Assembly (NCBI RefSeq): GCF_001942305.1
Contig: NZ_MKKE01000010.1
Span: 1-64,000 of the forward strand
DNA from: Saccharomonospora sp. CUA-673
GTDB taxonomy: Bacteria > Actinomycetota > Actinomycetes > Mycobacteriales > Pseudonocardiaceae
Length of the DNA: 64,000 nucleotides
Direction: 5' to 3'
Shown here: positions 1-64,000 of the stretch, piece after piece
Numbering within the stretch: position 1 is the stretch's first letter
Layout of the letters: every line of letters begins with the position of its first letter
The notes under the pieces: model-generated
Told to the model about the DNA's origin: nothing
The model's database searches: none
What the model saw: the letters and a program-made list of their open reading frames with translations, nothing else
Made by a program: the position numbers and the translations under genes

Positions 1-92
1 CGCCCGGTCCCATTCCGAACCCGGAAGCTAAGCCTGCCAGCGCCGATGGTACTGCACTCGTAGGGGTGTGGGAGAGTAGGACACCGCCGAAC
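1..92 (+). rRNA. rrf: 5S ribosomal RNA, 3' part
   Basis: The first 92 bases match the conserved body and 3' end of bacterial 5S rRNA: the CCCATTCCGAACCCGGAAG loop-B/C region, the GCCGATGGTACTGC segment and the terminal GGGAGAGTAGGACACCGCC followed by GAAC. About the first 25 bases lie outside the window, so an rrn operon runs in from the left. The exact 3' end is placed by comparison with actinobacterial 5S and may be off by a base or two. Confidence 0.95.
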
Positions 93-102
93 TCAACATG
101 AT

Positions 103-162
103 GTGTAGGGCCCGTCGGAGGCGACTATCTCGAGCGAGATGGGCGCCCGGCGGGCCCTACAC
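103..162 (+). terminator. Hairpin downstream of the rrn operon
   Basis: A perfect 12-bp inverted repeat, GTGTAGGGCCCG (103-114) and CGGGCCCTACAC (151-162), encloses a second small hairpin, ATCTCG-AG-CGAGAT (127-140). It starts about 10 bases after the 5S end, where an rRNA terminator is expected. There is no T-tract, as is common in high-GC actinobacteria. The role is inferred from position and structure. Confidence 0.6.
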
Positions 163-198
163 GTATGCTCAGGAAGAACTTCAACAGTGGGAGGACTC

Positions 199-1866
199 GT
201 GTCCGACACGAGCGGGCGCGACCGTTCGAACCGTGACGATCGCGGACGTGGTGACCGACAAGGTCACGGCAGGCCAGGACGCCCCGGCAGCGGGAAGAGC
301 GGCGATCGCACACCTGGACAGCGTGGTGGTGGATACCGCGGCCAACAGTCGGGCGGCGGCGGTGGCGCGCGCGGTTCCGGCGGGTACGGCCGCAAGCGCG
401 ACGACCGCGACGACCGCGACGGGCGGGACGATCGCCGCGGCGGATCGGGCAACTCGGGTGGCTACGGCCGGCGCGACGACTCCCGCGGTGGACGCCCCGG
501 GGGGCGCGACGACTTCCGAGGCGGACGGCCAGGCTCCCGCGACGACCGTGGCCGAGACAGTCGCGACAACCGGGGCGGTGACAACCGCGACAACCGCGAC
601 CGGCGCGACAACAACCCACGTGGCGGCTCCCGGGGCGGCGAATCCCGTGGTGGTTACCGCGGAGGCGACACACGCGGCGGTTACCGCGGCGGTGACGACC
701 GGCGACGCGACGGTGGACCGCGCGGAGACCGCAACCGCGACGGTGGGAAGCGCGACGACCGCAGGTTCGACAACCGCGACTCGCGCGGTGACCACGACCG
801 CCGGGACAACCGTGACAACCGTGACAGCCGGGACAATCGCGACCGGCGCGACGCTCGCGACGGTGGACGCAACCGCGACGGCTGGAAGCGCGACGACCGC
901 ACGGCCGACAACCGCGGCTCCCGCGACGACCGCGACCGCCGGGACAACCGCGACAACCGCGACAACCGGGGCCGGGACCGGCGGGACGATCGCGGCCCGG
1001 CCCGCAGCGGTGGCGGCGGCTACCGCGGCGGTTCCGGCGGCAAGTACGGCGACAAGCCGACCGGCAAACAGGGCTACGGTTCCAGATCGGGCTCCAGCCA
1101 TGGCTCGAAGCCCGGCTTCAAGTCGGGCCCCAAACCCGGTGGCAGGTACGGCAACCCGAGGGACGAGAGCGACGACCGGTCCATGGGCCGGGCACTGCTC
1201 GACGCGCCGGAGCTGCCGGACGAGGCCGAGTACTCGATGCTCGACAGCGAGGCCAGGCGCGACCTGCGCTCGCTGCCGAAGGACTTCGCCGAGACGATCG
1301 GCCGGCACCTCGTCGCCGCCGGCATGCTGCTCGATACCGACCCCGATGCGGCTCTCGCCCACGCGCGGTACGCCAAGAAGCGCGCCTCGCGCATCCCCGT
1401 GGTGCGGGAAGCGGCCGGTCTCGCGGCCTACCACACCGGTAACTGGTCGGAGGCGCTGACGGAACTGCGTGCGGTGCGGCGGATGACCCACTCCGACGCC
1501 CACATTGCCGTGATCGCCGACTCCGAACGCGCGATGGGCAGGCCCGAGCGGGCCCTCGACATCGCCAAGGAGACCAACACGTCCGCGCTGCCGAAGGACG
1601 TCGCGATCGAGCTGAAGATCGTCGAGGCCGGCGCGCGCCGCGACCTGGACCAGCTCGACGCCGCCGTCGTGACCCTGCAGGGCGACGACCTGGACCCCGA
1701 CCGGATCCAGCCGTGGAGCGTGCGCCTGTTCTACGCCTATGCCGACAACCTCGCCGCCGCCGGCCGCACCGACGAGGCCGTCCGGTGGTTCCTGCACGCG
1801 GCCGAGGCCGACGGCGACATGGAAACCGACGCCGCCGACCGGGCGGCCGAACTCGCCGGGGAGTGA
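199..1866 (+). CDS. TPR-type protein with long RG/RD-rich disordered N-terminal region
   Basis: A 555-residue protein. Residues ~1-325 are low complexity, built from repeats of RDDR, RDNR, GGYRGG and similar units, almost only R, D, G, N and S. The last ~225 residues are an ordinary alpha-helical domain with TPR-like repeats (for example ALAHARYAKKRASRIPVVRE and the FYAYADNLAAAGRTDEAVRW segment). It corresponds by position to Rv1691 of M. tuberculosis, a TPR protein of unknown role. GTG 199 is chosen because GGGAGG lies just upstream; a longer in-frame extension to 139 would run through the rrn hairpin. The tail resembles RGG boxes that bind RNA, which is suggestive only. The next gene starts 4 bp downstream, so they are probably cotranscribed. 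Confidence 0.8.
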   Translation: MSDTSGRDRSNRDDRGRGDRQGHGRPGRPGSGKSGDRTPGQRGGGYRGQQSGGGGGARGSGGYGRKRDDRDDRDGRDDRRGGSGNSGGYGRRDDSRGGRPGGRDDFRGGRPGSRDDRGRDSRDNRGGDNRDNRDRRDNNPRGGSRGGESRGGYRGGDTRGGYRGGDDRRRDGGPRGDRNRDGGKRDDRRFDNRDSRGDHDRRDNRDNRDSRDNRDRRDARDGGRNRDGWKRDDRTADNRGSRDDRDRRDNRDNRDNRGRDRRDDRGPARSGGGGYRGGSGGKYGDKPTGKQGYGSRSGSSHGSKPGFKSGPKPGGRYGNPRDESDDRSMGRALLDAPELPDEAEYSMLDSEARRDLRSLPKDFAETIGRHLVAAGMLLDTDPDAALAHARYAKKRASRIPVVREAAGLAAYHTGNWSEALTELRAVRRMTHSDAHIAVIADSERAMGRPERALDIAKETNTSALPKDVAIELKIVEAGARRDLDQLDAAVVTLQGDDLDPDRIQPWSVRLFYAYADNLAAAGRTDEAVRWFLHAAEADGDMETDAADRAAELAGE

Positions 1867-1870
1867 CGTC

Positions 1871-2884
1871 GTGGGCGACACGCTGCTCGACCGCCACGAC
1901 GCACTGCTGCTCGACCTCGACGGGACCGTCTACCGCGGCGCCCACCCCGTGCCGGGCGCGGCCGAGGCGATCACCCGCGCCCGTGAGCACGGCGTGGCCG
2001 TGCGGTTCGTGACGAACAACGCCTCGAAGGCGCCGGCGTCGGTGGTCACCCACCTCGAGGACGTCGGGGTGCCGGCGACCGGCGACGAGGTCAGCACCAG
2101 CGCCCAGGCCGGCGTGCAGCTGCTCGCCGAGCGCCTCCGGGCGGGGCAGAAGGCCCTCGTCGTCGGTACCGATGCGCTCGCCGCGCAGGTCGCCGACGCC
2201 GGGCTCGAACCGGTACGCACCGCGGATCCGGACGTCGCCGGCGTCATCCAGGGCCACTCGCCGGACACGGCATGGCCCGTCCTCGCCGAGGCCTGCCTCG
2301 CCGTCCGCGCCGAGGCGGTGTGGGTCGCCTGCAACGAGGACGCCACCCTGCCCACCGAACGCGGCCAGCTGCCCGGCAACGGGGCGATGGTCGCGGCGCT
2401 GCGTGCCGCCACCGGCCGGGCACCCGTCGTCGCGGGCAAACCGCAGACACCGCTGCTGCGGCTCGCGGCCGATTCGGCGGCGGCCTCGCGCCCACTCGTC
2501 GTCGGCGACCGGCTCGACACCGACATCGAAGGCGCCGTCGCCGCCGACATGGCCTCGCTGGCCGTGCTGACCGGCGTCGTCACCCCCGCGGCGCTGCTGC
2601 AGGCGCCGCCGCACCAGCGTCCCGGATACATCGCCGCCGACATGGCCGCCCTCGACGCGCCTGCGGACGACTCCGTCGTCGGACCGGACGAGTCCTGGCA
2701 CGTCACCGTCGACGGCCCGGCCCTCGTCGCCACGCACACGCGCACCGACACGGCCACGGACGGTTCGGCGATCGGCCTGCTCCGCGCCCTGTGCGGCGTC
2801 GCGTGGCGCTCCGGTGTCACCGACGTCCGCGCGGGCGACGAGCGCGCCGAGGCGGCACTGGCCGAGCTCGACCCCACGCCCTGA
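1871..2884 (+). CDS. HAD-family phosphatase (NagD/Rv1692-like)
   Basis: 337 residues. The HAD motif I nucleophile is DLDGTVYRG near residue 16; the cap and motif II region (VTNNASKAP) follow, and motif IV GDRLDTDIEGA is seen near residue 220. A C-terminal ~70-residue tail after the HAD core (from DESWHVTVDG) is also found in the M. tuberculosis counterpart Rv1692, reported as a glycerol-3-phosphate phosphatase involved in phospholipid recycling. The same substrate is plausible here from position and architecture but is not shown by sequence. GTG 1871 is the first start after the upstream stop. Confidence 0.85.
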   Translation: MGDTLLDRHDALLLDLDGTVYRGAHPVPGAAEAITRAREHGVAVRFVTNNASKAPASVVTHLEDVGVPATGDEVSTSAQAGVQLLAERLRAGQKALVVGTDALAAQVADAGLEPVRTADPDVAGVIQGHSPDTAWPVLAEACLAVRAEAVWVACNEDATLPTERGQLPGNGAMVAALRAATGRAPVVAGKPQTPLLRLAADSAAASRPLVVGDRLDTDIEGAVAADMASLAVLTGVVTPAALLQAPPHQRPGYIAADMAALDAPADDSVVGPDESWHVTVDGPALVATHTRTDTATDGSAIGLLRALCGVAWRSGVTDVRAGDERAEAALAELDPTP

Positions 2885-2923
2885 CACGGCCCGACTCGTC
2901 GCCGCTGTCGCGGGGAGATCGGA

Positions 2924-2929
2924 TAACGT
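2924..2929 (+). promoter_or_regulatory. -10 element of a probable leaderless promoter
   Basis: TAACGT (matches TANNNT) ends six bases before GTG 2936, the spacing seen for leaderless actinobacterial transcripts. No Shine-Dalgarno sequence precedes the GTG. No convincing -35 was found. Confidence 0.45.
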
Positions 2930-2935
2930 TGAGCC

Positions 2936-3139
2936 GTGCAGGAACACACCGACCAGCCGGCCGACCCGGCAGGCGAGCCCCACCCGGAACCGCAGGACAC
3001 CGACCCGCGCGGCGGCATCGACGACGCGGTGGCCGCGCTGGACGAGCTCGACCGGCTGCCCGTGGCCGAGCACGTCGAACGTTTCGACGCCGTGCACACG
3101 GAGTTGACGGTCGCGCTGTCCAGCATCGACAAGGTGTGA
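2936..3139 (+). CDS. Small conserved acidic protein upstream of tlyA
   Basis: 67 residues. The N-terminal half is Pro/Asp/Glu-rich and the C-terminal half is predicted helical (DDAVAALDELDRLPVAEHVE). A small protein sits at this position in many actinobacteria (Rv1693 in M. tuberculosis); the function is unknown. It starts with GTG, probably leaderless, and ends 3 bp before tlyA, so it is the first gene of the tlyA-nadK transcript. Confidence 0.7.
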   Translation: MQEHTDQPADPAGEPHPEPQDTDPRGGIDDAVAALDELDRLPVAEHVERFDAVHTELTVALSSIDKV

Positions 3140-3142
3140 GAC

Positions 3143-3964
3143 ATGGCGCGTAGGGCGCGTCTCGACGCGGAACTGGTACGCCGTGGCCTGGCGCGATCCC
3201 GGGAACACGCCAGCACCCTCATCGGCGAGGGCCGGGTGACCGTCCGCGGGATGGTCGCAGGCAAGGCCGCCACCGGCGTCGAGGCCGACGCCGCCATCGT
3301 CGTCCGCACCGACGACGACCCCGGCTGGGCCTCCCGCGGGGCACACAAACTGCTCGGCGCCCTCGAGGCGTTCACCCCGGACGGACTGACCGTCGCCGGC
3401 AAACGCTGCCTCGACGCGGGCGCGTCGACCGGCGGATTCACCGACGTCCTGCTCCGCGAGGGCGCGCGCGAGGTGGTCGCCGCCGACGTCGGCCGAGGAC
3501 TGCTCGACTGGCGCCTGCGCACCGACGAACGCGTCGTCGTGCTCGACAAGACCAACGTCCGCAACCTCACGCCCGACGACATCGGCGGTCGGGTGGACCT
3601 GGTCGTGGCGGACCTGTCGTTCATCTCCCTCGGCCTCGTGCTGCCCGCGCTCGCGGCGTGTGCCGCCGACGGGGCCGACCTGCTACCGATGGTCAAACCG
3701 CAGTTCGAGGTCGGCAAGGAGCGACTCGGCAGCGGCGGTGTCGTGCGCGACCCGGCCCTGCGCACCGAGGCCGTGCTCGGCGTGCTGCACGTGGCCGCCG
3801 AGCACGGGCTGACCACGAAGGCCGTCACCGCGAGCCCGCTGCCGGGCCCGTCAGGCAACGTCGAGTTCTTCGCATGGCTGCGCAAGGCACAGGGCGAGGC
3901 CGGCGAGCCCGACACCGACCCGGCCGAGCTGGTGCGGACCGCCGTCGCGGAGGGCCCGCAGTGA
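3143..3964 (+). CDS. tlyA: TlyA-family rRNA 2'-O-methyltransferase
   Basis: 273 residues. An N-terminal S4 RNA-binding domain (RLDAELVRRGLARSREHAST, residues 5-60) is followed by an FtsJ-like methyltransferase domain with the SAM motif CLDAGASTGGFTDVLL (about residues 90-105). The expected K-D-K residues are visible in SRGAHKLLG, VADLSF and MVKPQFE. In mycobacteria TlyA 2'-O-methylates 16S C1409 and 23S C1920 and its loss gives capreomycin resistance. It overlaps nadK by four bases (GTGA), indicating translational coupling. Confidence 0.95.
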   Translation: MARRARLDAELVRRGLARSREHASTLIGEGRVTVRGMVAGKAATGVEADAAIVVRTDDDPGWASRGAHKLLGALEAFTPDGLTVAGKRCLDAGASTGGFTDVLLREGAREVVAADVGRGLLDWRLRTDERVVVLDKTNVRNLTPDDIGGRVDLVVADLSFISLGLVLPALAACAADGADLLPMVKPQFEVGKERLGSGGVVRDPALRTEAVLGVLHVAAEHGLTTKAVTASPLPGPSGNVEFFAWLRKAQGEAGEPDTDPAELVRTAVAEGPQ

Positions 3965-4899
3965 CGCCGCCGGAGAAGGGGCGGCCGGGCCGCGAGGTGC
4001 TGCTCGTCGCGCACCCCGACCGCGAGTCGACCCGGGATGCCGCCCGCGCCGTGGCTGCGCGACTGGCCGGGGCCGGGATCGGCCTGCGGGTCGTCGACGA
4101 GGAGGTGCGGCTGCTCATCGGGCCGCCGGACGCCGCGCCGTGCGTGGTGGCCGACCTCAGCGGCGATCCGGCCGCCGGTGCCGAACTGGTGCTCGTACTC
4201 GGCGGCGACGGCACGCTGCTGCGCGCGGCCGAACTGGCCCGTTCCGCGGGCGTGCCCGTGCTGGGCGTCAACCTCGGCCGTGTCGGCTTCCTCACCGAGG
4301 CCGATTCGGACGCGCTGGCCGACACCGTGGAACGCGTCGTCGACGAGCGCTACCGCATCGAGGAGCGCATGACGATCGACGTCACCGTGACCCAGGGCGA
4401 CGAGGTCGTGGCCAGGACGTGGGCGCTCAACGAGGCCAGTGTCGAGAAGTCCACGCGCGAACGCATCCTCGACGCGCTGATCGAGGTCGATGGCAGGCCG
4501 GTGTCGGCGTTCGGCTGCGACGGTGTGCTCTGCTCGACCCCGACCGGGTCGACCGCCTACGCGTTCTCCGCGGGCGGACCCGTCGTGTGGCCCGACGTCG
4601 AGGCGCTGCTGGTGGTGCCCAGCAACGCGCACGCCATGTTCTCGCGACCGCTCGTCGTCTCGCGCGAGTCGGTGATCACCGTCCGCGTCGACCCCGACGG
4701 CTCGCCCGCGGTCCTGACCTGTGACGGCCTGCGGCACGTCGACCTCGAGCCGGGCATGCGGGTGCGCGTCACCGCGGGCCGGGTGCCCGTCCGGTTGGCG
4801 CACCTGTGGGACGGGCCGTTCACCGACCGGCTGGTGCACAAGTTCTCCCTGCCGGTCAAGAGCTGGCGCGAGCGGCACGACCGCGACCTGCCCGGGTGA
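3961..4899 (+). CDS. nadK: NAD kinase
   Basis: 312 residues, a normal length for actinobacterial NadK. It phosphorylates NAD to NADP. The catalytic GGDGTLLRAA motif (about residue 80) and GVNLGRVGFLTEAD are present, as is the NE/S region WALNEASVEKS and the TPTGSTAYAFSAGGPVVWP segment that binds NAD. GTG 3961 overlaps the tlyA stop, which fixes the start. It lies in the invariant order tlyA-nadK-recN. Confidence 0.97.
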   Translation: MTPPEKGRPGREVLLVAHPDRESTRDAARAVAARLAGAGIGLRVVDEEVRLLIGPPDAAPCVVADLSGDPAAGAELVLVLGGDGTLLRAAELARSAGVPVLGVNLGRVGFLTEADSDALADTVERVVDERYRIEERMTIDVTVTQGDEVVARTWALNEASVEKSTRERILDALIEVDGRPVSAFGCDGVLCSTPTGSTAYAFSAGGPVVWPDVEALLVVPSNAHAMFSRPLVVSRESVITVRVDPDGSPAVLTCDGLRHVDLEPGMRVRVTAGRVPVRLAHLWDGPFTDRLVHKFSLPVKSWRERHDRDLPG

Positions 4900-5013
4900 G
4901 CCTGCCCACCCCGCTCGTCGAGCGGGCCCCGCCCACCCGGCCGAACCGCGGCGCGGGCGAACGGGCCCGCCGTCGGCGGTGGAATTGTCGGCGACTGCCG
5001 ATACGGTGGGACC

Positions 5014-6923
5014 GTGCTGGCCGAGATGCGAATCCAGGGCCTCGGAGTGATCGAGGACGCCCTGCTCGAACTGCACCCGGGATTCACCGTCGTCACCGGT
5101 GAGACCGGGGCGGGCAAAACCATGGTGGTCACCGGGCTGCACCTGCTCTCCGGTGGTCGGTCCGAGGCGTCGAAGGTGCGCGCGGGCGCCACGAAGGCGT
5201 CCGTCGAGGGGCGTTTCGAGGGGGTGGCCACCGCGGGCGAGCGTGCCGCGGGGATCGTCGCCGACTCCGGCGCCGACGTCGACGAGGACGGCAGCGTCAT
5301 CGCGATGCGGTCGGTCAGCGCCGACGGCAGGTCCCGGGCACACCTCGGCGGTCGGTCGGTGCCCGTCGGCGTGCTCGGCGACCTCGCCGAGCAGCTCATC
5401 GCCGTGCACGGCCAGAACGACCAGCTGAACCTGCTGCGCGCGGCCCAGCAGCGCGAGGTGCTCGACCGGTTCGCCGGCGACGCGGTGGCCGCGCCGCTGG
5501 CCGAGTACCAGCGGGTGCGAGGGGAGTGGCTCGAGGTCATCACCGAGCTCGAGGAACGCACGTCGCGCTCCCGTGAACTCGCCCAGCAGGCCGATCTGCT
5601 GCGACACGGGCTGGCCGAGATCGAGGCCGTCGCACCCGAATCGGGCGAGGACGTCGAGCTGACCGAACAGGTCAAACGACTCGCCGCGGTCGACGAACTC
5701 CGCGAGGCCGCCTCCGGCGCCTCGATCGCCGTGTCCGGGGCGGCCGACGGCGATCCGGACGTGCCCGGGGCGCTGGGCCTGCTCGCCGACGCGCGCCGCA
5801 GGCTGTCGGGCGTCGGCGACGAGGCGTTGCGCGAGCTCGAACCGCGGATCGCCGAGGCGGCGACGCTGCTGTCGGACATCGGGGCCGAGCTCACGACCTA
5901 CCTCGACGGGCTCGAGGCCGACCCCGAACGACTCGAACAGATCCTCGCCAGGCAGTCCGAGCTCAAGAAGCTCACGCGCAAGTACGCCGCGGACGTCGAC
6001 GGCGTACTGACCTGGGCCGACGACGCCCGCACGCGGCTCGAGAGCCTGGACACCTCCGACGAGGCGCTCACCGCGTTGGCCGCCCGCCGCGACGAGCTGG
6101 CGGCCGAGCTCGCCGGGCACGCCGCGGCCGTCAGCAAGGCGCGCGGCGCCGCGGCCGCGACCTGGCCGGCCGGGTCACCGACGAACTCGCCGGCCTCGCC
6201 ATGGGGCAGGCCGAGATCGAACTCCCGGTGCGGCAGAAGGAGGCCGACGCCGGCGACGCCCACGCGTTGACCGTCGACGGCCGGCGGCTGCACGCCGGCC
6301 CCGAGGGCGTCGACGAGGTCGAACTCGTGCTCAAGGCGCACTCGGGTGCGCAGCCGCTGCCGGTGCACAAGGCCGCCTCCGGTGGTGAGCTCTCGCGCGT
6401 CATGCTGGCCATCGAGGTCGTGCTCGCCCACGCCGACCCGGTGCAGACACTCGTGTTCGACGAGGTCGACGCCGGGGTGGGCGGCCGGGCCGCCGTGGAG
6501 ATCGGCAAGCGGCTCGCCGCGCTGGCCCGCACACACCAGGTGCTCGTCGTGACGCACCTGCCGCAGGTCGCCGCGTTCGCGGATCAGCACCTCGTGGTCG
6601 ACAAGGGCACCTCCGGTGGGGTCACCCGCAGTGGGGTGACCGTGCTCGACCCCGCGCACCGCGTCGACGAACTCGCCCGCATGCTCGCCGGACTCGACGG
6701 CAGCGACGCGGGCCGGGCGCACGCGGAGGAACTCATCGGCGCCGCCGAGATGTACAAGGCCTACAAGGAGAAATCGGCGGGCTCGACCCGGAAGTCGGGA
6801 GGCTCGGCAGCGAAGTCCGCATCGTCCAAGGCGTCCACACCGGCCAAGTCGTCCAACTCGCCGAAGTCGCAGAAGTCCTCGACGGAGGCGAAAACGACGA
6901 AGAAGGCCGATACCGGCACGTAA
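5014..6923 (+). CDS. recN: DNA repair protein RecN (reading frame broken by one base)
   Basis: An SMC-like ATPase for double-strand break repair, about 636 residues when read through. Walker A is GETGAGKTMVV (residues ~30-40), the coiled-coil middle is rich in E/A/R, and the C-terminal ABC parts are ASGGELSRVML and Walker B LVFDEVDAGVGG. The frame changes near 6155: upstream it reads SKARGAAAA, and downstream a frame one base lower continues with DLAGRVTDELAGLAMGQAE. Restoring one base (GCC GCC GAC instead of GCCGCGAC) rejoins the protein. The Lys/Ser-rich C-terminal tail (~50 residues) is unusual. GTG 5014 lies six bases after TACGGT (5002-5007), so the mRNA is probably leaderless. Confidence 0.92.
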
Positions 6924-7018
6924 TCACGGTGCCGATCCTGCGACCCCACCGGTGATCCTGTGGGGTTCCCCGGCGCGTCGCGACGCTTTTCCGGCAAGAC
7001 TTTTGTCAGTATCGAGCC

Positions 7019-8200
7019 ATGAAACTCTCCGGCATGCTCACCCGGGCCAAGGAACCGTTGCCCGGTATCAGCGGAGTGGCACGCGTCGACCGGCGTACCC
7101 GGGAGTTGTTGCGGCGGGTGGGTTCCGGGGACATCGTCGTGCTCGACGAGGTCGACATCGACCGGGCGACCGCCGACACGCTCGTCCAGGCCGAGGTTGC
7201 GGCCGTGGTGAACGCCGCACCGTCCATTTCGGGCAGGTTCCCCAACCTGGGCCCGGAGATCCTCGTCGAGGCGGGTATCCCGCTGGTCGACAACGTCGGC
7301 GCCGACGTCGTGCACCGCGTCAAGGACGGGGCCAAGGTCCGCCTGGACGGCGGCACCCTGTACTCGGGTGACAAGCAGCTCGCGTCCGGGACGGTGCAGA
7401 CGGCCGAGAGCATCGCCGACTCGATGATCGAGGCCAAGGCGGGCATGTCCACGCAGCTGGAAGCCTTCTCGGCCAACACGATCGAGTTCCTGCGCCGCGA
7501 GCGGGCCCTGATCCTCGACGGCGTCGGCGTGCCCGACCTGCGGATCTCGCTGAAGGACCGCAACGTGCTGGTGGTCGCGCCCGGCAACGAGCACGCCGAG
7601 GACCTCAAGACGCTCAAGAAGTTCATCAACGAGCACCGGCCCGCCCTGATCGGTGTCGACTCGGCCGCCGACACGCTGCGGTCGATGGGCTACACGCCCG
7701 ACATCGTCGTGGGCGACCCGAACAGCATCGAGGCGCAGACGCTCAAGGAATGCCACGAGGTGGTCGTGCCCGCCCAGCCCGACGGGTACGCGCCGGGCGT
7801 CGAGCGGATCCAGGACCTGGGCATCGGCGCGGTGACGTTCCCGGCCTCGGGCAACGCCGAGGACCTGGCGTTGCTGCTGGCCGACACGCATGAGGCGAGC
7901 CTCGTGGTGACCGTCGGATTCCAGGCGACGCTGCGGGAGTTCCTCGACCACGGACGGTCCGGGTCGAACCCGTCGACCTTCCTCACGCGACTCAAGCTCG
8001 GCACGAAGCTCGTCGACGGCAAGGCCGTCGCGACGCTGCACCGCAACCGGGTGTCGATGGCCGCGGTGGTGCTGCTCGTGCTGGCGGCCCTCGTGGTCGT
8101 CGCGGCCGCGCTGCTTGTCTCGGACGTCGGAACCGTCTACGTCGACTGGCTGCGCGACACCTGGAATTCGTTCGTCACATGGCTGAGGGGACTGTTCTAG
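7019..8200 (+). CDS. steA: SteA-like cell-separation protein (thiamin-pyrophosphokinase-like domain, membrane anchor)
   Basis: 393 residues, a positional and full-length match to the Rv1697/SteA family. The middle part resembles a thiamin diphosphokinase catalytic fold (the GVDSAADTLRSMGYTPDIVVGDPNS region, about residues 215-245). The C-terminus holds one transmembrane helix (about residues 345-368, VLLVLAALVVVAAALLV) and a short amphipathic end. In Corynebacterium glutamicum SteA and SteB act together in cell separation and cell-wall enzyme control. It is directly followed by steB at the next codon, so the two are coupled. Confidence 0.85.
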   Translation: MKLSGMLTRAKEPLPGISGVARVDRRTRELLRRVGSGDIVVLDEVDIDRATADTLVQAEVAAVVNAAPSISGRFPNLGPEILVEAGIPLVDNVGADVVHRVKDGAKVRLDGGTLYSGDKQLASGTVQTAESIADSMIEAKAGMSTQLEAFSANTIEFLRRERALILDGVGVPDLRISLKDRNVLVVAPGNEHAEDLKTLKKFINEHRPALIGVDSAADTLRSMGYTPDIVVGDPNSIEAQTLKECHEVVVPAQPDGYAPGVERIQDLGIGAVTFPASGNAEDLALLLADTHEASLVVTVGFQATLREFLDHGRSGSNPSTFLTRLKLGTKLVDGKAVATLHRNRVSMAAVVLLVLAALVVVAAALLVSDVGTVYVDWLRDTWNSFVTWLRGLF

Positions 8201-9150
8201 GTGATCACCCTGCGCTACCACATCATCTCGATCACCGCGGTGTTCCTGGCGCTGGCGATCGGGGTCGTGCTCGGTTCGACGGCGCTCAACGGGACGTTGC
8301 TGTCGGGCCTGTCCGACGAGCGCGGTGATCTCGCGCGCAGGTCAGCAACCTGGAGAGCGAACGCAACGCGCTGCAGGGGCAGCTGGCCGACTCCGACGCG
8401 TTCGCCGGTTCGGTCGGCGGCAACGTCGTCGACGGCCTCCTCGACGAGCGGTCCGTCGTGTTCGTGACGACGCCGGATGCCAGCTCGGCCGACCGGGACG
8501 CGCTCACCGAACGCGTCGAGCAGTCCGGTGCCGAGGTGACGGGCGAACTGCAGCTCACCGAGGCGTTCACCGACCCCGGCCAGTCCGACCAGTTGCGTGA
8601 GGTCGTCACCCGCCTGCAGCCGTCCGGGGCCGAGTTCCCGACCGCGGGCGACCCGGGCACCCTGGCCGGCGCGCTCGTCGGCTCGACGTTGCTGCTCGAC
8701 GGGGAGAACGCGCGTCCGCAGGCCTCCCGCGCGGAGCGTGCGGCGGCGCTGTCCGGACTCGCCGACAGCGGATTCGTGAACCAGAGCGAGAACGTGCAGC
8801 CTGCGCAGCTGGCGATCGTGTTGACCGGCGGCAAGGAGGCCGGCGACGGCGCGGGCAACAAGGCCGCGACGATCAGCCGGTTCGCCGCGCAGCTCGACCG
8901 CACCGGTGCGGGCACCGTCCTCGCCGGACAGTCGTCGTCGGCCGAGGGCAGCGGAGCCGTCGGGGTGGCGCGGGCCGACACGGCGACCTCGTCGATTCTG
9001 TCCACCGTGGACAACGTCGACACCCACTCCGGCCGGGTCGCCGCCGTGCTGGCGTTGCGCGAGCAGCTCGAGGGCGACGCGGGGCGCTACGGCACGGCGG
9101 GCAACGCCGAGGGGCCCGCGCCGGGCGTCAATCCGGAGGAAGGCCGCTGA
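8201..9150 (+). CDS. steB: SteB/MctB-type membrane protein (frame broken by one base)
   Basis: About 316 residues. One N-terminal transmembrane helix (ITAVFLALAIGVVLGSTAL) is followed by an extracytoplasmic coiled-coil and a globular part. It is the Rv1698 family, described in M. tuberculosis as the copper-linked outer-membrane protein MctB and in corynebacteria as SteB. The frame changes near 8336: the first part reads DERGDLARR, and one base lower it continues VSNLESERNALQGQLADSD. One missing G restores it. GTG 8201 immediately follows the steA stop. The 3' end overlaps aroA on the other strand by about 20 bp. Confidence 0.85.
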
Positions 9151-10456
9151 GCATCCCCGTCCACGCGTCGACGAACCCGGGGAAGGTCTTGCCGACCGTC
9201 TCCGGGTTCTCCACGGCGATGCCGGGGACCCGCAGGCCGAGCACCGCGCCCGCCATGACCAGCCGGTGGTCGTCGTAGGTGTGAAAGGTGCCGGCGTGCA
9301 GCGCGGCCGGGCGGATCGTCAGTCCGTCCGCGGTCTCGGACACGTCGCCGCCCAGTGCCGTCAACTCCGTCGCCAACGCCGCCAGCCGGTCGGTCTCGTG
9401 GCCGCGCAGATGCGCGACGCCGGAGATCGTCGACGGGCCGTCCGCGAAGCACAGGAGCGCGGCGACGACCGGGGTCAGCTCGCCCACCTCGTGCAGGTCG
9501 AGGTCCATGCCGGGTAGACCGCCGCCGCCCGTCACGGTCAGTCCGTCGCCGGTGAACACGGCCTTGCCGCCGAGTTCGGCGATCAGGCTTCGCAGCCAGT
9601 CGCCCGGCTGGGTGGTCTGCCGCGGCCAGTCCGGAATGTGCACCGAACCGCCGGTGAGCAACGGGGCGACGACGAACGGCGCCGCCGTCGACAGGTCCGG
9701 TTCCACCGTGTACTCCGGCAGCTCCAACCGTCCGGCCGGGACGTGGAACTCGCTGCCGGCGCGCTGGGGCGCCGCGCCGAACCGGCGCAGCATGTCGATC
9801 GTCATCGCGATGTGCGGTTCGCTCGGCACCTCGCCGACCAGACGCACCGTGACGCCGTGCTCGAACGCCGGTGCCGCGAGCAGCAGGGCGGACAGGAACT
9901 GGCTGCTCGCCGAGGAGTCCAGTTCGACCTCGCCACCGGCCAGGCCGCCGCGCCCGCGCACCGTCAGCGGGGGAGCGCCCGGCGTGCCGCCCTCGTCCAC
10001 GATGTCGGCCCCGAGGTCGCGCAGCGCGCCGATCAGCGGCGACAGCGGCCGCCTGCGGATCGCCGCGTCCCCGTCGAACCGCACCGCACGGGTGCCCAGC
10101 GCGGCCAACGGCGGGGTGAACCGCGCCACCGTGCCCGCATTACCTAGGTCGACCCGGGCCGCATCGGAGGCGCGGGAGAGCGGCCCGACGCGGACACCGT
10201 CGTCGACGTGCTCGATGCGGCAGCCCATTGCCGTCAACGCGCCCTCCATGAGGCGCGCGTCGCGGGAGTCGAGCGGACGGCGCACCCAGGTGCGGCCGCT
10301 CGAGAGCGCGGCGAGCACATAAGCCCGGTTGGTGATCGACTTCGAGCCCGGAACGCGGACCGTGGCATCGACCTCGGCCTCGGCGAGTGGGGCTGTCCAG
10401 GAGGGTTCCGTCGGCACGTCGACACTGTACTCCCGGGCCCCGACCGGGCCCGCCAC
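9128..10456 (-). CDS. aroA: 3-phosphoshikimate 1-carboxyvinyltransferase (EPSP synthase)
   Basis: 442 residues, the sixth step of the shikimate pathway. Diagnostic segments are [16 protein letters not shown] near the N-terminus, [10 protein letters not shown] (PEP-binding loop), [10 protein letters not shown] and the C-terminal [14 protein letters not shown] and [15 protein letters not shown]. The start is uncertain: GTG 10456 gives [20 protein letters not shown], and an internal GTG (VDVPTEPSW) is equally good. It is divergent from pyrG with 57 bp between them and convergent with steB. Its location inside the steB-pyrG pair is an insertion relative to M. tuberculosis. Confidence 0.95.
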
Positions 10457-10513
10457 GCGAGGGGGACCGGCCTTGCGGTGCGATCTCGCGGGCGTGAGTT
10501 AAGGTGGAAGCCC

Positions 10514-12206
<1,693 letters not shown>

Positions 12207-12210
<4 letters not shown>

Positions 12211-12866
12211 GCGAGCCGGGAACCCACGAGTTCGACGTCCGGTCCAGCAAGGACGTCCACATCGGACGCGTCGTCGGCCTGCGGGTCGACGAGGTGGCCA
12301 TGCCGGGCGGGAGCACCGCCCGGCGGGAGGTCGTCGAGCATCTCGGTGCCGTCGCCGTGTGCGCCGTGGACGACGACGGCGCGGTGACCCTCATCCACCA
12401 GTACCGACATCCGGTGCGGGACCGGCTGTGGGAACTGCCCGCAGGGCTGCTCGACGTCCACGGCGAGGAGCCCGTCGACACCGCGGCCAGGGAGCTCGCC
12501 GAGGAGGCGGGCCTGGCCGCGGGGCGCTGGGACACCCTCGTCGAGGTCGCGGCCTCACCGGGCTTCACCGACGAGGTGGTGCGCGTGTTCCTCGCACGCG
12601 ACCTGCGTCCGGTGGAGCGCGAACTGCACGGCGACGAGGAAGCCGACCTGACCATCACGACCGTGCCCCTGACCGAGGCCGTGCGCATGGTGCTGGCCGG
12701 CGAGATCGTCAACGGCGCCAGCGTCGGCGGGATCCTCGCGGCGCACACCGTGCTCGCCGGGGGAGGGCTCGCCGGGGGAGGGGAGCCGGCCGGTCTCCCG
12801 CGCGCGGCGGGCGCACCGTGGCGGCACCGGCCGACCACGTTCGCCGAGCGCATTCTCGAACCCTGA
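12207..12866 (+). CDS. Nudix hydrolase (ADP-ribose pyrophosphatase type)
   Basis: 219 residues. The Nudix box is present, G(x5)E(x7)REL(x)EE(x)GL, in the segment starting [11 protein letters not shown] and ending [11 protein letters not shown] (about residues 93-115). The preceding [16 protein letters not shown] is typical of ADP-ribose pyrophosphatases (NudF type, Rv1700). It is predicted to cleave ADP-ribose to AMP and ribose-5-phosphate. The start ATG overlaps the pyrG stop. The tail contains a short Gly-rich insert ([14 protein letters not shown]). Confidence 0.9.
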
Positions 12867-12904
12867 GCAGATCCGGCGGCCGGGCCGGCGTCACTCGGCT
12901 CCGG

Positions 12905-13399
12905 TCACTCGCGGAGTCGGCGGCCCTTGCCGTCGACCCCGCCGCTGGCGAGCAGGATGATGCCGTCGATGAACGACCACACCGCACCCATGCCCAGCGT
13001 GACGATCGTGACGAACAGCTGGGCGACCGCGACCCCGGTGTGGCCGGTGTAGAACCGGCCGACCCCGAACGGCAGCAACAGCTGCAGCAGGCCCGCGACC
13101 AGCTTGGACTTCTCCGAGTAGGTCACCATTTCCGCGCCGGGGCGCGGATCGCGTTCGGGATGCCGCGACATCGGCGGCATCGTCGGCAGTGGTGGTGCCA
13201 GGAACGCCGGATGCGGTGCGGGCAGATCCTCGAACTGCGTGCGCACCTCCGCCCGCGTCTGGGCGGCGACCAGGGCGCCGACCCGTTCGTCGTACTCCGC
13301 GATGGTCAATCTGCCCGCGCTGAAGTGCTCGGAGAGGACCTGCGTGGCCTCCTCCCGCTCGGCGGTGCCGATTCGCAGCTGTTCCGGATCCTGCGCCAT
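12905..13399 (-). CDS. DUF1707-TM2 membrane protein
   Basis: 164 residues. The N-terminal ~55 residues ([20 protein letters not shown], then [12 protein letters not shown]) match the DUF1707 pattern that is thought to bind DNA or membranes in actinobacteria. A Pro-rich linker follows, then a TM2 domain with two helices ([20 protein letters not shown] and [15 protein letters not shown]). The start is set at ATG 13399, where the DUF1707 domain begins; the longer reading frame to 13471 would add a basic non-conserved stretch. The function is unknown. It is transcribed opposite to its neighbours. Confidence 0.8.
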
Positions 13400-13493
13400 G
13401 CCCCGACGGTACCGGGCCCGGCGTCCGGCGGTGGGCATCGGCGACATGTCGGCGCACCGCGGCGAAACCACGCCCGCCGGCGAGCGTTGCCTC

Positions 13494-13499
13494 TACAGT
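13494..13499 (+). promoter_or_regulatory. -10 element deciding the xerD start
   Basis: TACAGT (TANNNT) ends seven bases before GTG 13507. Another GTG at 13498 lies inside this hexamer, so 13507 is the more likely start and the transcript is probably leaderless. Confidence 0.5.
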
Positions 13500-13506
13500 G
13501 TCCGGC

Positions 13507-14439
13507 GTGACGCGCACGCGAGGATCCGTCCATCAGGTCGTGGCGACCTACCTGGACCACCTCGCGGTCGAACGCGGCACCTCACGCAACACGCTCGACA
13601 GCTACGCCCGGGACCTGCGGCGCTACGGGGCGTTCCTCGCCGGCGCCGGTGTCGAGGAGCTCGCCGAGGTCCGCCCGGCGCACGTCACCGAGTTCGGCGC
13701 CGCACTGCGCGAGGGCAGCGAGGACCACCCGCCGCTCGCGGCGTCCTCGGCGGCCCGAGCCCTCGTCGCGGTGCGCGGCCTGCACCGGTTCGCCTGCGCC
13801 GACGGGATCACCGAGCACGACCCCGCCCGCGACGTCCACCCGCCGGCCCCGCCCCGCCGGCTGCCGAAGGCGCTGCCCGTGGACGACGTGCTGCGCCTGC
13901 TCGCGACCCCCGGCGAGGAGGGCGAACGTCCGCTGCGGGACCGGGCCCTGCTCGAACTGCTGTACTCCACCGGCGCGCGGATCTCCGAGGCCGTGGGGCT
14001 CGACGTCGACGACATCGACACCACCGAACGGACCGTGATCCTCGACGGCAAGGGCGGCCGGCAACGCCTCGTGCCCGTGGGCAGACCCGCGCTCGAGGCG
14101 CTGGATGCCTACCTGGTGCGGGCCCGGCCGGTGCTCGCGCGATCCGGCCGGGGTACCGCGGCGGTGTTCCTCAACAACCGTGGCGGCCGGCTGTCCCGGC
14201 AGAGCGCCTGGCACGTGCTCAAGACCGCGGCCGAACGCGCCGGCATCAGCGCGACCGTCTCCCCGCACACCCTGCGCCACTCGTTCGCCACGCACCTCAT
14301 CGAGGGCGGCGCCGACGTGCGCGTCGTGCAGGAGCTGCTCGGCCACGCCTCGGTGACCACGACCCAGGTCTACACGCTCGTCACCGTCAACACGCTGCGC
14401 GAGGTGTACGCCACCGCGCACCCGAGGGCCCTGCAGTAG
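13507..14439 (+). CDS. xerD: Site-specific tyrosine recombinase XerD
   Basis: 310 residues. An N-terminal SAM-like core-binding domain (residues ~5-90, [20 protein letters not shown]) precedes the catalytic domain. The catalytic residues are visible: Arg in [18 protein letters not shown] in [17 protein letters not shown], the second His in [11 protein letters not shown], and Tyr in QVYTLVTVN. It resolves chromosome dimers with XerC at dif. It sits upstream of parA and the scp genes, consistent with a chromosome-segregation cluster. Confidence 0.95.
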
Positions 14440-14499
14440 CAGCGACGACGGGCGTTGCCGACGAAGGTGTCAACTCGCGGACCTGCCCGGCGAGCCTCT

Positions 14500-14529
14500 T
14501 TGCCGCTATGTCTACTCGGCGCTTAGGCT
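14500..14529 (+). promoter_or_regulatory. Promoter of the parA-scpAB operon
   Basis: TTGCCG (14500-14505) and TAGGCT (14524-14529) are separated by 18 bp. Transcription would begin near 14536, about 30 bases before parA ATG 14566, which has a strong ribosome site AAGGAGGAG at 14547-14555. Confidence 0.5.
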
Positions 14530-14565
14530 GACGCCGTTCTTGCTCGAAGGAGGAGCTTCCGCCCT

Positions 14566-15474
14566 ATGTCGACCTCCCAGCACCCGGCGCGATCCGACGC
14601 GCACGGCACCGACGCGCCCGCCGGCGCGACGAAGGACGGCGACGTCCCGCTCGGGCCGACGGGCCGACCGCTTCGGGAGATCCCGGAACCCCCGGAGTTG
14701 CAGTCGCACGGACCGGCCACGGTCCTGGCGATGTGTAACCAGAAGGGCGGCGTGGGCAAGACCACCTCGACGATCAACCTCGGCGCGGCGCTCGCCGAGT
14801 ACGGCAGGCGCGTGTTGCTGGTCGACTTCGATCCGCAGGGCGCGTTGTCGGTCGGTCTCGGCGTGCAGCCGCACGAGCTCGACCAGAGCGTCTACAACGT
14901 GATCATGGAGCGGTCGCTGCCGGTGGACGGCGTCATCCGGAACACGAAGCTCGAGGGCGTCGACCTGTTGCCGAGCAACATCGACCTGTCGGCGGCCGAG
15001 GTTCAGCTGGTCGCCGAGGTCGGACGTGAGCACACGCTACTGAGGGTGCTGCACCCCGTGATGAAGCAGTACGACTATGTTCTTGTCGACTGCCAGCCGT
15101 CGCTGGGGCTGCTCACCGTCAACGCGCTCACCGCGTCCGACGGCGTGATCATCCCGCTGGAGTGCGAGTTCTTCAGTCTGCGGGGCGTGGCGTTGCTGAT
15201 CGACACCATCGATAAGGTGCGCGAACGGCTCAACCCCAAACTGGACATCACCGGCATTCTTGCCACGATGTTCGACCCGAGGACTCTGCATTCGAAGGAG
15301 GTCATGGCGCGCGTGGTGGAGGCATTCGGCGACACCGTGTTCGACACGGTCATCAACCGCACCGTGCGGTTCCCGGAGACCACTGTGGCCGGAGAACCGA
15401 TCACCCGCTGGGCCCCGCGCTCGGCCGGCGCCGCCGCGTACCGGCAGCTGGCGCGTGAGGTGATCGGTCGGTGA
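14566..15474 (+). CDS. ParA-family chromosome-partitioning ATPase
   Basis: 302 residues. After a ~55-residue Pro-rich lead comes the deviant Walker A motif CNQKGGVGKTTSTINL (about residues 62-77), then LLVDFDPQGALS (Walker A') and YVLVDCQPSLGLLT (Walker B). It is the Rv1708 type of ParA/MinD-like protein linked to ScpA/ScpB and not the oriC-borne ParA. It probably helps position DNA or condensin. The stop overlaps the next gene's GTG (GTGA). Confidence 0.9.
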   Translation: MSTSQHPARSDAHGTDAPAGATKDGDVPLGPTGRPLREIPEPPELQSHGPATVLAMCNQKGGVGKTTSTINLGAALAEYGRRVLLVDFDPQGALSVGLGVQPHELDQSVYNVIMERSLPVDGVIRNTKLEGVDLLPSNIDLSAAEVQLVAEVGREHTLLRVLHPVMKQYDYVLVDCQPSLGLLTVNALTASDGVIIPLECEFFSLRGVALLIDTIDKVRERLNPKLDITGILATMFDPRTLHSKEVMARVVEAFGDTVFDTVINRTVRFPETTVAGEPITRWAPRSAGAAAYRQLAREVIGR

Positions 15475-16004
15475 GCAAACGAGCATCCCTCCCGGGTGCG
15501 TCCGAGTTGTTCCGCCGTACCAGCAACCCCGTGTTCGGGGACGGCGCCGTGACGCCGGCGGTTCCGCCTGCGCCCGCTCCGGCGCCGGAGGCCGAATCGG
15601 TGGATCCCGCACCGTCCGACACCGGCGGTGCCGCGTCCGGATCGGACAGCGCCGGCTCCGGCCGTGGCGGCTCGGACGGTGCCGCTCCGGACGGCCGTGC
15701 CGGCAAGCCCGCGGACACGAGGTCCGCGCGCGGTCTGGCGACGACCAACGCGGGCAGGCGCGGATCCGGGCGGCAGAAGCACGACACGAAGATCACCGTG
15801 TACCTGTCCGGCGACGAGCTCGTGGCGATCGAGCAGACCCGGCTCGCGCTGCGCGCCTCGCACGACCTCGCGGTCGACCGCGGCCGCATCGTGCGCGAGG
15901 CCGTGGCCGTGCTGCTCGCCGACTTCGAGGAGCACGGCGACGACTCGGTGCTCGTCAACCGGCTCCGCGACGGTGATCTCGACGGGCAGGAAGCCGCGAA
16001 CTGA
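15471..16004 (+). CDS. Conserved protein with a ribbon-helix-helix-like C-terminus
   Basis: 177 residues. The N-terminal ~100 residues are disordered (Pro/Ala/Gly/Asp). The C-terminal ~60 residues read DTKITVYLSGDELVAIEQTR and continue with LRASHDLAVDRGRIVREAVAVLL, a strand followed by helices with the look of a ribbon-helix-helix DNA-binding fold. Set between parA and scpA with overlaps on both sides, it could be the partner of this ParA in place of ParB. That role is inferred; I see no ParB motif. Confidence 0.65.
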   Translation: MSKRASLPGASELFRRTSNPVFGDGAVTPAVPPAPAPAPEAESVDPAPSDTGGAASGSDSAGSGRGGSDGAAPDGRAGKPADTRSARGLATTNAGRRGSGRQKHDTKITVYLSGDELVAIEQTRLALRASHDLAVDRGRIVREAVAVLLADFEEHGDDSVLVNRLRDGDLDGQEAAN

Positions 16005-16912
16005 TGGACCAGGGGGCACCGCCCCAGCCGGACGCCGGCGACGACGAGGTACCCGAGACGGCGCAGACGTCGACGGGTACCGACGACGACGCCGACGAAT
16101 CGAGCGGGGCGTCGAAGTTCCAGGTGCGCCTGGCCAACTTCGAGGGCCCGTTCGACCTGCTGTTGCAGCTGATCTCGCAGCACCAGCTGGACGTCACCGA
16201 GGTCGCCCTGCACCAGGTCACCGACGACTTCATCGCGCACACCCGCTCGCTCGGCCAGGAATGGGACCTCGACGAGACCACCGAGTTCCTCGTCGTCGCG
16301 GCGACCCTGCTGGATCTGAAGGCCGCCCGGCTGCTGCCCGCCGGCGACGTGGAGGACGAGGACGACCTCGCCCTGCTCGAGGCGCGGGACCTGCTGTTCG
16401 CCCGGGTGCTGCAGTACCGCGCGTACAAGCAGGTCGCGGCGCTGTTCGGCGAGCTCGAGGCCGGGGCGCTGCGGCGGTATCCGCGATCGGTGTCGCTCGA
16501 GGAGCGCTACCTCGGCCTGCTGCCGGAGGTGATGCTCGGCGTCACCCCGGAGCGCTTCGCCGACCTCGCCGTCGGCGTGTTCCGCCCCAAGCCGGTGCCC
16601 GAGGTCTCGCTGGGCCATCTGCACATGGGTGCCGTGTCGGTGCGCGAGCACGCCGCCCTCCTGCGGCTGCGCCTGGCCGAACGCGGCGGCGGGACGTTCA
16701 GCGACCTCGTCTCGGACTGCGAGCACACGATCGAGGTCGTTGCCCGGTTCCTGGCCCTGCTCGATCTGTACCGCGAGAAGACGGTCACCTTCGAGCAGGA
16801 GGAAGCGCTGTCCGAACTGCATGTGCGCTGGACCGGCGGGTCGGTCGAGGAGGCGGCCGCGCAGGCCGAGGCCGACCGCGCCGCGATGACGGAGGACGAG
16901 GAGTACGGGTGA
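16004..16912 (+). CDS. scpA: Segregation and condensation protein A
   Basis: 302 residues, the kleisin subunit of the SMC-ScpA-ScpB condensin. The N-terminal SMC-neck-binding part is FQVRLANFEGPFDLLLQLIS (residues ~42-61), followed by the helical ScpB-binding middle (LDLKAARLLPAGDVEDEDDL) and the C-terminal winged helix (VSDCEHTIEVVARFLALLDL). The acidic first 40 residues are not conserved. The start ATG overlaps the previous stop (TGATG). Confidence 0.95.
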   Translation: MDQGAPPQPDAGDDEVPETAQTSTGTDDDADESSGASKFQVRLANFEGPFDLLLQLISQHQLDVTEVALHQVTDDFIAHTRSLGQEWDLDETTEFLVVAATLLDLKAARLLPAGDVEDEDDLALLEARDLLFARVLQYRAYKQVAALFGELEAGALRRYPRSVSLEERYLGLLPEVMLGVTPERFADLAVGVFRPKPVPEVSLGHLHMGAVSVREHAALLRLRLAERGGGTFSDLVSDCEHTIEVVARFLALLDLYREKTVTFEQEEALSELHVRWTGGSVEEAAAQAEADRAAMTEDEEYG

Positions 16913-17688
16913 GCGAGCCACACGACATCGAGGGCGCCGACACGCCGACCGAGACCGAACCGGCCGTGCCCGTCGACACCGACCCTGCCGAGGCCGGCGA
17001 CACGACGCCTGCCGACGCCGAGGCACCCGGGCCGGTCGACACCGACCCCGCCGAGGCCGAGGCCGGCGAGGCCGAAGCACCCGAGGCCGGTGGCGAGGAG
17101 GACACGAGTCTCGTCGCGGTGGCGCAGGACCGGGCGCTGCCGGACGTCGAGGAGCACGACACGCTCGTCTCGGCGCTCGAGGCGATGCTGCTGGTGGTCG
17201 ACACGCCCGTCGACGAGGAGACCCTCGCCGGGGCGTTGGAGCAGCCGGTCGACCGGGTCACCGAGGTCCTGCGGACGATGGCCGAGGACTACACCGACGC
17301 CGGCCGTGGTATCGACCTGCGCCGTTCGGGCGAGGGCTGGCGACTGTACACGCGCGACACCTACGCCCCGTTCGTCGAGAAACTGCTGCTCGACGGCCAG
17401 CGGTCGAAGTTGACCAGGGCGGCGTTGGAGACCCTCGCCGTGATCGCCTACCGCCAGCCGGTCACGCGGTCGCGGGTCGCGGCGGTACGCGGTGTGAACG
17501 TCGACGGGGTCATCCGTACGCTCGTACAACGCGGTCTGATCGAGGAGACCGGGACCGACGGCGAAACCGGCGGCACCCTGTACGTGACGACCGAGCTGTT
17601 CCTCGAGCGGTTGGGCCTGGAGTCGTTGAACGACCTGCCGCCCATCGCGCCCTTGCTACCCGAAGTGGATTCGATCGATGACATCTAG
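16909..17688 (+). CDS. scpB: Segregation and condensation protein B
   Basis: 259 residues. The first ~75 residues are an acidic low-complexity tail with repeats of the type DTDPAEA. Residues ~80-240 hold the two winged helices of ScpB (VSALEAMLLVVDTPVDEETL; LTRAALETLAVIAYRQPVTR). It is part of the condensin complex with ScpA. GTG 16909 overlaps the scpA stop. The 3' end overlaps the following pseudouridine synthase gene by 11 bp. Confidence 0.95.
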   Translation: MSEPHDIEGADTPTETEPAVPVDTDPAEAGDTTPADAEAPGPVDTDPAEAEAGEAEAPEAGGEEDTSLVAVAQDRALPDVEEHDTLVSALEAMLLVVDTPVDEETLAGALEQPVDRVTEVLRTMAEDYTDAGRGIDLRRSGEGWRLYTRDTYAPFVEKLLLDGQRSKLTRAALETLAVIAYRQPVTRSRVAAVRGVNVDGVIRTLVQRGLIEETGTDGETGGTLYVTTELFLERLGLESLNDLPPIAPLLPEVDSIDDI

Positions 17689-18418
17689 CAACCCCGAAGG
17701 GGTTCGCCTGCAGAAGGTGCTCGCGCAGGCGGGCGTGGCCTCGCGCCGCGCGTCGGAGGAGCTGATCTCGCAGGGGCGGGTCAGCGTCGACGGCGAGACC
17801 GTCCGCGAGCTCGGCAGGCGGGTCGACCCCGACACCGCGGTGATTCACGTGGACGGTATGCGGGTGATCGTCGACGACGAGCACGTGTACCTCGCGATGA
17901 ACAAGCCGAAGGGCGTGCACAGCACGATGTCCGACGAGGAGGGCAGGCTGTGCGTCGGCGACTACGTCCGCGACCGCAAGGAGCGCCTGTTCCACGTCGG
18001 CAGGCTCGACGCCGAGACAGAGGGTCTGCTGCTGCTGACCAACGACGGTGATCTGGCGAACAAGCTGATGCACCCGTCGTACAAGGTGGCGAAGACGTAC
18101 CTGGCCGAGGTCGACGGCACCGTGCCGCGCGGTCTGGGCAAGCGGCTGCGCGCCGGGATCGAGCTCGACGACGGTCCGGTCCGGGTGGACGAGTTCCGCG
18201 TCAAGGACGTGCAGGCGGGTCGCACGCTCATCGAGGTCGTGCTGCACGAGGGACGCAAGCACATCGTGCGCCGCCTGCTGCGCGAGGTCGGCCACCCGGT
18301 GCGCAAGCTGGTCCGGACGCAGGTCGGCGAGGTGCTGCTCGGGCAGACCAAGCCCGGTGCGATCCGCAGGCTGAACCGCAAGGAGATCGGTTCGCTCTAC
18401 AAGATCGTCGAGTCCTGA
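17678..18418 (+). CDS. rluB: 23S rRNA pseudouridine synthase (RluB/RsuA family)
   Basis: 246 residues. The N-terminal S4 domain is VRLQKVLAQAGVASRRASEE. The catalytic motif is GRLDAETEGLLLLTNDG, with the essential Asp at GRLD (about residue 110). The C-terminal IRRLNRKEIGSLYKI is typical of the family. It is predicted to make pseudouridine in helix 89 of 23S rRNA by analogy with RluB; substrate specificity cannot be read from sequence. It is the last gene of the parA-scp operon. Confidence 0.92.
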   Translation: MTSSNPEGVRLQKVLAQAGVASRRASEELISQGRVSVDGETVRELGRRVDPDTAVIHVDGMRVIVDDEHVYLAMNKPKGVHSTMSDEEGRLCVGDYVRDRKERLFHVGRLDAETEGLLLLTNDGDLANKLMHPSYKVAKTYLAEVDGTVPRGLGKRLRAGIELDDGPVRVDEFRVKDVQAGRTLIEVVLHEGRKHIVRRLLREVGHPVRKLVRTQVGEVLLGQTKPGAIRRLNRKEIGSLYKIVES

Positions 18419-18457
18419 CCCGGCCGAATCCTGACCATCGCCGGACGGATCGGCGCC

Positions 18458-19639
18458 TCATGCGGGGGTCTGCGGTGCGGTGCGGTTGGTGACCCGCCGG
18501 GCCACCGGTTCGACGACACGGGCGGCGATCGGCCCGATGAACGCCATCAGCAGGACGTAGGTGGTCGCGAGCGCCGCGAGTTCGCCCTCGACGGCGCCCG
18601 CGGCCACGGCGAGTCCGGCGATGACGATCGAGAACTCGCCGCGCGGCACCAGTGCCGCGCCCGCCCTGGCCCGGCCTAGCCGGCCGACGCCGGACCGGCC
18701 GGCGGCCCACCAGCCGGTGGCGACCTTGGTCGCCGTCGTCACGACCGCGAGCACGACGGCCCACAGCAGCACCGGCGGGATCGACGCCGGGTCGGTGTTG
18801 AGGCCGAACACCACGAAGAACAGGGCGGCGAACAGGTCGCGCAGCGGTTCGAGGAGTTTCGTGGCGTTCTCGGCCGTCGACCCCGAGATCGCGATGCCCA
18901 GCAGGAACGCCCCGACCGCGGCCGACACCTGCAGCGCCGACGCCACGCCTGCCACGAGCAGGGCCGCGCCGAGCACGCGCAGCAGGAAGACCTCGCGGTC
19001 GTCGCTGTCGACGATCGCGGAGACGAACCGGCCGTACTTGATGGCCACGACCAGCACGACCGAGATGACCAACAGCGAGATGCCGACCGCCGTGAACCCG
19101 CCGAGCAGGCTCACCCCGCCCAGGACCGCGGTGAGGATCGGCAGGTAGAGCGCCATCGCCAGGTCCTCGAACACGAGGATCGACAGCACGACGGGCGTCT
19201 CCCGGTTACCGAGCCGGCCCAGGTCGCTGAGCACCTTCGCGACGATGCCCGACGAGGAGATGTAGGTGACGCCGGCGAGCACGAGCGCGCCGATCGGGCC
19301 CCAGCCGAGCATCAGCGCCACGATCGCGCCCGGGGCCGCGTTCAACACGAGGTCCACGACGCCCGCCAGCCACGACCGGCGCATCCCGGTGACCAATTCG
19401 GTCGCCGAGTACTCCAGACCCAGCAGCAACAGCAGCAGGACGACGCCGATCTCGCTCGCCAGATGCGTGAACTGGCTGATGTCGCCGAGCTGGATCAGAC
19501 CACCCTCGCCGAAGCACAGCCCGCCCACGAGATAGAGCGGGAACGGCGACATGCCGATGCGCTGCGCCACCCTGCCCAGCACGCCGAGCAGGAAGAAGAC
19601 CGCGCCGAGCTCGATCAGGGCGAGCGCCGTGTGGTCCAC
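18458..19639 (-). CDS. Cation/proton antiporter membrane subunit (CPA2/KefB type)
   Basis: 393 residues with about 12 transmembrane helices. Typical features are IGMSPFPLYLVGGLCFGEGG, the GLEYSATELV segment of the first repeat and VGAFLLGIAISGS with the expected pore region of CPA2 exchangers. It is likely a K+(Na+)/H+ antiporter. The gene just upstream encodes its soluble TrkA-C subunit, separated by 3 bp, as in KhtTU-like two-component systems. The pair interrupts the otherwise conserved rluB-cmk order. Confidence 0.88.
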   Translation of the reverse strand: MDHTALALIELGAVFFLLGVLGRVAQRIGMSPFPLYLVGGLCFGEGGLIQLGDISQFTHLASEIGVVLLLLLLGLEYSATELVTGMRRSWLAGVVDLVLNAAPGAIVALMLGWGPIGALVLAGVTYISSSGIVAKVLSDLGRLGNRETPVVLSILVFEDLAMALYLPILTAVLGGVSLLGGFTAVGISLLVISVVLVVAIKYGRFVSAIVDSDDREVFLLRVLGAALLVAGVASALQVSAAVGAFLLGIAISGSTAENATKLLEPLRDLFAALFFVVFGLNTDPASIPPVLLWAVVLAVVTTATKVATGWWAAGRSGVGRLGRARAGAALVPRGEFSIVIAGLAVAAGAVEGELAALATTYVLLMAFIGPIAARVVEPVARRVTNRTAPQTPA

Positions 19640-19642
19640 GCG

Positions 19643-20134
19643 CTATCCGTGCTGGAGGATCTTCGCCGCCGCGTCCAGCCCCTCGGCCGTGCCGACCGCG
19701 ACGATCAGGTCGCCCGCCGTGAACGTGAAGTCCGGTGCGGGGGAGGCCTGGACCTGGCCGGCACGCATCACCGCGACCACCGACACCCCGGTGCGGGTGC
19801 GGATCTGCGCCTCGGCGAGCGCGCGCCCGTCGTACGGGGATCCGGCTTTGACGGCGAGTTGGCGGGTGTTGATGCCCGGCAGCTCCCGGTGCTCCTCGGT
19901 CAGCTGCGCGACCAGTTGCGGGGCGCCGAGCAGGTTCGCCAATGCGCCGGCCTCGTCGGTCGTCAGCGGCAGCGAGGCGAGGCAGGCGTCCGGATCGTCC
20001 GACTTCGACACGATCAGCTCGATCGCGCCGTCGCGGTGGTTGATGACACCTACCCGGCGGCCGTTCTCGGCCGCGAATTCCTTCCGGACGCCGATGCCCG
20101 GAAGTGGAGTCACTTCGACGTTCACGTGTTCCAC
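19643..20134 (-). CDS. TrkA-C domain regulatory subunit of the antiporter (KhtT type)
   Basis: 163 residues. The N-terminal part VNVEVTPLPGIGVRKEF is typical of KhtT-like subunits. The C-terminal half is an RCK_C domain (RALAEAQIRTRTGVSVVAVM and FTAGDLIVAVGTAEGLDAA) that binds a nucleotide or cation and gates the antiporter. GTG 20134 is preferred because GAGGG lies five bases upstream; GTG 20125 is the alternative. It is cotranscribed with the membrane subunit. Confidence 0.85.
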   Translation of the reverse strand: MEHVNVEVTPLPGIGVRKEFAAENGRRVGVINHRDGAIELIVSKSDDPDACLASLPLTTDEAGALANLLGAPQLVAQLTEEHRELPGINTRQLAVKAGSPYDGRALAEAQIRTRTGVSVVAVMRAGQVQASPAPDFTFTAGDLIVAVGTAEGLDAAAKILQHG

Positions 20135-20226
20135 GGTAACCCTCGAACGCACTGGTGGCACCGCGGTCGGGCCGGTCGCGGGTGGACCGTCCATTCTGGC
20201 CGGTCGCGCGGGGTGATCAGCCACTT

Positions 20227-20246
20227 TGTAAGATGTCCGTATTACA
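20227..20246. promoter_or_regulatory. Inverted repeat in the khtT-mrp divergent spacer
   Basis: TGTAA (20227-20231) and TTACA (20242-20246) form a 5-10-5 dyad in the 139-bp spacer between the antiporter pair and the Mrp operon. It stands out as AT-rich. It could be an operator, but no matching regulator can be named. Confidence 0.25.
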
Positions 20247-20273
20247 GGGCCGACCGAGGGATGGTGAAGCCGA

Positions 20274-22673
20274 GTGCTGGTGGCGATCGTGGCGCACTTC
20301 GTGCTCGCTGCGGTCCTTCCTTCGCTCGCAAATCGGTTCGGCCGGGTCGTCTTCCTCATCGGCGCGATCGCCCCCGCCGCGACCCTGGCGTACGCGCTGA
20401 GCAGGGCGGGCGAGGCGATCGGCGGCAACCCTCCGCTCGAGACGCTCGCGTGGGCTCCCGTCATCGGCCTCGAGTTCACGGCCCGGTTCGACGAGCTCGC
20501 CCTGTTGATGATCCTGCTGGTCAGCGGGGTCGGCACGGTCGTGCTCTGCTACTACTCCCGGTACGCCAAGCCCGACGACCACCGCACGGCCGCCCGCGAC
20601 TCGGCACTGCTGGTCACGTTCGCCGGCGCGATGCTGGGCCTCGTCCTGGCCGACGACGTCATCTCCCTGTACCTGTTCTGGGAGATCACCACGATCGCCT
20701 CGTTCCTGCTCGTCGGCGGGGACGGCATCGCGAAACGTCTGCGGAACTCCGCGACCCAGGCGCTGCTGGTGACGGTGCTGGGCGGGCTGTCGCTGTTGCT
20801 GGGCCTGATCTTCCTGGGCACCGCGGCGGGCACGTTCCGCATCTCGGAGATCCTCGCCGACCCGCCCTCGGGCGCGATGGTCACCGCCGCGCTGGTGCTG
20901 ATCATCGTCGGCGCGCTGACCAAGTCGGCGCAGGTGCCGTTCCACCCGTGGCTGCCCACCGCGATGGTCGCGCCGACCCCGGTCAGCGCCTACCTGCACG
21001 CCGCCGCGATGGTGAAGGCCGGCGTCTACCTCGTCGCGCGGTTCGCGCCCGGATTCGCCGATCATCCCGCGTGGTGGATCCCGATCGTCGTCTGCGGTCT
21101 GTGGACGATGCTGCTCGGCGGGTTCCGCGCGCTGCGTCAGTACGACCTCAAGACGCTGCTGGCCTACGGCACGGTCAGCCAGCTCGGCCTGCTGATGGTG
21201 CTGGTCGGGACGGGCACGTGGCTGTCGGCACTCGCGGCGGGCACGCTGATCCTCGCGCACGGATTGTTCAAGTCGGCGCTGTTCCTGACCGTCGGCATCA
21301 TCGACAAGCGCGCGGGCACCCGCGACGTCCGCGAGCTGTCCGGCCTCGGCCGGCAGTGGCGGTTCCTGGCGGCCATGGCCACGCTGTCGCTGATGTCGAT
21401 GGCGGGCCTGCCGCCGCTGCTGGGCTTCGTCGGCAAGGAGGCCGCACTCGAGGCGACCTTCCACGGCGACCCCGTCGACCTCCTGGTGGGCATCGGCGTC
21501 GCGATCGGCTCCGTGCTGACCGTCGTCTACAGCCTGCGCTTCCTGCGCGGGGCGTTCGGCACCAAACCCGACATGGAGCCGGCTCCGGCCGTGCGGTGCG
21601 GGCGCTTCATGACCGGCCTGGTCGCGATCCCGTCGCTGGCCGGGTTGGTGCTCGCGGTCACGCCGGGGCTCATCGAGCCGATCGTGGCCGGGTACGCCGG
21701 CGGCTTCGGCCCGGCCCCCGACTACCACCTCGCCCTCTGGCACGGCTTCACCCCGCCGCTGTTCATCAGCGCCGCCGTCATCGTCGCCGGTCTCCTCGTG
21801 CACCGCTTCGCCGGCGTGCAGCGCCTGGGCGGACACGTGCCGAAGGCCCTGCACGCCCAGACCTGGTACACCAAGGCGGTCGAGGGCATCGAGTCCGTGG
21901 CGCAGGGCGTGACCGGCCGCATCCAGGTCGGCTCGCTGCCGGTCTACCTGGGCATCACGCTCGTCACCCTCGTCGTCGTGCCCGGCGCGGGCCTGCTGTC
22001 CGGGGATGTCGAGTTCGGGCCGCTGCGCCTCTACGACAACTGGCTGCAGATCCCGGTCACGCTGCTGATCATGATCGCCGCCGTCACCGCCGTGATCGCC
22101 CGGCGCAGGCTCACCGCCGTGCTGCTCGCCGGCGTCGTCGGCTACGGCATCGGCGCCTGGTTCGTCCTCGACGGGGGCGCCGACCTCGCGTTGGTGCAGT
22201 TCCTCGTCGAGACCGTCACCATCGTCGTGTTCGTCTTCGTGATCCGCCGGTTCCCGCCGCGCTTCACCGAGGACAAGGCGTACGTGCACGGCCGGTGGGC
22301 CAAGGGCGTGATCGCCGGCGTCGCGGGCGTGTTCGTGGCCGTGCTCGCCGTGCTGTACTCCGGCTACACCTCGGGCATGCCCGCGGCGAGCCGCGAGTAC
22401 ATCGAGCGCGCCGAGGACTCGGCGGGCGCGACGAACGTCGTCAACGCGATCATCGTCGAGTTCCGGGCACTGGACACGATCGGCGAGATCGTCGTCCTCG
22501 TCATCGCGGCCACCGGCGCGGCCAGCCTCATCCTGGCGCGCTCGCGCAAGCGCGACGCCGACGACGGGACCGACGCCGACAGCGAGGACGGGACCGCCAT
22601 GGTCGCCGGCGGTACCGGCGGTCCCGACGGTCCCGACAGTCCTGCAGTCGACACGCCGGAGGTGAGGTCGTGA
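20274..22673 (+). CDS. mnhA: Mrp Na+/H+ antiporter subunit A
   Basis: 799 residues with about 20 transmembrane segments. It is homologous to complex I NuoL over the first ~500 residues; conserved pieces are LLVTFAGAMLGLVLADDVIS, SAQVPFHPWLPTAMVAPTPV and LAYGTVSQLGLLMVLVGTG, which carry the proton-path Glu/Lys residues. The C-terminal part is the MrpA-specific extension (LVQFLVETVTIVVFVFVIRR). GTG 20274 follows GGTGAAG. First of seven coupled genes. Confidence 0.95.
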   Translation: MLVAIVAHFVLAAVLPSLANRFGRVVFLIGAIAPAATLAYALSRAGEAIGGNPPLETLAWAPVIGLEFTARFDELALLMILLVSGVGTVVLCYYSRYAKPDDHRTAARDSALLVTFAGAMLGLVLADDVISLYLFWEITTIASFLLVGGDGIAKRLRNSATQALLVTVLGGLSLLLGLIFLGTAAGTFRISEILADPPSGAMVTAALVLIIVGALTKSAQVPFHPWLPTAMVAPTPVSAYLHAAAMVKAGVYLVARFAPGFADHPAWWIPIVVCGLWTMLLGGFRALRQYDLKTLLAYGTVSQLGLLMVLVGTGTWLSALAAGTLILAHGLFKSALFLTVGIIDKRAGTRDVRELSGLGRQWRFLAAMATLSLMSMAGLPPLLGFVGKEAALEATFHGDPVDLLVGIGVAIGSVLTVVYSLRFLRGAFGTKPDMEPAPAVRCGRFMTGLVAIPSLAGLVLAVTPGLIEPIVAGYAGGFGPAPDYHLALWHGFTPPLFISAAVIVAGLLVHRFAGVQRLGGHVPKALHAQTWYTKAVEGIESVAQGVTGRIQVGSLPVYLGITLVTLVVVPGAGLLSGDVEFGPLRLYDNWLQIPVTLLIMIAAVTAVIARRRLTAVLLAGVVGYGIGAWFVLDGGADLALVQFLVETVTIVVFVFVIRRFPPRFTEDKAYVHGRWAKGVIAGVAGVFVAVLAVLYSGYTSGMPAASREYIERAEDSAGATNVVNAIIVEFRALDTIGEIVVLVIAATGAASLILARSRKRDADDGTDADSEDGTAMVAGGTGGPDGPDSPAVDTPEVRS

Positions 22674-23242
22674 CCGACCGCCGCTCCGACGAGGCCCGCG
22701 ACCCGGTGCCGTGGACCGAATGGGACAAGCCCCGCGAACGCTGGCTGATGACCGAGCAGGACACCTACTCCTGGCCGCGGTCGATGCTGCTCGAGGTGCT
22801 GGCCCGCGTGCTGTTCCCGACGGTGCTGGTGTTCTCGGTGTATCTGCTGATCGCGGGACACAACGACGCAGGCGGCGGGTTCAGCGGCGGCGTGGTCGGC
22901 GGTCTGGCGTTCGTGCTGCGCTACATCGCCGGCGGCAGCGCCGAACTGGCGATGGCCGTACGCGTGCGCCCACCCGTGGTCATCGGCGTCGGCCTGGCGA
23001 TCGCCGTGCTCACCGCGCTCGTGCCGGTGCTGTTCGGCGAGAGCGTGCTCGCCTCCGGCATCTGGATCTACGAGGTGCCGGTGCTCGGTGAGGTCAAGTT
23101 GGCCTCGAACCTGCTGCTCGACCTCGGCGTCTACCTGCTGATCGTCGGCACCGTGGTGGACCTGCTGCGCACGATGGGCGGGGGCACCGAGGTCGGCGGA
23201 CCCGGCGTGGACGGCGAAGAACTCGACGAAGAGAGAGGGTGA
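22670..23242 (+). CDS. mnhB: Mrp Na+/H+ antiporter subunit B
   Basis: 190 residues. After a ~35-residue cytosolic start, four transmembrane helices follow with the family signature LIAGHNDAGGGFSGGVVGGL. The MrpB core is complete. The start GTG overlaps the mnhA stop (GTGA). The acidic C-terminus (GVDGEELDEERG) is not conserved. Confidence 0.93.
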   Translation: MTDRRSDEARDPVPWTEWDKPRERWLMTEQDTYSWPRSMLLEVLARVLFPTVLVFSVYLLIAGHNDAGGGFSGGVVGGLAFVLRYIAGGSAELAMAVRVRPPVVIGVGLAIAVLTALVPVLFGESVLASGIWIYEVPVLGEVKLASNLLLDLGVYLLIVGTVVDLLRTMGGGTEVGGPGVDGEELDEERG

Positions 23243-23249
23243 GGCCGCC

Positions 23250-23722
23250 GTGACCATCAACATCACCATGGCCATCACCCTCGCGGTGCTGTACGCGGCC
23301 GGCTTCTACCTGTTGATGCAGCGTTCGCTCATGCGCGTGATCCTCGGGATCGTGCTCCTCGGCCACGGGGCGAACCTGTTTCTGCAGGTGGCAGGCGGCC
23401 GCCGGGGGAGCCGACCTTCGTGGGCACCGGTCCGATCGACGACATGGTCGACCCGCTGCCGCAGGCGCTGGCGCTCACGGCCATCGTCATCACGTTCGCG
23501 CTGATCACCTTCCTGCTCGCCCTGGCCTACCGCTCGTGGGCGCTGCTCGGGCACGACGAGGTCCAGGACGACGTCGAGGACCGGCGCATCGCCGAGGCCG
23601 AACGGGCCGCGCAGGAGAGCGAGGACGAAGCCGCCGACGGTGAACGGGTCGCCGGTTTCGAGGCACCCGAGGCACCGGAGAGCCGGCCCGGTGAGGACGA
23701 CGAGGAGGCGAGGCTGCGATGA
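23250..23722 (+). CDS. mnhC: Mrp Na+/H+ antiporter subunit C (frame broken by one base)
   Basis: About 157 residues, NuoK-like. Helix 1 (MAITLAVLYAAGFYLLM) and helix 2 (VILGIVLLGHGANLFLQVAG) are in the first frame. After a one-base deletion at ~23402-23407 (CGGGGGAGC run) the frame one base lower continues FVGTGPIDDMVDPLPQALAL with helix 3 (TAIVITFALITFLLALAY). The acidic C-terminal tail is long for the family. The stop overlaps mnhD ATG. Confidence 0.92.
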
Positions 23723-25251
23723 CCTTCCTCGTCGGACTTCCCGTCCTGCTGCCGCTGCTCGCGGCGGCCGTGTCGCTCATCGCCGGCCGTTCGCCGCTCG
23801 TGCAGCGCCTGCTGGGCGTCACGGTGCTCACGGCGATCGCCGGGGCCGCGGCGGTGCTGCTCGTGCAGGCCGACAGCAACGGCCCGGTCGTGCTGCGCCT
23901 CGGCGACTACGGCCCGCCGTTCGGCATCACGCTCGTGGCCGACCGGCTGGCGGCGCTGTTGCTGCTGGTGTCGGCGATCGTCACGCTCGCGGTGCTGATC
24001 TTCTCGATCGGCCAGCGCATCACCGACTACGGGCGCAAGACCGCCTCGACGGCGTTCCACCCGATGTACCTCGTGCTGTGCTCGGGTGTGTCGCTGGCGT
24101 ACCTGACGAGCGACCTGTTCAACCTGTTCGTCGCGTTCGAGATCATGCTCGGCGCCTCGTACGTGCTCATCACGCGACGCGTGACGGCGCAGCGGGTGAA
24201 GCCGAGCGTGACGTACGTGATCGTCAGCCTCACCTCGTCGCTGCTGTTCATCACGATGATCGCCCTGGTCTACACGGCCACGGGCACGGTCAACCTGGCC
24301 GCGCTGCCCGAGCACATCGCGCAGCTGCCCGCCGGTGTGCAGTCCAGCCTGGCGCTGTTCATCGTGATCGTGTTCGGCATCAAGGCGGCCCTCGTGCCGC
24401 TGCACTTCTGGCTGCCCGACAGCTATCCGACGGCGCCGGCCCCGATCACGGCCGTGTTCGCCGCGCTGCTGACCAAGGTCGGCATCTACGCGCTGATCCG
24501 CACCCAGACGCTCGTGTTCGTCCACGACGACAGCTGGTCCGTGCTGCTCGGCCTCGCGCTCGTGACGATGATCGTCGGCGCGCTCGGCGCGATCGCGCAG
24601 AACGACCTCAACCGGATGCTGTCGTTCCTGCTGGTCAGCCACATCGGCTACATGATCTTCGGCCTCGCGCTGTTCAACGTGATCGGCATGGCCGGCGTGA
24701 TCCTCTACGTCGTCCACCACATCACCGTGCAGGGCGCGCTGTTCCTGGTGAGCGGTCTGGTGACCCGACATACCGGCACGGTGTCGTTGAAGACGATGTC
24801 CGGCGTCGCCAAGGCCTATCCGCTGGTGGCCGTGCTGTTCGCGATCCCCGCGATGAGCCTGGGCGGCATCCCGCCGTTCTCCGGCTTCGTCGCCAAGATC
24901 GCGTTGCTGCAGGGCGGCGCCGAGGCCGGCACCCCGATGGCCATCGCCGCGACCGTCGGCGTCATCGTGGCGAGCCTGCTGACCCTCTACGCCGTCACCA
25001 AGATCTGGGTCGGGGCGTTCTGGGGACCGCGGGTCGAACCGTCGCCCGATCCCGACCCGAACGACGACGTGACCGTGGGCACCGGTTCGACCTCGCCGGC
25101 GATGCTCGGCGCGACGGGCGGGCTGGTGCTGGCGAGCGTGCTGATCGCCGTGTTCGCGGGACCGCTGGCCGACATGAGTGACCGCGCCGCCCACGATCTG
25201 CTGCACGACGAGGGCTACCGCGCGGCGGTGCTCGGAGAGGGGAACGGCTGA
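23719..25251 (+). CDS. mnhD: Mrp Na+/H+ antiporter subunit D
   Basis: 510 residues, NuoN/NuoM-like proton-translocating subunit with about 14 helices. Conserved parts are YLTSDLFNLFVAFEIMLGAS, the ALVPLHFWLPDSYPTAPAPI motif and NDLNRMLSFLLVSHIGYMI. The key Glu (FEIML) and Lys (KAALVPLH) are present. It is joined to its neighbours by overlapping start and stop codons. Confidence 0.96.
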   Translation: MTFLVGLPVLLPLLAAAVSLIAGRSPLVQRLLGVTVLTAIAGAAAVLLVQADSNGPVVLRLGDYGPPFGITLVADRLAALLLLVSAIVTLAVLIFSIGQRITDYGRKTASTAFHPMYLVLCSGVSLAYLTSDLFNLFVAFEIMLGASYVLITRRVTAQRVKPSVTYVIVSLTSSLLFITMIALVYTATGTVNLAALPEHIAQLPAGVQSSLALFIVIVFGIKAALVPLHFWLPDSYPTAPAPITAVFAALLTKVGIYALIRTQTLVFVHDDSWSVLLGLALVTMIVGALGAIAQNDLNRMLSFLLVSHIGYMIFGLALFNVIGMAGVILYVVHHITVQGALFLVSGLVTRHTGTVSLKTMSGVAKAYPLVAVLFAIPAMSLGGIPPFSGFVAKIALLQGGAEAGTPMAIAATVGVIVASLLTLYAVTKIWVGAFWGPRVEPSPDPDPNDDVTVGTGSTSPAMLGATGGLVLASVLIAVFAGPLADMSDRAAHDLLHDEGYRAAVLGEGNG

Positions 25252-26012
25252 TGCCCAGGCGCAGCATGCCCGGCACCCGCGTCGCGCCGTCGCTGGTGAT
25301 CTGGCTCGTGATCGTGTGGATGCTGCTGTGGGGCTCGTTCGACGTGGCCACCGCGCTGTACGGGCTGATCGTGGCGCTGATCGTGCTCGTGCTGTTCCCG
25401 CTGCCGTCGCACCGGTGGAACATCTTCCGCAGGCCGTTGCGGCTGGCCGCGCTCACGGGCTACGTCCTGGTCGACCTGTTTGTCTCGGCCTACCGGTTCC
25501 TCGCCGAGACGGTGCGGGAACGGGGTCACGTGTCGGCGGCCATCATCGCCGTGCCCGTGCTGTCCGACGTCGACCATGTGATCGCCTCCGCCGCGAACGT
25601 CGTGTCGTTCGCGCCCGGCAAGTTCGTCCTGCAGATCGACCGGCCCGGCGGCATCTGGTACATCTACGCGACCGGCGTGCGCACCGCCGAGGACACGCAC
25701 AAGGTCTACGACGACGTCATCGACCTGCAGCGCGTGGTCGTGTGGGCCTTCGGCGACGACGAGGAGGCGCCCGCCGCGAAGGCGCGTGCCGAGGAGGCGA
25801 AGCGCCAGCGGGACCGGTCCGCCGAGTGCAAGCCCCAGCGGCCCGCGCCGCTCGAGGCGGTCGCCGCGTCGGAGGCGGCGTACCGCGAGGCCGAACCCAC
25901 CTCCGACACCACCTCCGGCGCCGAGCCCGAGGCTGCCGAGACCGACGGATCCGCGGGAGCCGGGACCGAGGGCGGGTCCGAGTCGGCCGAGAGCCGGGAG
26001 GGGGACCGATGA
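25251..26012 (+). CDS. mnhE: Mrp Na+/H+ antiporter subunit E
   Basis: 253 residues. Two or three N-terminal helices (LVIWLVIVWMLLWG; ALYGLIVALIVLVLF) are followed by a cytosolic MrpE domain (VSFAPGKFVLQIDRPGGIWY). The usual MrpE is ~160-170 residues; here a ~80-residue Ala/Glu-rich, probably disordered tail is added. ATG 25251 shares its A with the mnhD stop. Confidence 0.92.
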   Translation: MPRRSMPGTRVAPSLVIWLVIVWMLLWGSFDVATALYGLIVALIVLVLFPLPSHRWNIFRRPLRLAALTGYVLVDLFVSAYRFLAETVRERGHVSAAIIAVPVLSDVDHVIASAANVVSFAPGKFVLQIDRPGGIWYIYATGVRTAEDTHKVYDDVIDLQRVVVWAFGDDEEAPAAKARAEEAKRQRDRSAECKPQRPAPLEAVAASEAAYREAEPTSDTTSGAEPEAAETDGSAGAGTEGGSESAESREGDR

Positions 26013-26284
26013 GCGGGATGACCATCGTCTACGCGATCACGTTCGGGATGCTCAGCCTGGCGGCGCTGCTGACCCTCGTGCGCATCGTCCGCGGCCCGCG
26101 GACACTGGACCGCATCCTGGCCATGGACGTGCTGGTGGTGCTGATCGTCGCCGGCACGTCGGTGGGCATGGCGATGTCGCTGCGCGGCATCTACATCGCC
26201 CTGCTCGTGGTGGTGGCGCTGCTCGGGTTCATCGGGACGGCCGCGGTGGTCCGGCTCGTCGAGCGGAGGGAGGAGTACCGATGA
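26009..26284 (+). CDS. mnhF: Mrp Na+/H+ antiporter subunit F
   Basis: 91 residues with three transmembrane helices. The family signature is the RIVRGPRTLDRILAMDVL segment (residues ~25-42), with the conserved Asp residues. ATG 26009 overlaps the mnhE stop, and its own stop overlaps mnhG. Confidence 0.93.
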   Translation: MSGMTIVYAITFGMLSLAALLTLVRIVRGPRTLDRILAMDVLVVLIVAGTSVGMAMSLRGIYIALLVVVALLGFIGTAAVVRLVERREEYR

Positions 26285-26622
26285 CCGTGGTGGACTGGAT
26301 CAGCGCGGTGCTGCTCATCTCCGGCGCGCTGTTCTGCGTGGTCGGGGCGTGGGGCATGCTGCGCCTGCCCGACATCCTCAGCCGGCTGCAGGCCGCGACG
26401 AAACCGCAGACGTTGGGTCTGCTGCTGATTCTCGCGGGCACCGCCGTGCGGCTCGAACCGCAGTACGCCGTGGGCCTGCTGGTTGCGGCGATGTTCCAGG
26501 TGATCACCACGCCGGTGCTGTCGCAGCTGGTCGGCCGCGCCACCTACCGGACGGGTGCGGTCGACCGTTCGACGCTCGTCGTCGACGAGCTGTCCGAACG
26601 CCTGCGTGCCGGCCGGAAGTGA
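26281..26622 (+). CDS. mnhG: Mrp Na+/H+ antiporter subunit G
   Basis: 113 residues, three helices. The family motif GMLRLPDILSRLQAATKPQT is intact (residues ~28-47). It completes the A-G set expected for a group 1/2 Mrp complex, which exports Na+ for protons and supports alkaline and salt tolerance. The start overlaps the mnhF stop. Confidence 0.93.
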   Translation: MTVVDWISAVLLISGALFCVVGAWGMLRLPDILSRLQAATKPQTLGLLLILAGTAVRLEPQYAVGLLVAAMFQVITTPVLSQLVGRATYRTGAVDRSTLVVDELSERLRAGRK

Positions 26623-26692
26623 CCGGAAGGCAGAATGGGACGACGGTAGCCGTTCGGCGGCACACGCAGGCGAGTAGCGAGGAGAGACGTCG

Positions 26693-27414
26693 GTGACGGG
26701 AGCCCTACGCGGTGTGGTTGCGCTCGACGGGCCGTCGGGCACCGGCAAGACCACCGTGGCGCGCAAGTTGGCGGCCGCCCTCGGCGCCGGATTCCTCGAC
26801 ACGGGGGCGATGTACCGCCTCGTGACGTTGGCCGTGCTCGACGCCGGCGTCGACACCGAGGACGCGGACGCGGTCGCCGCCCTGGCCGAGGGGCTGACGC
26901 TGGACGTCGCGACGGATCCCGAGGCCCCGGCCGCGCGGCTCGACGGCACCGACGTCGGCGAGGCGATCCGCACCGCGCGGGTCGACGCCGCGGTGTCGGC
27001 GGTCTCGGCCGTGCCCGCCGTGCGGGAGCTGTTGGTGCGCAGGCAGCGGGCGCTCATCGCCGAGACGGTGGAGCGGGTCGGCGGCGTGGTCGTCGACGGC
27101 CGCGACATCGGCACCGTGGTCGCCCCCGACGCCCCGTTGAAGGTGTTCCTCACCGCCTCGGCGGAGGTGCGGGCCGCGCGCCGCGGCGCGCAGGACACCG
27201 CAGCCGGCCGGCCCGCCGACGAGGCGGCGGTGCTGGCGTCGGTGCAGCGCCGCGACCAGCTCGACTCCAGCAGGGCCGCATCGCCGCTGCGCGCCGCCGA
27301 CGACGCGACGTGCTCGACACGTCGGAACTGTCGATCGAGCAGGTGCTGGCGGAGCTGACGGAGCTCGCGCGCGGGCGGGGGCTGCTCGAGCAGACGGCGG
27401 AGGCACGCCGGTGA
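26693..27414 (+). CDS. cmk: Cytidylate kinase (frame broken by one base)
   Basis: About 240 residues, phosphorylating CMP/dCMP. The P-loop is DGPSGTGKTTVARKLAAALG (residues ~11-30), with GFLDTGAMYRLVTLAVLDAG and VVDGRDIGTVVAPDAPLKVF following. The frame changes at ~27306: SPLRAADDA is continued one base lower by VLDTSELSIEQVLAELTELA after restoring one C (GCGCACGTG). The read-through end at 27414 overlaps the next gene by GTGA, which supports a single intact gene. Confidence 0.93.
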
Positions 27415-28091
27415 CCGCTGCCGACGGCGGCCGGGGAACCGGACTGCCGGACGGGTCCGTGCCGTGGCTGCACGACCTCGGACGAGGGATCGCGCGGCAG
27501 TTGTACCGGCCCGCGTACCGGTTGCGGGTCGAAGGTATGGATCGCGTGCCGCGCACCGGACCGGTGGTGCTGATCGCGAATCACAGCACGATGATCGAAC
27601 CGCAGCTGATCTTCGGATTATTGCCGCGCCGTTCGGTGTTCCTGGTGAAGGACGAGATGTTCGAGGGCGCCGCGGGCCCGTGGCTGCGCAGGATCGGCCA
27701 GGTGCCCGTCAACCGGGGAGCGCCGGACCGCACCGCACTGACGACGGCGACCGGGGTGCTGCGCGACGGCGGGCTCGTGGGAGTGTTTCCCGAGGGCACG
27801 CGCGGTGCGGGGGACGTGAGTTCGGCGCATCATGGTGCGGCGTGGCTCGTGCGGATGTCCGGCGCCGTGGTGCAGCCGCTCGCGGTGCGCGGCACGTTGC
27901 GTCCCCCGGAGGACACCCGCAGGCGGCTGCGTCCGGTGGTGGACGTGGTGGCCGGAGAACCGTTCGCACTCGACGTCGAACGTGGGCGCAGCGGCCTGGC
28001 CGAGGCCACCGAGCGCCTGCGCACAGCGCTCGCCGATCTGGTCGCATCGGTGGATGCGACCAGAACCAGCGACAGGGAAGAGAAGCAGTAA
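27411..28091 (+). CDS. 1-acyl-glycerol-3-phosphate acyltransferase (PlsC-like)
   Basis: 226 residues. The PlsC domain has block I as NHSTMIEPQ (residues ~52-60), in which Glu replaces the usual Asp of NHxxxxD, and block III FPEGTRG (about residues 127-133). It is predicted to acylate lysophosphatidate at the membrane. It lies between cmk and der with a start overlap to cmk. The HX4E variant leaves activity likely but not certain. Confidence 0.85.
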   Translation: MTAADGGRGTGLPDGSVPWLHDLGRGIARQLYRPAYRLRVEGMDRVPRTGPVVLIANHSTMIEPQLIFGLLPRRSVFLVKDEMFEGAAGPWLRRIGQVPVNRGAPDRTALTTATGVLRDGGLVGVFPEGTRGAGDVSSAHHGAAWLVRMSGAVVQPLAVRGTLRPPEDTRRRLRPVVDVVAGEPFALDVERGRSGLAEATERLRTALADLVASVDATRTSDREEKQ

Positions 28092-28094
28092 GAC

Positions 28095-29516
28095 ATGACC
28101 GAAGCAGACGGCACGTGGTCCGACGAGGCCGAGTTCGCCACGCTCGACGAGCTGGGTGAGCAGGCGGGGACCGACGACGAGGGAGCCGTCGCGGCGCAGC
28201 CGGTGCTGGCCGTGGTCGGCAGGCCCAACGTGGGCAAGTCGACCCTGGTCAACCGCATCCTGGGACGCCGTGAGGCCGTCGTGCAGGACGTGCCGGGCGT
28301 GACCCGCGACCGCGTGGCCTACGACGCGCTGTGGGGCGGCAGGCGGTTCACGCTCGTCGACACCGGCGGGTGGGAACCCGACGCCGACGGCCTGCAGGGG
28401 TCGGTGGCCGCGCAGGCCGAGATGGCGATGTCCACGGCGGACGCCGTGCTGCTGGTGGTCGACGCGACCGTGGGCGCCACGGCGACCGACGAGGCCGTCG
28501 CGAAGGTGCTGCGCCGGTCGAAGCGGCCCGTGATCCTCGCGGCGAACAAGGTCGACGACCAGCGGCTGATCGCCGAGACGGCGTCGCTGTGGTCGCTCGG
28601 ACTGGGCGAGCCGCTCCCGGTCAGTGCCTTGCACGGCCGCAGTTCCGGCGACCTGCTCGACGCGATCATGGCGGCCCTGCCGGAGGCGCCGCGGGAGAGG
28701 TTCGGCGGGGCGACCGGGCCGCGCCGGGTCGCCCTCGTCGGCAAGCCCAACGTGGGCAAATCGAGCCTGCTCAACAAACTCACCGGCGAAGAGCGGTCTG
28801 TTGTGGACGATGTCGCCGGCACCACCGTCGACCCCGTCGACTCGCTCGTCGAACTCGACGGGCAGCCGTGGCGGTTCGTCGACACCGCGGGTCTGCGCAA
28901 GCGCGTGCAGACGGCCAGCGGCATGGAGTACTACGCGTCGCTGCGCACGAAGACGGCGATCGACTCCGCCGAGGTCGTGATCGTCCTGCTGGATTCCAGC
29001 GAACCACTGTCCGAACAGGACCTGCGGATCATCACGATGGTCGCAGAGTCGGGCCGCGCGCTCGTGTTGGCGTTCAACAAGTGGGACCTCGTCGACGAGG
29101 ACCGCAGGTATCAGCTCGAACGTGAGCTGGACCGCGGCCTGGTGCGGGTGCCGTGGGCCGAGCGGGTCAACGTGTCGGCCCTGACGGGCCGTGCGGTGCG
29201 CAAGCTCGCACCGGCGCTGCGCACGGCGCTCGAGTCCTGGGACCAGCGGGTGCCCACCGGTCAGCTCAACAGCTGGCTGTCCGACCTGGTGGCCGCGACG
29301 CCGCCGCCCGTGCGCGGCGGGAAGCAGCCGAAGGTGCTGTTCGCCACGCAGGCGGGAATCCGACCGCCCACGTTGGTGTTGTTCACAACGGGCTTCCTCG
29401 AGGCCGGGTACCGCCGGTTCGTCGAGCGCAAGTTCCGGGAGCGCTTCGGCTTTCCCGGTTCGCCCGTGCGGATCAACGTGCGGGTGCGCGAGAAGAAGCC
29501 GAGGAAGCAGCGGTAG
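28095..29516 (+). CDS. der: Ribosome-assembly GTPase Der (EngA)
   Basis: 473 residues with two G domains and a KH-like end. G1 motifs are [16 protein letters not shown] (about residue 40) and [18 protein letters not shown] (about residue 216); DTGGW and DTAGL are the G3 motifs, NKVD and NKWD the G4 motifs. The C-terminal KH domain ends [17 protein letters not shown]. It is needed for 50S subunit assembly. A 35-residue acidic lead precedes the first G domain. Confidence 0.97.
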
Positions 29517-29553
29517 GTCGAACACGCCCGCGGCGATCGGAAGAGGTGTCGAG

Positions 29554-30456
29554 ATGGCGGATGCGGACGAGTTGTACTGGGTCGATTCCGATGTGCCTGT
29601 GCTCGACGGTGCGGTCCTGCTCTACCACCTGGACGGTTACGTCGACGCCGGTAGCGCCGGCGAGTTGTTGAGCGAGCACCTGACCGAGGCGTTCGACGGC
29701 CCGGTGGTGGCGCGGTTCGACGTCGACCGGCTGATCGACTACCGCTCGCGCAGGCCGACGATGACGTGGGACGGCGACACGTGGGTCGACTACGACGCGC
29801 CGGAGTTGACCGTGCGGTTGTTGCACGACGTCGACGGGACGCCGATGTTGCTGCTCAGCGGCCCGGAACCGGACCGCGAGTGGGAGGCGTTCGCCGAGGC
29901 GGTGCGCCGGCTCATCGAGCGGTGGCGGGTGCGGCTGGCCGTGCAGTTCCAGGGCATTCCGATGGCGGTGCCGCACACGCGCACGCTGGGCGTCACCGCG
30001 CACGGGACGCGCACGGATCTGGTGCGCCAGTTCAGCCCGACGTTCAACCGCGCGCAGGTGCCGGGCAACGCGGAGGCGCTCGTCGAGTTCCGCCTGGGCC
30101 AGGCCGGTCTGGACGCGGTGGGGTTCGCCGCGCACGTGCCGCACTACCTGGCGCAGTCGCGGTATCCGCAGGCCGCGTTGACGTTGATCGACGCGGTGCA
30201 GAAGGCGTCGGGCCTGACGTTGCCGGACGACGCGTTGCGCGAATCGGCGCGGCGCGCGGAGGTCGAGATCAACCGCCAGGTGTCGGACTCCGACGAGGCC
30301 GCCGACGTGGTGCGCAACCTCGAGCAGCAGTACGACGCGTTCGCCTCGTCGGAGAACAACCTGCTGGTGGGCGGCGAGGAGATCCCGACCGGCGACGATC
30401 TGGCCGATGAGTTCGAACGGTTCCTGGCGGGCGAGTCGGGCCCCGAGAACCCCTAG
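29554..30456 (+). CDS. PAC2-family protein (proteasome-assembly-chaperone-like)
   Basis: 300 residues. The PAC2 fold runs over residues ~15-225 (LLYHLDGYVDAGSAGELLSE; LAVQFQGIPMAVPHTRTLGV). Actinobacteria with a 20S proteasome encode such proteins; the role is unproven and an actual assembly function is inferred from family name only. The C-terminal ~50 residues are acidic and helical. ATG 29554 is chosen from the ribosome site GGAAGAGG. It is rich in TTG leucine codons compared with der. Confidence 0.85.
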   Translation: MADADELYWVDSDVPVLDGAVLLYHLDGYVDAGSAGELLSEHLTEAFDGPVVARFDVDRLIDYRSRRPTMTWDGDTWVDYDAPELTVRLLHDVDGTPMLLLSGPEPDREWEAFAEAVRRLIERWRVRLAVQFQGIPMAVPHTRTLGVTAHGTRTDLVRQFSPTFNRAQVPGNAEALVEFRLGQAGLDAVGFAAHVPHYLAQSRYPQAALTLIDAVQKASGLTLPDDALRESARRAEVEINRQVSDSDEAADVVRNLEQQYDAFASSENNLLVGGEEIPTGDDLADEFERFLAGESGPENP

Positions 30457-30465
30457 CCGGCGCCG

Positions 30466-31797
30466 TCACGACTGCGTGGCCGACCGTGCGTCGGCGAAGT
30501 CCGTGCGCTCCAACAGGGCGGACACGGCGATGCCGGCGACCAGTCCCCAGAACGCGGCGCCGATGTTCAGCAGGGTCACGTCCGACACGGTGACCAGGAA
30601 CGCGACGAGCGCACCGAGGGTGAACCGGCCGCTGAAGGCGCTCACGAACGCGCCCTGCAGCGCGCGCAGCATCGCCAGTCCGCCGAGCACGGCGACGAAG
30701 GCCTCCGGCGTGGCCAGCATCAGCCGCACGAACGCGGGCGCGACGAGCCCGACGAGCATCGCCAGCACGCCGCACGCGATACCGGCGATGTAGTGCCGGT
30801 GCCGTTCGCCCGAGGCGGTCAGCAGGGCGTTCGTGGGGCCGGTCAGGCAGGTCGACACGGCACCGACCGCCGCCGCGGGCAGCGACCACAGGCCGCATGC
30901 CACCGTGGCGACGTTGATGGGCGGCCGGTGGCCCGCCTGGGACAACACGGCGATGCCCTGCCCGTTCTGCACGACCAGCACCGTGATGACCAGCGGGATG
31001 ACGAGCTCGGCGATCGCGGCCCACGACCACTGCGGCGCCTGCAACATCGGCTGCGCCAACCAGCCCGCATCGCCCTCGACCGGGTCGAACCGGCCGGCCA
31101 GCGCCACCGTCGCGACGCCGGCCAGCAGCGCCCCCAGGATGGGCGGCAGCCGCCGCCCCAGCGCCGACACGACGCTCAGCAGCAGGAACACGCCCACCAT
31201 CGGCACGGCCACGACGGCGTCCACGCCGAACGCGCCCACCAGGTCGAGGCCGAACTGCAGGAACACCCCGGCCACCATCGCCATCACGATCGGCATCGGC
31301 AGCGCCGCCATGACCGGGCGCACCCAACCGGTCAGGCCGATCGCCAGGATCACCAGCGCCGCCACGACGAATGCGCTCAGCACCTCCGGCCACGTCAGAT
31401 GCGTGAGCGAACCGCCGACGACGACCGTGCCGGGGATCGTCCAGAAGAATGCGAGCGGTTGCCGGTAGAGCCACGAGGCCAGCGCCGTCAACAGGCCGTT
31501 GAGGAAGAAGATCCCGAAGATCCACGACGACAACTCCGCCGTCGACAACCCGCCCTGCACCCCGACCGTCATGATCACCGCGATCGGCCCCGTCGCCGCG
31601 AAGATCATGCCGATCAGGCCGTTCGACAGGTACGGCAGCGCCGTGTCTCGCCGCAATGTCCGCAGGTTCGGCAGCGGCGACGGTGGCCGCTCGAAGCGGG
31701 TCTGCGGCTCCGTGGGTTCGTCGGGCTCGGGCTCGGGTTCGGGTTTTTCGGGTGGCTCGGGGGACGTGGGGGAGGCGGTGGGGTTGTTCGTCGTCAA
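30466..31797 (-). CDS. BenE-family benzoate/H+ symporter-like permease
   Basis: 443 residues with about 11-12 helices. The first ~50 residues are Pro/Glu-rich (PEKPEPEPEPDEPTEP). BenE hallmarks are FFLNGLLTALASWLYRQPLA, PGTVVVGGSLTHLTWPE and the GQGIAVLSQAGHRPPINVAT region. The substrate may be benzoate or another aromatic acid; no catabolic genes are nearby to decide. TTG 31797 is chosen because GGAGG is eight bases upstream; extending to 32160 would translate the spacer repeats. Confidence 0.82.
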   Translation of the reverse strand: MTTNNPTASPTSPEPPEKPEPEPEPDEPTEPQTRFERPPSPLPNLRTLRRDTALPYLSNGLIGMIFAATGPIAVIMTVGVQGGLSTAELSSWIFGIFFLNGLLTALASWLYRQPLAFFWTIPGTVVVGGSLTHLTWPEVLSAFVVAALVILAIGLTGWVRPVMAALPMPIVMAMVAGVFLQFGLDLVGAFGVDAVVAVPMVGVFLLLSVVSALGRRLPPILGALLAGVATVALAGRFDPVEGDAGWLAQPMLQAPQWSWAAIAELVIPLVITVLVVQNGQGIAVLSQAGHRPPINVATVACGLWSLPAAAVGAVSTCLTGPTNALLTASGERHRHYIAGIACGVLAMLVGLVAPAFVRLMLATPEAFVAVLGGLAMLRALQGAFVSAFSGRFTLGALVAFLVTVSDVTLLNIGAAFWGLVAGIAVSALLERTDFADARSATQS

Positions 31798-31988
31798 CGT
31801 CTCGCCTCCTCGCCCGTTGAGGTGTACGGATTGTGAACTCTCGGGCGGAAAGCGTACGTGAGATGTGGTGGGGAAGGGAAGGGGTCGCATTGACCTCGCA
31901 TTGATAAGCGGTAGGCGTGGATTGATTGACGTGGACTTGTAGTTCCATCGCCGTGTCAGCAATTCACGACACCGTGTTGGTGTTCTGT

Positions 31989-32070
31989 GTGCGAGATCTG
32001 CGGTTGGTGCCGCGAGATCTGCGTTCTCACGTGCGAGGTCTGCGTTCTTGACCGCGAGGTTTGCCTTTGG
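31989..32070. repeat. Four degenerate ~20-22-bp tandem units
   Basis: Units begin GTGCGAGATCTGCG (31989), CGCGAGATCTGCGTTCTCAC (32011), GTGCGAGGTCTGCGTTCTTG (32031) and CGCGAGGTTTGCC (32053). The shared core is GCGAG(A/G)TCTGCG. The spacing is 20-22 bp, so it is not a CRISPR. The function is unknown. Confidence 0.7.
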
Positions 32071-32151
32071 GGTTGGGATTGGGGCTTCGGGTGGGGCGCC
32101 TCGCCGGCTGGGCAGGTCTCCGGGATGTTCGGCGGCGTTGCCGCCCGGGTG

Positions 32152-32287
32152 AAGTGTCATCCCTCGACCTCGACTTGGGGTATCACACTGCAGTCAGGCG
32201 GAAGGTTTTCGTGGCTGCGGTGTTGGGGTTGGTTGGCGCCCTGACTGCAGTGTGATGGTTGCGGTTTAGGTCGACGGGATGACACTT
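32152..32287. repeat. Large nested inverted repeat
   Basis: An inner perfect 16-bp pair, TCACACTGCAGTCAGG (32183-32198) and CCTGACTGCAGTGTGA (32240-32255), is enclosed by an outer pair, AAGTGTCATCCCTCGACCT (32152-32170) and AGGTCGACGGGATGACACTT (32268-32287), matching with one extra base. Each inner arm is itself centred on CTGCAG. There is no ORF for a transposase. It could be a miniature mobile element remnant or a structured RNA. Confidence 0.75.
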
Positions 32288-32417
32288 CGCTGGGCAGTTC
32301 TGTGGGGTGGTGGGTGGCGGGTTTGGCCTTGCTTCGCTTCGGCGGTTGGCGATTTTGCGGGGCGGGGTTTGGTTACTTTGGGTTAGGTGTTGGTGTTGCC
32401 CGAATGGTCGATTTCGA

Positions 32418-32439
32418 GCGATCATATGTTCGGTATAGT
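32418..32439 (+). promoter_or_regulatory. Possible LexA box and -10 of the HNH gene
   Basis: The stretch 32418-32433 (core CGATCATATGTTCG) agrees at 9 of 12 fixed positions with the actinobacterial SOS box TCGAAC-N4-GTTCGA. It abuts TATAGT (32434-32439), a good -10 whose 7-bp distance to ATG 32447 predicts a leaderless mRNA. Several 13E12-repeat (DUF222-HNH) genes of M. tuberculosis are DNA-damage regulated, which fits. Confidence 0.4.
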
Positions 32440-32446
32440 TGGCTAC

Positions 32447-33676
32447 ATGAGAGATGTTGAGGGGATTGTTGAGACGGCTCGGTCGGTGCTTGCTGTGCGG
32501 GCTCGGGCTGATGCTGCCGAGGTGTCGTTTCTTGCTTCGCTCGACTCCGGGGCGTCGTCGGATTCGTGGGAGCGGCGGTCGCTTGCTGAGGCGTTGGCGC
32601 CTGAGCTTCGACTATCTCCTCAGGGGGTGTTGGATCGGATTCACACCGCGCTGGCGTTGACTCATCGGATGCCACGACTGCTTTCCGCTATGCGGGAGGG
32701 GCAGGTGGATCGGTATGGCGCTGAGCGGGTGTTGAACGTGGTCGCGCCGGTTTCCGATTCCGATGCACTCGAGGTCGACCGGCTACTGGAGGAGAAGCTT
32801 TCCCGTCTGTCTCTGACGGCGTGGCAGCCTCGGAATATGGCTTGGCATGCTTCGCAGATCGTCAAGCAGGTCGACCCCGGTGCCGAGACTGCCGCCGCAC
32901 GCATGGCCCACGAAGGTCGGAAGGTCACCCTCGATCACGGCGTATACGCGCAGTCGCGCCTGTCTGCCGATCTGCCGTCCAACCTGGCGTCGGCGGCCTA
33001 CGCGCGCGTCGATGCGATGGCTCGCAAGCTTCGGCTGGGTGACTCGTCGCGCAATCTCGACCAGCTACGAGCGGACGTCTTCGCGGACCTGCTTCTGGGC
33101 AACGATCCCGGCGTCCAGGTTCCCCAGTCGGCGGCGATGGTCTATCTCCACATGCCGATCGACACAGCGCTGTCGATGTCGGAGACCGGCGCCTCGATTG
33201 ACGGGATCGGACCAATCCCGGCCGCTTATGCCCGGGAGATCATGACCAACCCCAAGTCGATCTGGCGGAAGGTCCTCTGCGACCCCGCCACCGGCAACCC
33301 GGTCGACCTCGGCCGATCCTCGTATCGTCCGAATTCGACGATCCGCAAGGTCGTCGAGGTCCGCGACCGGATGTGCGTCGTCCCGTGGTGCCGCAGGCCC
33401 GCTCGGCACTGCGACTTCGACCACCAACAACAGTGGGCCAAAGACCGCGGCTCAACATCGACCAGCAACGCCGCACCGCGCTGCCGCCGACATCACCGAC
33501 TCAAGAACGCACCCGGCTGGACCCACCACTACAACCCGGCCCACGGCACGTCCTCCATCACCACACCGCTCGGCGTGACCTACACCGACAAGCGTGAAAC
33601 CGTCCTCGAACCCCGATTGCCCGACACCGACGACACGCACGACGACGCGCCTGACAACGAACCGCCGCCCTTCTAA
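32447..33676 (+). CDS. DUF222-HNH endonuclease-like protein (13E12 type)
   Basis: 409 residues. The DUF222 domain covers about residues 1-280, followed by an HNH nuclease motif: CVVPWCRRPARHCDFDH, then SNAAPRCRRHHRLK, with the zinc Cys pairs and the catalytic His in CDFDHQQ. This family is multicopy in many actinobacteria; the function is unclear, possibly mobile or DNA-repair linked. ATG 32447 is chosen from the adjacent -10 (leaderless); ATG 32426 would lie inside the possible LexA box. The first third uses many GCT/CTT/GGT codons, unlike neighbouring genes, which suggests transfer. The stop overlaps the convergent aztA stop. Confidence 0.85.
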   Translation: MRDVEGIVETARSVLAVRARADAAEVSFLASLDSGASSDSWERRSLAEALAPELRLSPQGVLDRIHTALALTHRMPRLLSAMREGQVDRYGAERVLNVVAPVSDSDALEVDRLLEEKLSRLSLTAWQPRNMAWHASQIVKQVDPGAETAAARMAHEGRKVTLDHGVYAQSRLSADLPSNLASAAYARVDAMARKLRLGDSSRNLDQLRADVFADLLLGNDPGVQVPQSAAMVYLHMPIDTALSMSETGASIDGIGPIPAAYAREIMTNPKSIWRKVLCDPATGNPVDLGRSSYRPNSTIRKVVEVRDRMCVVPWCRRPARHCDFDHQQQWAKDRGSTSTSNAAPRCRRHHRLKNAPGWTHHYNPAHGTSSITTPLGVTYTDKRETVLEPRLPDTDDTHDDAPDNEPPPF

Positions 33677-34391
33677 CGGCCGCGCCGGCGCAAACCCCAC
33701 GCCTCGTCGACCGCCGCGTCCGTGAGCACCTCGGCCGGAGGGCCTTCGCCCAACAGGCGACCCGCCGAGAGCAACCAACAATGGTCGGCGTCCTCGGCGC
33801 GGCCAGGTCGTGCGTCACGTGCACCGTCGTCGTGCCGCGCGCGGCCGCCTCGCGGAGCGCGTCCGCAATGACCTCCTGGGCGGCGACGTCCAGGCCGGCG
33901 GCCGGCTCGTCCAACAACAGCAGCGGCGAATCCTGCACCAAACCCTGCGCCACCAGGGTGCGCTGACGCTGGCCGCCCGACAACGAACTCAACCGGCGAT
34001 CCGCCAGATCGGCGATACCCAACCGCTCCAACGCCTCCGCCACACGGTCGTGATCCTCGCGGCGCAGCCGACGCCACGGGCCACGATGAGGCCACCGGCC
34101 CATGCGCACCGTCTCGAGCACCGTGATGGGCAACCGCTCCGGGACCGCCGACTGTTGCACCACCAACGCCGGACGCCCACCCGACGGCAACTCCACACTC
34201 CCGGCCGTGGTCCGAACCACGCCTGCGACGGCGCCGAGCAACGTCGACTTGCCCGCACCGTTGGGGCCGACGATCGCCGTGACCGCCGCCCGCGGCAACC
34301 GAGCCGACACCTCCGTGACAACCGGTTTTCCGTCGTAACCGGCACACACGCCACGAAGCGTCGCCGCAGTCTCGTTCGTCGTCTGTGTCAT
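33673..34391 (-). CDS. aztA: Zinc ABC transporter ATP-binding protein, AztA type (frame broken by one base)
   Basis: About 239 residues. Walker A is VGPNGAGKSTLLGAVAG (residues ~35-51), the signature SLSGGQRQRTLVAQGL and Walker B LLLLDEPAAGLD are intact, and the switch His is in HVTHDLA. The frame changes at ~33798: HDLA is followed one base off by AEDADHCWLLSAGRLLGEGP. One base restores it. It is divergent from the permease gene with 54 bp between them containing a Zur-like box. Confidence 0.9.
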
Positions 34392-34426
34392 GCCTCTCCC
34401 GAGTCGTCCCGCTTCACTCATTGTAA

Positions 34427-34441
34427 TGAAAGTCGTTTTCA
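34427..34441. promoter_or_regulatory. Zur-like box between aztA and aztB
   Basis: TGAAAGTCGTTTTCA is a 7-1-7 dyad with intact outer TGAAA/TTTCA halves, three central mismatches from the Streptomyces Zur box TGAAAATGATTTTCA. It lies 4 bp before the aztB ATG and 36 bp from the aztA ATG, suited to repress both directions in the presence of zinc. Confidence 0.65.
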
Positions 34442-34445
34442 CCTT

Positions 34446-35315
34446 ATGGTGGCCCTCGTGGAGTGGTTGATCGAGCCGTTCGAGGTGTCGTTCGTGCAGC
34501 GCGCCCTGTGGGGCGGCGTGCTGGTGTCGATGATCTGCGCCCTTGCCGGCACCTGGGTCGTCATTCGCGGCATGGCGTTCCTCAGCGAGGCGATGGCACA
34601 CGGCATGCTGCCCGGCGTCGCCGTCGCGTCCCTGACGGGATGGAACCTCATGCTCGGCGGCGCCGCCAGCGCGGCCGTCATGGCAGCAGGTGTGACCGTC
34701 CTCGGCCGAACCCGGCGGTTCGCCCAGGACACCGCCATCGGCCTGCTGTTCGTCGGCATGCTCGCGCTCGGCGTGATCATCGTGTCGTACTCACGCTCGT
34801 TCGCCGTCGACCTCACCGGCATCCTGTTCGGCGACGTACTGGCCGTACGCAGCACCGACCTCGTGCAACTCGGCATCGCACTCGGCGTCGCCGCCGTGGT
34901 GTGCGCCGCCGGCCACCGCGCATTCGTGGCACTCAGCTTCGACCCGCGCACCGCGACGACCCTGGGCCTGCGCCCCCGACTCGCGCACGGCGCACTGCTC
35001 GTGCTGCTGAGCCTGGCCATCATCTCCTCGCTGCACGTCGTCGGCACCCTGCTCGTCGTCGGCCTGCTCGTCGCACCGCCCGCGGCGGCCATGTTCTGGG
35101 CCGACCGCATTCCGATGATCATGCTCCTGTCCGCCGTCCTCGGCAGCGTCGCGACCGTCACCGGACTGCTGATCTCCTGGCACGCCGGCACGGCCGCGGG
35201 CCCCACGATCGCGCTCAGCGCCGTCGCCCTGTTCGCCGTCTCCGTGACGACCTCCCGCGCGCGTCGTCGCATCGCGCGCACCGCAACCCCGAGAGCACTC
35301 GAAAGGACAACGTGA
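34446..35315 (+). CDS. aztB: Zinc ABC transporter permease, AztB type
   Basis: 289 residues with about eight helices, ABC-3 family. Family landmarks are GGVLVSMICALAGTWVVIRG, MAFLSEAMAHGMLPGVA (the conserved SHA-type motif) and LLVAPPAAAMFWADR near the C-terminus. ATG 34446 starts right after the Zur-like box, so the leader is very short. The stop overlaps the following lipoprotein gene (GTGA). Confidence 0.93.
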   Translation: MVALVEWLIEPFEVSFVQRALWGGVLVSMICALAGTWVVIRGMAFLSEAMAHGMLPGVAVASLTGWNLMLGGAASAAVMAAGVTVLGRTRRFAQDTAIGLLFVGMLALGVIIVSYSRSFAVDLTGILFGDVLAVRSTDLVQLGIALGVAAVVCAAGHRAFVALSFDPRTATTLGLRPRLAHGALLVLLSLAIISSLHVVGTLLVVGLLVAPPAAAMFWADRIPMIMLLSAVLGSVATVTGLLISWHAGTAAGPTIALSAVALFAVSVTTSRARRRIARTATPRALERTT

Positions 35316-36501
35316 GTCAGCGTCCGACCCCATCGCGGAACACGGCCGCGGCGGCCATCGTCCTGTGTGGACTGATGGTGGCCGCGTGCGGCAGTGACGG
35401 CCGATCGGCCGAACCCGCCGAATCCTCGCCCACACCCCACGGATACGTCGAAGGCGCCGAGGAAGCGGCCGAACCGCAACACCGCCTCGTCCTGACCGAC
35501 GGCGACGGCGCCGGTGCCGCGTTCGACCTGCTGTCCGAGGAGACCACCGAACTCGAGGGCGGCGAGCCCGTCGACGGTGCCGTCACCGACGGCCGATTCG
35601 CCTACCTGGCGACCGGCAACGCGACCCGCGTCGTCGACAGTGGCGTGTGGACGGTCGACCACGGCGACCACAAGCACTACTACCGCGCACCCGTCCAGGA
35701 AGCGGGCTCGGTCGAGGGAACCGTCACCGACGCCTGGTCCGACACGGCGATCACCACCCTCGTCCGCGACGACGGCACCACGGTGCTGCTCGACCGGGAG
35801 CGACTCGAGGACGGAGAGGTCCAGGAGACCGACACCGTCGACGGGATCGCCGTGCCCTACGAACAGCACGTCGTCATCGCCGGGCCCGACGGCATCACCG
35901 TGCGAGACCGCGAGGGTGGTGACGTCGCCGACGTCCGCACGCCGTGCGAGGAGCCCCGGCACGCGGCGCTGACGACACGCGGTGTCGTGTTCGGCTGCGC
36001 CGACGGTGCCGTGCTCGTCGACGAGGACGACGGATCGTTCGCCGGCGAGACGATCGGCTACCAGGCGACCGGCCGGAGGGCGAGCTCGGCCCGTTCCAGC
36101 AACGTCCCGGCAGCGGCGTGCTCGCCGCGGAGGCGCAGGACGGCGTGTGGGCGCTCGACGTCGGCGACGGCGCATGGCAACACCTCGACGTGGCCGCCGA
36201 CACCGGCGCCGACGTGGTCGCCGTGTCGGCCGCGGGGGAGGACGCCCCGGTCCTGGTGCTCACCGACGACGGCGCGCTGCACGCCTACGACGCCGCCACC
36301 GGAGAGCGGACGGCGTCCCAGCAGCTCATCGACGGCGACGTCGCCGACACCGCGTCGATCGCGGTCGACACCAGCCGCGCCTACGTCAACGACGCCGCGG
36401 CCTCCACGGTGCACGAGATCGACTACAACGACGACCTGCGGGTGGCGCGGACGTTCGACCTCGACGTCACCCCCGAGCACATGGTGGAGACCGGCCAGTG
36501 A
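35312..36501 (+). CDS. aztD: AztD-like zinc metallochaperone lipoprotein (frame broken by one base)
   Basis: About 396 residues. A lipobox VAAC puts the lipid Cys at residue 26. The rest is a beta-propeller with WD/YVTN-like blades. A metal-binding cluster HGDHKH lies at residues 117-122, and a Cys/His pair is seen in TPCEEPRHAAL and VVFGCADGAVL. AztD of Paracoccus denitrificans hands zinc to AztC; its position here, between permease and binding protein, fits. The frame changes at ~36072: YQATG is continued one base lower by EGELGPFQQRPGSGV after restoring one C. Confidence 0.85.
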
Positions 36502-37484
36502 CCCTCCCGAACTCCCGGACCAATCCGGCACGACCGAGCAGGCGACCGACCCGGCGGCCGGCGTCCCGGCCGGCGGCCCGGCTGGCGGCACTCGGTGCCG
36601 CACTCGCACTCACCCTGACCGGCTGCTCCGCGGCCGGATCGAGCGGCGACAGCATCGTCGTGACCACGAACATCCTGGGTGACATCACCGCCGAGATCGT
36701 CGGCGACCAGGCGGACGTCACGGTGCTGATGCAGCCCAACGCCGATCCGCACTCGTTCGCGATCTCCGCGCAGCAGGCCGCGGATCTGGAACGGGCCGGA
36801 CTGGTCGTCCACAACGGACTCGGCCTCGAGGAGGGCGTGCAGCGCAACGTCGACGCCGCCGTCGCCGAGGGCACGCCGACGATCGCCGTCGGCGAGGAGG
36901 TCGACCCGATGACCTACGCCGACGGTGGTTCCCAGGGCGAGCAGGACCCGCACTTCTGGACCGACCCGCAGCGGGTCCGTACGGCCGTCGAGGCCATCAC
37001 CGACCGGGTGGTGCAGGACGTCGAGGGGGTCGACGAATCGGCGGTGCGGGCCAACGCGGAGCGGTACCTGGGCGAGATCGACGAGCTCGACACGTGGATG
37101 CAGGAGCAGTTCGACGAGATCCCGGACAGCGATCGCACGCTCGTGACCAACCACCACGTGTTCGGTTACCTCGCCGAGCGCTACGACTTCGACGTGCTGG
37201 GTGCGGTCATCCCGAGCGGTACGACCCTGGCCTCGCCGAGCCCCGCCGACCTGGAGGACCTCGCCGGAACCATCCGCGAGGCGGGTGTGCCCGCGATCTT
37301 CGCGGACTCGCCGGAGACCGACCGGCTGGCCCAGGTGCTCGCCGAGCAGGCCGGAGTGGACGTCCGCGTCGAGGCGCTGTTCTCCGAGTCGCTCACCGAA
37401 GCCGATGGTGAGGCACCGACCTATGTGGACATGATGCGCGCCAACACCGAGACGATCGCCGACAGTCTCGCCGGCCGCCCATAA
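36498..37484 (+). CDS. aztC: Zinc ABC transporter substrate-binding lipoprotein, AztC type
   Basis: 328 residues. Lipobox LTGC with Cys 43 follows a very basic, Pro-rich signal region. It is a cluster A-I (ZnuA/TroA) fold: the zinc ligands are expected at NADPHSF, QDPHFWTDP, NHHVFGYLAERY and FADSPETD, all visible. The His-rich loop of ZnuA is absent; the loop is a short GGSQGEQ, as in proteins that use a separate chaperone. It overlaps the aztD stop (GTGA). Confidence 0.92.
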   Translation: MTLPNSRTNPARPSRRPTRRPASRPAARLAALGAALALTLTGCSAAGSSGDSIVVTTNILGDITAEIVGDQADVTVLMQPNADPHSFAISAQQAADLERAGLVVHNGLGLEEGVQRNVDAAVAEGTPTIAVGEEVDPMTYADGGSQGEQDPHFWTDPQRVRTAVEAITDRVVQDVEGVDESAVRANAERYLGEIDELDTWMQEQFDEIPDSDRTLVTNHHVFGYLAERYDFDVLGAVIPSGTTLASPSPADLEDLAGTIREAGVPAIFADSPETDRLAQVLAEQAGVDVRVEALFSESLTEADGEAPTYVDMMRANTETIADSLAGRP

Positions 37485-37521
37485 CGACGTCGCAAACACG
37501 GGAAACAACCGAAGGAGAACC

Positions 37522-38706
37522 ATGCAACTCAATGTCCGAAAAGGACGCGTCGTGGCGGTGTCCGCGAGCGCGGCGCTGCTTGCGGTCGTCGGGGCCTGCG
37601 GCACCGACGACCAGGCCGCCGAGGGTGGCGGCGGTCAGCAGGGCGGCGGGAACATCGCCGATCCGGTGATGGTCACCTACGACGGCGGCATGTACGTGCT
37701 GGACGGCAACACTCTCGAGGTGCAGGCCGACGTCCCGATCGAGGGTTTCAACCGGCTCAACCCCGCCGGTGACGACCGGCACGTGTTCGTGTCCACCTCG
37801 GAGGGTTTCGAGCTCTTCGACGCGGTCGCGGGCGAGATGACGGACGTGTCGTTCCCGGGAGCCGAGCCCGGGCACGTCGTGCGCCACGCCGACCGCACTG
37901 TGCTGTTCACCGACGGCACCGGGCAGGTGCGCAGCTTCGACCCGCACGACCTCGGTGAGGGCATGCCGGAGGTCGAGGAGTACACCGCCGAGGAGCCGCA
38001 CCACGGGGTCGCCGTGGAGCTGGAGAACGGCGGCATGGTCGTCACGCTCGGCAACGAGGAGGAGGCCAACGGCATCGCGGTGCTCGACGAGAACCGCGAG
38101 GAGGTCCTGCGCGAGGAGGACTGCCCGGGCGTGCACGGTGAGTCCGCCGCCCAGGGCGAGGCGATCGCGGTGGGCTGCGAGGACGGCGTGCTGATCTATA
38201 AGGACGGCGAGATCACCAAGGTCGACAGCCCGACCGAGTACGGCCGGATCGGCAACCAGGCGGGTTCGCCCGAGTCGCCGATCGTCCTCGGCGACTACAA
38301 GAAGGACGAGGACGCCGAGCTCGAGCGGCCGACCGAGATCGCACTGGTCGACACCGAGAACGCCGAACTGCAGCGGGTCGACCTGCCGGCCAGCTACACG
38401 TTCCGGTCGCTGGCGCGCGGCCCCGAGGGCGAGGCCCTCGTGCTCGGCACCGACGGCAAGATCCACGTCATCGACGAGCGTTCCGGTGAGCTGACCGACT
38501 CGATCGACGTGATCGGCGAGTGGAGCGAGCCGATGGAGTGGCAGGAGCCGCGTCCGGCGATCTTCGTCCGCGGGGAGACCGCGTACGTGTCGGACCCCGA
38601 GCAGCAGCAGCTGCACGCCGTGGACCTGGGCTCCGGCGAGGTCACGCAGACCGCTGACCTGGAGAACGCGCCGAACGAGCTGAGCGGCGTCGTGCACGAG
38701 CACTGA
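37522..38706 (+). CDS. Second AztD-like beta-propeller lipoprotein
   Basis: 394 residues. Signal peptide with lipobox VGAC, Cys 26, followed by a Gly/Gln-rich linker and a beta-propeller. It aligns by eye with the aztD product: the DCPGVHGESAAQGEAIAVGC segment matches TPCEEPRHAAL...VFGC, keeping the two Cys and the His. It lacks the HGDHKH cluster but has EEPHHGVAVE and PGHVVRH. A strong ribosome site (GAAGGAGA) precedes ATG 37522. It is likely a paralogous zinc chaperone or sensor in the same operon. Confidence 0.75.
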   Translation: MQLNVRKGRVVAVSASAALLAVVGACGTDDQAAEGGGGQQGGGNIADPVMVTYDGGMYVLDGNTLEVQADVPIEGFNRLNPAGDDRHVFVSTSEGFELFDAVAGEMTDVSFPGAEPGHVVRHADRTVLFTDGTGQVRSFDPHDLGEGMPEVEEYTAEEPHHGVAVELENGGMVVTLGNEEEANGIAVLDENREEVLREEDCPGVHGESAAQGEAIAVGCEDGVLIYKDGEITKVDSPTEYGRIGNQAGSPESPIVLGDYKKDEDAELERPTEIALVDTENAELQRVDLPASYTFRSLARGPEGEALVLGTDGKIHVIDERSGELTDSIDVIGEWSEPMEWQEPRPAIFVRGETAYVSDPEQQQLHAVDLGSGEVTQTADLENAPNELSGVVHEH

Positions 38707-38824
38707 GCCAACCCCTGACTCGTGGCCGGTACCCCTGTTCTGCGGCGGTGCCGGCCACGAGTGCTGTGTGGGCGGCGTATCTTTGCCGGTGCACGAACGT
38801 CAGTACAAGGGGGTTCCATCGCAG

Positions 38825-40771
38825 ATGACCGAACAGGTGATGCACGAGTCGGAGACACGCGAGTTCCAGGCCGAGGCGAAGCAGCTGCTGCGCCTCATGG
38901 TGCACTCGATCTACTCCGACAAGGACGTGTTCCTGCGCGAGCTGCTGTCGAACGCGTCCGACGCGTTGGACAAGCTCCGCCTCGAGTCGATGGTCGACAA
39001 GGAGCTCGACGTCGACACCTCGGATCTGCACATCGAGCTCGAGCGTGACCCGGTGGCGCGGACGTTGACGGTGCGGGACAACGGCATCGGCATGTCGCGC
39101 GACGACGTCGTCGGACTGATCGGCACGATCGCCCGCTCCGGCACCGCGGAACTGCTCGACAAGCTCACGCGGGCCAAGGAGACCCAGGGCAGCGAGCTCA
39201 TCGGCCAGTTCGGCGTCGGTTTCTACTCGGCGTTCATGGTGGCCGACAAGGTGACCGTCGTGACCCGCAGAGCGGGGGAGTCGACGGGCACGCGGTGGGA
39301 GTCGGAGGGCGAGTCGACCTACACGGTCGCCGACGTCGACGACGCCCCGCAGGGCACGGCCGTGACGTTGCACCTGAAGCCGGTCGACACCGACGACGGC
39401 ATGCACGACTACACCGACACGGGCGTGCTGCGCAGCATCGTCACCCGCTACTCGGACTTCCTGGCGTGGCCGATCCGCATGGAGGTCGAGCGGGTCAAGC
39501 CCGCCGAGACCGAGGATGGCGAGAGCGAGACGGTCCGCGAGTCCGAGACGCTGAACTCGATGAAGGCGCTGTGGGCGCGTCCGCGCAGCGAGGTCACCGA
39601 CGCCGAGTACGCCGAGTTCTACAAGCACATCAGCCACGACTGGGCCGATCCGCTCGAGACGATGCGGCTGCAGGCCGAGGGCACGTTCGAGTACCAGGCG
39701 CTGCTGTTCCTGCCGTCCCGCGCGCCGATGGACCTGTTCACCCGCGACGCCAAGCGCGGGGTGCAGCTGTACGTCAAGCGCGTGTTCATCATGGACGACT
39801 GCGAAGAGCTGATGCCGGAGTACCTGCGGTTCGTCAAGGGTGTCGTCGACGCGCAGGACCTGTCGCTGAACGTCTCGCGGGAGATCCTGCAGCAGGACCG
39901 GCAGATCCGCGCGATGCAGCGCAGGCTCGCCAAGAAGGTGCTGTCCACCGTCTCCGGCCTCGTCCGTTCCGAGGAGCAGGCCGACCGCGACAAGTACCGC
40001 ACGTTCTGGAACCAGTTCGGCACGTGCGTCAAGGAAGGCCTGGTCACCGACCCGGACAACCACGCGGACATCCTGGCGATCGCCTCCTTCGACTCGACCC
40101 GCTCGGCCGACGAGCAGACCACGCTCGCCGAGTACGTCGAGCGCATGCCCGAGGACCAGGAGCACATCTACTACCTGACCGGACGGTCCCGGGAGATGGT
40201 GGAGAAGTCGCCGCACATGGAGGCCTTCACCAGCAAGGGCGTCGAGGTGCTCATCCTGACCGATCAGATCGACGAGATGTGGGTCGAGGCGGGCGCCGAG
40301 TTCCAGGGCAAGCCGTTCCGCTCGATCGCGAAGGGTGAGGTCGACCTCGACTCCGGCTCGGCGGACGACGCGGCCGACGAGACCGCCAAGGAGGAGTTCG
40401 CCGGACTGCTGGAGTGGCTGCGCACCACCCTGTCCGACCACGTCAAGGACGTGCGGCTGTCGTCGCGGTTGACCACGTCGCCGGCCTGCCTCGTCGGCGA
40501 CGAGGGCGATCTGAGCCCGGAGCTGCTGCGCATCTACAAGCAGATGGGTCAGCCGCTGCCGGACATCAAGCGCATCCTCGAGATCAACCCCGAGCACGCG
40601 CTGGTCACCGGGTTGCGGGAGTCCCACGCGAAGAACGCCGACGACCCGGCCCTCGGCGATGTCGCGCAGCTGCTGTACGGCACGACGTTGCTGGCCGAGG
40701 GTGAGGAACTGCCCGATCCGCACCGGTTCGCGCAGCTGCTCGCCGGCAGGCTCGCGGACGGTCTGGGCTGA
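38825..40771 (+). CDS. htpG: Molecular chaperone HtpG (Hsp90)
   Basis: 648 residues, a normal length. The GHKL ATPase domain has LLSNASDALDKLR (Asn/Asp for Mg-ATP), RDNGIGMSRDDVV and IGQFGVGFYSAFMVADK (ATP lid). The middle domain contains the catalytic-loop SLNVSREILQQDRQI. The C-terminal domain ends in an Ala/Leu-rich dimer region. ATG 38825 is chosen as the family start; the upstream in-frame extension is not conserved. A terminator follows. Confidence 0.96.
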   Translation: MTEQVMHESETREFQAEAKQLLRLMVHSIYSDKDVFLRELLSNASDALDKLRLESMVDKELDVDTSDLHIELERDPVARTLTVRDNGIGMSRDDVVGLIGTIARSGTAELLDKLTRAKETQGSELIGQFGVGFYSAFMVADKVTVVTRRAGESTGTRWESEGESTYTVADVDDAPQGTAVTLHLKPVDTDDGMHDYTDTGVLRSIVTRYSDFLAWPIRMEVERVKPAETEDGESETVRESETLNSMKALWARPRSEVTDAEYAEFYKHISHDWADPLETMRLQAEGTFEYQALLFLPSRAPMDLFTRDAKRGVQLYVKRVFIMDDCEELMPEYLRFVKGVVDAQDLSLNVSREILQQDRQIRAMQRRLAKKVLSTVSGLVRSEEQADRDKYRTFWNQFGTCVKEGLVTDPDNHADILAIASFDSTRSADEQTTLAEYVERMPEDQEHIYYLTGRSREMVEKSPHMEAFTSKGVEVLILTDQIDEMWVEAGAEFQGKPFRSIAKGEVDLDSGSADDAADETAKEEFAGLLEWLRTTLSDHVKDVRLSSRLTTSPACLVGDEGDLSPELLRIYKQMGQPLPDIKRILEINPEHALVTGLRESHAKNADDPALGDVAQLLYGTTLLAEGEELPDPHRFAQLLAGRLADGLG

Positions 40772-40802
40772 ACCACCTGGCCTGCACCACCGGCACCGCG
40801 TA

Positions 40803-40838
40803 GGGCGGATCGGGACGTTGTCCCGGTCCGCCCTTTTT
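40803..40838 (+). terminator. Rho-independent terminator of htpG
   Basis: GGGCGGATCGGGAC (40803-40816) pairs with GTCCCGGTCCGCCC (40820-40833) over 14 positions (one wobble) with a 3-nt loop, followed by TTTTT. It is the clearest intrinsic terminator in the window. Confidence 0.9.
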
Positions 40839-40907
40839 CGTCCCACGAGCGGGCATTGTGCCGATTTTCTTCCCCGAAGGGGGAACCGCCGGGTTCGGGG
40901 GTGCGTC

Positions 40908-40923
40908 TGCGTAGTTGTACGCA
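40908..40923. promoter_or_regulatory. Small dyad upstream of the type VII-associated cluster
   Basis: TGCGTA-N4-TACGCA is a perfect 6-bp dyad about 65 bases before ATG 40989. It could be an operator or part of the promoter. No regulator is identifiable. Confidence 0.3.
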
Positions 40924-40988
40924 TCGGGGGCACCGAGACAGGGGTTGCGCTGGGCGGAAGGCCCGCGCACCGGGGCACAAGGCTGGGG

Positions 40989-41345
40989 ATGATGACGATG
41001 TTCGACGCGGTATTCGACGAGCTGCGCGGGACCTCGGGACGGATCTTGGACACGGCGGGCGTTGCGACCGGCATCCGGTTGCCGAAGGTCAGCGGGAACT
41101 ACGGGCACGAGGGTGTGATGTCGGCCTGGCGGCAGTTCGCCGCGTCGATGGAGGACCACGTCGGCACCCTCAAGAGCTCGGCCGACCGGTTGGGCACCGA
41201 CCTGAACTCGGCCGCCGGCCGCTACGTCGAGGTCGAGTCCGACACGCAGGCGACCATCGGCGGCCTCGGAGGCAAGGTCGGCGGTGCCGCGGGCGCCATC
41301 GGCGGCGTGCTGGGCGGCGGCGCGGGTGTCGGAGGGCAGCGGTGA
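40989..41345 (+). CDS. WXG100/EspC-like type VII-associated protein
   Basis: 118 residues, helical, with a Gly-rich tail (GGLGGKVGGAAGAIGGVLGG). The WXG-like turn reads SAWRQFAAS, preceded and followed by amphipathic helices, as in ESX-type small secreted proteins. No ESX core (EccC, EccD) is in the window. It starts at ATG 40989 and overlaps the next gene by TGATG. Classification is from overall shape, not from a full domain match. Confidence 0.6.
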   Translation: MMTMFDAVFDELRGTSGRILDTAGVATGIRLPKVSGNYGHEGVMSAWRQFAASMEDHVGTLKSSADRLGTDLNSAAGRYVEVESDTQATIGGLGGKVGGAAGAIGGVLGGGAGVGGQR

Positions 41346-42914
41346 TGGTGGCTCAGCTGGGGCAGACGTTCGACCCGAAGGCGCTCATTCCGGGGGAGCC
41401 CGAGGTGATCTCCTCGGATCTGAGTGAGCTCGTCGACCCGATCAACGTGGCCGACCAGATCGGTTCGACGCTCGGCACGATCGACCCGGTCGGGTGGATC
41501 GGCGATGCCGCGTCGTCGTTCCGTTCGGTGTTCTCCGAGGAACCGCCGAAGTGGGGGCGTGCGGTCGAGGCGATCGGCAAGGGCGGGGAGCACCTCGCCG
41601 ACTACGCGGACGTGTTGACCTGTGGGCAGGGGGAGGCGCAGCGCGCGATCGAGCTGTACCACCAGGCGCAGGCCGCGACCCGGGCGCGAAGGCCCAGTAC
41701 GACGCGATGCGCCTGCTGGGCCCCGCCATCGGCCTGGGGCCCCTCGGCCCGTTCCAGGACCCGGGTGCCGCCGGCAGGCTCGAGGCCGAGCAGATCCTCG
41801 AGGCGGCGCGCAACGCCGTGTCGGTGGGGGGCGGCGCGGTGGCGCTGGCCCTGGGCATGAAGCACGACGAGGACGGCCGGTTCAAGCACGAGGTGCACGA
41901 GAGCAAGTTCGGCGCCGAGAACCGGCAGACGGAGCGGCGGTACAACCCGGAGACCGGGCAGTGGGAGAACGTCGACCCGGGCGGTTGGCAGACCGACGAG
42001 AACGGCAACCGCAGCTACAGCAGCGTGCACGGGGACAAGCCGGCCGACACGCTCATGCACGACGCGGCCCGCGACGTGCTCTCGGACCTGGGCATCATGC
42101 CGGGGCCGGGGCTGCTGGGTCTGGACCCGACGCGCAGCGAGGTCGGTACCAGCACGGATGTGCTGGGCGGTGCGTTCGAGACGGACAACGCGTCCGGTTC
42201 GGGTTCGCTGTTGGGTGCCGGTTCGGGTGCCTACGCGGAGATCAACGAGACGGGTTTCGCCGCAGGTGCGAACGCCGAGGCGTATCTGGCCAAGGGCGAG
42301 GTGGCCGGCGAGTTCGAGCACGGTGTCCTGTCGGGCAGCGGCAGTGCCGGCGGCTTCGTCGGTGCCGACGCACGGCGACGGCGAGTGTCGATGCACTGGG
42401 TGCGCGCGCCAACGCCGAGGCGTTCGTGGGTGCCAGGGCCGAGGCGGAGGGCGAGCTGAACCTCACCGATCACGCGAGCGTGTCGGCCAGCGGTGAGGCG
42501 ATGGCCGGTGCGGAGGCGTCGGCCAACGCCAGCGTGGGCCTGACCGGTGTGGACGTCGGGGCCGAGGCGTTCGCCGGGGCGAAGGTCAGCGGTGACGTCG
42601 GCGCGGAGGTCGGCGGTATCGGTGCGGGTGTGAGCGGCGAGGCCTGGGCGGGGGCCGGGATCGCCGCGGACGCGCAGGTCGGCATGGGCGACGACGGCAA
42701 GTTCCGGGTCGGCGCGGAGTTCGGCATCGGACTCGGCGTGGGCGGCAAGGTCGGGGTCGACTTCACGGTCGACCCGGGTGCGGTGGTCGACGCGGCCTCC
42801 AGCGCGGGCCAGGCGATCCAGGACACGGGTCAGGCCGTGAGCGATGCGGCGAACAACGTGAAGGACAAGGCGGGCGACGCGCTGAGTGGGATCGGCAGTG
42901 CGCTCGGCTTCTGA
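41345..42914 (+). CDS. Putative type VII substrate with Ala/Gly-rich repeats (two one-base breaks)
   Basis: About 523 residues after two corrections. The N-terminus DPKALIPGEPEVISSDLSEL resembles the type VII secretion-signal domain of actinobacterial secreted toxins; a helical part follows to ~residue 180. A hydrophilic middle (GENVDPGGWQTDENGNRSYS-like region) leads into a C-terminal ~280 residues of alternating small residues (GAEAFAGAKVSGDVGAEVGG and similar), probably beta-rich. Breaks: at ~41683 (RATR then GAKAQYDAMRLLGP) and ~42371 (GFVGADA then TASVDALGARANAEAF), each one missing base. No toxin active-site motif is seen. Confidence 0.65.
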
Positions 42915-42968
42915 GTACCGTGACGGCGAGTGGCCGAGCCGTTCGACAGCGACGATGGGGAAGTAGGC

Positions 42969-43475
42969 GTGACCATGGCAACGACGATTCCGGTGCCGAT
43001 CGAGTTCTCCCTGCCGGAGGGTTGGCTGTCGGTGTCGCCCGACGAGGTCGGGGCCCCGAACGCGGCGTTCGTGGCCTTGCGGCCGGACACCGGTGGGGAC
43101 GGGTTCACCTCGAACATCACGATCAGCGGCGAGGTGCGCGAGGCGAGCGTCGGCGTGGAGGATGTCGCGGCCGAGGCGGTGGAGCGGCTGCGCGGCGGTG
43201 CGCACGAGGTGAAGGTGGGCACGACGAAGTCCACCGGTACCGAGGACAGTCCGGTGTTCATGCAGCCGGTGCGGCTGGATGTGGATGTGGCGGGCCGGCG
43301 CCGGTATTTGGTGCAGTACCAGGTGTTCATGGGGTTCTCGGACGTGTCGAAACCGTCGCAGCGTGCGGTGGTGCAGATCGTGTTGAGTTCGACCCCGGAG
43401 GCGTTCGAGTCGGTGTTCGCCGATTTCGAGACGTTCGTGGGCACCATCCAGCCCGATCAGGGAGGTGCGGCGTGA
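42969..43475 (+). CDS. Conserved hypothetical protein, DcrB/LpqN-like fold suspected
   Basis: 168 residues. The opening FSLPEGWLSVSPDEVGAPNA with later YLVQYQVFMGFSDVS and SSTPEAFESVFADFETFVGT resembles the PsbP/DcrB-like fold of small actinobacterial proteins that sit near type VII genes. No signal peptide is visible. GTG 42969 is chosen from the ribosome site GGGGAAG six bases upstream; GTG 42930 would lengthen it by 13 residues. Function unknown. Start/stop overlap with the next gene. Confidence 0.65.
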   Translation: MTMATTIPVPIEFSLPEGWLSVSPDEVGAPNAAFVALRPDTGGDGFTSNITISGEVREASVGVEDVAAEAVERLRGGAHEVKVGTTKSTGTEDSPVFMQPVRLDVDVAGRRRYLVQYQVFMGFSDVSKPSQRAVVQIVLSSTPEAFESVFADFETFVGTIQPDQGGAA

Positions 43476-43981
43476 ACGAGACGGCGAAGCACTTGGTGCA
43501 GCGTATTCAGGCGGTCGACGATGCGGCGGCGGCGAATCGCAACCGTGCGGAGACGTACCGGGCCATGACGGAGAAGTTGGGCGAGGTCGTCGGTTCGGCG
43601 AGTTCCCCGGACGGCATGGTGACGGTGGAGGCCGGCGCGGACGGCACGGTCGAGAAGGTGACGTTCGGCGACGACCTGCGGCGCGGGGTGGATCCGGCCG
43701 AGTTGTCGGCGAAGGTGTTGCACACGATCGCGTTGGCGCGGGTGTCGGCGACTCGCCAGCAGGCGGAGGTCGTGCAGAGCGGGTTGGGTCGCAGCGATCT
43801 GTTGGACAAGGTCCTCGCCGAGGACCGGACGTTGTTCGGTGACCAGGCGCAGGCCGACCCGGGTCCGGCTCCGGCTCCGGGTTCGGGTGCCGCGCCGGCT
43901 TCGGGGCAGCAGTCGGGTGGCCGCCCGCGTGGTCGTAGTGCCGAGGACGAGGCGTTCGAGAATTTCCGCGTGTTGCGGTGA
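43472..43981 (+). CDS. YbaB/EbfC-family nucleoid-associated-like protein
   Basis: 169 residues. The YbaB core covers about residues 20-100: a helix, then SSPDGMVTVEAGADGTVEKV and a second helix with LARVSATRQQAEVV. The C-terminus is Pro/Gly/Ala-rich and disordered. Members of this subfamily are common near ESX/WXG100 genes in actinobacteria; DNA binding is expected by family, not shown. GTG start overlaps the previous stop. Confidence 0.75.
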   Translation: MNETAKHLVQRIQAVDDAAAANRNRAETYRAMTEKLGEVVGSASSPDGMVTVEAGADGTVEKVTFGDDLRRGVDPAELSAKVLHTIALARVSATRQQAEVVQSGLGRSDLLDKVLAEDRTLFGDQAQADPGPAPAPGSGAAPASGQQSGGRPRGRSAEDEAFENFRVLR

Positions 43982-43993
43982 GGGGTTGACCCG

Positions 43994-44704
43994 ATGAGCA
44001 CCGGTGTTGTGGTGGCGATCGTGCTCGGCGGTGTGGTGTTGCTCGCCGCCGGTGTGACAGTGTTGATCGTCGCGATTCTGCGTGGGCGCCGGAAGCATGC
44101 CGCGATGTCGGCGCCGGCTGCCCGCGCGGCGCTGACGGGTCGCGGTTGGACGTTCGCCGAGCGGGACGATGCCTGGATTCCGGTGTACGACCGGCAGCAC
44201 GATCGCCGAGGCTGGGCGGAGCCGTTGCGCCGGCCGCCGCGCGCCACCGCCGCCAGGAACGTCGTGACCGGTGTTCATCGGGGTCGCCAGTTCGTGGCGG
44301 CGACGTTCGACACGGTTCATGCGGGCAAGCATCAGCCGGAGCGCGCGATCTGGGTGGCTGCGCCGGCTGCGCATCCGATGTTGAGTGCGAAGCGGATCGT
44401 CGGCCCGCAGAACGCGGTGAACCGGTCGATCGGCCGGGGCGGCGTGCAGCTGGGCGACGAGGCGTTCGACCGTGGTTTCGAGATCCACTGCGACGACGAG
44501 GCCTTTGCCCAGGCGGTGTTCGGTCCGGAGTTGAAGGCGTTGTTGTTGCAGGATCCGCGCAACATCCAGGGCCTGGTGCTCCGGGGCGAATACCTGGACG
44601 TGTTCGACCCGGTCGGCGACCATCGCAACCCGGACGAGTTGACGGCGGCGTTGGATGTGCGCTGCGACATCCTGGACCGCATCCCGGTCTGGTCGCGTGC
44701 CTGA
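43994..44704 (+). CDS. Hypothetical single-helix membrane protein
   Basis: 236 residues. One N-terminal transmembrane helix (VVVAIVLGGVVLLAAGVTVLI, residues 5-25) followed by basic residues (RGRRKH), so the C-terminal ~200 residues are cytosolic. That domain contains RGWTFAERDDAWIPVYDRQ and AQAVFGPELKALLLQDPRNI. I do not recognise the family. It closes the type VII-associated gene cluster. Confidence 0.65.
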   Translation: MSTGVVVAIVLGGVVLLAAGVTVLIVAILRGRRKHAAMSAPAARAALTGRGWTFAERDDAWIPVYDRQHDRRGWAEPLRRPPRATAARNVVTGVHRGRQFVAATFDTVHAGKHQPERAIWVAAPAAHPMLSAKRIVGPQNAVNRSIGRGGVQLGDEAFDRGFEIHCDDEAFAQAVFGPELKALLLQDPRNIQGLVLRGEYLDVFDPVGDHRNPDELTAALDVRCDILDRIPVWSRA

Positions 44705-44840
44705 CGCCCGGATGCGGCCGGCCCCGGCGGCGCACGGGGATTGAGCATTGAGCTCGTATCGGGCACGACAGGCTGCGCCGTACGGACCGGCCGAGGCCGT
44801 GTCGAAGTCGGGCAACGGTGGCGGAGAGGACGGGTGCGAC

Positions 44841-45941
44841 GTGACCGGCGTGGTGGGTGGCCGCAGGATCTCGCGGTCTGCGATACGCGTGACCCTGGGT
44901 GTGGGGGCGGCTCTCGCGGTGGTCGCGGTGGCGCTGCTGTGGGCGAAATGGCTGCCGTACAGCGAGAAGGTCGTCGGGCTGCTGGGTGGGGCCGCGTGGA
45001 GCGGTGAGTCGATCCTGTCCACGGTGGCGGAGCCGGGCTCGGGCCCGTCGCTGACCGCGGGGTGGGAGTTCACGGTCGCCTACAGCGCGGCCGTGTGGAA
45101 GGCGCTCGTCGCAGCGCTGATCTTCGCCGCGCTGATCGAGGCGTTGCTGCCGAAGGCGTGGTTGCCGCGTCTGCTCGCCGGGCGTGGTCCGACGACGTCG
45201 TCGTTACGCGGCGGACTCGCGGCGATGCCGTTCATGATGTGCACCTGCTGCACAGCGCCGGTTGCGGCGAGTCTGCGCCGCAACCACGTCCCGCTGCCTG
45301 CGGTCCTGGCGTACTGGATCGGCAACCCGCTGCTGAACCCGGCGGTGCTCGTATTCCTGGTGATCGTGGCGCCGTGGGAGTGGACCGCCGTACGGGTTCT
45401 GGGGGGACTGGTCCTCACGGTCGGCGCGGCCGCGCTGATCGGCTACCTGTTCGGCGGGCGCGAGCAACGGGACCGGACGGCGCCGCCGCCGGGGACGGCG
45501 GAGGAACCGAGCGCCACCGGCGAGCTCCGGCGGCGTCGTCCGGCGGTACGATTCCTGGCCGCTCTCTCGCGTATGTCGATCATGCTCGTTCCGGAGTACC
45601 TGCTCGTGGTGTTCGCAGTCGGGGCATTCAGCGGCTGGCTGGTCCCGTTCGACGGCTCGACGGCCCACTGGGGAGTGTGGGCGGTGCTCGCAGCAGCCGT
45701 GTTGGGAACGTTGGTCGTGATCCCGACCGCCGGCGAGATTCCCATCCTGTTCGGACTGGTCGCGGCCGGTGCCGGATCCGGTGTGCTCGGGGTGTTGCTG
45801 ATCGTGTTGCCCGCGATCAGTCTGCCCTCGATCGTGATGGTCGGGCGCGCGCTGTCGTGGCGGGTGACGGCGGCCACGGCCGGAGCGGTCGCGGCGGTCG
45901 GTCTCGCCGCGGGCGGGGTCCTCACCATGCTCGGGAGCTAG
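44841..45941 (+). CDS. ArsP/YraQ-family permease with a CTCC motif
   Basis: About 366 residues with eight to nine helices. The family signature lies in the first half: MPFMMCTCCTAPVAASLRR followed by PAVLAYWIGNPLLNPAVLVF. The second repeat has VVIPTAGEIPILFGLVAAG. Members export arsenic or metals or are uncharacterised; the extra Cys in CTCC could bind a soft metal. The start is uncertain: GTG 44841 has GGAGAGG upstream, while TTG 44748 would add 31 residues. The closeness of csoR makes copper handling possible. Confidence 0.7.
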   Translation: MTGVVGGRRISRSAIRVTLGVGAALAVVAVALLWAKWLPYSEKVVGLLGGAAWSGESILSTVAEPGSGPSLTAGWEFTVAYSAAVWKALVAALIFAALIEALLPKAWLPRLLAGRGPTTSSLRGGLAAMPFMMCTCCTAPVAASLRRNHVPLPAVLAYWIGNPLLNPAVLVFLVIVAPWEWTAVRVLGGLVLTVGAAALIGYLFGGREQRDRTAPPPGTAEEPSATGELRRRRPAVRFLAALSRMSIMLVPEYLLVVFAVGAFSGWLVPFDGSTAHWGVWAVLAAAVLGTLVVIPTAGEIPILFGLVAAGAGSGVLGVLLIVLPAISLPSIVMVGRALSWRVTAATAGAVAAVGLAAGGVLTMLGS

Positions 45942-45990
45942 AGTGGCCGAACGTCTCGTCCGCAGGCGGCGGTGGCCGCCGCGCACGCCG

Positions 45991-46019
45991 TTGATCGTGT
46001 TCCGCCGCTGCCATAGTGT
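45991..46019 (+). promoter_or_regulatory. Promoter of the YncE-like gene
   Basis: TTGATC (45991-45996) and TAGTGT (46014-46019) are 17 bp apart. GTG 46062 follows with GGGGAAGG as ribosome site. Confidence 0.5.
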
Positions 46020-46061
46020 GGCTCCCGCGTACTGGGGCAGCCGACGGGGAAGGCGATCGAC

Positions 46062-47018
46062 GTGGCGGGACACGAGCAGGACGGTGGCGAGCTCGAGGGC
46101 ACGCTCGTCGTCGTGGAGAAGAGCGGCCATGCCGTGGCCTTCCACGACGTCGACGACGGAACGCTGCTGAAGCGGATCGAGCTGGGCGAGTACCCGCACG
46201 AGATGGTCGTCGACCGCGCACGCGGGCTGGCCTACATCGGGCACTACGGGGTGCGGATGTCGGGTGACGTGGGCGCGGGCGGTACGCGCGTGTTCGTCGT
46301 CGACGTGCGCGCCCGCGAGTTGGTCCGGACCATCGACCTCGACCCGTTCAACCGGCTGCACGGGATCGCCCTCGACGAACAGAATCGGCTGTACGTGCTC
46401 AGCGAGGAGAAGGCCGTCCTGGTGCGCATCGACGATCCGGCGGCGGAGGACGCGGCCCCGTCGGCCGCGGTGCACACGGGTGGCATCAAGACGCACATGG
46501 TCGTGACGAACCGCGAGGGTTCGCGGGCCTACGTGACGGGTCTGTTGTCGCACACGGTCAGCCGGGTCGACCCGCACGACGGTGCCGCGGCGCCGGTGGT
46601 CGTGTCGCCGGGCCGCCTTCCGGAGAGCTGCGCGCTGAGTGGCGACGAGCAGGACCTGTACGTGGGGGCGCGGCAGGACAAGCAGCTGGTCCGGTTCGAC
46701 GCGCGCACGTTGAAGGAGAAGCAGCGGGCGGACGTGCCGGGCGACCCGCTGCGCGTGTACGTCGTGCCGGGTGAGGACAAGCTGCTGACCACCGACATCG
46801 AGAACCGCACGGTCACCCGCTACGACGCCGACCTCGTGGAGGAGCGGTCGATCGCGTTCGACGGCACCCCGGCGGGCATCTCGTTCCACCCGGCCGCGCC
46901 GACCGCGTTCGTCACCCTGCTCGACGTCGACACGGTCGCGATCCTCGACCTCAAGACCTTCGAGATCACCGGCACCATCGCCACCGGCTCGGAACCCGAC
47001 GTCACGGCCCTGATCTGA
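46062..47018 (+). CDS. YncE-like cytosolic beta-propeller protein
   Basis: 318 residues made of about seven YVTN-type blades (for example GTLVVVEKSGHAVAFHDVDD, RLHGIALDEQNRLYVLSEEK and LLTTDIENRTVTRYDADLVE). No signal peptide or lipobox, unlike the AztD-like proteins. No catalytic motif. A scaffold, sensor or lactonase-like role is possible. It has its own promoter and is convergent with csoR. Confidence 0.75.
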   Translation: MAGHEQDGGELEGTLVVVEKSGHAVAFHDVDDGTLLKRIELGEYPHEMVVDRARGLAYIGHYGVRMSGDVGAGGTRVFVVDVRARELVRTIDLDPFNRLHGIALDEQNRLYVLSEEKAVLVRIDDPAAEDAAPSAAVHTGGIKTHMVVTNREGSRAYVTGLLSHTVSRVDPHDGAAAPVVVSPGRLPESCALSGDEQDLYVGARQDKQLVRFDARTLKEKQRADVPGDPLRVYVVPGEDKLLTTDIENRTVTRYDADLVEERSIAFDGTPAGISFHPAAPTAFVTLLDVDTVAILDLKTFEITGTIATGSEPDVTALI

Positions 47019-47049
47019 TCGGCGGCCCGCGGCGGCCGCCGCGGGCCGC

Positions 47050-47370
47050 TTACGAACGGACGAGGCGGGCGATGGCGTCGTTGGCTTCCTTGATCTTCGC
47101 CTCGGCCTCGGCGCCGCCCTCGGCGGCGGCGCGCATGAGGCAGTGCCGCATGTGCTCGTCGAGCAGGCCCAGCGAGACCGAGTGCAGCGCCTTCGTGACG
47201 GCCGAGACCTGCTGGAGGATGTCGATGCAGTACTGCTCCTCCTCGACCATCCGTTGCAGGCCGCGGGTCTGGCCCTCGATCCGGCGCAGCCGCTTGAGGT
47301 AGTCGTCCTTGCGGTGGATGTAGCCGTGCTCGGAGGCGTTCTCGGTGTTGCCAGTGTTCTCGGCGTCCAT
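47050..47370 (-). CDS. csoR: CsoR-family copper-sensing repressor
   Basis: 106 residues. The copper ligands of CsoR are in register: Cys48 (EEQYCID), His73 and Cys77 (DEHMRHC), i.e. C-x24-H-x3-C. The RLRRIEGQTRGLQRMVEEE helix binds DNA. Cu(I) binding releases the repressor. The N-terminal ~20 residues (TGNTENASEH) are extra. It lies 40 bp downstream of the RiPP exporter genes on the same strand, with its own promoter/operator overlapping the exporter stop codon. Confidence 0.93.
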   Translation of the reverse strand: MDAENTGNTENASEHGYIHRKDDYLKRLRRIEGQTRGLQRMVEEEQYCIDILQQVSAVTKALHSVSLGLLDEHMRHCLMRAAAEGGAEAEAKIKEANDAIARLVRS

Positions 47371-47407
47371 CGGAGTTCCTTCGGTCGAGGCCGGTCGCGA
47401 ACTTCAT

Positions 47408-47424
47408 AGTCTACCCGGGTGTAG
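47408..47424 (-). promoter_or_regulatory. CsoR-type operator overlapping the csoR -10
   Basis: On the minus strand TAGACT (complement of 47408-47413) is a good -10, and it overlaps the pseudopalindrome CTACACCCGGGTAG (47411-47424), similar to CsoR sites with C/G-rich halves flanked by TA. This suggests autoregulation. The stop of the upstream ABC gene lies within it. Confidence 0.45.
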
Positions 47425-49130
47425 TGGTCGCGGTGTCCGTCCCGAGGTCGATCCGCCGGTCGAGTCGGCCGAGGGTCTGCGGGCGGTGGGAGGCGACCAG
47501 GGCGGTACCGGGGAAGTCGGCGATGACCTCGGAGACGGCGCGTTCGGTGTCGGGGTCGAGGTTGGCGGTGACCTCGTCGACGAGCAGGATGCGGGGCCGT
47601 CGTACGAGGCCCGGGCCAGGCAGAGGCGTGCCTGCTGTCCGCCGGAGAGTCGCAGTCCGTTCTGGCCGAGTTCGTCGTCGAGGCCGATCCAGTGGGCGGC
47701 GCCCACCCGGTGCAGGGTCGTCGACAGCTCCTCGTCGGTCGGTCCGTCGGCCGTCCCCTCTGTGCCGAGCAGCAGGTTGTCGCGGACGGTTCCGTGGAAC
47801 AGGGTCGCGTCCTGGTCGACGACGGCGACCGCCTGCCGGAGCTCGGCATCGTCGATCCGGTGGAGCGCCGCGGCGACCCCGTCGCGGCTGACGAGTTCGA
47901 TGGTGCCCGACGACGGATCCCACAGGCGCGCCGCGAGGGCGACCACGGTGCTCTTCCCGGAGCCGGAGGGGCCGGCCATACCGACGTGCTCGCCGGCGGC
48001 GATCTCGGCCGACCAGCGCGACACCGTCGGCGGCCGGTCCTCGTAGGAGAAGGACACGTCGCGGAATCGCAGGCCGAGCGGCCCGTCGGGAATCGGCTGG
48101 GGAGCGTCCGGTGCGGTGACCACCGGTGGTCGGTCGACGCCGTCGACGACCCGCTGGGCACTGGCGACCAGCGGATGCAGCTGGGTGACGGTGGCGGTCG
48201 CGTCCGTCACGGCCGAGATGCCCGCGAGCGCCAGTGCGACGAGCGCCGGCAGGAGTGCCGGGGACAGGCGCGGTTCGGCGGCCTCGGACGTCGCGCCGTG
48301 GGACAGCAGGCCGAGGGCGAACGCGCTGGTGGTGATCATGCCGATGACCACCGCCGTGACGATGACCTCCCGCACGGCGGTGACCAGTTGGGTCAGCAGC
48401 TCACGGCGCCGCGCGACGGACGTGATCCGGGCCGTGGCCTCGACGGTGTCGGCGACGACGCGTGCCGCGAGACCGTAGGCCAGGACCTCCCGCAGCGCAC
48501 CGAGCGCGTCGACGATGCGCACCGACAGCCAGGAGCGCCGCCGTTGCTCGGCGCGCCCAGCCTGCGGGTGGCCCGGGCCCCGAGGAGCGCGCTCGCCGCG
48601 ACCAGCACGCTGCCCGCGAGCAGCACGGCGCCGGCTTCGGGAAGGACGGCGAACGCGGTGACCAGGCAGGTCACCAGCACTGTGAGGGAGGCGCCGAGCT
48701 GGGCGAGGGTGTGGGCGTAGAAGAACTCGAGTTTCTCGATGTCGTCCATCGCCACGCCGGCGGCGTGGCCGGAATGCTCCCGTCGCTTGCCGGGGACGCT
48801 GCGGGCGTAGGAGTCGAACAGCGCCATCCGCATGCGGGCCAGCACCCGGTAGGCCAGGGAGTGCGAGACGTCCATCTCCTGCCACGTCAGTACCGTCCGC
48901 AGTACCACGAGACCGGCCACGGCGAACCACCACGGCGGCCCGGGCAGGGCGCGCTCCACGACGGCGTGACCGACGGCCCAGGCGGTGAGGACCGACAACG
49001 CCGCCAGGGCCAGCGCGCTGACGGTCCCGACGAGGTAGCTGCCGACCATGCCCCGCCATTCGGGACGCAGCACCGGCAGCAGGGCGCGGAACGCGCGCGG
49101 GGACGGGGCCGGGGCATCGGTGGTGGTCAC
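47411..49130 (-). CDS. ABC half-transporter 2 of the RiPP cluster (two one-base breaks)
   Basis: About 573 residues. N-terminal six-helix exporter domain (VGSYLVGTVSALALAALSVL; PWWFAVAGLVVLRTVLTW) and C-terminal ATPase with Walker A GPSGSGKSTVVALAARLWD, signature LSGGQQARLCLARA (QQ form) and Walker B ILLVDEVTANLD. Breaks at ~48551 (RRLGA then RAEQRRRSWLSVRI) and ~47594 (YDGP then RILLVDEVTANL), both one missing base. It overlaps the stop of half-transporter 1. CydC-like in sequence style, but the operon context makes it a peptide exporter subunit. Confidence 0.85.
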
Positions 49131-50796
49131 CGCACACCCCCGTCGGGGCTGCGCGTGTCGGCGGCTCCGGAGCCCAGGCGCACGACGTCCCCCACAGCGG
49201 CGAGGGTCTCGGGTCGATGGCTGATCATGAGCACGATGCGTTCGGCGGCGACGCGGTGGAGCGTGGCGACCACGTCGGCGGCGCGGTCGGGATCGAGCGC
49301 GCTCGTCGGTTCGTCCACGAGCAGCACGGGTCTGCGGGCCAACAGCGCGCGAGCCAACGCGAGTCGTTGCCGTTGACCGCCGGACAGGCTCGCGCCGGCC
49401 TCGGTGACCTCCGTGTCGAAGCCGTGGGGGAACGCGCGGATCTCGTCGAGGACGCCGGCCGCGTGGGTGGCGGCGGTGAGGTCGGACTCGGTCACCGGTC
49501 CGGCGACCGTGAGGTTGTCGCGAACGGTTCCGGCGAACAGCACCGGCCGTTGGGACACCACCGCGACGTCCTCCCTGCGCAGGGGGCGACCGTCCAGCTC
49601 GATCGTGCCGGCATCCGGGGTGAGGAATCCGAGCAGGAGGTCGAACAGGGTCGACTTGCCCGCCCCGGAGGGGCCGACGACCGCGGTCAGCGCGCCTCGG
49701 CGGGCCGTGAGGTGGAAGTCGTCGAGCACCGGTTCCGCGGCGTCCGGGTACCGGAAGCACAGGTCGGTCACGTGCAGCCGGTCCGCCTGCACCGCTGTCG
49801 GCGCGGGGTGTACGTCGGCCACCGGTGCGGACGGTTGCCGGTCGGGCCGCCCGGCGAAGGCTCCGAGTCGCGTCAGACCGGGGATCGCGGTGAGCCCGAG
49901 GAATCCCGCATGCCAGTGCCGGGACAGTTCCCGGATCGGCCGGAACGCCTCGGACGCGAGCAGCAGGATGAGATACACCTCCATGGCAGGCGGTTGACCG
50001 GTGACGGCGTGGGTGAGTGCGGTCATGGCCGCGGCGACGATTCCGGCCTGGATGGCGAGGTCCGTCACGCCCGTCTCGGCCAACGAGACCCGCATGATCC
50101 GCTCGGTCGCGCGCCGCAGGCCCTCGGAGCGGGCGTGCAGTCGTCTGCGGGTGGCGGGGACGGCGCCGAGCGTGCGCAGGGTGGACATGCCGCGGAGGGA
50201 TTCGAGCAGGTCGGCGCTGAGCGCCTCGTAGCTGTCCCAGTGGTCGAGTCCGCGGCGGGCCATCATCCGCTTCCACGCCAATGGGCCGGCCAGGGCACCT
50301 GCGACCCCGAGCCCCACGAACAGGCCCGCCCAGGGCGACAACACCGTCGCCGCGAGGACCACCGGTGGGCAGCCGAGCGCGACCTGGGCGACGACGGGAA
50401 TGTACTTCGACACGTAGCGTCGGTGCCGTCGATGCCGTCGCCGAGCGTCGCCCGCATCGATCCGTCCCGCACGGTGGTGTCGTGCAGGCGCTCGGGGACC
50501 AGCGCGGCGTGCATCGCCCTGCGGCGAACGGCCTCGCGTACGCGTCCGCCCAGGCGGGTCGCCGCGGACGTGTGCGCCAGCGACAGGACCAACCGTGCCA
50601 GCGCGATGCCGATGATGACCCCGAGTGCCGTGAGGACGTCCGCCGATTGTCCACTCAGGACCGCGGACACGGCCCACGCGATCGCGACGGCCTGGGCCAC
50701 GTAGGTGGCGAACACGAGCACGGCCAGGACGACACTCCACGCCAGGGCGGTGGGAAATCGGGATGCTTCGCGCCACAGCGCGCGCACGATCATCAT
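49127..50796 (-). CDS. ABC half-transporter 1 of the RiPP cluster (one one-base break)
   Basis: About 556 residues. Exporter-type membrane domain (ALAWSVVLAVLVFATYVAQA; GLFVGLGVAGALAGPLAWKR) plus ATPase with Walker A VGPSGAGKSTLFDLLLG, signature SLSGGQRQRLALARALL, Walker B VLLVDEPTSALDPD and the switch His in MISHRPETL. The frame changes at ~50420: GIDGTDA then RYVSKYIPVVAQVALG. It probably forms a heterodimer with the next gene. ATG 50796 overlaps the dehydrogenase stop. Confidence 0.85.
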
Positions 50797-51878
50797 GGGG
50801 CGTCCGTCTCCTCCCCGGCTGCGTTGCCGGGCAGCATCGCGAGCGCATGGGTGATCCACCGGCTGTTGCGGGCGGGGATCCCCGAGACCGGCCGGCTCCG
50901 CCAGCGGCCCGACGCCGCACCCCGGTAGCACAGTGCCGCCGCCTGGCGATGCGCCTGCCACAGGCTCTCGGCGAGTTCGTGCGCCGGAGCCTGGGTGGAC
51001 ACCGACCACGTCTCGACGCGCGCCGCCCCGCGGACCCACGTCTGTCCGGACAGTCGGGCCACCTCGGCGGCGCGCGGATCCGCCGGTCGGTGGCCCGCCG
51101 CGGCGAACTCGGCGAGCGCCGGGGAGCGCCGTGCGGCCAGGGCCCGAGCGCGGTGGGCGTCGACCGTCCACTGCGGAGGGAGGTCGACGGCCGCCAGCGG
51201 TATCTCGGGGGCGAGCCCGCTGCCGAGCCACTCGTCGGCGGCGGCCGCTCGCGGAACGTCGAGCAGGGCGCGCAGCCACGCCGCGGGACCGGTGGACACG
51301 GCAGGCCGTTCGGGGAGCAGGAACTCCAACGCCGTGACCGCATACGCGACGTCGGCGATCCACAGTGGCCACGCGCGGTGGCGGTAGCGACCGACACTGC
51401 GTCCGGGTTGGACGGTCAGCACCATCGTGAGGGCGGCGGGCCCGGCGGCTTCCCACGCAGTGGGCGGGTCGGGGGACCGGCGCCGCAGCAGCTGCCCGTG
51501 CTCGTGGTCGAAGACGTACCGGCCAGGCCCGAGCTCGCCGAGCTCCCCGTGTTCGGCGAGGCCTGCGGGTCCGACGACGAGATGGGTGTGCACGGGGTAG
51601 GTCGCCCCGGCCGACGGCACCGGTCGTTGCCGGATGCGGGTGGCGGTTCCGTCGGGGAGCCGGTGGTAGCCGGGGCTGCGCCAGAGTCCGTCGAGCAGGT
51701 GCCGCAGACGCTCGGGGACGGCGTCGCCGGCGACCGGCACGGCACCGGCCCGGTGCCAGGGATTGACGCGGGGCCCGGGCGGCACGGGCGGTCCGGGGAC
51801 CTCCGGGGTCAGTGCGCGCGCGAGGGCAGCGGGCAGGGTCGTCGCGGGTGTCGTCGTGGGTGTTGTCGTGTCGGTCAC
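50793..51878 (-). CDS. SagB/ThcOx-type azoline dehydrogenase
   Basis: 361 residues, nitroreductase-fold flavoprotein. The FMN-binding signature RPVPSAGATYPVHTHLVV is at residues ~85-102, as in SagB/McbC enzymes that oxidise azolines to azoles. VFDHEHGQLLRR and SAVTALEFLL-like VAYAVTALEFLLPERP are also typical. It lies 6 bp after the YcaO gene stop, in the same operon, so oxidised rings (oxazoles) are expected in the product. Substrate and ring number cannot be read from the sequence. Confidence 0.85.
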   Translation of the reverse strand: MTDTTTPTTTPATTLPAALARALTPEVPGPPVPPGPRVNPWHRAGAVPVAGDAVPERLRHLLDGLWRSPGYHRLPDGTATRIRQRPVPSAGATYPVHTHLVVGPAGLAEHGELGELGPGRYVFDHEHGQLLRRRSPDPPTAWEAAGPAALTMVLTVQPGRSVGRYRHRAWPLWIADVAYAVTALEFLLPERPAVSTGPAAWLRALLDVPRAAAADEWLGSGLAPEIPLAAVDLPPQWTVDAHRARALAARRSPALAEFAAAGHRPADPRAAEVARLSGQTWVRGAARVETWSVSTQAPAHELAESLWQAHRQAAALCYRGAASGRWRSRPVSGIPARNSRWITHALAMLPGNAAGEETDAP

Positions 51879-51884
51879 GGTGGC

Positions 51885-53345
51885 CTACATGTGCGGGGGA
51901 GGGACGAGGGTGACCGAGTCCGGTCCGCCGTCCCAGGCGGTGCGCCAGCCGCGGTCGTGGGCGGCGCGTGTGAAGCGGTCCATGCCGAGGTAGGCGAAGG
52001 CCGCCGGGGCGTTGGGGACGAGGCCGGGCACGATGGTCCGGACCACGCGGAGTGGCGTGCGGCGGATGTCGTCGGTCGTCAGGTCACGGGTGATGACGCG
52101 ATGTCCGTGGGTGTGCAGCCGGCGGTACACCTCGTCCATCGTCACCGGGGCCAGGTCGGTGATCGGCCGGATTCCCTGCGCGGGCGCGGTGAAACGGCGC
52201 GCCTCGGCGTGGACGCGGGGATCGAGCCAGACCTGGACGTGGGCACCGAGGTCCACGACGTGCTCGCAGTGGCGGCCCGCGGCGTCGAGATACCGGGCGT
52301 CCTCGCGGAAGTCGAGGTACAGCCCCTTCGCCATCAGACCCTGGTCGACGGCGCGGAACACCCACCCGTCGGAGCTCGTGCAGCCCTGGGTGTAGATCCA
52401 GGTGTGCACGGCCTCCAGTACCGCCTTGCGGGCGGCGCGGACCGGGTCCAGTGCCGCGGAGAAACCCGCCGCGTACAGGTCGCGGTCCCGGTCGTGGAGG
52501 AGGGCCGCCACCGCGGGAGCGAACTCCGACGGCATGACCACCAACGACACGGTCAGGCCGCTGCCGGCGAGGTCGTCGGCCAGTCCGGGAACGCTCGCGG
52601 GGTCGATGCCGACGGTGGGCCCGTCGAGGTGCCACCAGACCTCGAGTGCGTCCCGTTCGACGACCTCGAGGACCCCGCGGTCGCGGGCGTCGTCGATACC
52701 TTGCCCGGTGGCGATTCCCGCGTAGTTGAGGTGATGGATGCGTGGCAGTGCCCGGAAGCGGGACTGCCGCCAGTTCAGGTACACCAGCGAGGCCGGAACC
52801 CACACATCGCGACCGGACGTGTCCTCCGCGCTCGGCGTGCCCAGAATCTCGTGCGGGTGCTGGTCGCGGCAACGGGCCCAGAGCGTGCGTGTGTCCTCGG
52901 TGAACCGTTCGTACGGGAAGGATTCCCGGCCGTACTGCCACGGCGCGAACACCGGCAGCGCGTCGAGCGCGATGGGGGAGAGTCCGTCGTCGACCAGCTG
53001 GGTCCTCGTGGCGATGCGCAACTCCTCGGCGGGCAGCTGCGCGGGCAGCCAGTTGCCGCAGTACCGTTCCACGCCTTCGGCGATCGCCGCGATCCGCGCC
53101 TGGGCGGCATCGCCGAATGACGTGCCGAGCGACACCCTGTCTGCGGGCCACTCGCCCAGCTGCCGGGTGTCCGAGACGGCGGCGGTCATGGCGAGGTAAC
53201 CCGCGGGTGCGCCGGCCGGGTGCGGAACCCGCCGGACGGACCGGATGACGCCGCATTCGGGATCCACCAAGGTCTCCACAGGCAGGTCCGGACGCTCGTG
53301 GCCGGAACCCGGCGTGTGGCCGTCGGTGGTGTCGGTGACGGTCAT
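51885..53345 (-). CDS. YcaO-family cyclodehydratase
   Basis: 486 residues. ATP-binding motifs of the family are clear: SFGDAAQARIAAIAEGVERY (about residues 78-97), GQGIDDARDRGVLEVVERDA (about 205-224) and GFSAALDPVRAARKAVLEAV. The enzyme converts Ser/Thr/Cys of a precursor to azolines using ATP. The C-terminus ends VTLVPPPHM, not in the PxPxP of canonical azole cyclodehydratases. It is joined to the hydrolase gene by a 4-bp overlap. An amide-thioamide or amidine product is the alternative chemistry for YcaO, but the SagB-type partner favours azoles. Confidence 0.92.
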   Translation of the reverse strand: MTVTDTTDGHTPGSGHERPDLPVETLVDPECGVIRSVRRVPHPAGAPAGYLAMTAAVSDTRQLGEWPADRVSLGTSFGDAAQARIAAIAEGVERYCGNWLPAQLPAEELRIATRTQLVDDGLSPIALDALPVFAPWQYGRESFPYERFTEDTRTLWARCRDQHPHEILGTPSAEDTSGRDVWVPASLVYLNWRQSRFRALPRIHHLNYAGIATGQGIDDARDRGVLEVVERDALEVWWHLDGPTVGIDPASVPGLADDLAGSGLTVSLVVMPSEFAPAVAALLHDRDRDLYAAGFSAALDPVRAARKAVLEAVHTWIYTQGCTSSDGWVFRAVDQGLMAKGLYLDFREDARYLDAAGRHCEHVVDLGAHVQVWLDPRVHAEARRFTAPAQGIRPITDLAPVTMDEVYRRLHTHGHRVITRDLTTDDIRRTPLRVVRTIVPGLVPNAPAAFAYLGMDRFTRAAHDRGWRTAWDGGPDSVTLVPPPHM

Positions 53346-54337
53346 GGTGCGGTCCCTTCGTGACGCCACGTCCCGGTTGCGGGATCGAACGCCGAGCGAG
53401 TGCGGTGCGTGTGGCTGAGGATCTCCGTCCATGGGGCGGCCGTTCCCGGCAGGCCGTGCGCCGCCAGCCAGGCCTCGATGACGCCGCCCACCCCGCCCGC
53501 CGTGCGCAGCAGCTGCCGCAGTCGCGGATCGGTGATGTCCCCGGCGAGGTGGTGACCCCAGGGGCCGGTGGCGACGTGACTCGCGCCGGGCCAGGTGCGT
53601 GCGAGCCGCCGGGCGTGGCCGTCGAAGAAGTCGTGCTGGCCACTGATCACCAGCAACGGGACATCGATGTCGTACCGCGCGGCGACGTCGATCGGCGGCG
53701 CGGCCCACAGTCGTCGCCATTGCGTCAGCACGCGCGGGCTCCAGCCCCACCGGGTCGCGGCCTCGACGACGCCGGAGGTCTCGGCCTCGGCGGTGCGCCG
53801 GGCGAGCTCGGCGTCCGGCAACGGGTGCTGGGCCAGTCGCGTGCGGCCGTGCTCGTGCCACCAGCCGATGCGATTGCGGAGCTGGGCACGCCCTTCGTGG
53901 TCGTATGCGGTCTCCGCGAGGCCGAGGGCCGGTACCGCGACGACGAGCGCCGTGACCGACTCGGGTTCGGCGCGTGCGGCCTCCAGGGCGGTGTGAGCCG
54001 CGTAGGACGCGCCGTACAGGACGATCGGCACGCCCGGATGTGCCTGGTGCAGGTGCCGGAGGACCGCGCCGCCGTCGTCCTCCTCGTGTTCGTAGGGGAC
54101 CCATGCCCCGTCCGAGGCGTAACGTCCGCGGACGTCCTGAACCAGACAGTGGTACCCGCGCAACGTCCAGGATCGGGCGGTCGCGGCGTGCTGCCGTGCG
54201 TCGTAGGGGGTCCGGATGACGACCAGGCCCGCCGGCGCTGCGGATTCCCAGAACAGTCCCCGAAGTTCGGTGCCGTCGGGCATCCGGCAGGCGTGTTCTC
54301 GTCGCTGCCGTGGTGCGGTCCCGGTGGCCGCCGTCAC
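53342..54337 (-). CDS. Alpha/beta-hydrolase, CocE/NonD type
   Basis: 331 residues. X-Pro dipeptidyl-peptidase (S15)-like fold: VVIRTPYDARQHAATARSW and YHCLVQDVRGRYASDGAWVP, with the nucleophile in VLYGASYAAHTALEAA, the Asp near VISGQHDFFDGHARRL and the His in THRTRS or GPWGHHLAG. It could cut or trim the modified peptide or act as an esterase. The role in the pathway is inferred from the overlapping genes on both sides. Confidence 0.82.
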   Translation of the reverse strand: MTAATGTAPRQRREHACRMPDGTELRGLFWESAAPAGLVVIRTPYDARQHAATARSWTLRGYHCLVQDVRGRYASDGAWVPYEHEEDDGGAVLRHLHQAHPGVPIVLYGASYAAHTALEAARAEPESVTALVVAVPALGLAETAYDHEGRAQLRNRIGWWHEHGRTRLAQHPLPDAELARRTAEAETSGVVEAATRWGWSPRVLTQWRRLWAAPPIDVAARYDIDVPLLVISGQHDFFDGHARRLARTWPGASHVATGPWGHHLAGDITDPRLRQLLRTAGGVGGVIEAWLAAHGLPGTAAPWTEILSHTHRTRSAFDPATGTWRHEGTAP

Positions 54338-55263
54338 GGCCGGTCCACCGGTTCGTCGGGGACGTGCGGCGGCGCGTAGCCGAGGACCGGGTGTTCACTG
54401 ACCACGCCCGTGGCAGGCACGAATTTCCACAACGTGCGCCGGTATACGTCCACCGTTGCGGTGTCGCCTGCGGTGGCTTCCCGGTCCTGGGCCCAGGCGA
54501 GGGCCACGGTGAGGATGCGTCCGACGGTGAGCATGCGTGCGCCGGACGACATGGGTCGGGTCTCGACGGTCGCGTGCTGCCACGTGCGCAACGGTCCCGG
54601 GACGAGTGCGGCTGCCAGGCGCCGCCGCCGGACCTGCTCGCTGCCGGGGTCGGCGGGCGTGACGCAGAGCGGGTCGACGAAGCAGTTCTCCCCGTCGCGA
54701 TAGGCCCGCAGCCACGCGATGCCCGCGTTCGGAAGGGTGTCCAGGCGGGGCCAGTCGGCTCGTTCGGCGGGTGAGTCGCCGTAGGCGATCACCAGGTGCG
54801 CTGCGTGCGTACCGGGCTCGGCCCCCTCCTGAAGTACGGAGTCGGTGGTGCGGCGTCGCGGGTGCACGTCCCACTCGTCCAGCGCCTCGGCGACGTCGTC
54901 GAGGACTCGGCCGGATCCCACGAGGGTCACCGTCCGCCGGGCGGCGGGCCACCGGCGCCGGGCATCCGCGGCCTCGCGGGAGGACATCTCCGCGCGCAGT
55001 GCGGCCACGTATTCCTCGTCGGGCGCAGCGGGTGCCGCAGGGCGGGTGCTCTCGCCGGTCAGGATCCGCGTCAGGTCCGGCGGAGGTGACTGCAGGCGCA
55101 GGAATCGGCCCGCGGCCGTGCGGACGACCGCGGTGCCGTCGGCGTCGGTCACCACGTGCGCGCCCGTGCCGGGCACCGGGGCGACGAGCGGTTCGGACCA
55201 CGTGGCGTCGGCAGATGCGGAGGGTTCCGGTTGCGGCCGGCTGGTGGCGGATTCCGGGAGCAT
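54334..55263 (-). CDS. TOMM leader-peptide-binding E1-like protein
   Basis: 309 residues. The N-terminal ~85 residues (HVVTDADGTAVVRTAAGRFL) look like a PqqD-type RiPP recognition element. The centre is a Rossmann-like ThiF/E1 domain (RRTVTLVGSGRVLDDVAEAL, about residues 108-127), without the CxxC zinc pairs of true E1 enzymes. Such proteins present the precursor to YcaO. Start ATG 55263. It lies 76 bp after the precursor gene, beyond a hairpin. Family assignment is by architecture and context. Confidence 0.75.
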   Translation of the reverse strand: MLPESATSRPQPEPSASADATWSEPLVAPVPGTGAHVVTDADGTAVVRTAAGRFLRLQSPPPDLTRILTGESTRPAAPAAPDEEYVAALRAEMSSREAADARRRWPAARRTVTLVGSGRVLDDVAEALDEWDVHPRRRTTDSVLQEGAEPGTHAAHLVIAYGDSPAERADWPRLDTLPNAGIAWLRAYRDGENCFVDPLCVTPADPGSEQVRRRRLAAALVPGPLRTWQHATVETRPMSSGARMLTVGRILTVALAWAQDREATAGDTATVDVYRRTLWKFVPATGVVSEHPVLGYAPPHVPDEPVDRP

Positions 55264-55284
55264 GCAGGACCTTTCGGACAGGGC

Positions 55285-55316
55285 CCGGCCGGGCGGCCCG
55301 CAGGCCGCCCGACCGG
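55285..55316 (-). terminator. Hairpin between precursor gene and biosynthetic genes
   Basis: CCGGCCGGGCGGCC (55285-55298) pairs with GGCCGCCCGACCGG (55303-55316) over 14 positions with one mismatch (wobble in the minus-strand RNA) and a 4-nt loop. No T-tract. It is well placed as an attenuator giving more precursor than enzyme transcript, as in many RiPP operons. Confidence 0.65.
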
Positions 55317-55339
55317 AGATGTTCTGCCTGACGACGTGG

Positions 55340-55456
55340 TCAGTCGAACGGGTTCTCGACGAGCGCGTTCGAGTGCGAGGCCGACAGGTGGGCCAGCTGC
55401 TCCGGCTCCTCGATCTCGGCGACGATCTGGTTGTCCTGCACTTCCCGAATGTCCAT
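55340..55456 (-). CDS. RiPP precursor peptide
   Basis: 38 residues from ATG 55456, preceded by AGAGGAG. The first ~22 residues are acidic and helical (MDIREVQDNQIVAEIEEPEQ), typical of a leader. The C-terminal part LAHLSASHSNALVENPFD is the likely core, with Ser25, Ser27 and Ser29 alternating with His23, His28 and Ala, and no Cys or Thr. Three oxazol(in)es at most are possible. It is the first gene of the minus-strand operon and under the Zur-like box. The cleavage site is unknown. An in-frame extension to 55573 is not used because it would cross the operator. Confidence 0.8.
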   Translation of the reverse strand: MDIREVQDNQIVAEIEEPEQLAHLSASHSNALVENPFD

Positions 55457-55535
55457 TATGGACTCCTCTCGATGAGTGACCCGCGCCGACGGGGATGTCG
55501 ACACGTGTTCGCCGGGCGAACGATCAAGACCATAG

Positions 55536-55552
55536 TTGAGAATGGTTTTCAA
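55536..55552. promoter_or_regulatory. Zur-like box in the divergent RiPP/importer promoter
   Basis: TTGAGAATGGTTTTCAA contains TGAGAATGGTTTTCA (55537-55551), two mismatches from the Streptomyces Zur box. It lies 20 bp before ATG 55572 (plus strand) and 81 bp before the precursor ATG (minus strand), so one dimer pair could control both operons. It does not resemble the TTAGGTTAGGC-type iron box of IdeR/DmdR. Confidence 0.7.
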
Positions 55553-55571
55553 TTCTAATAGTGTTCGGAGC

Positions 55572-56800
55572 ATGGATACGCCGCGGCTCGTGGTCGCCGA
55601 CTACCGGGCAGGGCGCGTGTATGGCTGTGCCGCTCGGGGTGCCGAGGGTGGAACCGGTGCGCGTCCGCTCGGTTGCGCCGTGCTTGCCGAGCACGCCGGC
55701 GTGCTCGCCTTGCCGCCGCGGTCCGGCGTTTCGGAAGGGTGGGCGTTCGCCGACGACCGTGGTGGCGCGCTCGTCGTGCACAGGGGCACCGTGGGCGTGG
55801 CCCCGCAGCGGATCCCGGTCGCGATCCCTGCGGAGCACCTCGCCTGCGACCCCACCGGCCGCTACGTCGTGGTCACGACCGGGCTCGGCGCGAACGCCGA
55901 CGTGTGGAGCGACGTCGTCACCGTCGCCGATCTCGATACGGGCGACTCCGTGCGTTTCCGCAGCAGGGTCGGCGAACCCGGGGTCGCTCTCGTGCCCGAC
56001 CAGGGCGACGGCGAACCGGTGATCGTGCTCCGGCACCGCGAACCCGGTGGCATCGAGGCGATCCCGCTCGGTGATGCCCGTGCCGTGGGGTCCCATGTTC
56101 CGGAGCTGCGTGGCCGGGTGTTGACCGACCTCGCCGCGGACGGACACGGCGACGTCGTCTGCCACCGGACCGGGATCGCGGCCACGGCCACGAGTCGGGG
56201 GCTGGAACGTTTCGTGGTCGAGCACGGTGTGCCGCGCGGCATCGGCATCAGCCCGTGGCCGGTGCCCGGCCGGGCGTTCTACCTGCGCTTCGACCCGGCC
56301 ACCGGTCGCGCCGTCGGTGTCGTACGCGGCGGTCCGACGTCGCCGACCGCGTGGACCTCCTGGACGAACCATCTCGTGGACATCGACCTGGCCACCGGTG
56401 ACACGCGATCCGTGGACCTTCCCGGGGGCCTGGCGTTCCGCTTCGCGCTCGGGGGCACGCGGGCCGCGGTCGCCACGATCCACCCGGACGGCGACGAGGT
56501 GACGATCATCGAGCGTTCCGGCGCCGAGCTGCGCCACGTCCATGCAGTCAGCCTGCCGGGGATGTCGCATCCGCCGCGCCCGGGCACCTGCCGTGGGACC
56601 CGGTCGGCGATGCGCCGGCCCAGCGGCGGGCGATCGCCGTCGACCCCACCGGGGAGTTCGTGGCCGTCACGCGGGGCGGGGACGGCGAACTGCACGTGCT
56701 CGGCGACGACGGGTTCCGGACCGTCACCCTGCCCACGGCACTCGACGAGGGCGGTCATCTGTACTGGCCCGGCGGTGCCCTCGACCCGGTCGGCCGGTGA
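55572..56800 (+). CDS. Beta-propeller protein of the importer operon (frame broken by one base)
   Basis: About 409 residues. Repeated beta-strand blades (PRLVVADYRAGRVYGCA, AEHLACDPTGRYVVVTTGLG, ELHVLGDDGFRTVTLPTALD) indicate a seven-bladed propeller similar to the N-terminal part of S9 peptidases, without a catalytic domain. The frame changes at ~56560: VSLPG is followed one base lower by DVASAAPGHLPWDPVG; one G is missing. No signal peptide. It is followed after 3 bp by the S9 peptidase gene, so the two may form a complex or the propeller may bind the modified peptide. Confidence 0.7.
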
Positions 56801-56803
56801 ACC

Positions 56804-58611
56804 GTGACGACAGCACCCGTGCCGGTCGATCCGGCCCTCGACGACGCCCTGTCCAGGTGGGAACACCACGGCAGGCCCGGCCTGCCCGACCGGGGGTTCA
56901 CGCTCGGCAGGCTGCCCGGGCGCTCACGGCGTGGCATCTATCGGGCCGGCAGCGGCGAGGTCGTCCTCGAACCGGACGGGCACATCCTGCGCATGGCGGT
57001 CGCCCCGAACCGCAGGCACATCGCGATCCAGCTGGCCGATCGCGCGGACGAGAGCGCGGTCCTCGCGATCGTCGACGCGGACGCTCCCGCGACGAGTCCC
57101 ATCGGCCGCATCCGGTCCTATTCGGACATCCGGTGCCGGTACGACCCGATGGCATGGGACGCGCGTTCGCACGTCGTGGAACTCATCACCGGTGAGCCGC
57201 GGCGGATCGTCACCCTCGACATCCACAGTGGACAGATCATGGCCACCGAACCGCCCGGTGACGCGGACGCCACGCGGTTGCGGCTGTTCCCGGCCGGACC
57301 GCACGGGCTCGTGGCCGAGACGCGTCCCGTGGCCGACCGGACAGGGGCGGTGACCCGGCTCGTCGACCGCGTCACCGGTTCCCGCATCGCCGCGTTCCGG
57401 GCCGTCGTCAGGGTCCTCGACCTCGGCGCCGACGTGCTCGTCGACGACGGCGCCGCACTCCACGTCGTCGACCCGCGCAGCGGTGTCAACAGGTGGTCCT
57501 GGCAGGACCCCGACGTGACGATCACGTCCCTCACCGTCGCCGACGGACACGTCCACGCCGCCGCCGTGCGTGAGGGCCGCAGCGTGCTCCTGCGGATCGC
57601 CGACGGTCACGTGCTCGACGAACGTCCCGTCGCCGACGGGGGAACGCCGGCGGTGGCGGCCGAGGTGGGTACCGACGGCGGCCGGGTCCACGTGCTCGTC
57701 GAGGCGCCGGCGATGCCGCCGCGGGTCGCGCCCGCCCACGACCTCGGGACCGATCACACCGGCGTTGACGAGAGTGGCGTCGACAACGGCGGGGCGGCGG
57801 TGACCCGGTGGCACACGGTCACCGCCGACGACGGGGCCGGTATCGACGTCGCGATCACCTCCCCGCACGACATCGCCGGGCCGGCGCCGCTGATCCTGAC
57901 CTGCTACGGCGGATTCGGCGTGCCGAACCTGCCGGTGTTCGAACCGACCGTGCCTGCCTGGGCCGAACACGGCGGGCACTACGCCATCGCCCAGGTGCGC
58001 GGCGGCGGTGAGCGCGGCAGGGCGTGGCGGGACGCCGGGCGCGGCAGGAACAAGCGGCGCGGCATCGACGACCTGGCGTGCGTCGCCCGGGGCCTCGTCG
58101 ACGCCGGCTACACGCGGCCGGATCAACTCGTGCTGGCCGGTGCGTCCCACGGCGGTGTGCTGGCGGCCAGTTGCGCCTTCGGTGCACCCGAGCTGTGTGC
58201 CGGCGTCGTCAGCACCGCGGCACCGCTCGACCTGCTCAACCTCGACGCACATCCGCTCGGACGGCGGTGGGTCACCGAGTTCGGCGAGCCGGACGACCCG
58301 CGCGGACTCGACGAACTGCGCCGCATCTCGCCGCTGCACCGGGCACGTGCCCTGCCCGAGGGCGTCGGTCCACCGCGGTTCCTCGGCATCGTGCTGGCCG
58401 ACGACGCCCGGGTGAGTGCCGAGGCACCCACGCCGTCGCCGGCGCTCTGCGGGCCAAGGGCGGCGTCGCCGCCGTGTGGCGCGCCGAGCGCACGGGCCAC
58501 GGCAGCAACCACCTCGACAGCCTGCACCGCCTCGGGGCGACGGTGCTCGGCTTTGCCGCCGACGTCACCGCCCCGGCCCGACCCCGCCCTGCACCCCGAC
58601 CCGCCGTGTAA
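56804..58611 (+). CDS. Prolyl-oligopeptidase-family (S9) peptidase (frame broken by one base)
   Basis: About 602 residues: a propeller over residues ~1-330 and a catalytic domain from ~340 (PLILTCYGGFGVPNLPVFEP). The nucleophile is Ser448 in LAGASHGGVLAA; Asp533/534 is in GIVLADDARV; the His is in ERTGHGSNHL after the frame change. The change lies at ~58426: VSAEA is continued one base lower by THAVAGALRAKGGV, with one C missing. The fold limits substrates to small peptides. Likely to open or degrade the imported or matured RiPP, whose core carries a Pro. Confidence 0.85.
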
Positions 58612-58670
58612 CCCCCACCCACGGCGTCACCCCACCCGCCGTGTCACCGACCCAGAAAGCGCCGACACCG

Positions 58671-59825
58671 ATGCCCCCGGTCCATCACCGACCTCCCGAG
58701 CCGGCCCCCACCCGGCAAGTCCCTCCGTCAGCGGTTCCTCCGACAGCGGTGCCCGTACCTCCCGCTCGGCACCGTCGCCGCGGCGCGCTCGCCGCGGCGA
58801 TCCTGGTGCCCACGTTGAGCGTGGCGCTGGTGGTCGTCCTCGTGGTGTCGGCGAGCGTCGGGACGATCGGCGTCGCGCCGTTGGACAGTTTCAAGATCAT
58901 CCTCGGGCACCTCGTCCCCGGGATGCCGTGGATGTCCGACGGTTCCCTCAGCGTCGTGCAGGACAACGCGGTCTGGCAGTTCCGCCTGCCGCGCAGCCTG
59001 CTCGCCGCGCTGACCGGGGCCGCCCTCGCACTGGCCGGTGCCCTGATGCAGGCCGTGGTCCACAACTCGCTGGCCGAGCCCTACATCCTCGGCGTCTCGG
59101 CCGGTGCGGGCGTGGGCGCCGTGTCGTTCATCGTGCTCGGCATCGGTGTGAGCTCTCTCGGGATCGGGGCGTCGGCGTTCGTCGGCGCGGTGTTCGCCAC
59201 CGCCGCGGTCTACCTCCTGGCCCGCAAGGGCGGCCGGATCGCACCGCAACGGTTGATCCTCGTCGGTGTCGCGTTGGGATCGCTGTTCAGCGCGATCACC
59301 AGCTACCTCACCATCTCGACCGACGCGCAGAACGTGTACAGCATCATGTTCTTCCTGCTGGGCTCGGTGTCGGCGGCGACGATGGACCACCTGCTGCTGC
59401 CCACCGTGGCGCTGTGCGTCGTCGGGCTGCTCGCCGCCCTGCGCGCCAGGGCGCTCAACGCGCTCCTGATCGGCGACGAGGCGGCGGGTTCGCTCGGCGT
59501 CAACGTCAACCGGCTGCGCAGCAGTCTGCTGGTCGCGGCCGCCCTGTTGACCGGGTCCGTCGTCGCCGTGTCCGGTGGAATCGGCTTCGTCGGCCTGATC
59601 GTGCCGCACGTGGCGCGCATCATCGTCGGTTCCGATCACCGCAGGATGCTGCCGGTCGCCGTGCTGGCCGGCGCGGTGTTCCTGGCGACCTGCGATCTGC
59701 TGGCACGCACGCTGGCGGCTCCCGCCGAGATCCCGCTGGGCGTGCTCACCGCCCTCATCGGGGCGCCGTTCTTCCTGTGGTTGCTGCGTCGTGACCGCGC
59801 CGACGGCGTGGGGGTGGGCCGATGA
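58671..59825 (+). CDS. FecCD/BtuC-family ABC permease
   Basis: About 384 residues, ten helices after a Pro-rich cytosolic start. The family segments are WQFRLPRSLLAALTGAALAL, GALMQAVVHNSLAEPYILGV, SAGAGVGAVSFIVLGIGVSS and GIGFVGLIVPHVARIIVGSD. These importers carry siderophores, haem or cobalamin. ATG 58671 is chosen; GTG 58641 is possible. It overlaps the ATPase gene by four bases. Confidence 0.92.
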   Translation: MPPVHHRPPEPAPTRQVPPSAVPPTAVPVPPARHRRRGALAAAILVPTLSVALVVVLVVSASVGTIGVAPLDSFKIILGHLVPGMPWMSDGSLSVVQDNAVWQFRLPRSLLAALTGAALALAGALMQAVVHNSLAEPYILGVSAGAGVGAVSFIVLGIGVSSLGIGASAFVGAVFATAAVYLLARKGGRIAPQRLILVGVALGSLFSAITSYLTISTDAQNVYSIMFFLLGSVSAATMDHLLLPTVALCVVGLLAALRARALNALLIGDEAAGSLGVNVNRLRSSLLVAAALLTGSVVAVSGGIGFVGLIVPHVARIIVGSDHRRMLPVAVLAGAVFLATCDLLARTLAAPAEIPLGVLTALIGAPFFLWLLRRDRADGVGVGR

Positions 59826-60693
59826 GGGTCGTCGTCGAGAACCTCGAGGCCCGCCGCGGGGGACGCCGCGTCGTGACCGACGTCAGCATCACGGTGCCGT
59901 CCGGCACCGTCCTCGGCCTCCTCGGCCCCAACGGCAGCGGCAAGTCGACGTTGCTGCGGGCCGTCGCAGGTCTCGGGCCGCTGTCGGCGGGCGCGTCCAC
60001 TATGACGGGACGTCCGCGGCCGACCTCACCCGCAGGCAGCTCGCGCAACGCGTCGCGGTGATGGCCCAGGAACACAGCGAGGAGTTCGAGATCCCCGTCC
60101 TCGATCTCGTGCTGCTCGGGCGCATCCCGCACGGCCGCGGATTCGGCCGGGACTCCGATGCGGACATCGCACTGGCCTGCGACGCCCTCGTGAGGGTCGG
60201 CGCGGGCCATCTGATCGACCGGGCGTTCTCCGCGCTGTCGGGCGGAGAGCGTCAGCGCGTGCTCTTCGCACGGGCATTGGTCCAGGAGACGCCGGTGCTC
60301 GTCCTCGACGAACCGACCAACCATCTCGACATCGCCCATCAGCTCGAACTGCTCGACCTGATCCGCACCACGGGCAAGACGGTGCTGATCGCGCTGCACG
60401 ACCTGAATCTCGCGGCACATTCCTGCGACGCCGTCGGCGTGCTCGACGACGGACGTCTGGTCGCGCACGGCGCACCCGAGCGGGTCCTCGACTCCGATCT
60501 CATCCGCTCGGTCTTCCGGGTCCGGACCACCGTCGTCGAGCACCCGGACACCCGCCGGTCGCACTTCCTCTTCGACGCTCGCGCGGACGCCGAGCCCGGT
60601 CCGGACGCGCACGCCGGCACAGGGACCGCAGCCGCGCGCAACGCAGATGTCCACGTACCCGAGTCCATCCAGGAAGGGACCACCAACCGATGA
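59822..60693 (+). CDS. Siderophore-type ABC importer ATPase (frame broken by one base)
   Basis: About 290 residues. Walker A LLGPNGSGKSTLLRAVAGL (residues ~34-52), signature SALSGGERQRVLFARALV, Walker B VLVLDEPTNHLDIAHQ and switch His in IALHDLNLAAH. The frame changes at ~59990: GPLSAG is followed one base lower by RVHYDGTSAADLTRRQ; one G is missing. The C-terminal ~45 residues are an Ala/Pro-rich extra tail. Confidence 0.9.
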
Positions 60694-61724
60694 CCACCCG
60701 AGACCGAGTGTCCGCGCCACGTTCCCACCGCCGCTGGCGGACGGCATGCGCGCTGTTCGCCGTCGCACCGCTGGTTCTGACGGCCTGCGGGACCGGCGTG
60801 ACGAACGACCCCGCCACCGAGGAGGCAGGGGACACCGTGACGATCACCAACTGCGGCCGGGACCTGTCGTTCGAGGCCGAACCGGAGCGCATCGTCGGCA
60901 TGATGCCGTCGCAGACCGAACTGCTCCTGCGTCTGGGCGCCGGCGACGCGTTGGCCGGGCAGGCGCAGACCGACACCTCACCGCTGCCCGACGACATCGC
61001 GCAGCAGGCCGCGGACGTGCCGGTGCTCAGCACCGACGCGCCGCCGGCCCGTGAGGATCTGCTCGCCGCCGAACCGGACCTCGTCGTGTCGCCGACGACC
61101 TACGAGTTCACCGCCGAGCAGGGTTTCGCCAGCATCGACCAACTGGCCCAGAACGGGGCCGAGGCGTACGTCGCCACCGGTGGTTGCGCCGAGCGGCGCA
61201 ACAACGCCGAGGTGGACGACGTGTTCACCGACATCGCCAATCTCGGCGAGATCCTGCGGGTCCCCGATGCCGCGGCCGACCTCGAACGCCAGGCGCGGGA
61301 CCGGCTCGAGGCGGTCGAGGCCGGCATCGCCGACCGGCCGCGCCTGTCGGTGGCCCAGGTGTATGTGGAGGGCAACACGCTCGGTGCCATCGGCGCCGGG
61401 GTCGAGGCCGACATCATCGAGAAGGCCGGCGGGGAGAACGTCTTCGACCCCGACGCCCCCGAGTTCGCCGACTTCTTCGCCGCTGAGGTCAATCCGGAGG
61501 AGATCATCAGCCGCAATCCGGATGCCATCGTCTTCGGCACGACCGGGCCCGGGCAGGAGGAGCAGACCCGCAACTACCTGCGCAACACGTTCCCCGACGT
61601 CCCGGCGGTCCAGGAGGACCGGCTGATCGCAGTGCCGCAGAGCGATCTGTACCCGGGAACGCTCGGCAACATCGACGCGGTCGAGACCATCGCCAACCGC
61701 CTGTACCCGGGGTCCGTCGAGTAA
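60690..61724 (+). CDS. Siderophore/cobalamin-type ABC substrate-binding lipoprotein
   Basis: 344 residues. Lipobox LTAC, Cys33. Class III (FhuD/BtuF-like) binding protein: RIVGMMPSQTELLLRLG, LAAEPDLVVSPTTYEF and the C-terminal LYPGTLGNIDAVETIANRLY. It contains two Cys (ITNCGRDLSF and TGGCAERRNN) that may form a disulfide. It is the surface receptor of the importer; the ligand is unknown, and the RiPP product complexed with metal is the attractive candidate. ATG overlaps the ATPase stop. Confidence 0.9.
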   Translation: MTTRDRVSAPRSHRRWRTACALFAVAPLVLTACGTGVTNDPATEEAGDTVTITNCGRDLSFEAEPERIVGMMPSQTELLLRLGAGDALAGQAQTDTSPLPDDIAQQAADVPVLSTDAPPAREDLLAAEPDLVVSPTTYEFTAEQGFASIDQLAQNGAEAYVATGGCAERRNNAEVDDVFTDIANLGEILRVPDAAADLERQARDRLEAVEAGIADRPRLSVAQVYVEGNTLGAIGAGVEADIIEKAGGENVFDPDAPEFADFFAAEVNPEEIISRNPDAIVFGTTGPGQEEQTRNYLRNTFPDVPAVQEDRLIAVPQSDLYPGTLGNIDAVETIANRLYPGSVE

Positions 61725-61739
61725 TCCGGGGGAGAGCCG

Positions 61740-61788
61740 CCGACGACGCGGCCCCGTCCGGACGGACCGGGCGGGGCCGCGTCGTCGG
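61740..61788. terminator. Perfect 17-bp inverted repeat between convergent genes
   Basis: CCGACGACGCGGCCCCG (61740-61756) and CGGGGCCGCGTCGTCGG (61772-61788) are perfect complements with a 15-nt loop. The location, 15 bp past the lipoprotein stop and 6 bp before the stop of the opposite ATPase gene, makes it a likely bidirectional terminator without T-tract. Confidence 0.8.
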
Positions 61789-61793
61789 TCGGC

Positions 61794-64000
61794 TCAGGCT
61801 GCCACGCGGGGGCCGGTGGCCCTGCCCGTGGCGCCGGCAGCGTCCCTGGTGGCGTCGCCGGCGGCGTCGTTGGCGGCGCGGAATCGGCGGAGCCGCTGGC
61901 TGTTGGACACGACGAACACCGAGGAGAACGCCATCGCGGCGCCGGCGAGCATCGGGTTGAGCAGGCCGGCGGCGGCCAGGGGGAGTGCCGCGACGTTGTA
62001 GGCGAACGCCCAGAACAGGTTCGTCTTGATGGTGCCGAGTGTCTTGCGGGACAACCGGATCGCGTCGGCCGCGGCGCGCAGGTCGCCGCGCACCAGGGTC
62101 AGGTCCGAGGCCTCGATGGCCACGTCGGTGCCCGTGCCCATCGCCAGTCCGAGGTCGGCCTGGGCGAGCGCCGCGGCGTCGTTGACGCCGTCGCCGACCA
62201 TCGCCACCGACTTGCCCTCGGCCTGCAGCCGCTTGACGACCTCGACCTTGTCGGCGGGCAGGACCTCCGCGATCACCGTGTCCGGGCCGGGGTCGATGCC
62301 GACCTGTTCGGCGACCGACGCCGCGACGGCGGCGTTGTCCCCGGTCAGCAGCACCGGCGTCAGGCCGAGCTCGCGCAGTTGGCCGATCGCGTCGGCCGAG
62401 GTCGGCTTGATGGCGTCGGCGACGACGAGCACGCCGCGTGCTTGCCGTCCCAGCCCACGGCCACGGCCGTCTGGCCCTGCGCCGACACCGCGGTCATCGC
62501 GGCCTCGAGTTCGGCGGGCAGCGGCTGCGACCAGTCGGCCAGCAGCTGCGGCCTGCCCACGAGCACGGCCGGGTTCTCGCCGGTCCCGTTCTCGCCGGCT
62601 GCGTTCTCGGACACGATGCCCTGCACGCCGAGGCCCTCGACGTTGGTGAAGTCCTCGACGGCGGGCAGGTCGCCGACCCGTTCGGCCGCGCCCTTCGCGA
62701 TGGCCTGCGCGATCGGGTGCTCGGAGGCGTTCTCGAGCGCACCGGCCAGGCGCAGCACGCGGTCGGGGTCCTCGCCGTCGGCGGCGACGACGTCGACGAG
62801 CGTCATCTGCCCGATCGTGACGGTGCCGGTCTTGTCGAGCACGACCGTGTCGACTCGCCGGGTCGTCTCCAGGACCTCCGGTCCCTTGATGAGGATGCCG
62901 AGCTGCGCCCCGCGGCCGGTGCCGATCATCAACGCCATCGGCGTCGCCAGGCCGAGCGCGCACGGGCAGGCGATGATCAGCACGGCCACCGCCGCGGTGA
63001 ACGCCATCGCCAGTTCGGCGCCGGTGCCGGCCCAGAACCCGAACGACGCGAACGCCAGCACGATCACCAGCGGCACGAACACCCCGGAGATGCGGTCGGC
63101 GAGCCGCTGCGCGGCGGCCTTGCCGTTCTGCGCCTCCTCGACCATCGTCGCCATCTGCGCGAGCTGCGTGTCGGAGCCGACGCGCGTCGCCTCGACCACG
63201 AGCCGGCCGCCGGCGTTGACGGTGGCCCCGACGACCGTGTCGCCGGGGCCGACCTCGACCGGAACCGATTCGCCGGTGACCATCGAGGCGTCCACAGCGG
63301 ACGATCCCTCGACGATGCGGCCGTCGGTGGCGATCTTCTCGCCGGGGCGGACGACGAACCGGTCGCCCACGGCGAGCTGGTCGATGCCGATGCGCTCCTC
63401 GCGCCCGCCGCGCAGGACCGAGACCTCCTTGGCACCCAGTTCCAGCAGTGCGCGCAGGGCGGCGCCCGCGCGGCGCTTCGACCGTGCCTCGAAGTAGCGG
63501 CCGAGCAGGATGAACGTGATGACGCCCGCGCCGACCTCGAGGTAGATGTTGGCGGTGCCGTCGCCGCGGGCGATGGTGAACTCGAAGGGGTGCACCATGC
63601 CCGGGTGGCCGGCGGTGCCGAAGAACAGCGCGTACAGCGACCAGGCGAGCGCGGCGCTGGTGCCCATCGAGATGAGCGTGTCCATCGTCGCCGTGGCGTG
63701 CTTGAGGTTGGTCCACGCGGCCTTGTGGAACGGCAGGCCCGCCCACACGATCACCGGCGCGGCGAGGGTGAGCGACAGCCACTGCCAGTACGTGAACTGC
63801 AGTGCCGGGATCATCGCCATCGCGATCACCGGCACGCTCAGCAGCGCCGAGATGATCACCCGGTTGCGCAGCGCGCGCACGGGCGCGTCCTCGCCGTCGT
63901 CATCGTCGGTCCCCGTGGAGTCCGGGGGCGCCGTGGCGGGCGCCTTCGCGGTGTAGCCGGCCTGTTCGACGGCCTCGATCAGCTCCGCGGGCTGCACGCT
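61794..64000 (-). CDS. Cu(+)-type P1B ATPase, N-terminus outside the window (frame broken by one base)
   Basis: 735 residues are visible. Only the end of an N-terminal metal-binding domain is present ([16 protein letters not shown]). Eight helices with [16 protein letters not shown] carry the CPC copper motif. Other motifs: [10 protein letters not shown], phosphorylation site [22 protein letters not shown] and [13 protein letters not shown]. The frame changes at ~62441: VGWDGK is continued by [16 protein letters not shown]; one base is missing. Cu+ export is the family function; the start and regulation lie beyond 64000. Confidence 0.93.

Follow-up and report, generated by a model that had tools for sequence, protein, structure and literature searches.

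The closest described system to the locus analysed here is the ami cluster of S. albidoflavus J1074 (Russell et al. 2021, PMC8442711; BGC0002115). That study finds streptamidine-type clusters in over 230 species and describes streptamidine (HLSATH) as a six-membered amidine with no azole, with Ser3 and Thr5 unmodified by NMR. amiC was reported to be essential, as was amiE for production, and strains deleted for amiF1-F4 made none of the pathway compounds (PMC8442711). In the experiments presented there, streptamidine bound none of Fe, Co, Cu, Mg, Mn, Ni, and Zn(II) by LC-MS, no antibacterial or antifungal activity was found, and an amiD mutant showed no phenotype under metal starvation; the role of the cluster was left unknown after these negative metal and activity tests. 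S. albidoflavus makes substantial streptamidine, with zinc limitation unmentioned in the published account, and the term “Zur” is absent from the main text of PMC8442711 (the comparison made here is with this 2021 account). Here, we compare with this cluster a locus in a stretch of 64,000 nucleotides from Saccharomonospora sp. CUA-673, referred to below as the window.

Further points of comparison are coelibactin, which is of non-ribosomal origin; methanobactin, which involves copper and MNIO enzymes; klebsazolicin, for which we know of no importer or Zur loop; and AztD, a periplasmic protein. In the Zur-repressed zincophore cluster of S. coelicolor that makes coelibactin (PMC5472717), the same type of Zur palindrome is set on a secondary metabolite, but coelibactin, unlike the window product, is not a YcaO-modified ribosomal peptide. 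Methanobactin and the captophorins (PMC13097082) are metal-binding ribosomal peptides whose backbone bears modified rings, as is proposed for the window product, but the captophorins, too, involve copper and MNIO enzymes, whereas the window combines YcaO/SagB enzymes with a link to zinc. Klebsazolicin (PMC8442711) resembles the window system in its YcaO protein, E1-like partner, and dehydrogenase; its product bears an amidine plus azoles and is a ribosome inhibitor, unlike the proposed window product. The AztABCD zinc importer with its AztD chaperone (PMC6689063) is Zur-controlled, as predicted for the window cluster. The sections considered of papers on the Corynebacterium Zur regulon, a TOMM survey, the std cluster, metallophore primers, and captophorins held nothing matching the window system.

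Judged by its sequence, the window cluster is a streptamidine (ami) family RiPP cluster, a kind known since 2021. The NCBIfam streptamidine family RiPP model, NF040714.1, matches the AmiA-type precursor, MDIREVQDNQIVAEIEEPEQLAHLSASHSNALVENPFD (38 residues; 55340..55456, minus strand), at 65.9 bits against a cut-off of 40, and the precursor family was also found in relatives. By analogy with the published HLSATH (PMC8442711), the core is predicted to be HLSASH, with SNALVENPFD as the C-terminal region. The first-pass annotation knew of no described example of such a system, a claim overtaken by the 2021 publication of the ami family (PMC8442711); an undescribed family was ruled out, as the precursors carry the name streptamidine family RiPP. 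The layout it had drawn held in full, from the precursor, E1-like, hydrolase, YcaO, SagB-type, and two half-exporter genes to the divergent propeller, S9 peptidase, and importer genes. Counterparts of amiA, amiB, amiC, amiD, amiE, amiT1, amiT2, and the Fec-type importer were assigned by domain and order. Shared with the J1074 ami cluster (PMC8442711) are the HxSAxH core and SNALVENPF region of the precursor, the E1-like AmiB, the hydrolase AmiC, the YcaO protein AmiD, the dehydrogenase AmiE, two ABC exporters, and a Fec-type importer. Unlike its J1074 counterpart (PMC8442711), the window importer is divergent, is joined to the S9 peptidase and propeller genes, and has a single permease gene, giving three importer genes compared to four in the ami cluster.

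The biosynthesis and export genes lie on the minus strand. The AmiB-type E1-like protein (54334..55263) is the predicted leader-binding partner of the YcaO protein. Its orthologue at the related locus L014 matched no NCBIfam family and no credible Pfam family, and the AlphaFold2 model (pLDDT 90) gave McbB, LynD, and TruD as best Foldseek matches (E 4e-9 to 8e-7, TM by query 0.40-0.47), in keeping with the likeness to the RRE/E1-like part of TruD expected of AmiB. The AmiC-type alpha/beta hydrolase (53342..54337; CocE/NonD, Peptidase_S15, by PF02129 in the L014 orthologue) is a predicted leader peptidase. The AmiD-type YcaO cyclodehydratase (51885..53345), with the C-terminus LVPPPHM, is the sole PF02624 match in the genome (148 bits) and resembles MusD, TruD, and LynD in PDB profile comparisons. 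It is accompanied, as in azole-forming YcaO/SagB peptides, by an AmiE-type SagB-like dehydrogenase (50793..51878) that is highly divergent: its match to TIGR03605 (E 0.0076, 15.8 bits) falls far under the curated cut-off of 78.4, TIGR03605 was found in 18 of 25 SagB-like homologues (best E 5e-13), and the PDB matches include a putative nitroreductase, CyaGox, and a SagB-type domain. The AmiT-type ABC half-exporters lie at 49127..50796 (frame change near 50,400; PF00664 and PF00005 in the L014 orthologue, tblastn pieces) and 47411..49118 (frame changes near 48,555 and 47,600; tblastn pieces).

The plus-strand operon begins with a beta-propeller gene (55572..56800; frame change near 56,580), possibly the equivalent of amiX, in whose product neither a signal peptide nor an HGDHxHYY-type stretch was seen. 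The nearest solved fold to this propeller is AztD; the profile comparison gave 18.6%, a likeness of fold only, and sequence kinship with AztD was not established. Next is an S9 prolyl-oligopeptidase-type peptidase (56804..58620, the end being approximate, with a frame change near 58,426; PF00326 in the L014 orthologue); among 42 homologues, at least 95% retain the motifs GxSxGG, DxR, and GH. The importer consists of a FecCD-type permease, encoded by the one importer permease gene in the window (58668..59825, start approximate; PF01032 in the L014 orthologue, 88% identity to L014), an ATPase (59791..60693; frame change near 59,990; FecE/BtuD-like in the L014 orthologue, tblastn pieces), and a substrate-binding lipoprotein with a lipobox-like LTAC read from sequence (60690..61724; Peripla_BP_2, PF01497 in the L014 orthologue, 81% identity to L014). 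The flanking CsoR and P-type ATPase genes were ruled out as system parts, given the different end genes of L014, the one relative compared.

Six frame changes break five of the eleven larger genes (those for the importer ATPase, S9 peptidase, propeller, and both half-exporters), and the frames of the substrate-binding protein, permease, E1-like protein, hydrolase, YcaO protein, and SagB-like enzyme are unbroken. These breaks, together with the lack of a YcaO match in six same-genus genomes, could mean that the cluster in this strain is a decaying relic. We consider this improbable, given that the pieces of the broken genes retain 67-83% identity to Prauserella, that the genome is rated 91.6% complete, and that two unrelated neighbours are likewise broken, namely a P-type ATPase gene and an AztD-like gene that is a single open frame in six same-genus genomes. 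Because unrelated genes are affected too, assembly error is likelier than decay.

Recurrence in other genomes, to which the first-pass annotation had looked as a check, was found in 52 of 54 loci, those with YcaO identity of 56-82% (L066 and L067, at about 35%, were excluded from the counts). By tblastn at E 1e-4, these 52 loci contained matches to the YcaO protein and hydrolase (52 each), the E1-like protein and first half-exporter (50 each), the second half-exporter and importer ATPase (49 each), the importer permease and propeller (48 each), the SagB-like enzyme (47), and the S9 peptidase and substrate-binding protein (42 each); several of the misses are contig ends, and some ATPase matches are weak and perhaps other ABC proteins (L052). 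Six Streptomyces-type loci had weakly similar importers (permease 31-35%), and neither a substrate-binding protein nor an S9 peptidase was detected in them by tblastn. Streptamidine-type clusters were present in 49 of 392 sampled genomes of the genus inferred to be Streptomyces. Exporter and importer are linked to the biosynthesis genes, as expected of a zincophore system, the cargo being predicted, and the gene set supports the make-export-import layout proposed in the first pass.

What we add to the description of this family is a Zur-type palindrome at the shared promoter, conserved upstream of the precursor gene in relatives from various actinobacteria. In the window, this site, TGAGAATGGTTTTCA (55537..55551, no strand assigned), separates the divergent operons; the precursor gene starts about 80 bp away from it and the propeller gene about 20 bp away. 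Scanning the 5.42 Mb genome for TGANAAYNRTTNTCA gave 2 exact sites, and 9 sites with at most one mismatch, where the reversed control had 1. A CobW gene and an operon of L28/S14 paralogues (zinc-sparing ribosomal genes) flank the second exact site, and a one-mismatch site at 34427 precedes a run of znuB-type, AztD-like, and znuA genes. Iron control is not favoured, as the same motif adjoins these ribosomal genes and the znu run.

The S. coelicolor Zur ChIP motif has 11 specified positions; 46 of 49 precursor promoters (L017, L051, and L059, which had no precursor match, were left out) agree with it at 9 or more of these, compared to 171 of 3226 background windows, and in AT-richer background 10 or 11 positions are matched by 43 of 687 overlapping windows. 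Of 30 loci examined in the genus inferred to be Streptomyces (from the 49 found; L199 was anchored on the core, no start codon being found), 26 have a site within one mismatch of the ChIP motif, and none of 378 background windows has one within two. The own-genome motif occurs with 0-2 mismatches upstream of the importer in 9/9 loci where it is unlinked and of the propeller in 5/5 (L044, with its propeller frame, was left out), and the 250 regions scanned upstream of five internal genes contained no site below 3 mismatches. Among loci that are not independent samples, a site with at most one mismatch was present in 29 of 35 family members and in 0 of 21 other YcaO loci in a class sample, and at two mismatches 5 of those 21 also have a site. 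The site was absent from L138, one of three copies in its genome, G138. The window precursor belongs to motif A; motif-B precursors (GP/VGTNALV-type) are without the two core His residues, and among five motif-B loci with a recognised precursor an exact site just upstream was found only in L092 (best sites elsewhere: L153 and L155, 2 mismatches; L150, 3; L154, 4). Because the palindrome recurs on precursor genes and on unlinked importer and propeller genes and is rare at other YcaO loci, the cluster is very likely under Zur control, and its position at the shared promoter therefore predicts induction when zinc runs short. The metal link suggested in the first pass is thus supported and can be specified as zinc. 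The other two Fur paralogues adjoin catalase-type genes, as read from the sequence.

Conservation of the core is taken here in favour of a zincophore-type product. Among the 120 proteins listed of 144 found, with P0042 left out, His1 is kept in 28/29 and His6 in 29/29, position 2 varies, and 44/44 distinct units have S, T, or C before NAL. YcaO/SagB peptides are frequently antimicrobial, and the importer likeness covers haem, B12, and siderophore transporters; the peptide could thus be a Zur-controlled chelator of another metal, or an effector that blocks competitors in zinc shortage, with the importer serving self-recovery or immunity. This is quite unlikely, however, as the core hardly varies from genus to genus and streptamidine in the published tests had no antibacterial or antifungal activity and bound none of seven metals (PMC8442711).

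The expected product differs from the one first proposed. The predicted HLSASH amidine has a computed [M+H]+ of 633.310. A metallophore in which every core Ser becomes an azole, as the first-pass annotation had it, is very unlikely: although the cluster encodes a SagB-type dehydrogenase and production requires amiE, streptamidine has an amidine and unmodified Ser3 and Thr5 by NMR (PMC8442711). A narrower azole claim may stand, as an ion at m/z 414.69, given no assignment in PMC8442711, fits HLSATHSN -2H2O -2H, that is, one amidine and one oxazole only. The ion was reported from some heterologous cultures and never from S. albidoflavus (PMC8442711), and a random ion would match some AmiA fragment by chance in 48% of cases and a His1-started fragment in about 1-2%. 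Because this ion fits, streptamidine as tested may be only part of the active ligand, and the published absence of binding to seven metals including zinc (PMC8442711), which speaks against the metal-binding product of the first pass, may concern a truncated product. We tentatively suggest, as a possibility, that isolated streptamidine is the spent piece of a zincophore, the ligand being HLSA[S/T]H-oxazole-Asn, with the oxazole derived from the Ser before NALV (an amidine plus one azole). Zur would control the production of this ligand, which would pick up Zn(II) outside the cell, return through the Fec-type importer, and be cleaved intracellularly. Such a cycle would explain why streptamidine bound no metal, why the dehydrogenase is essential although the isolated product is not oxidised, and why the importer genes are needed.

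Family membership, the gene set, and the palindrome with its conservation are read from DNA and protein sequence; a zincophore-type loop is the best reading of them, with zinc binding predicted. We propose, with a probability of about 0.62, that the ami cluster, divergent from one Zur-type palindrome, is derepressed at zinc starvation and makes, secretes, and re-imports a small peptide zincophore. At low zinc, Zur would leave the palindrome, and the E1-like and YcaO proteins would process the precursor. The hydrolase would free His1, where the amidine would form as in the published chemistry for HLSATH, and the SagB-like enzyme would likely oxidise a single ring, at the Ser preceding NALV, giving an oxazole. 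The modified peptide would leave through the half-exporters, its imidazoles and ring nitrogens would coordinate Zn(II), the complex would return to the cell by way of the lipoprotein, FecCD-type permease, and ATPase, and the S9 peptidase and propeller would release the zinc and pass it on. The negative metal-binding and starvation tests on streptamidine and its substantial production in S. albidoflavus (PMC8442711) count against this proposal, as does the mixed picture at the motif-B loci. Alternatively, the Zur-controlled peptide may carry no zinc and serve, once exported and taken up again, as a population signal of zinc starvation or a sensor of diffusion; this is rather unlikely, as importers of the Fec/Btu type mostly transport metal chelates or cofactors, not signal peptides, and a regulator gene is absent among the eleven genes compared. 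It would nevertheless reconcile the Zur sites and dedicated importer with the published tests, in which neither metal binding nor a phenotype was seen, and the loss of all pathway compounds on amiF1-F4 deletion (PMC8442711) is what positive feedback would produce.

The zincophore role proposed here is close to one tested for, and not found, in PMC8442711. The analysis suggests zinc starvation as a condition for growth, extraction, and phenotyping of streptamidine-type clusters, and the pattern of Zur sites suggests seeking a larger, oxidised product. If the proposal is true, this family would do for zinc what the copper RiPP metallophores do for copper, with a different enzyme class.

The cluster consists of two divergent runs of genes, with the precursor, E1-like protein, hydrolase, YcaO, SagB-like dehydrogenase and two ABC half-exporters on the minus strand and a propeller, S9 peptidase, FecCD-type permease, ATPase and substrate-binding lipoprotein on the plus strand, as the first-pass annotation had listed them. 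Five of these genes are frame-broken in this assembly, and domain assignments were therefore taken mostly from the intact Prauserella flavalba orthologues (L014). We favor assembly error as the source of the breaks because two unrelated neighboring genes in the window are also broken. A whole-genome scan found a single YcaO match in this genome, the one in the cluster, and six genomes of the same genus contained no match to it. The cluster is flanked by genes for a CsoR-type metal repressor (47050-47370) and a frame-broken P-type ATPase (61794-63997), both on the minus strand, a position as if it had been inserted into a metal-resistance operon.

A scan of genome contigs with the window YcaO returned 54 loci, 52 of them at 56-82% identity, in Prauserella, Nocardiopsis, Streptomonospora, Microbacterium, Streptomyces, Rhodococcus, Arthrobacter and other hosts. 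The gene set of the window cluster is common to these YcaO-related loci, a recurrence that the first-pass annotation had proposed as a check. Precursors were recognized in 49 of the 52 loci, and their unit is nearly invariant (for example, QLAHLSA[ST]HSNALVENPF[DE]); in L016, L018 and L020-L027, mostly from Nocardiopsis, each precursor gene encodes two tandem leader-core-follower units. A protein search found 144 precursor relatives, and among the 120 listed many carry the NCBI name "streptamidine family RiPP". The window cluster is a member of this known family: its gene set is that of the ami cluster of Streptomyces albidoflavus J1074 (Russell et al. 2021, PMC8442711), and its precursor scores above the threshold of the NCBI streptamidine model. 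The first-pass annotation, which knew of no described YcaO/zinc example of this form, is in this respect not supported as written: the family was published in 2021.

A Zur-type palindrome, TGAGAATGGTTTTCA, lies at 55537-55551. The Zur motif derived from ChIP in S. coelicolor is tGaNNatSatNNtCa (PMC5472717). For the source genome we used a degenerate motif, TGANAAYNRTTNTCA, written after inspection of promoters in relatives; it has two exact sites in that genome and nine with at most one mismatch, compared to one for a reversed-pattern control. The second exact site separates a CobW GTPase gene from paralogues of ribosomal proteins L28 and S14, where a gene that is S18-like by sequence is also found. 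Such a setting is a usual zinc-sparing target of Zur. A one-mismatch site inside the window (34427-34441) stands at the head of a run of znuB-type, AztD-like and znuA genes; this znu locus (33558-37481) comprises an ABC ATPase on the minus strand and, on the plus strand, an ABC-3 permease, followed by a frame-broken AztD-like lipoprotein propeller and ZnuA. Another one-mismatch site coincides with the beginning of a thioredoxin-reductase-like gene (G000:C17:35346). A Fur-family gene of the genome directly follows an ArsR-like gene, a usual setting for zur.

The S. coelicolor motif specifies 11 positions. Within the 300 bp upstream of the precursor, all 11 were matched in 18 of 49 loci, at least 10 in 34 and at least 9 in 46, compared to 6, 25 and 171 of 3226 background windows. 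With the own-genome motif, the best site 5' of the permease had 0-1 mismatches in seven of nine loci with an unlinked importer and 2 in the other two, and where the propeller stands apart (five Streptomyces-type loci) a site had 0 mismatches in four and 2 in one; 250 control regions upstream of SagB, ABC1, ABC2, hydrolase and YcaO genes had a minimum of 3. Among 392 genomes of one genus, inferred to be Streptomyces because L205 and S. mesophilus (L046) have the same precursor sequence, 49 carried a precursor. The S. coelicolor motif was exact in 18 of the 30 loci examined, within one mismatch in 26 and within two in 28, and within two in 0 of 378 background windows. In a class sample of 394 members, YcaO matches were tiered by E-value and the site was sought anywhere in the fetched 11-20 kb; these loci are partly the same records as the 49-locus set, and relatives are not independent. 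At most one mismatch was found in 13 of 16 loci of the closest tier (14 genomes), 3 of 3 in the second and 13 of 16 in the third; in this third tier few precursors were recognized, and sites were counted wherever they lay. None of 21 other YcaO loci had a site this close to the motif (Fisher p 2e-10). Allowing two mismatches gave 16/16, 3/3, 15/16 and 5/21. These promoters are strong new evidence for predicted Zur control of the branch whose precursors are of the HLSA[ST]HSNALV type (motif A), to which the window belongs.

Five loci have recognized GPGTNALV-type precursors without the two core His (motif B). An exact site immediately precedes the precursor of L092; the best upstream matches at L153, L155, L150 and L154 had 2, 2, 3 and 4 mismatches, and among 863 control-locus windows of 450 bp the best match had 2 mismatches in 4, 3 in 57 and 4 in 323. 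In L150, L153 and L154, the place of the usual site is taken by a palindrome-like sequence, TGGAAATGGTTTCCA or CGGAAATGGTTTCCG, roughly 100 bp ahead of NAL, which is possibly a variant operator. L092 (G047:C1:1674000-1692000) has a repeated core, SALQGPGTNALVTNPFA, and two adjacent YcaO genes, and adjoins FUR-family, ArsR and ABC-3 permease genes. One genome, G138, carries three cluster copies (L137-L139), of which L138 has no Zur-type site upstream.

Streptamidine is HLSATH in which an amidine links the amine of His1 to the carbonyl of Leu2; mutants without amiB, C, D, E or F1-F4 made none, and loss of the exporter genes lowered its level (PMC8442711). The dehydrogenase is essential, yet the product has no oxidized part, for which the authors offered the option that such a part is cut off (PMC8442711). 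They also left unassigned an ion of m/z 414.69, irregular and absent from S. albidoflavus (PMC8442711). HLSATHSN minus 2 H2O and 2 H, that is, with one amidine and one oxazole, gives [M+2H]2+ 414.691, and it is the sole fragment of the precursor AmiA within 0.006 of this ion across 8 modification states and 4 charges; a chance match is expected at 48% for any fragment, 1.9% for those starting at His1 and 0.9% for those also doubly charged. This assignment is suggestive, not proof. It agrees with the authors' option and would explain the essential dehydrogenase. The azoles proposed in the first-pass annotation are absent from published streptamidine, although this ion fits a single oxazole. Across 29 distinct motif-A units, His1 is kept in 28 and His6 in all, with core position 2 variable, and the residue before NAL in 44 motif-A and motif-B units is Ser (37), Thr (6) or Cys (1). 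YcaO enzymes can cyclize exactly these three residues. The Cys is in the Streptomyces tsukubensis precursor P0056 (HLSASHCNALV), where it would become a thiazole.

From the Fec-like genes the authors had guessed that metal is imported, but they assigned the peptide no role; streptamidine bound none of seven metals including Zn(II) and had no detected antimicrobial activity, and metal starvation revealed no difference between an amiD mutant and wild type (PMC8442711). The first-pass reading of a metallophore gains from the Zur-type site at the shared promoter and loses from these binding results. A zincophore is the best reading of Zur-type control, and its main rival is a zinc-starvation signal. 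The word Zur does not occur in the main text of PMC8442711, and searches of open-access papers that did not use the name streptamidine listed none that ties YcaO or RiPPs to zinc or Zur, although a later report may exist. What is new beyond the known family is the strong evidence that its motif-A branch answers to Zur.
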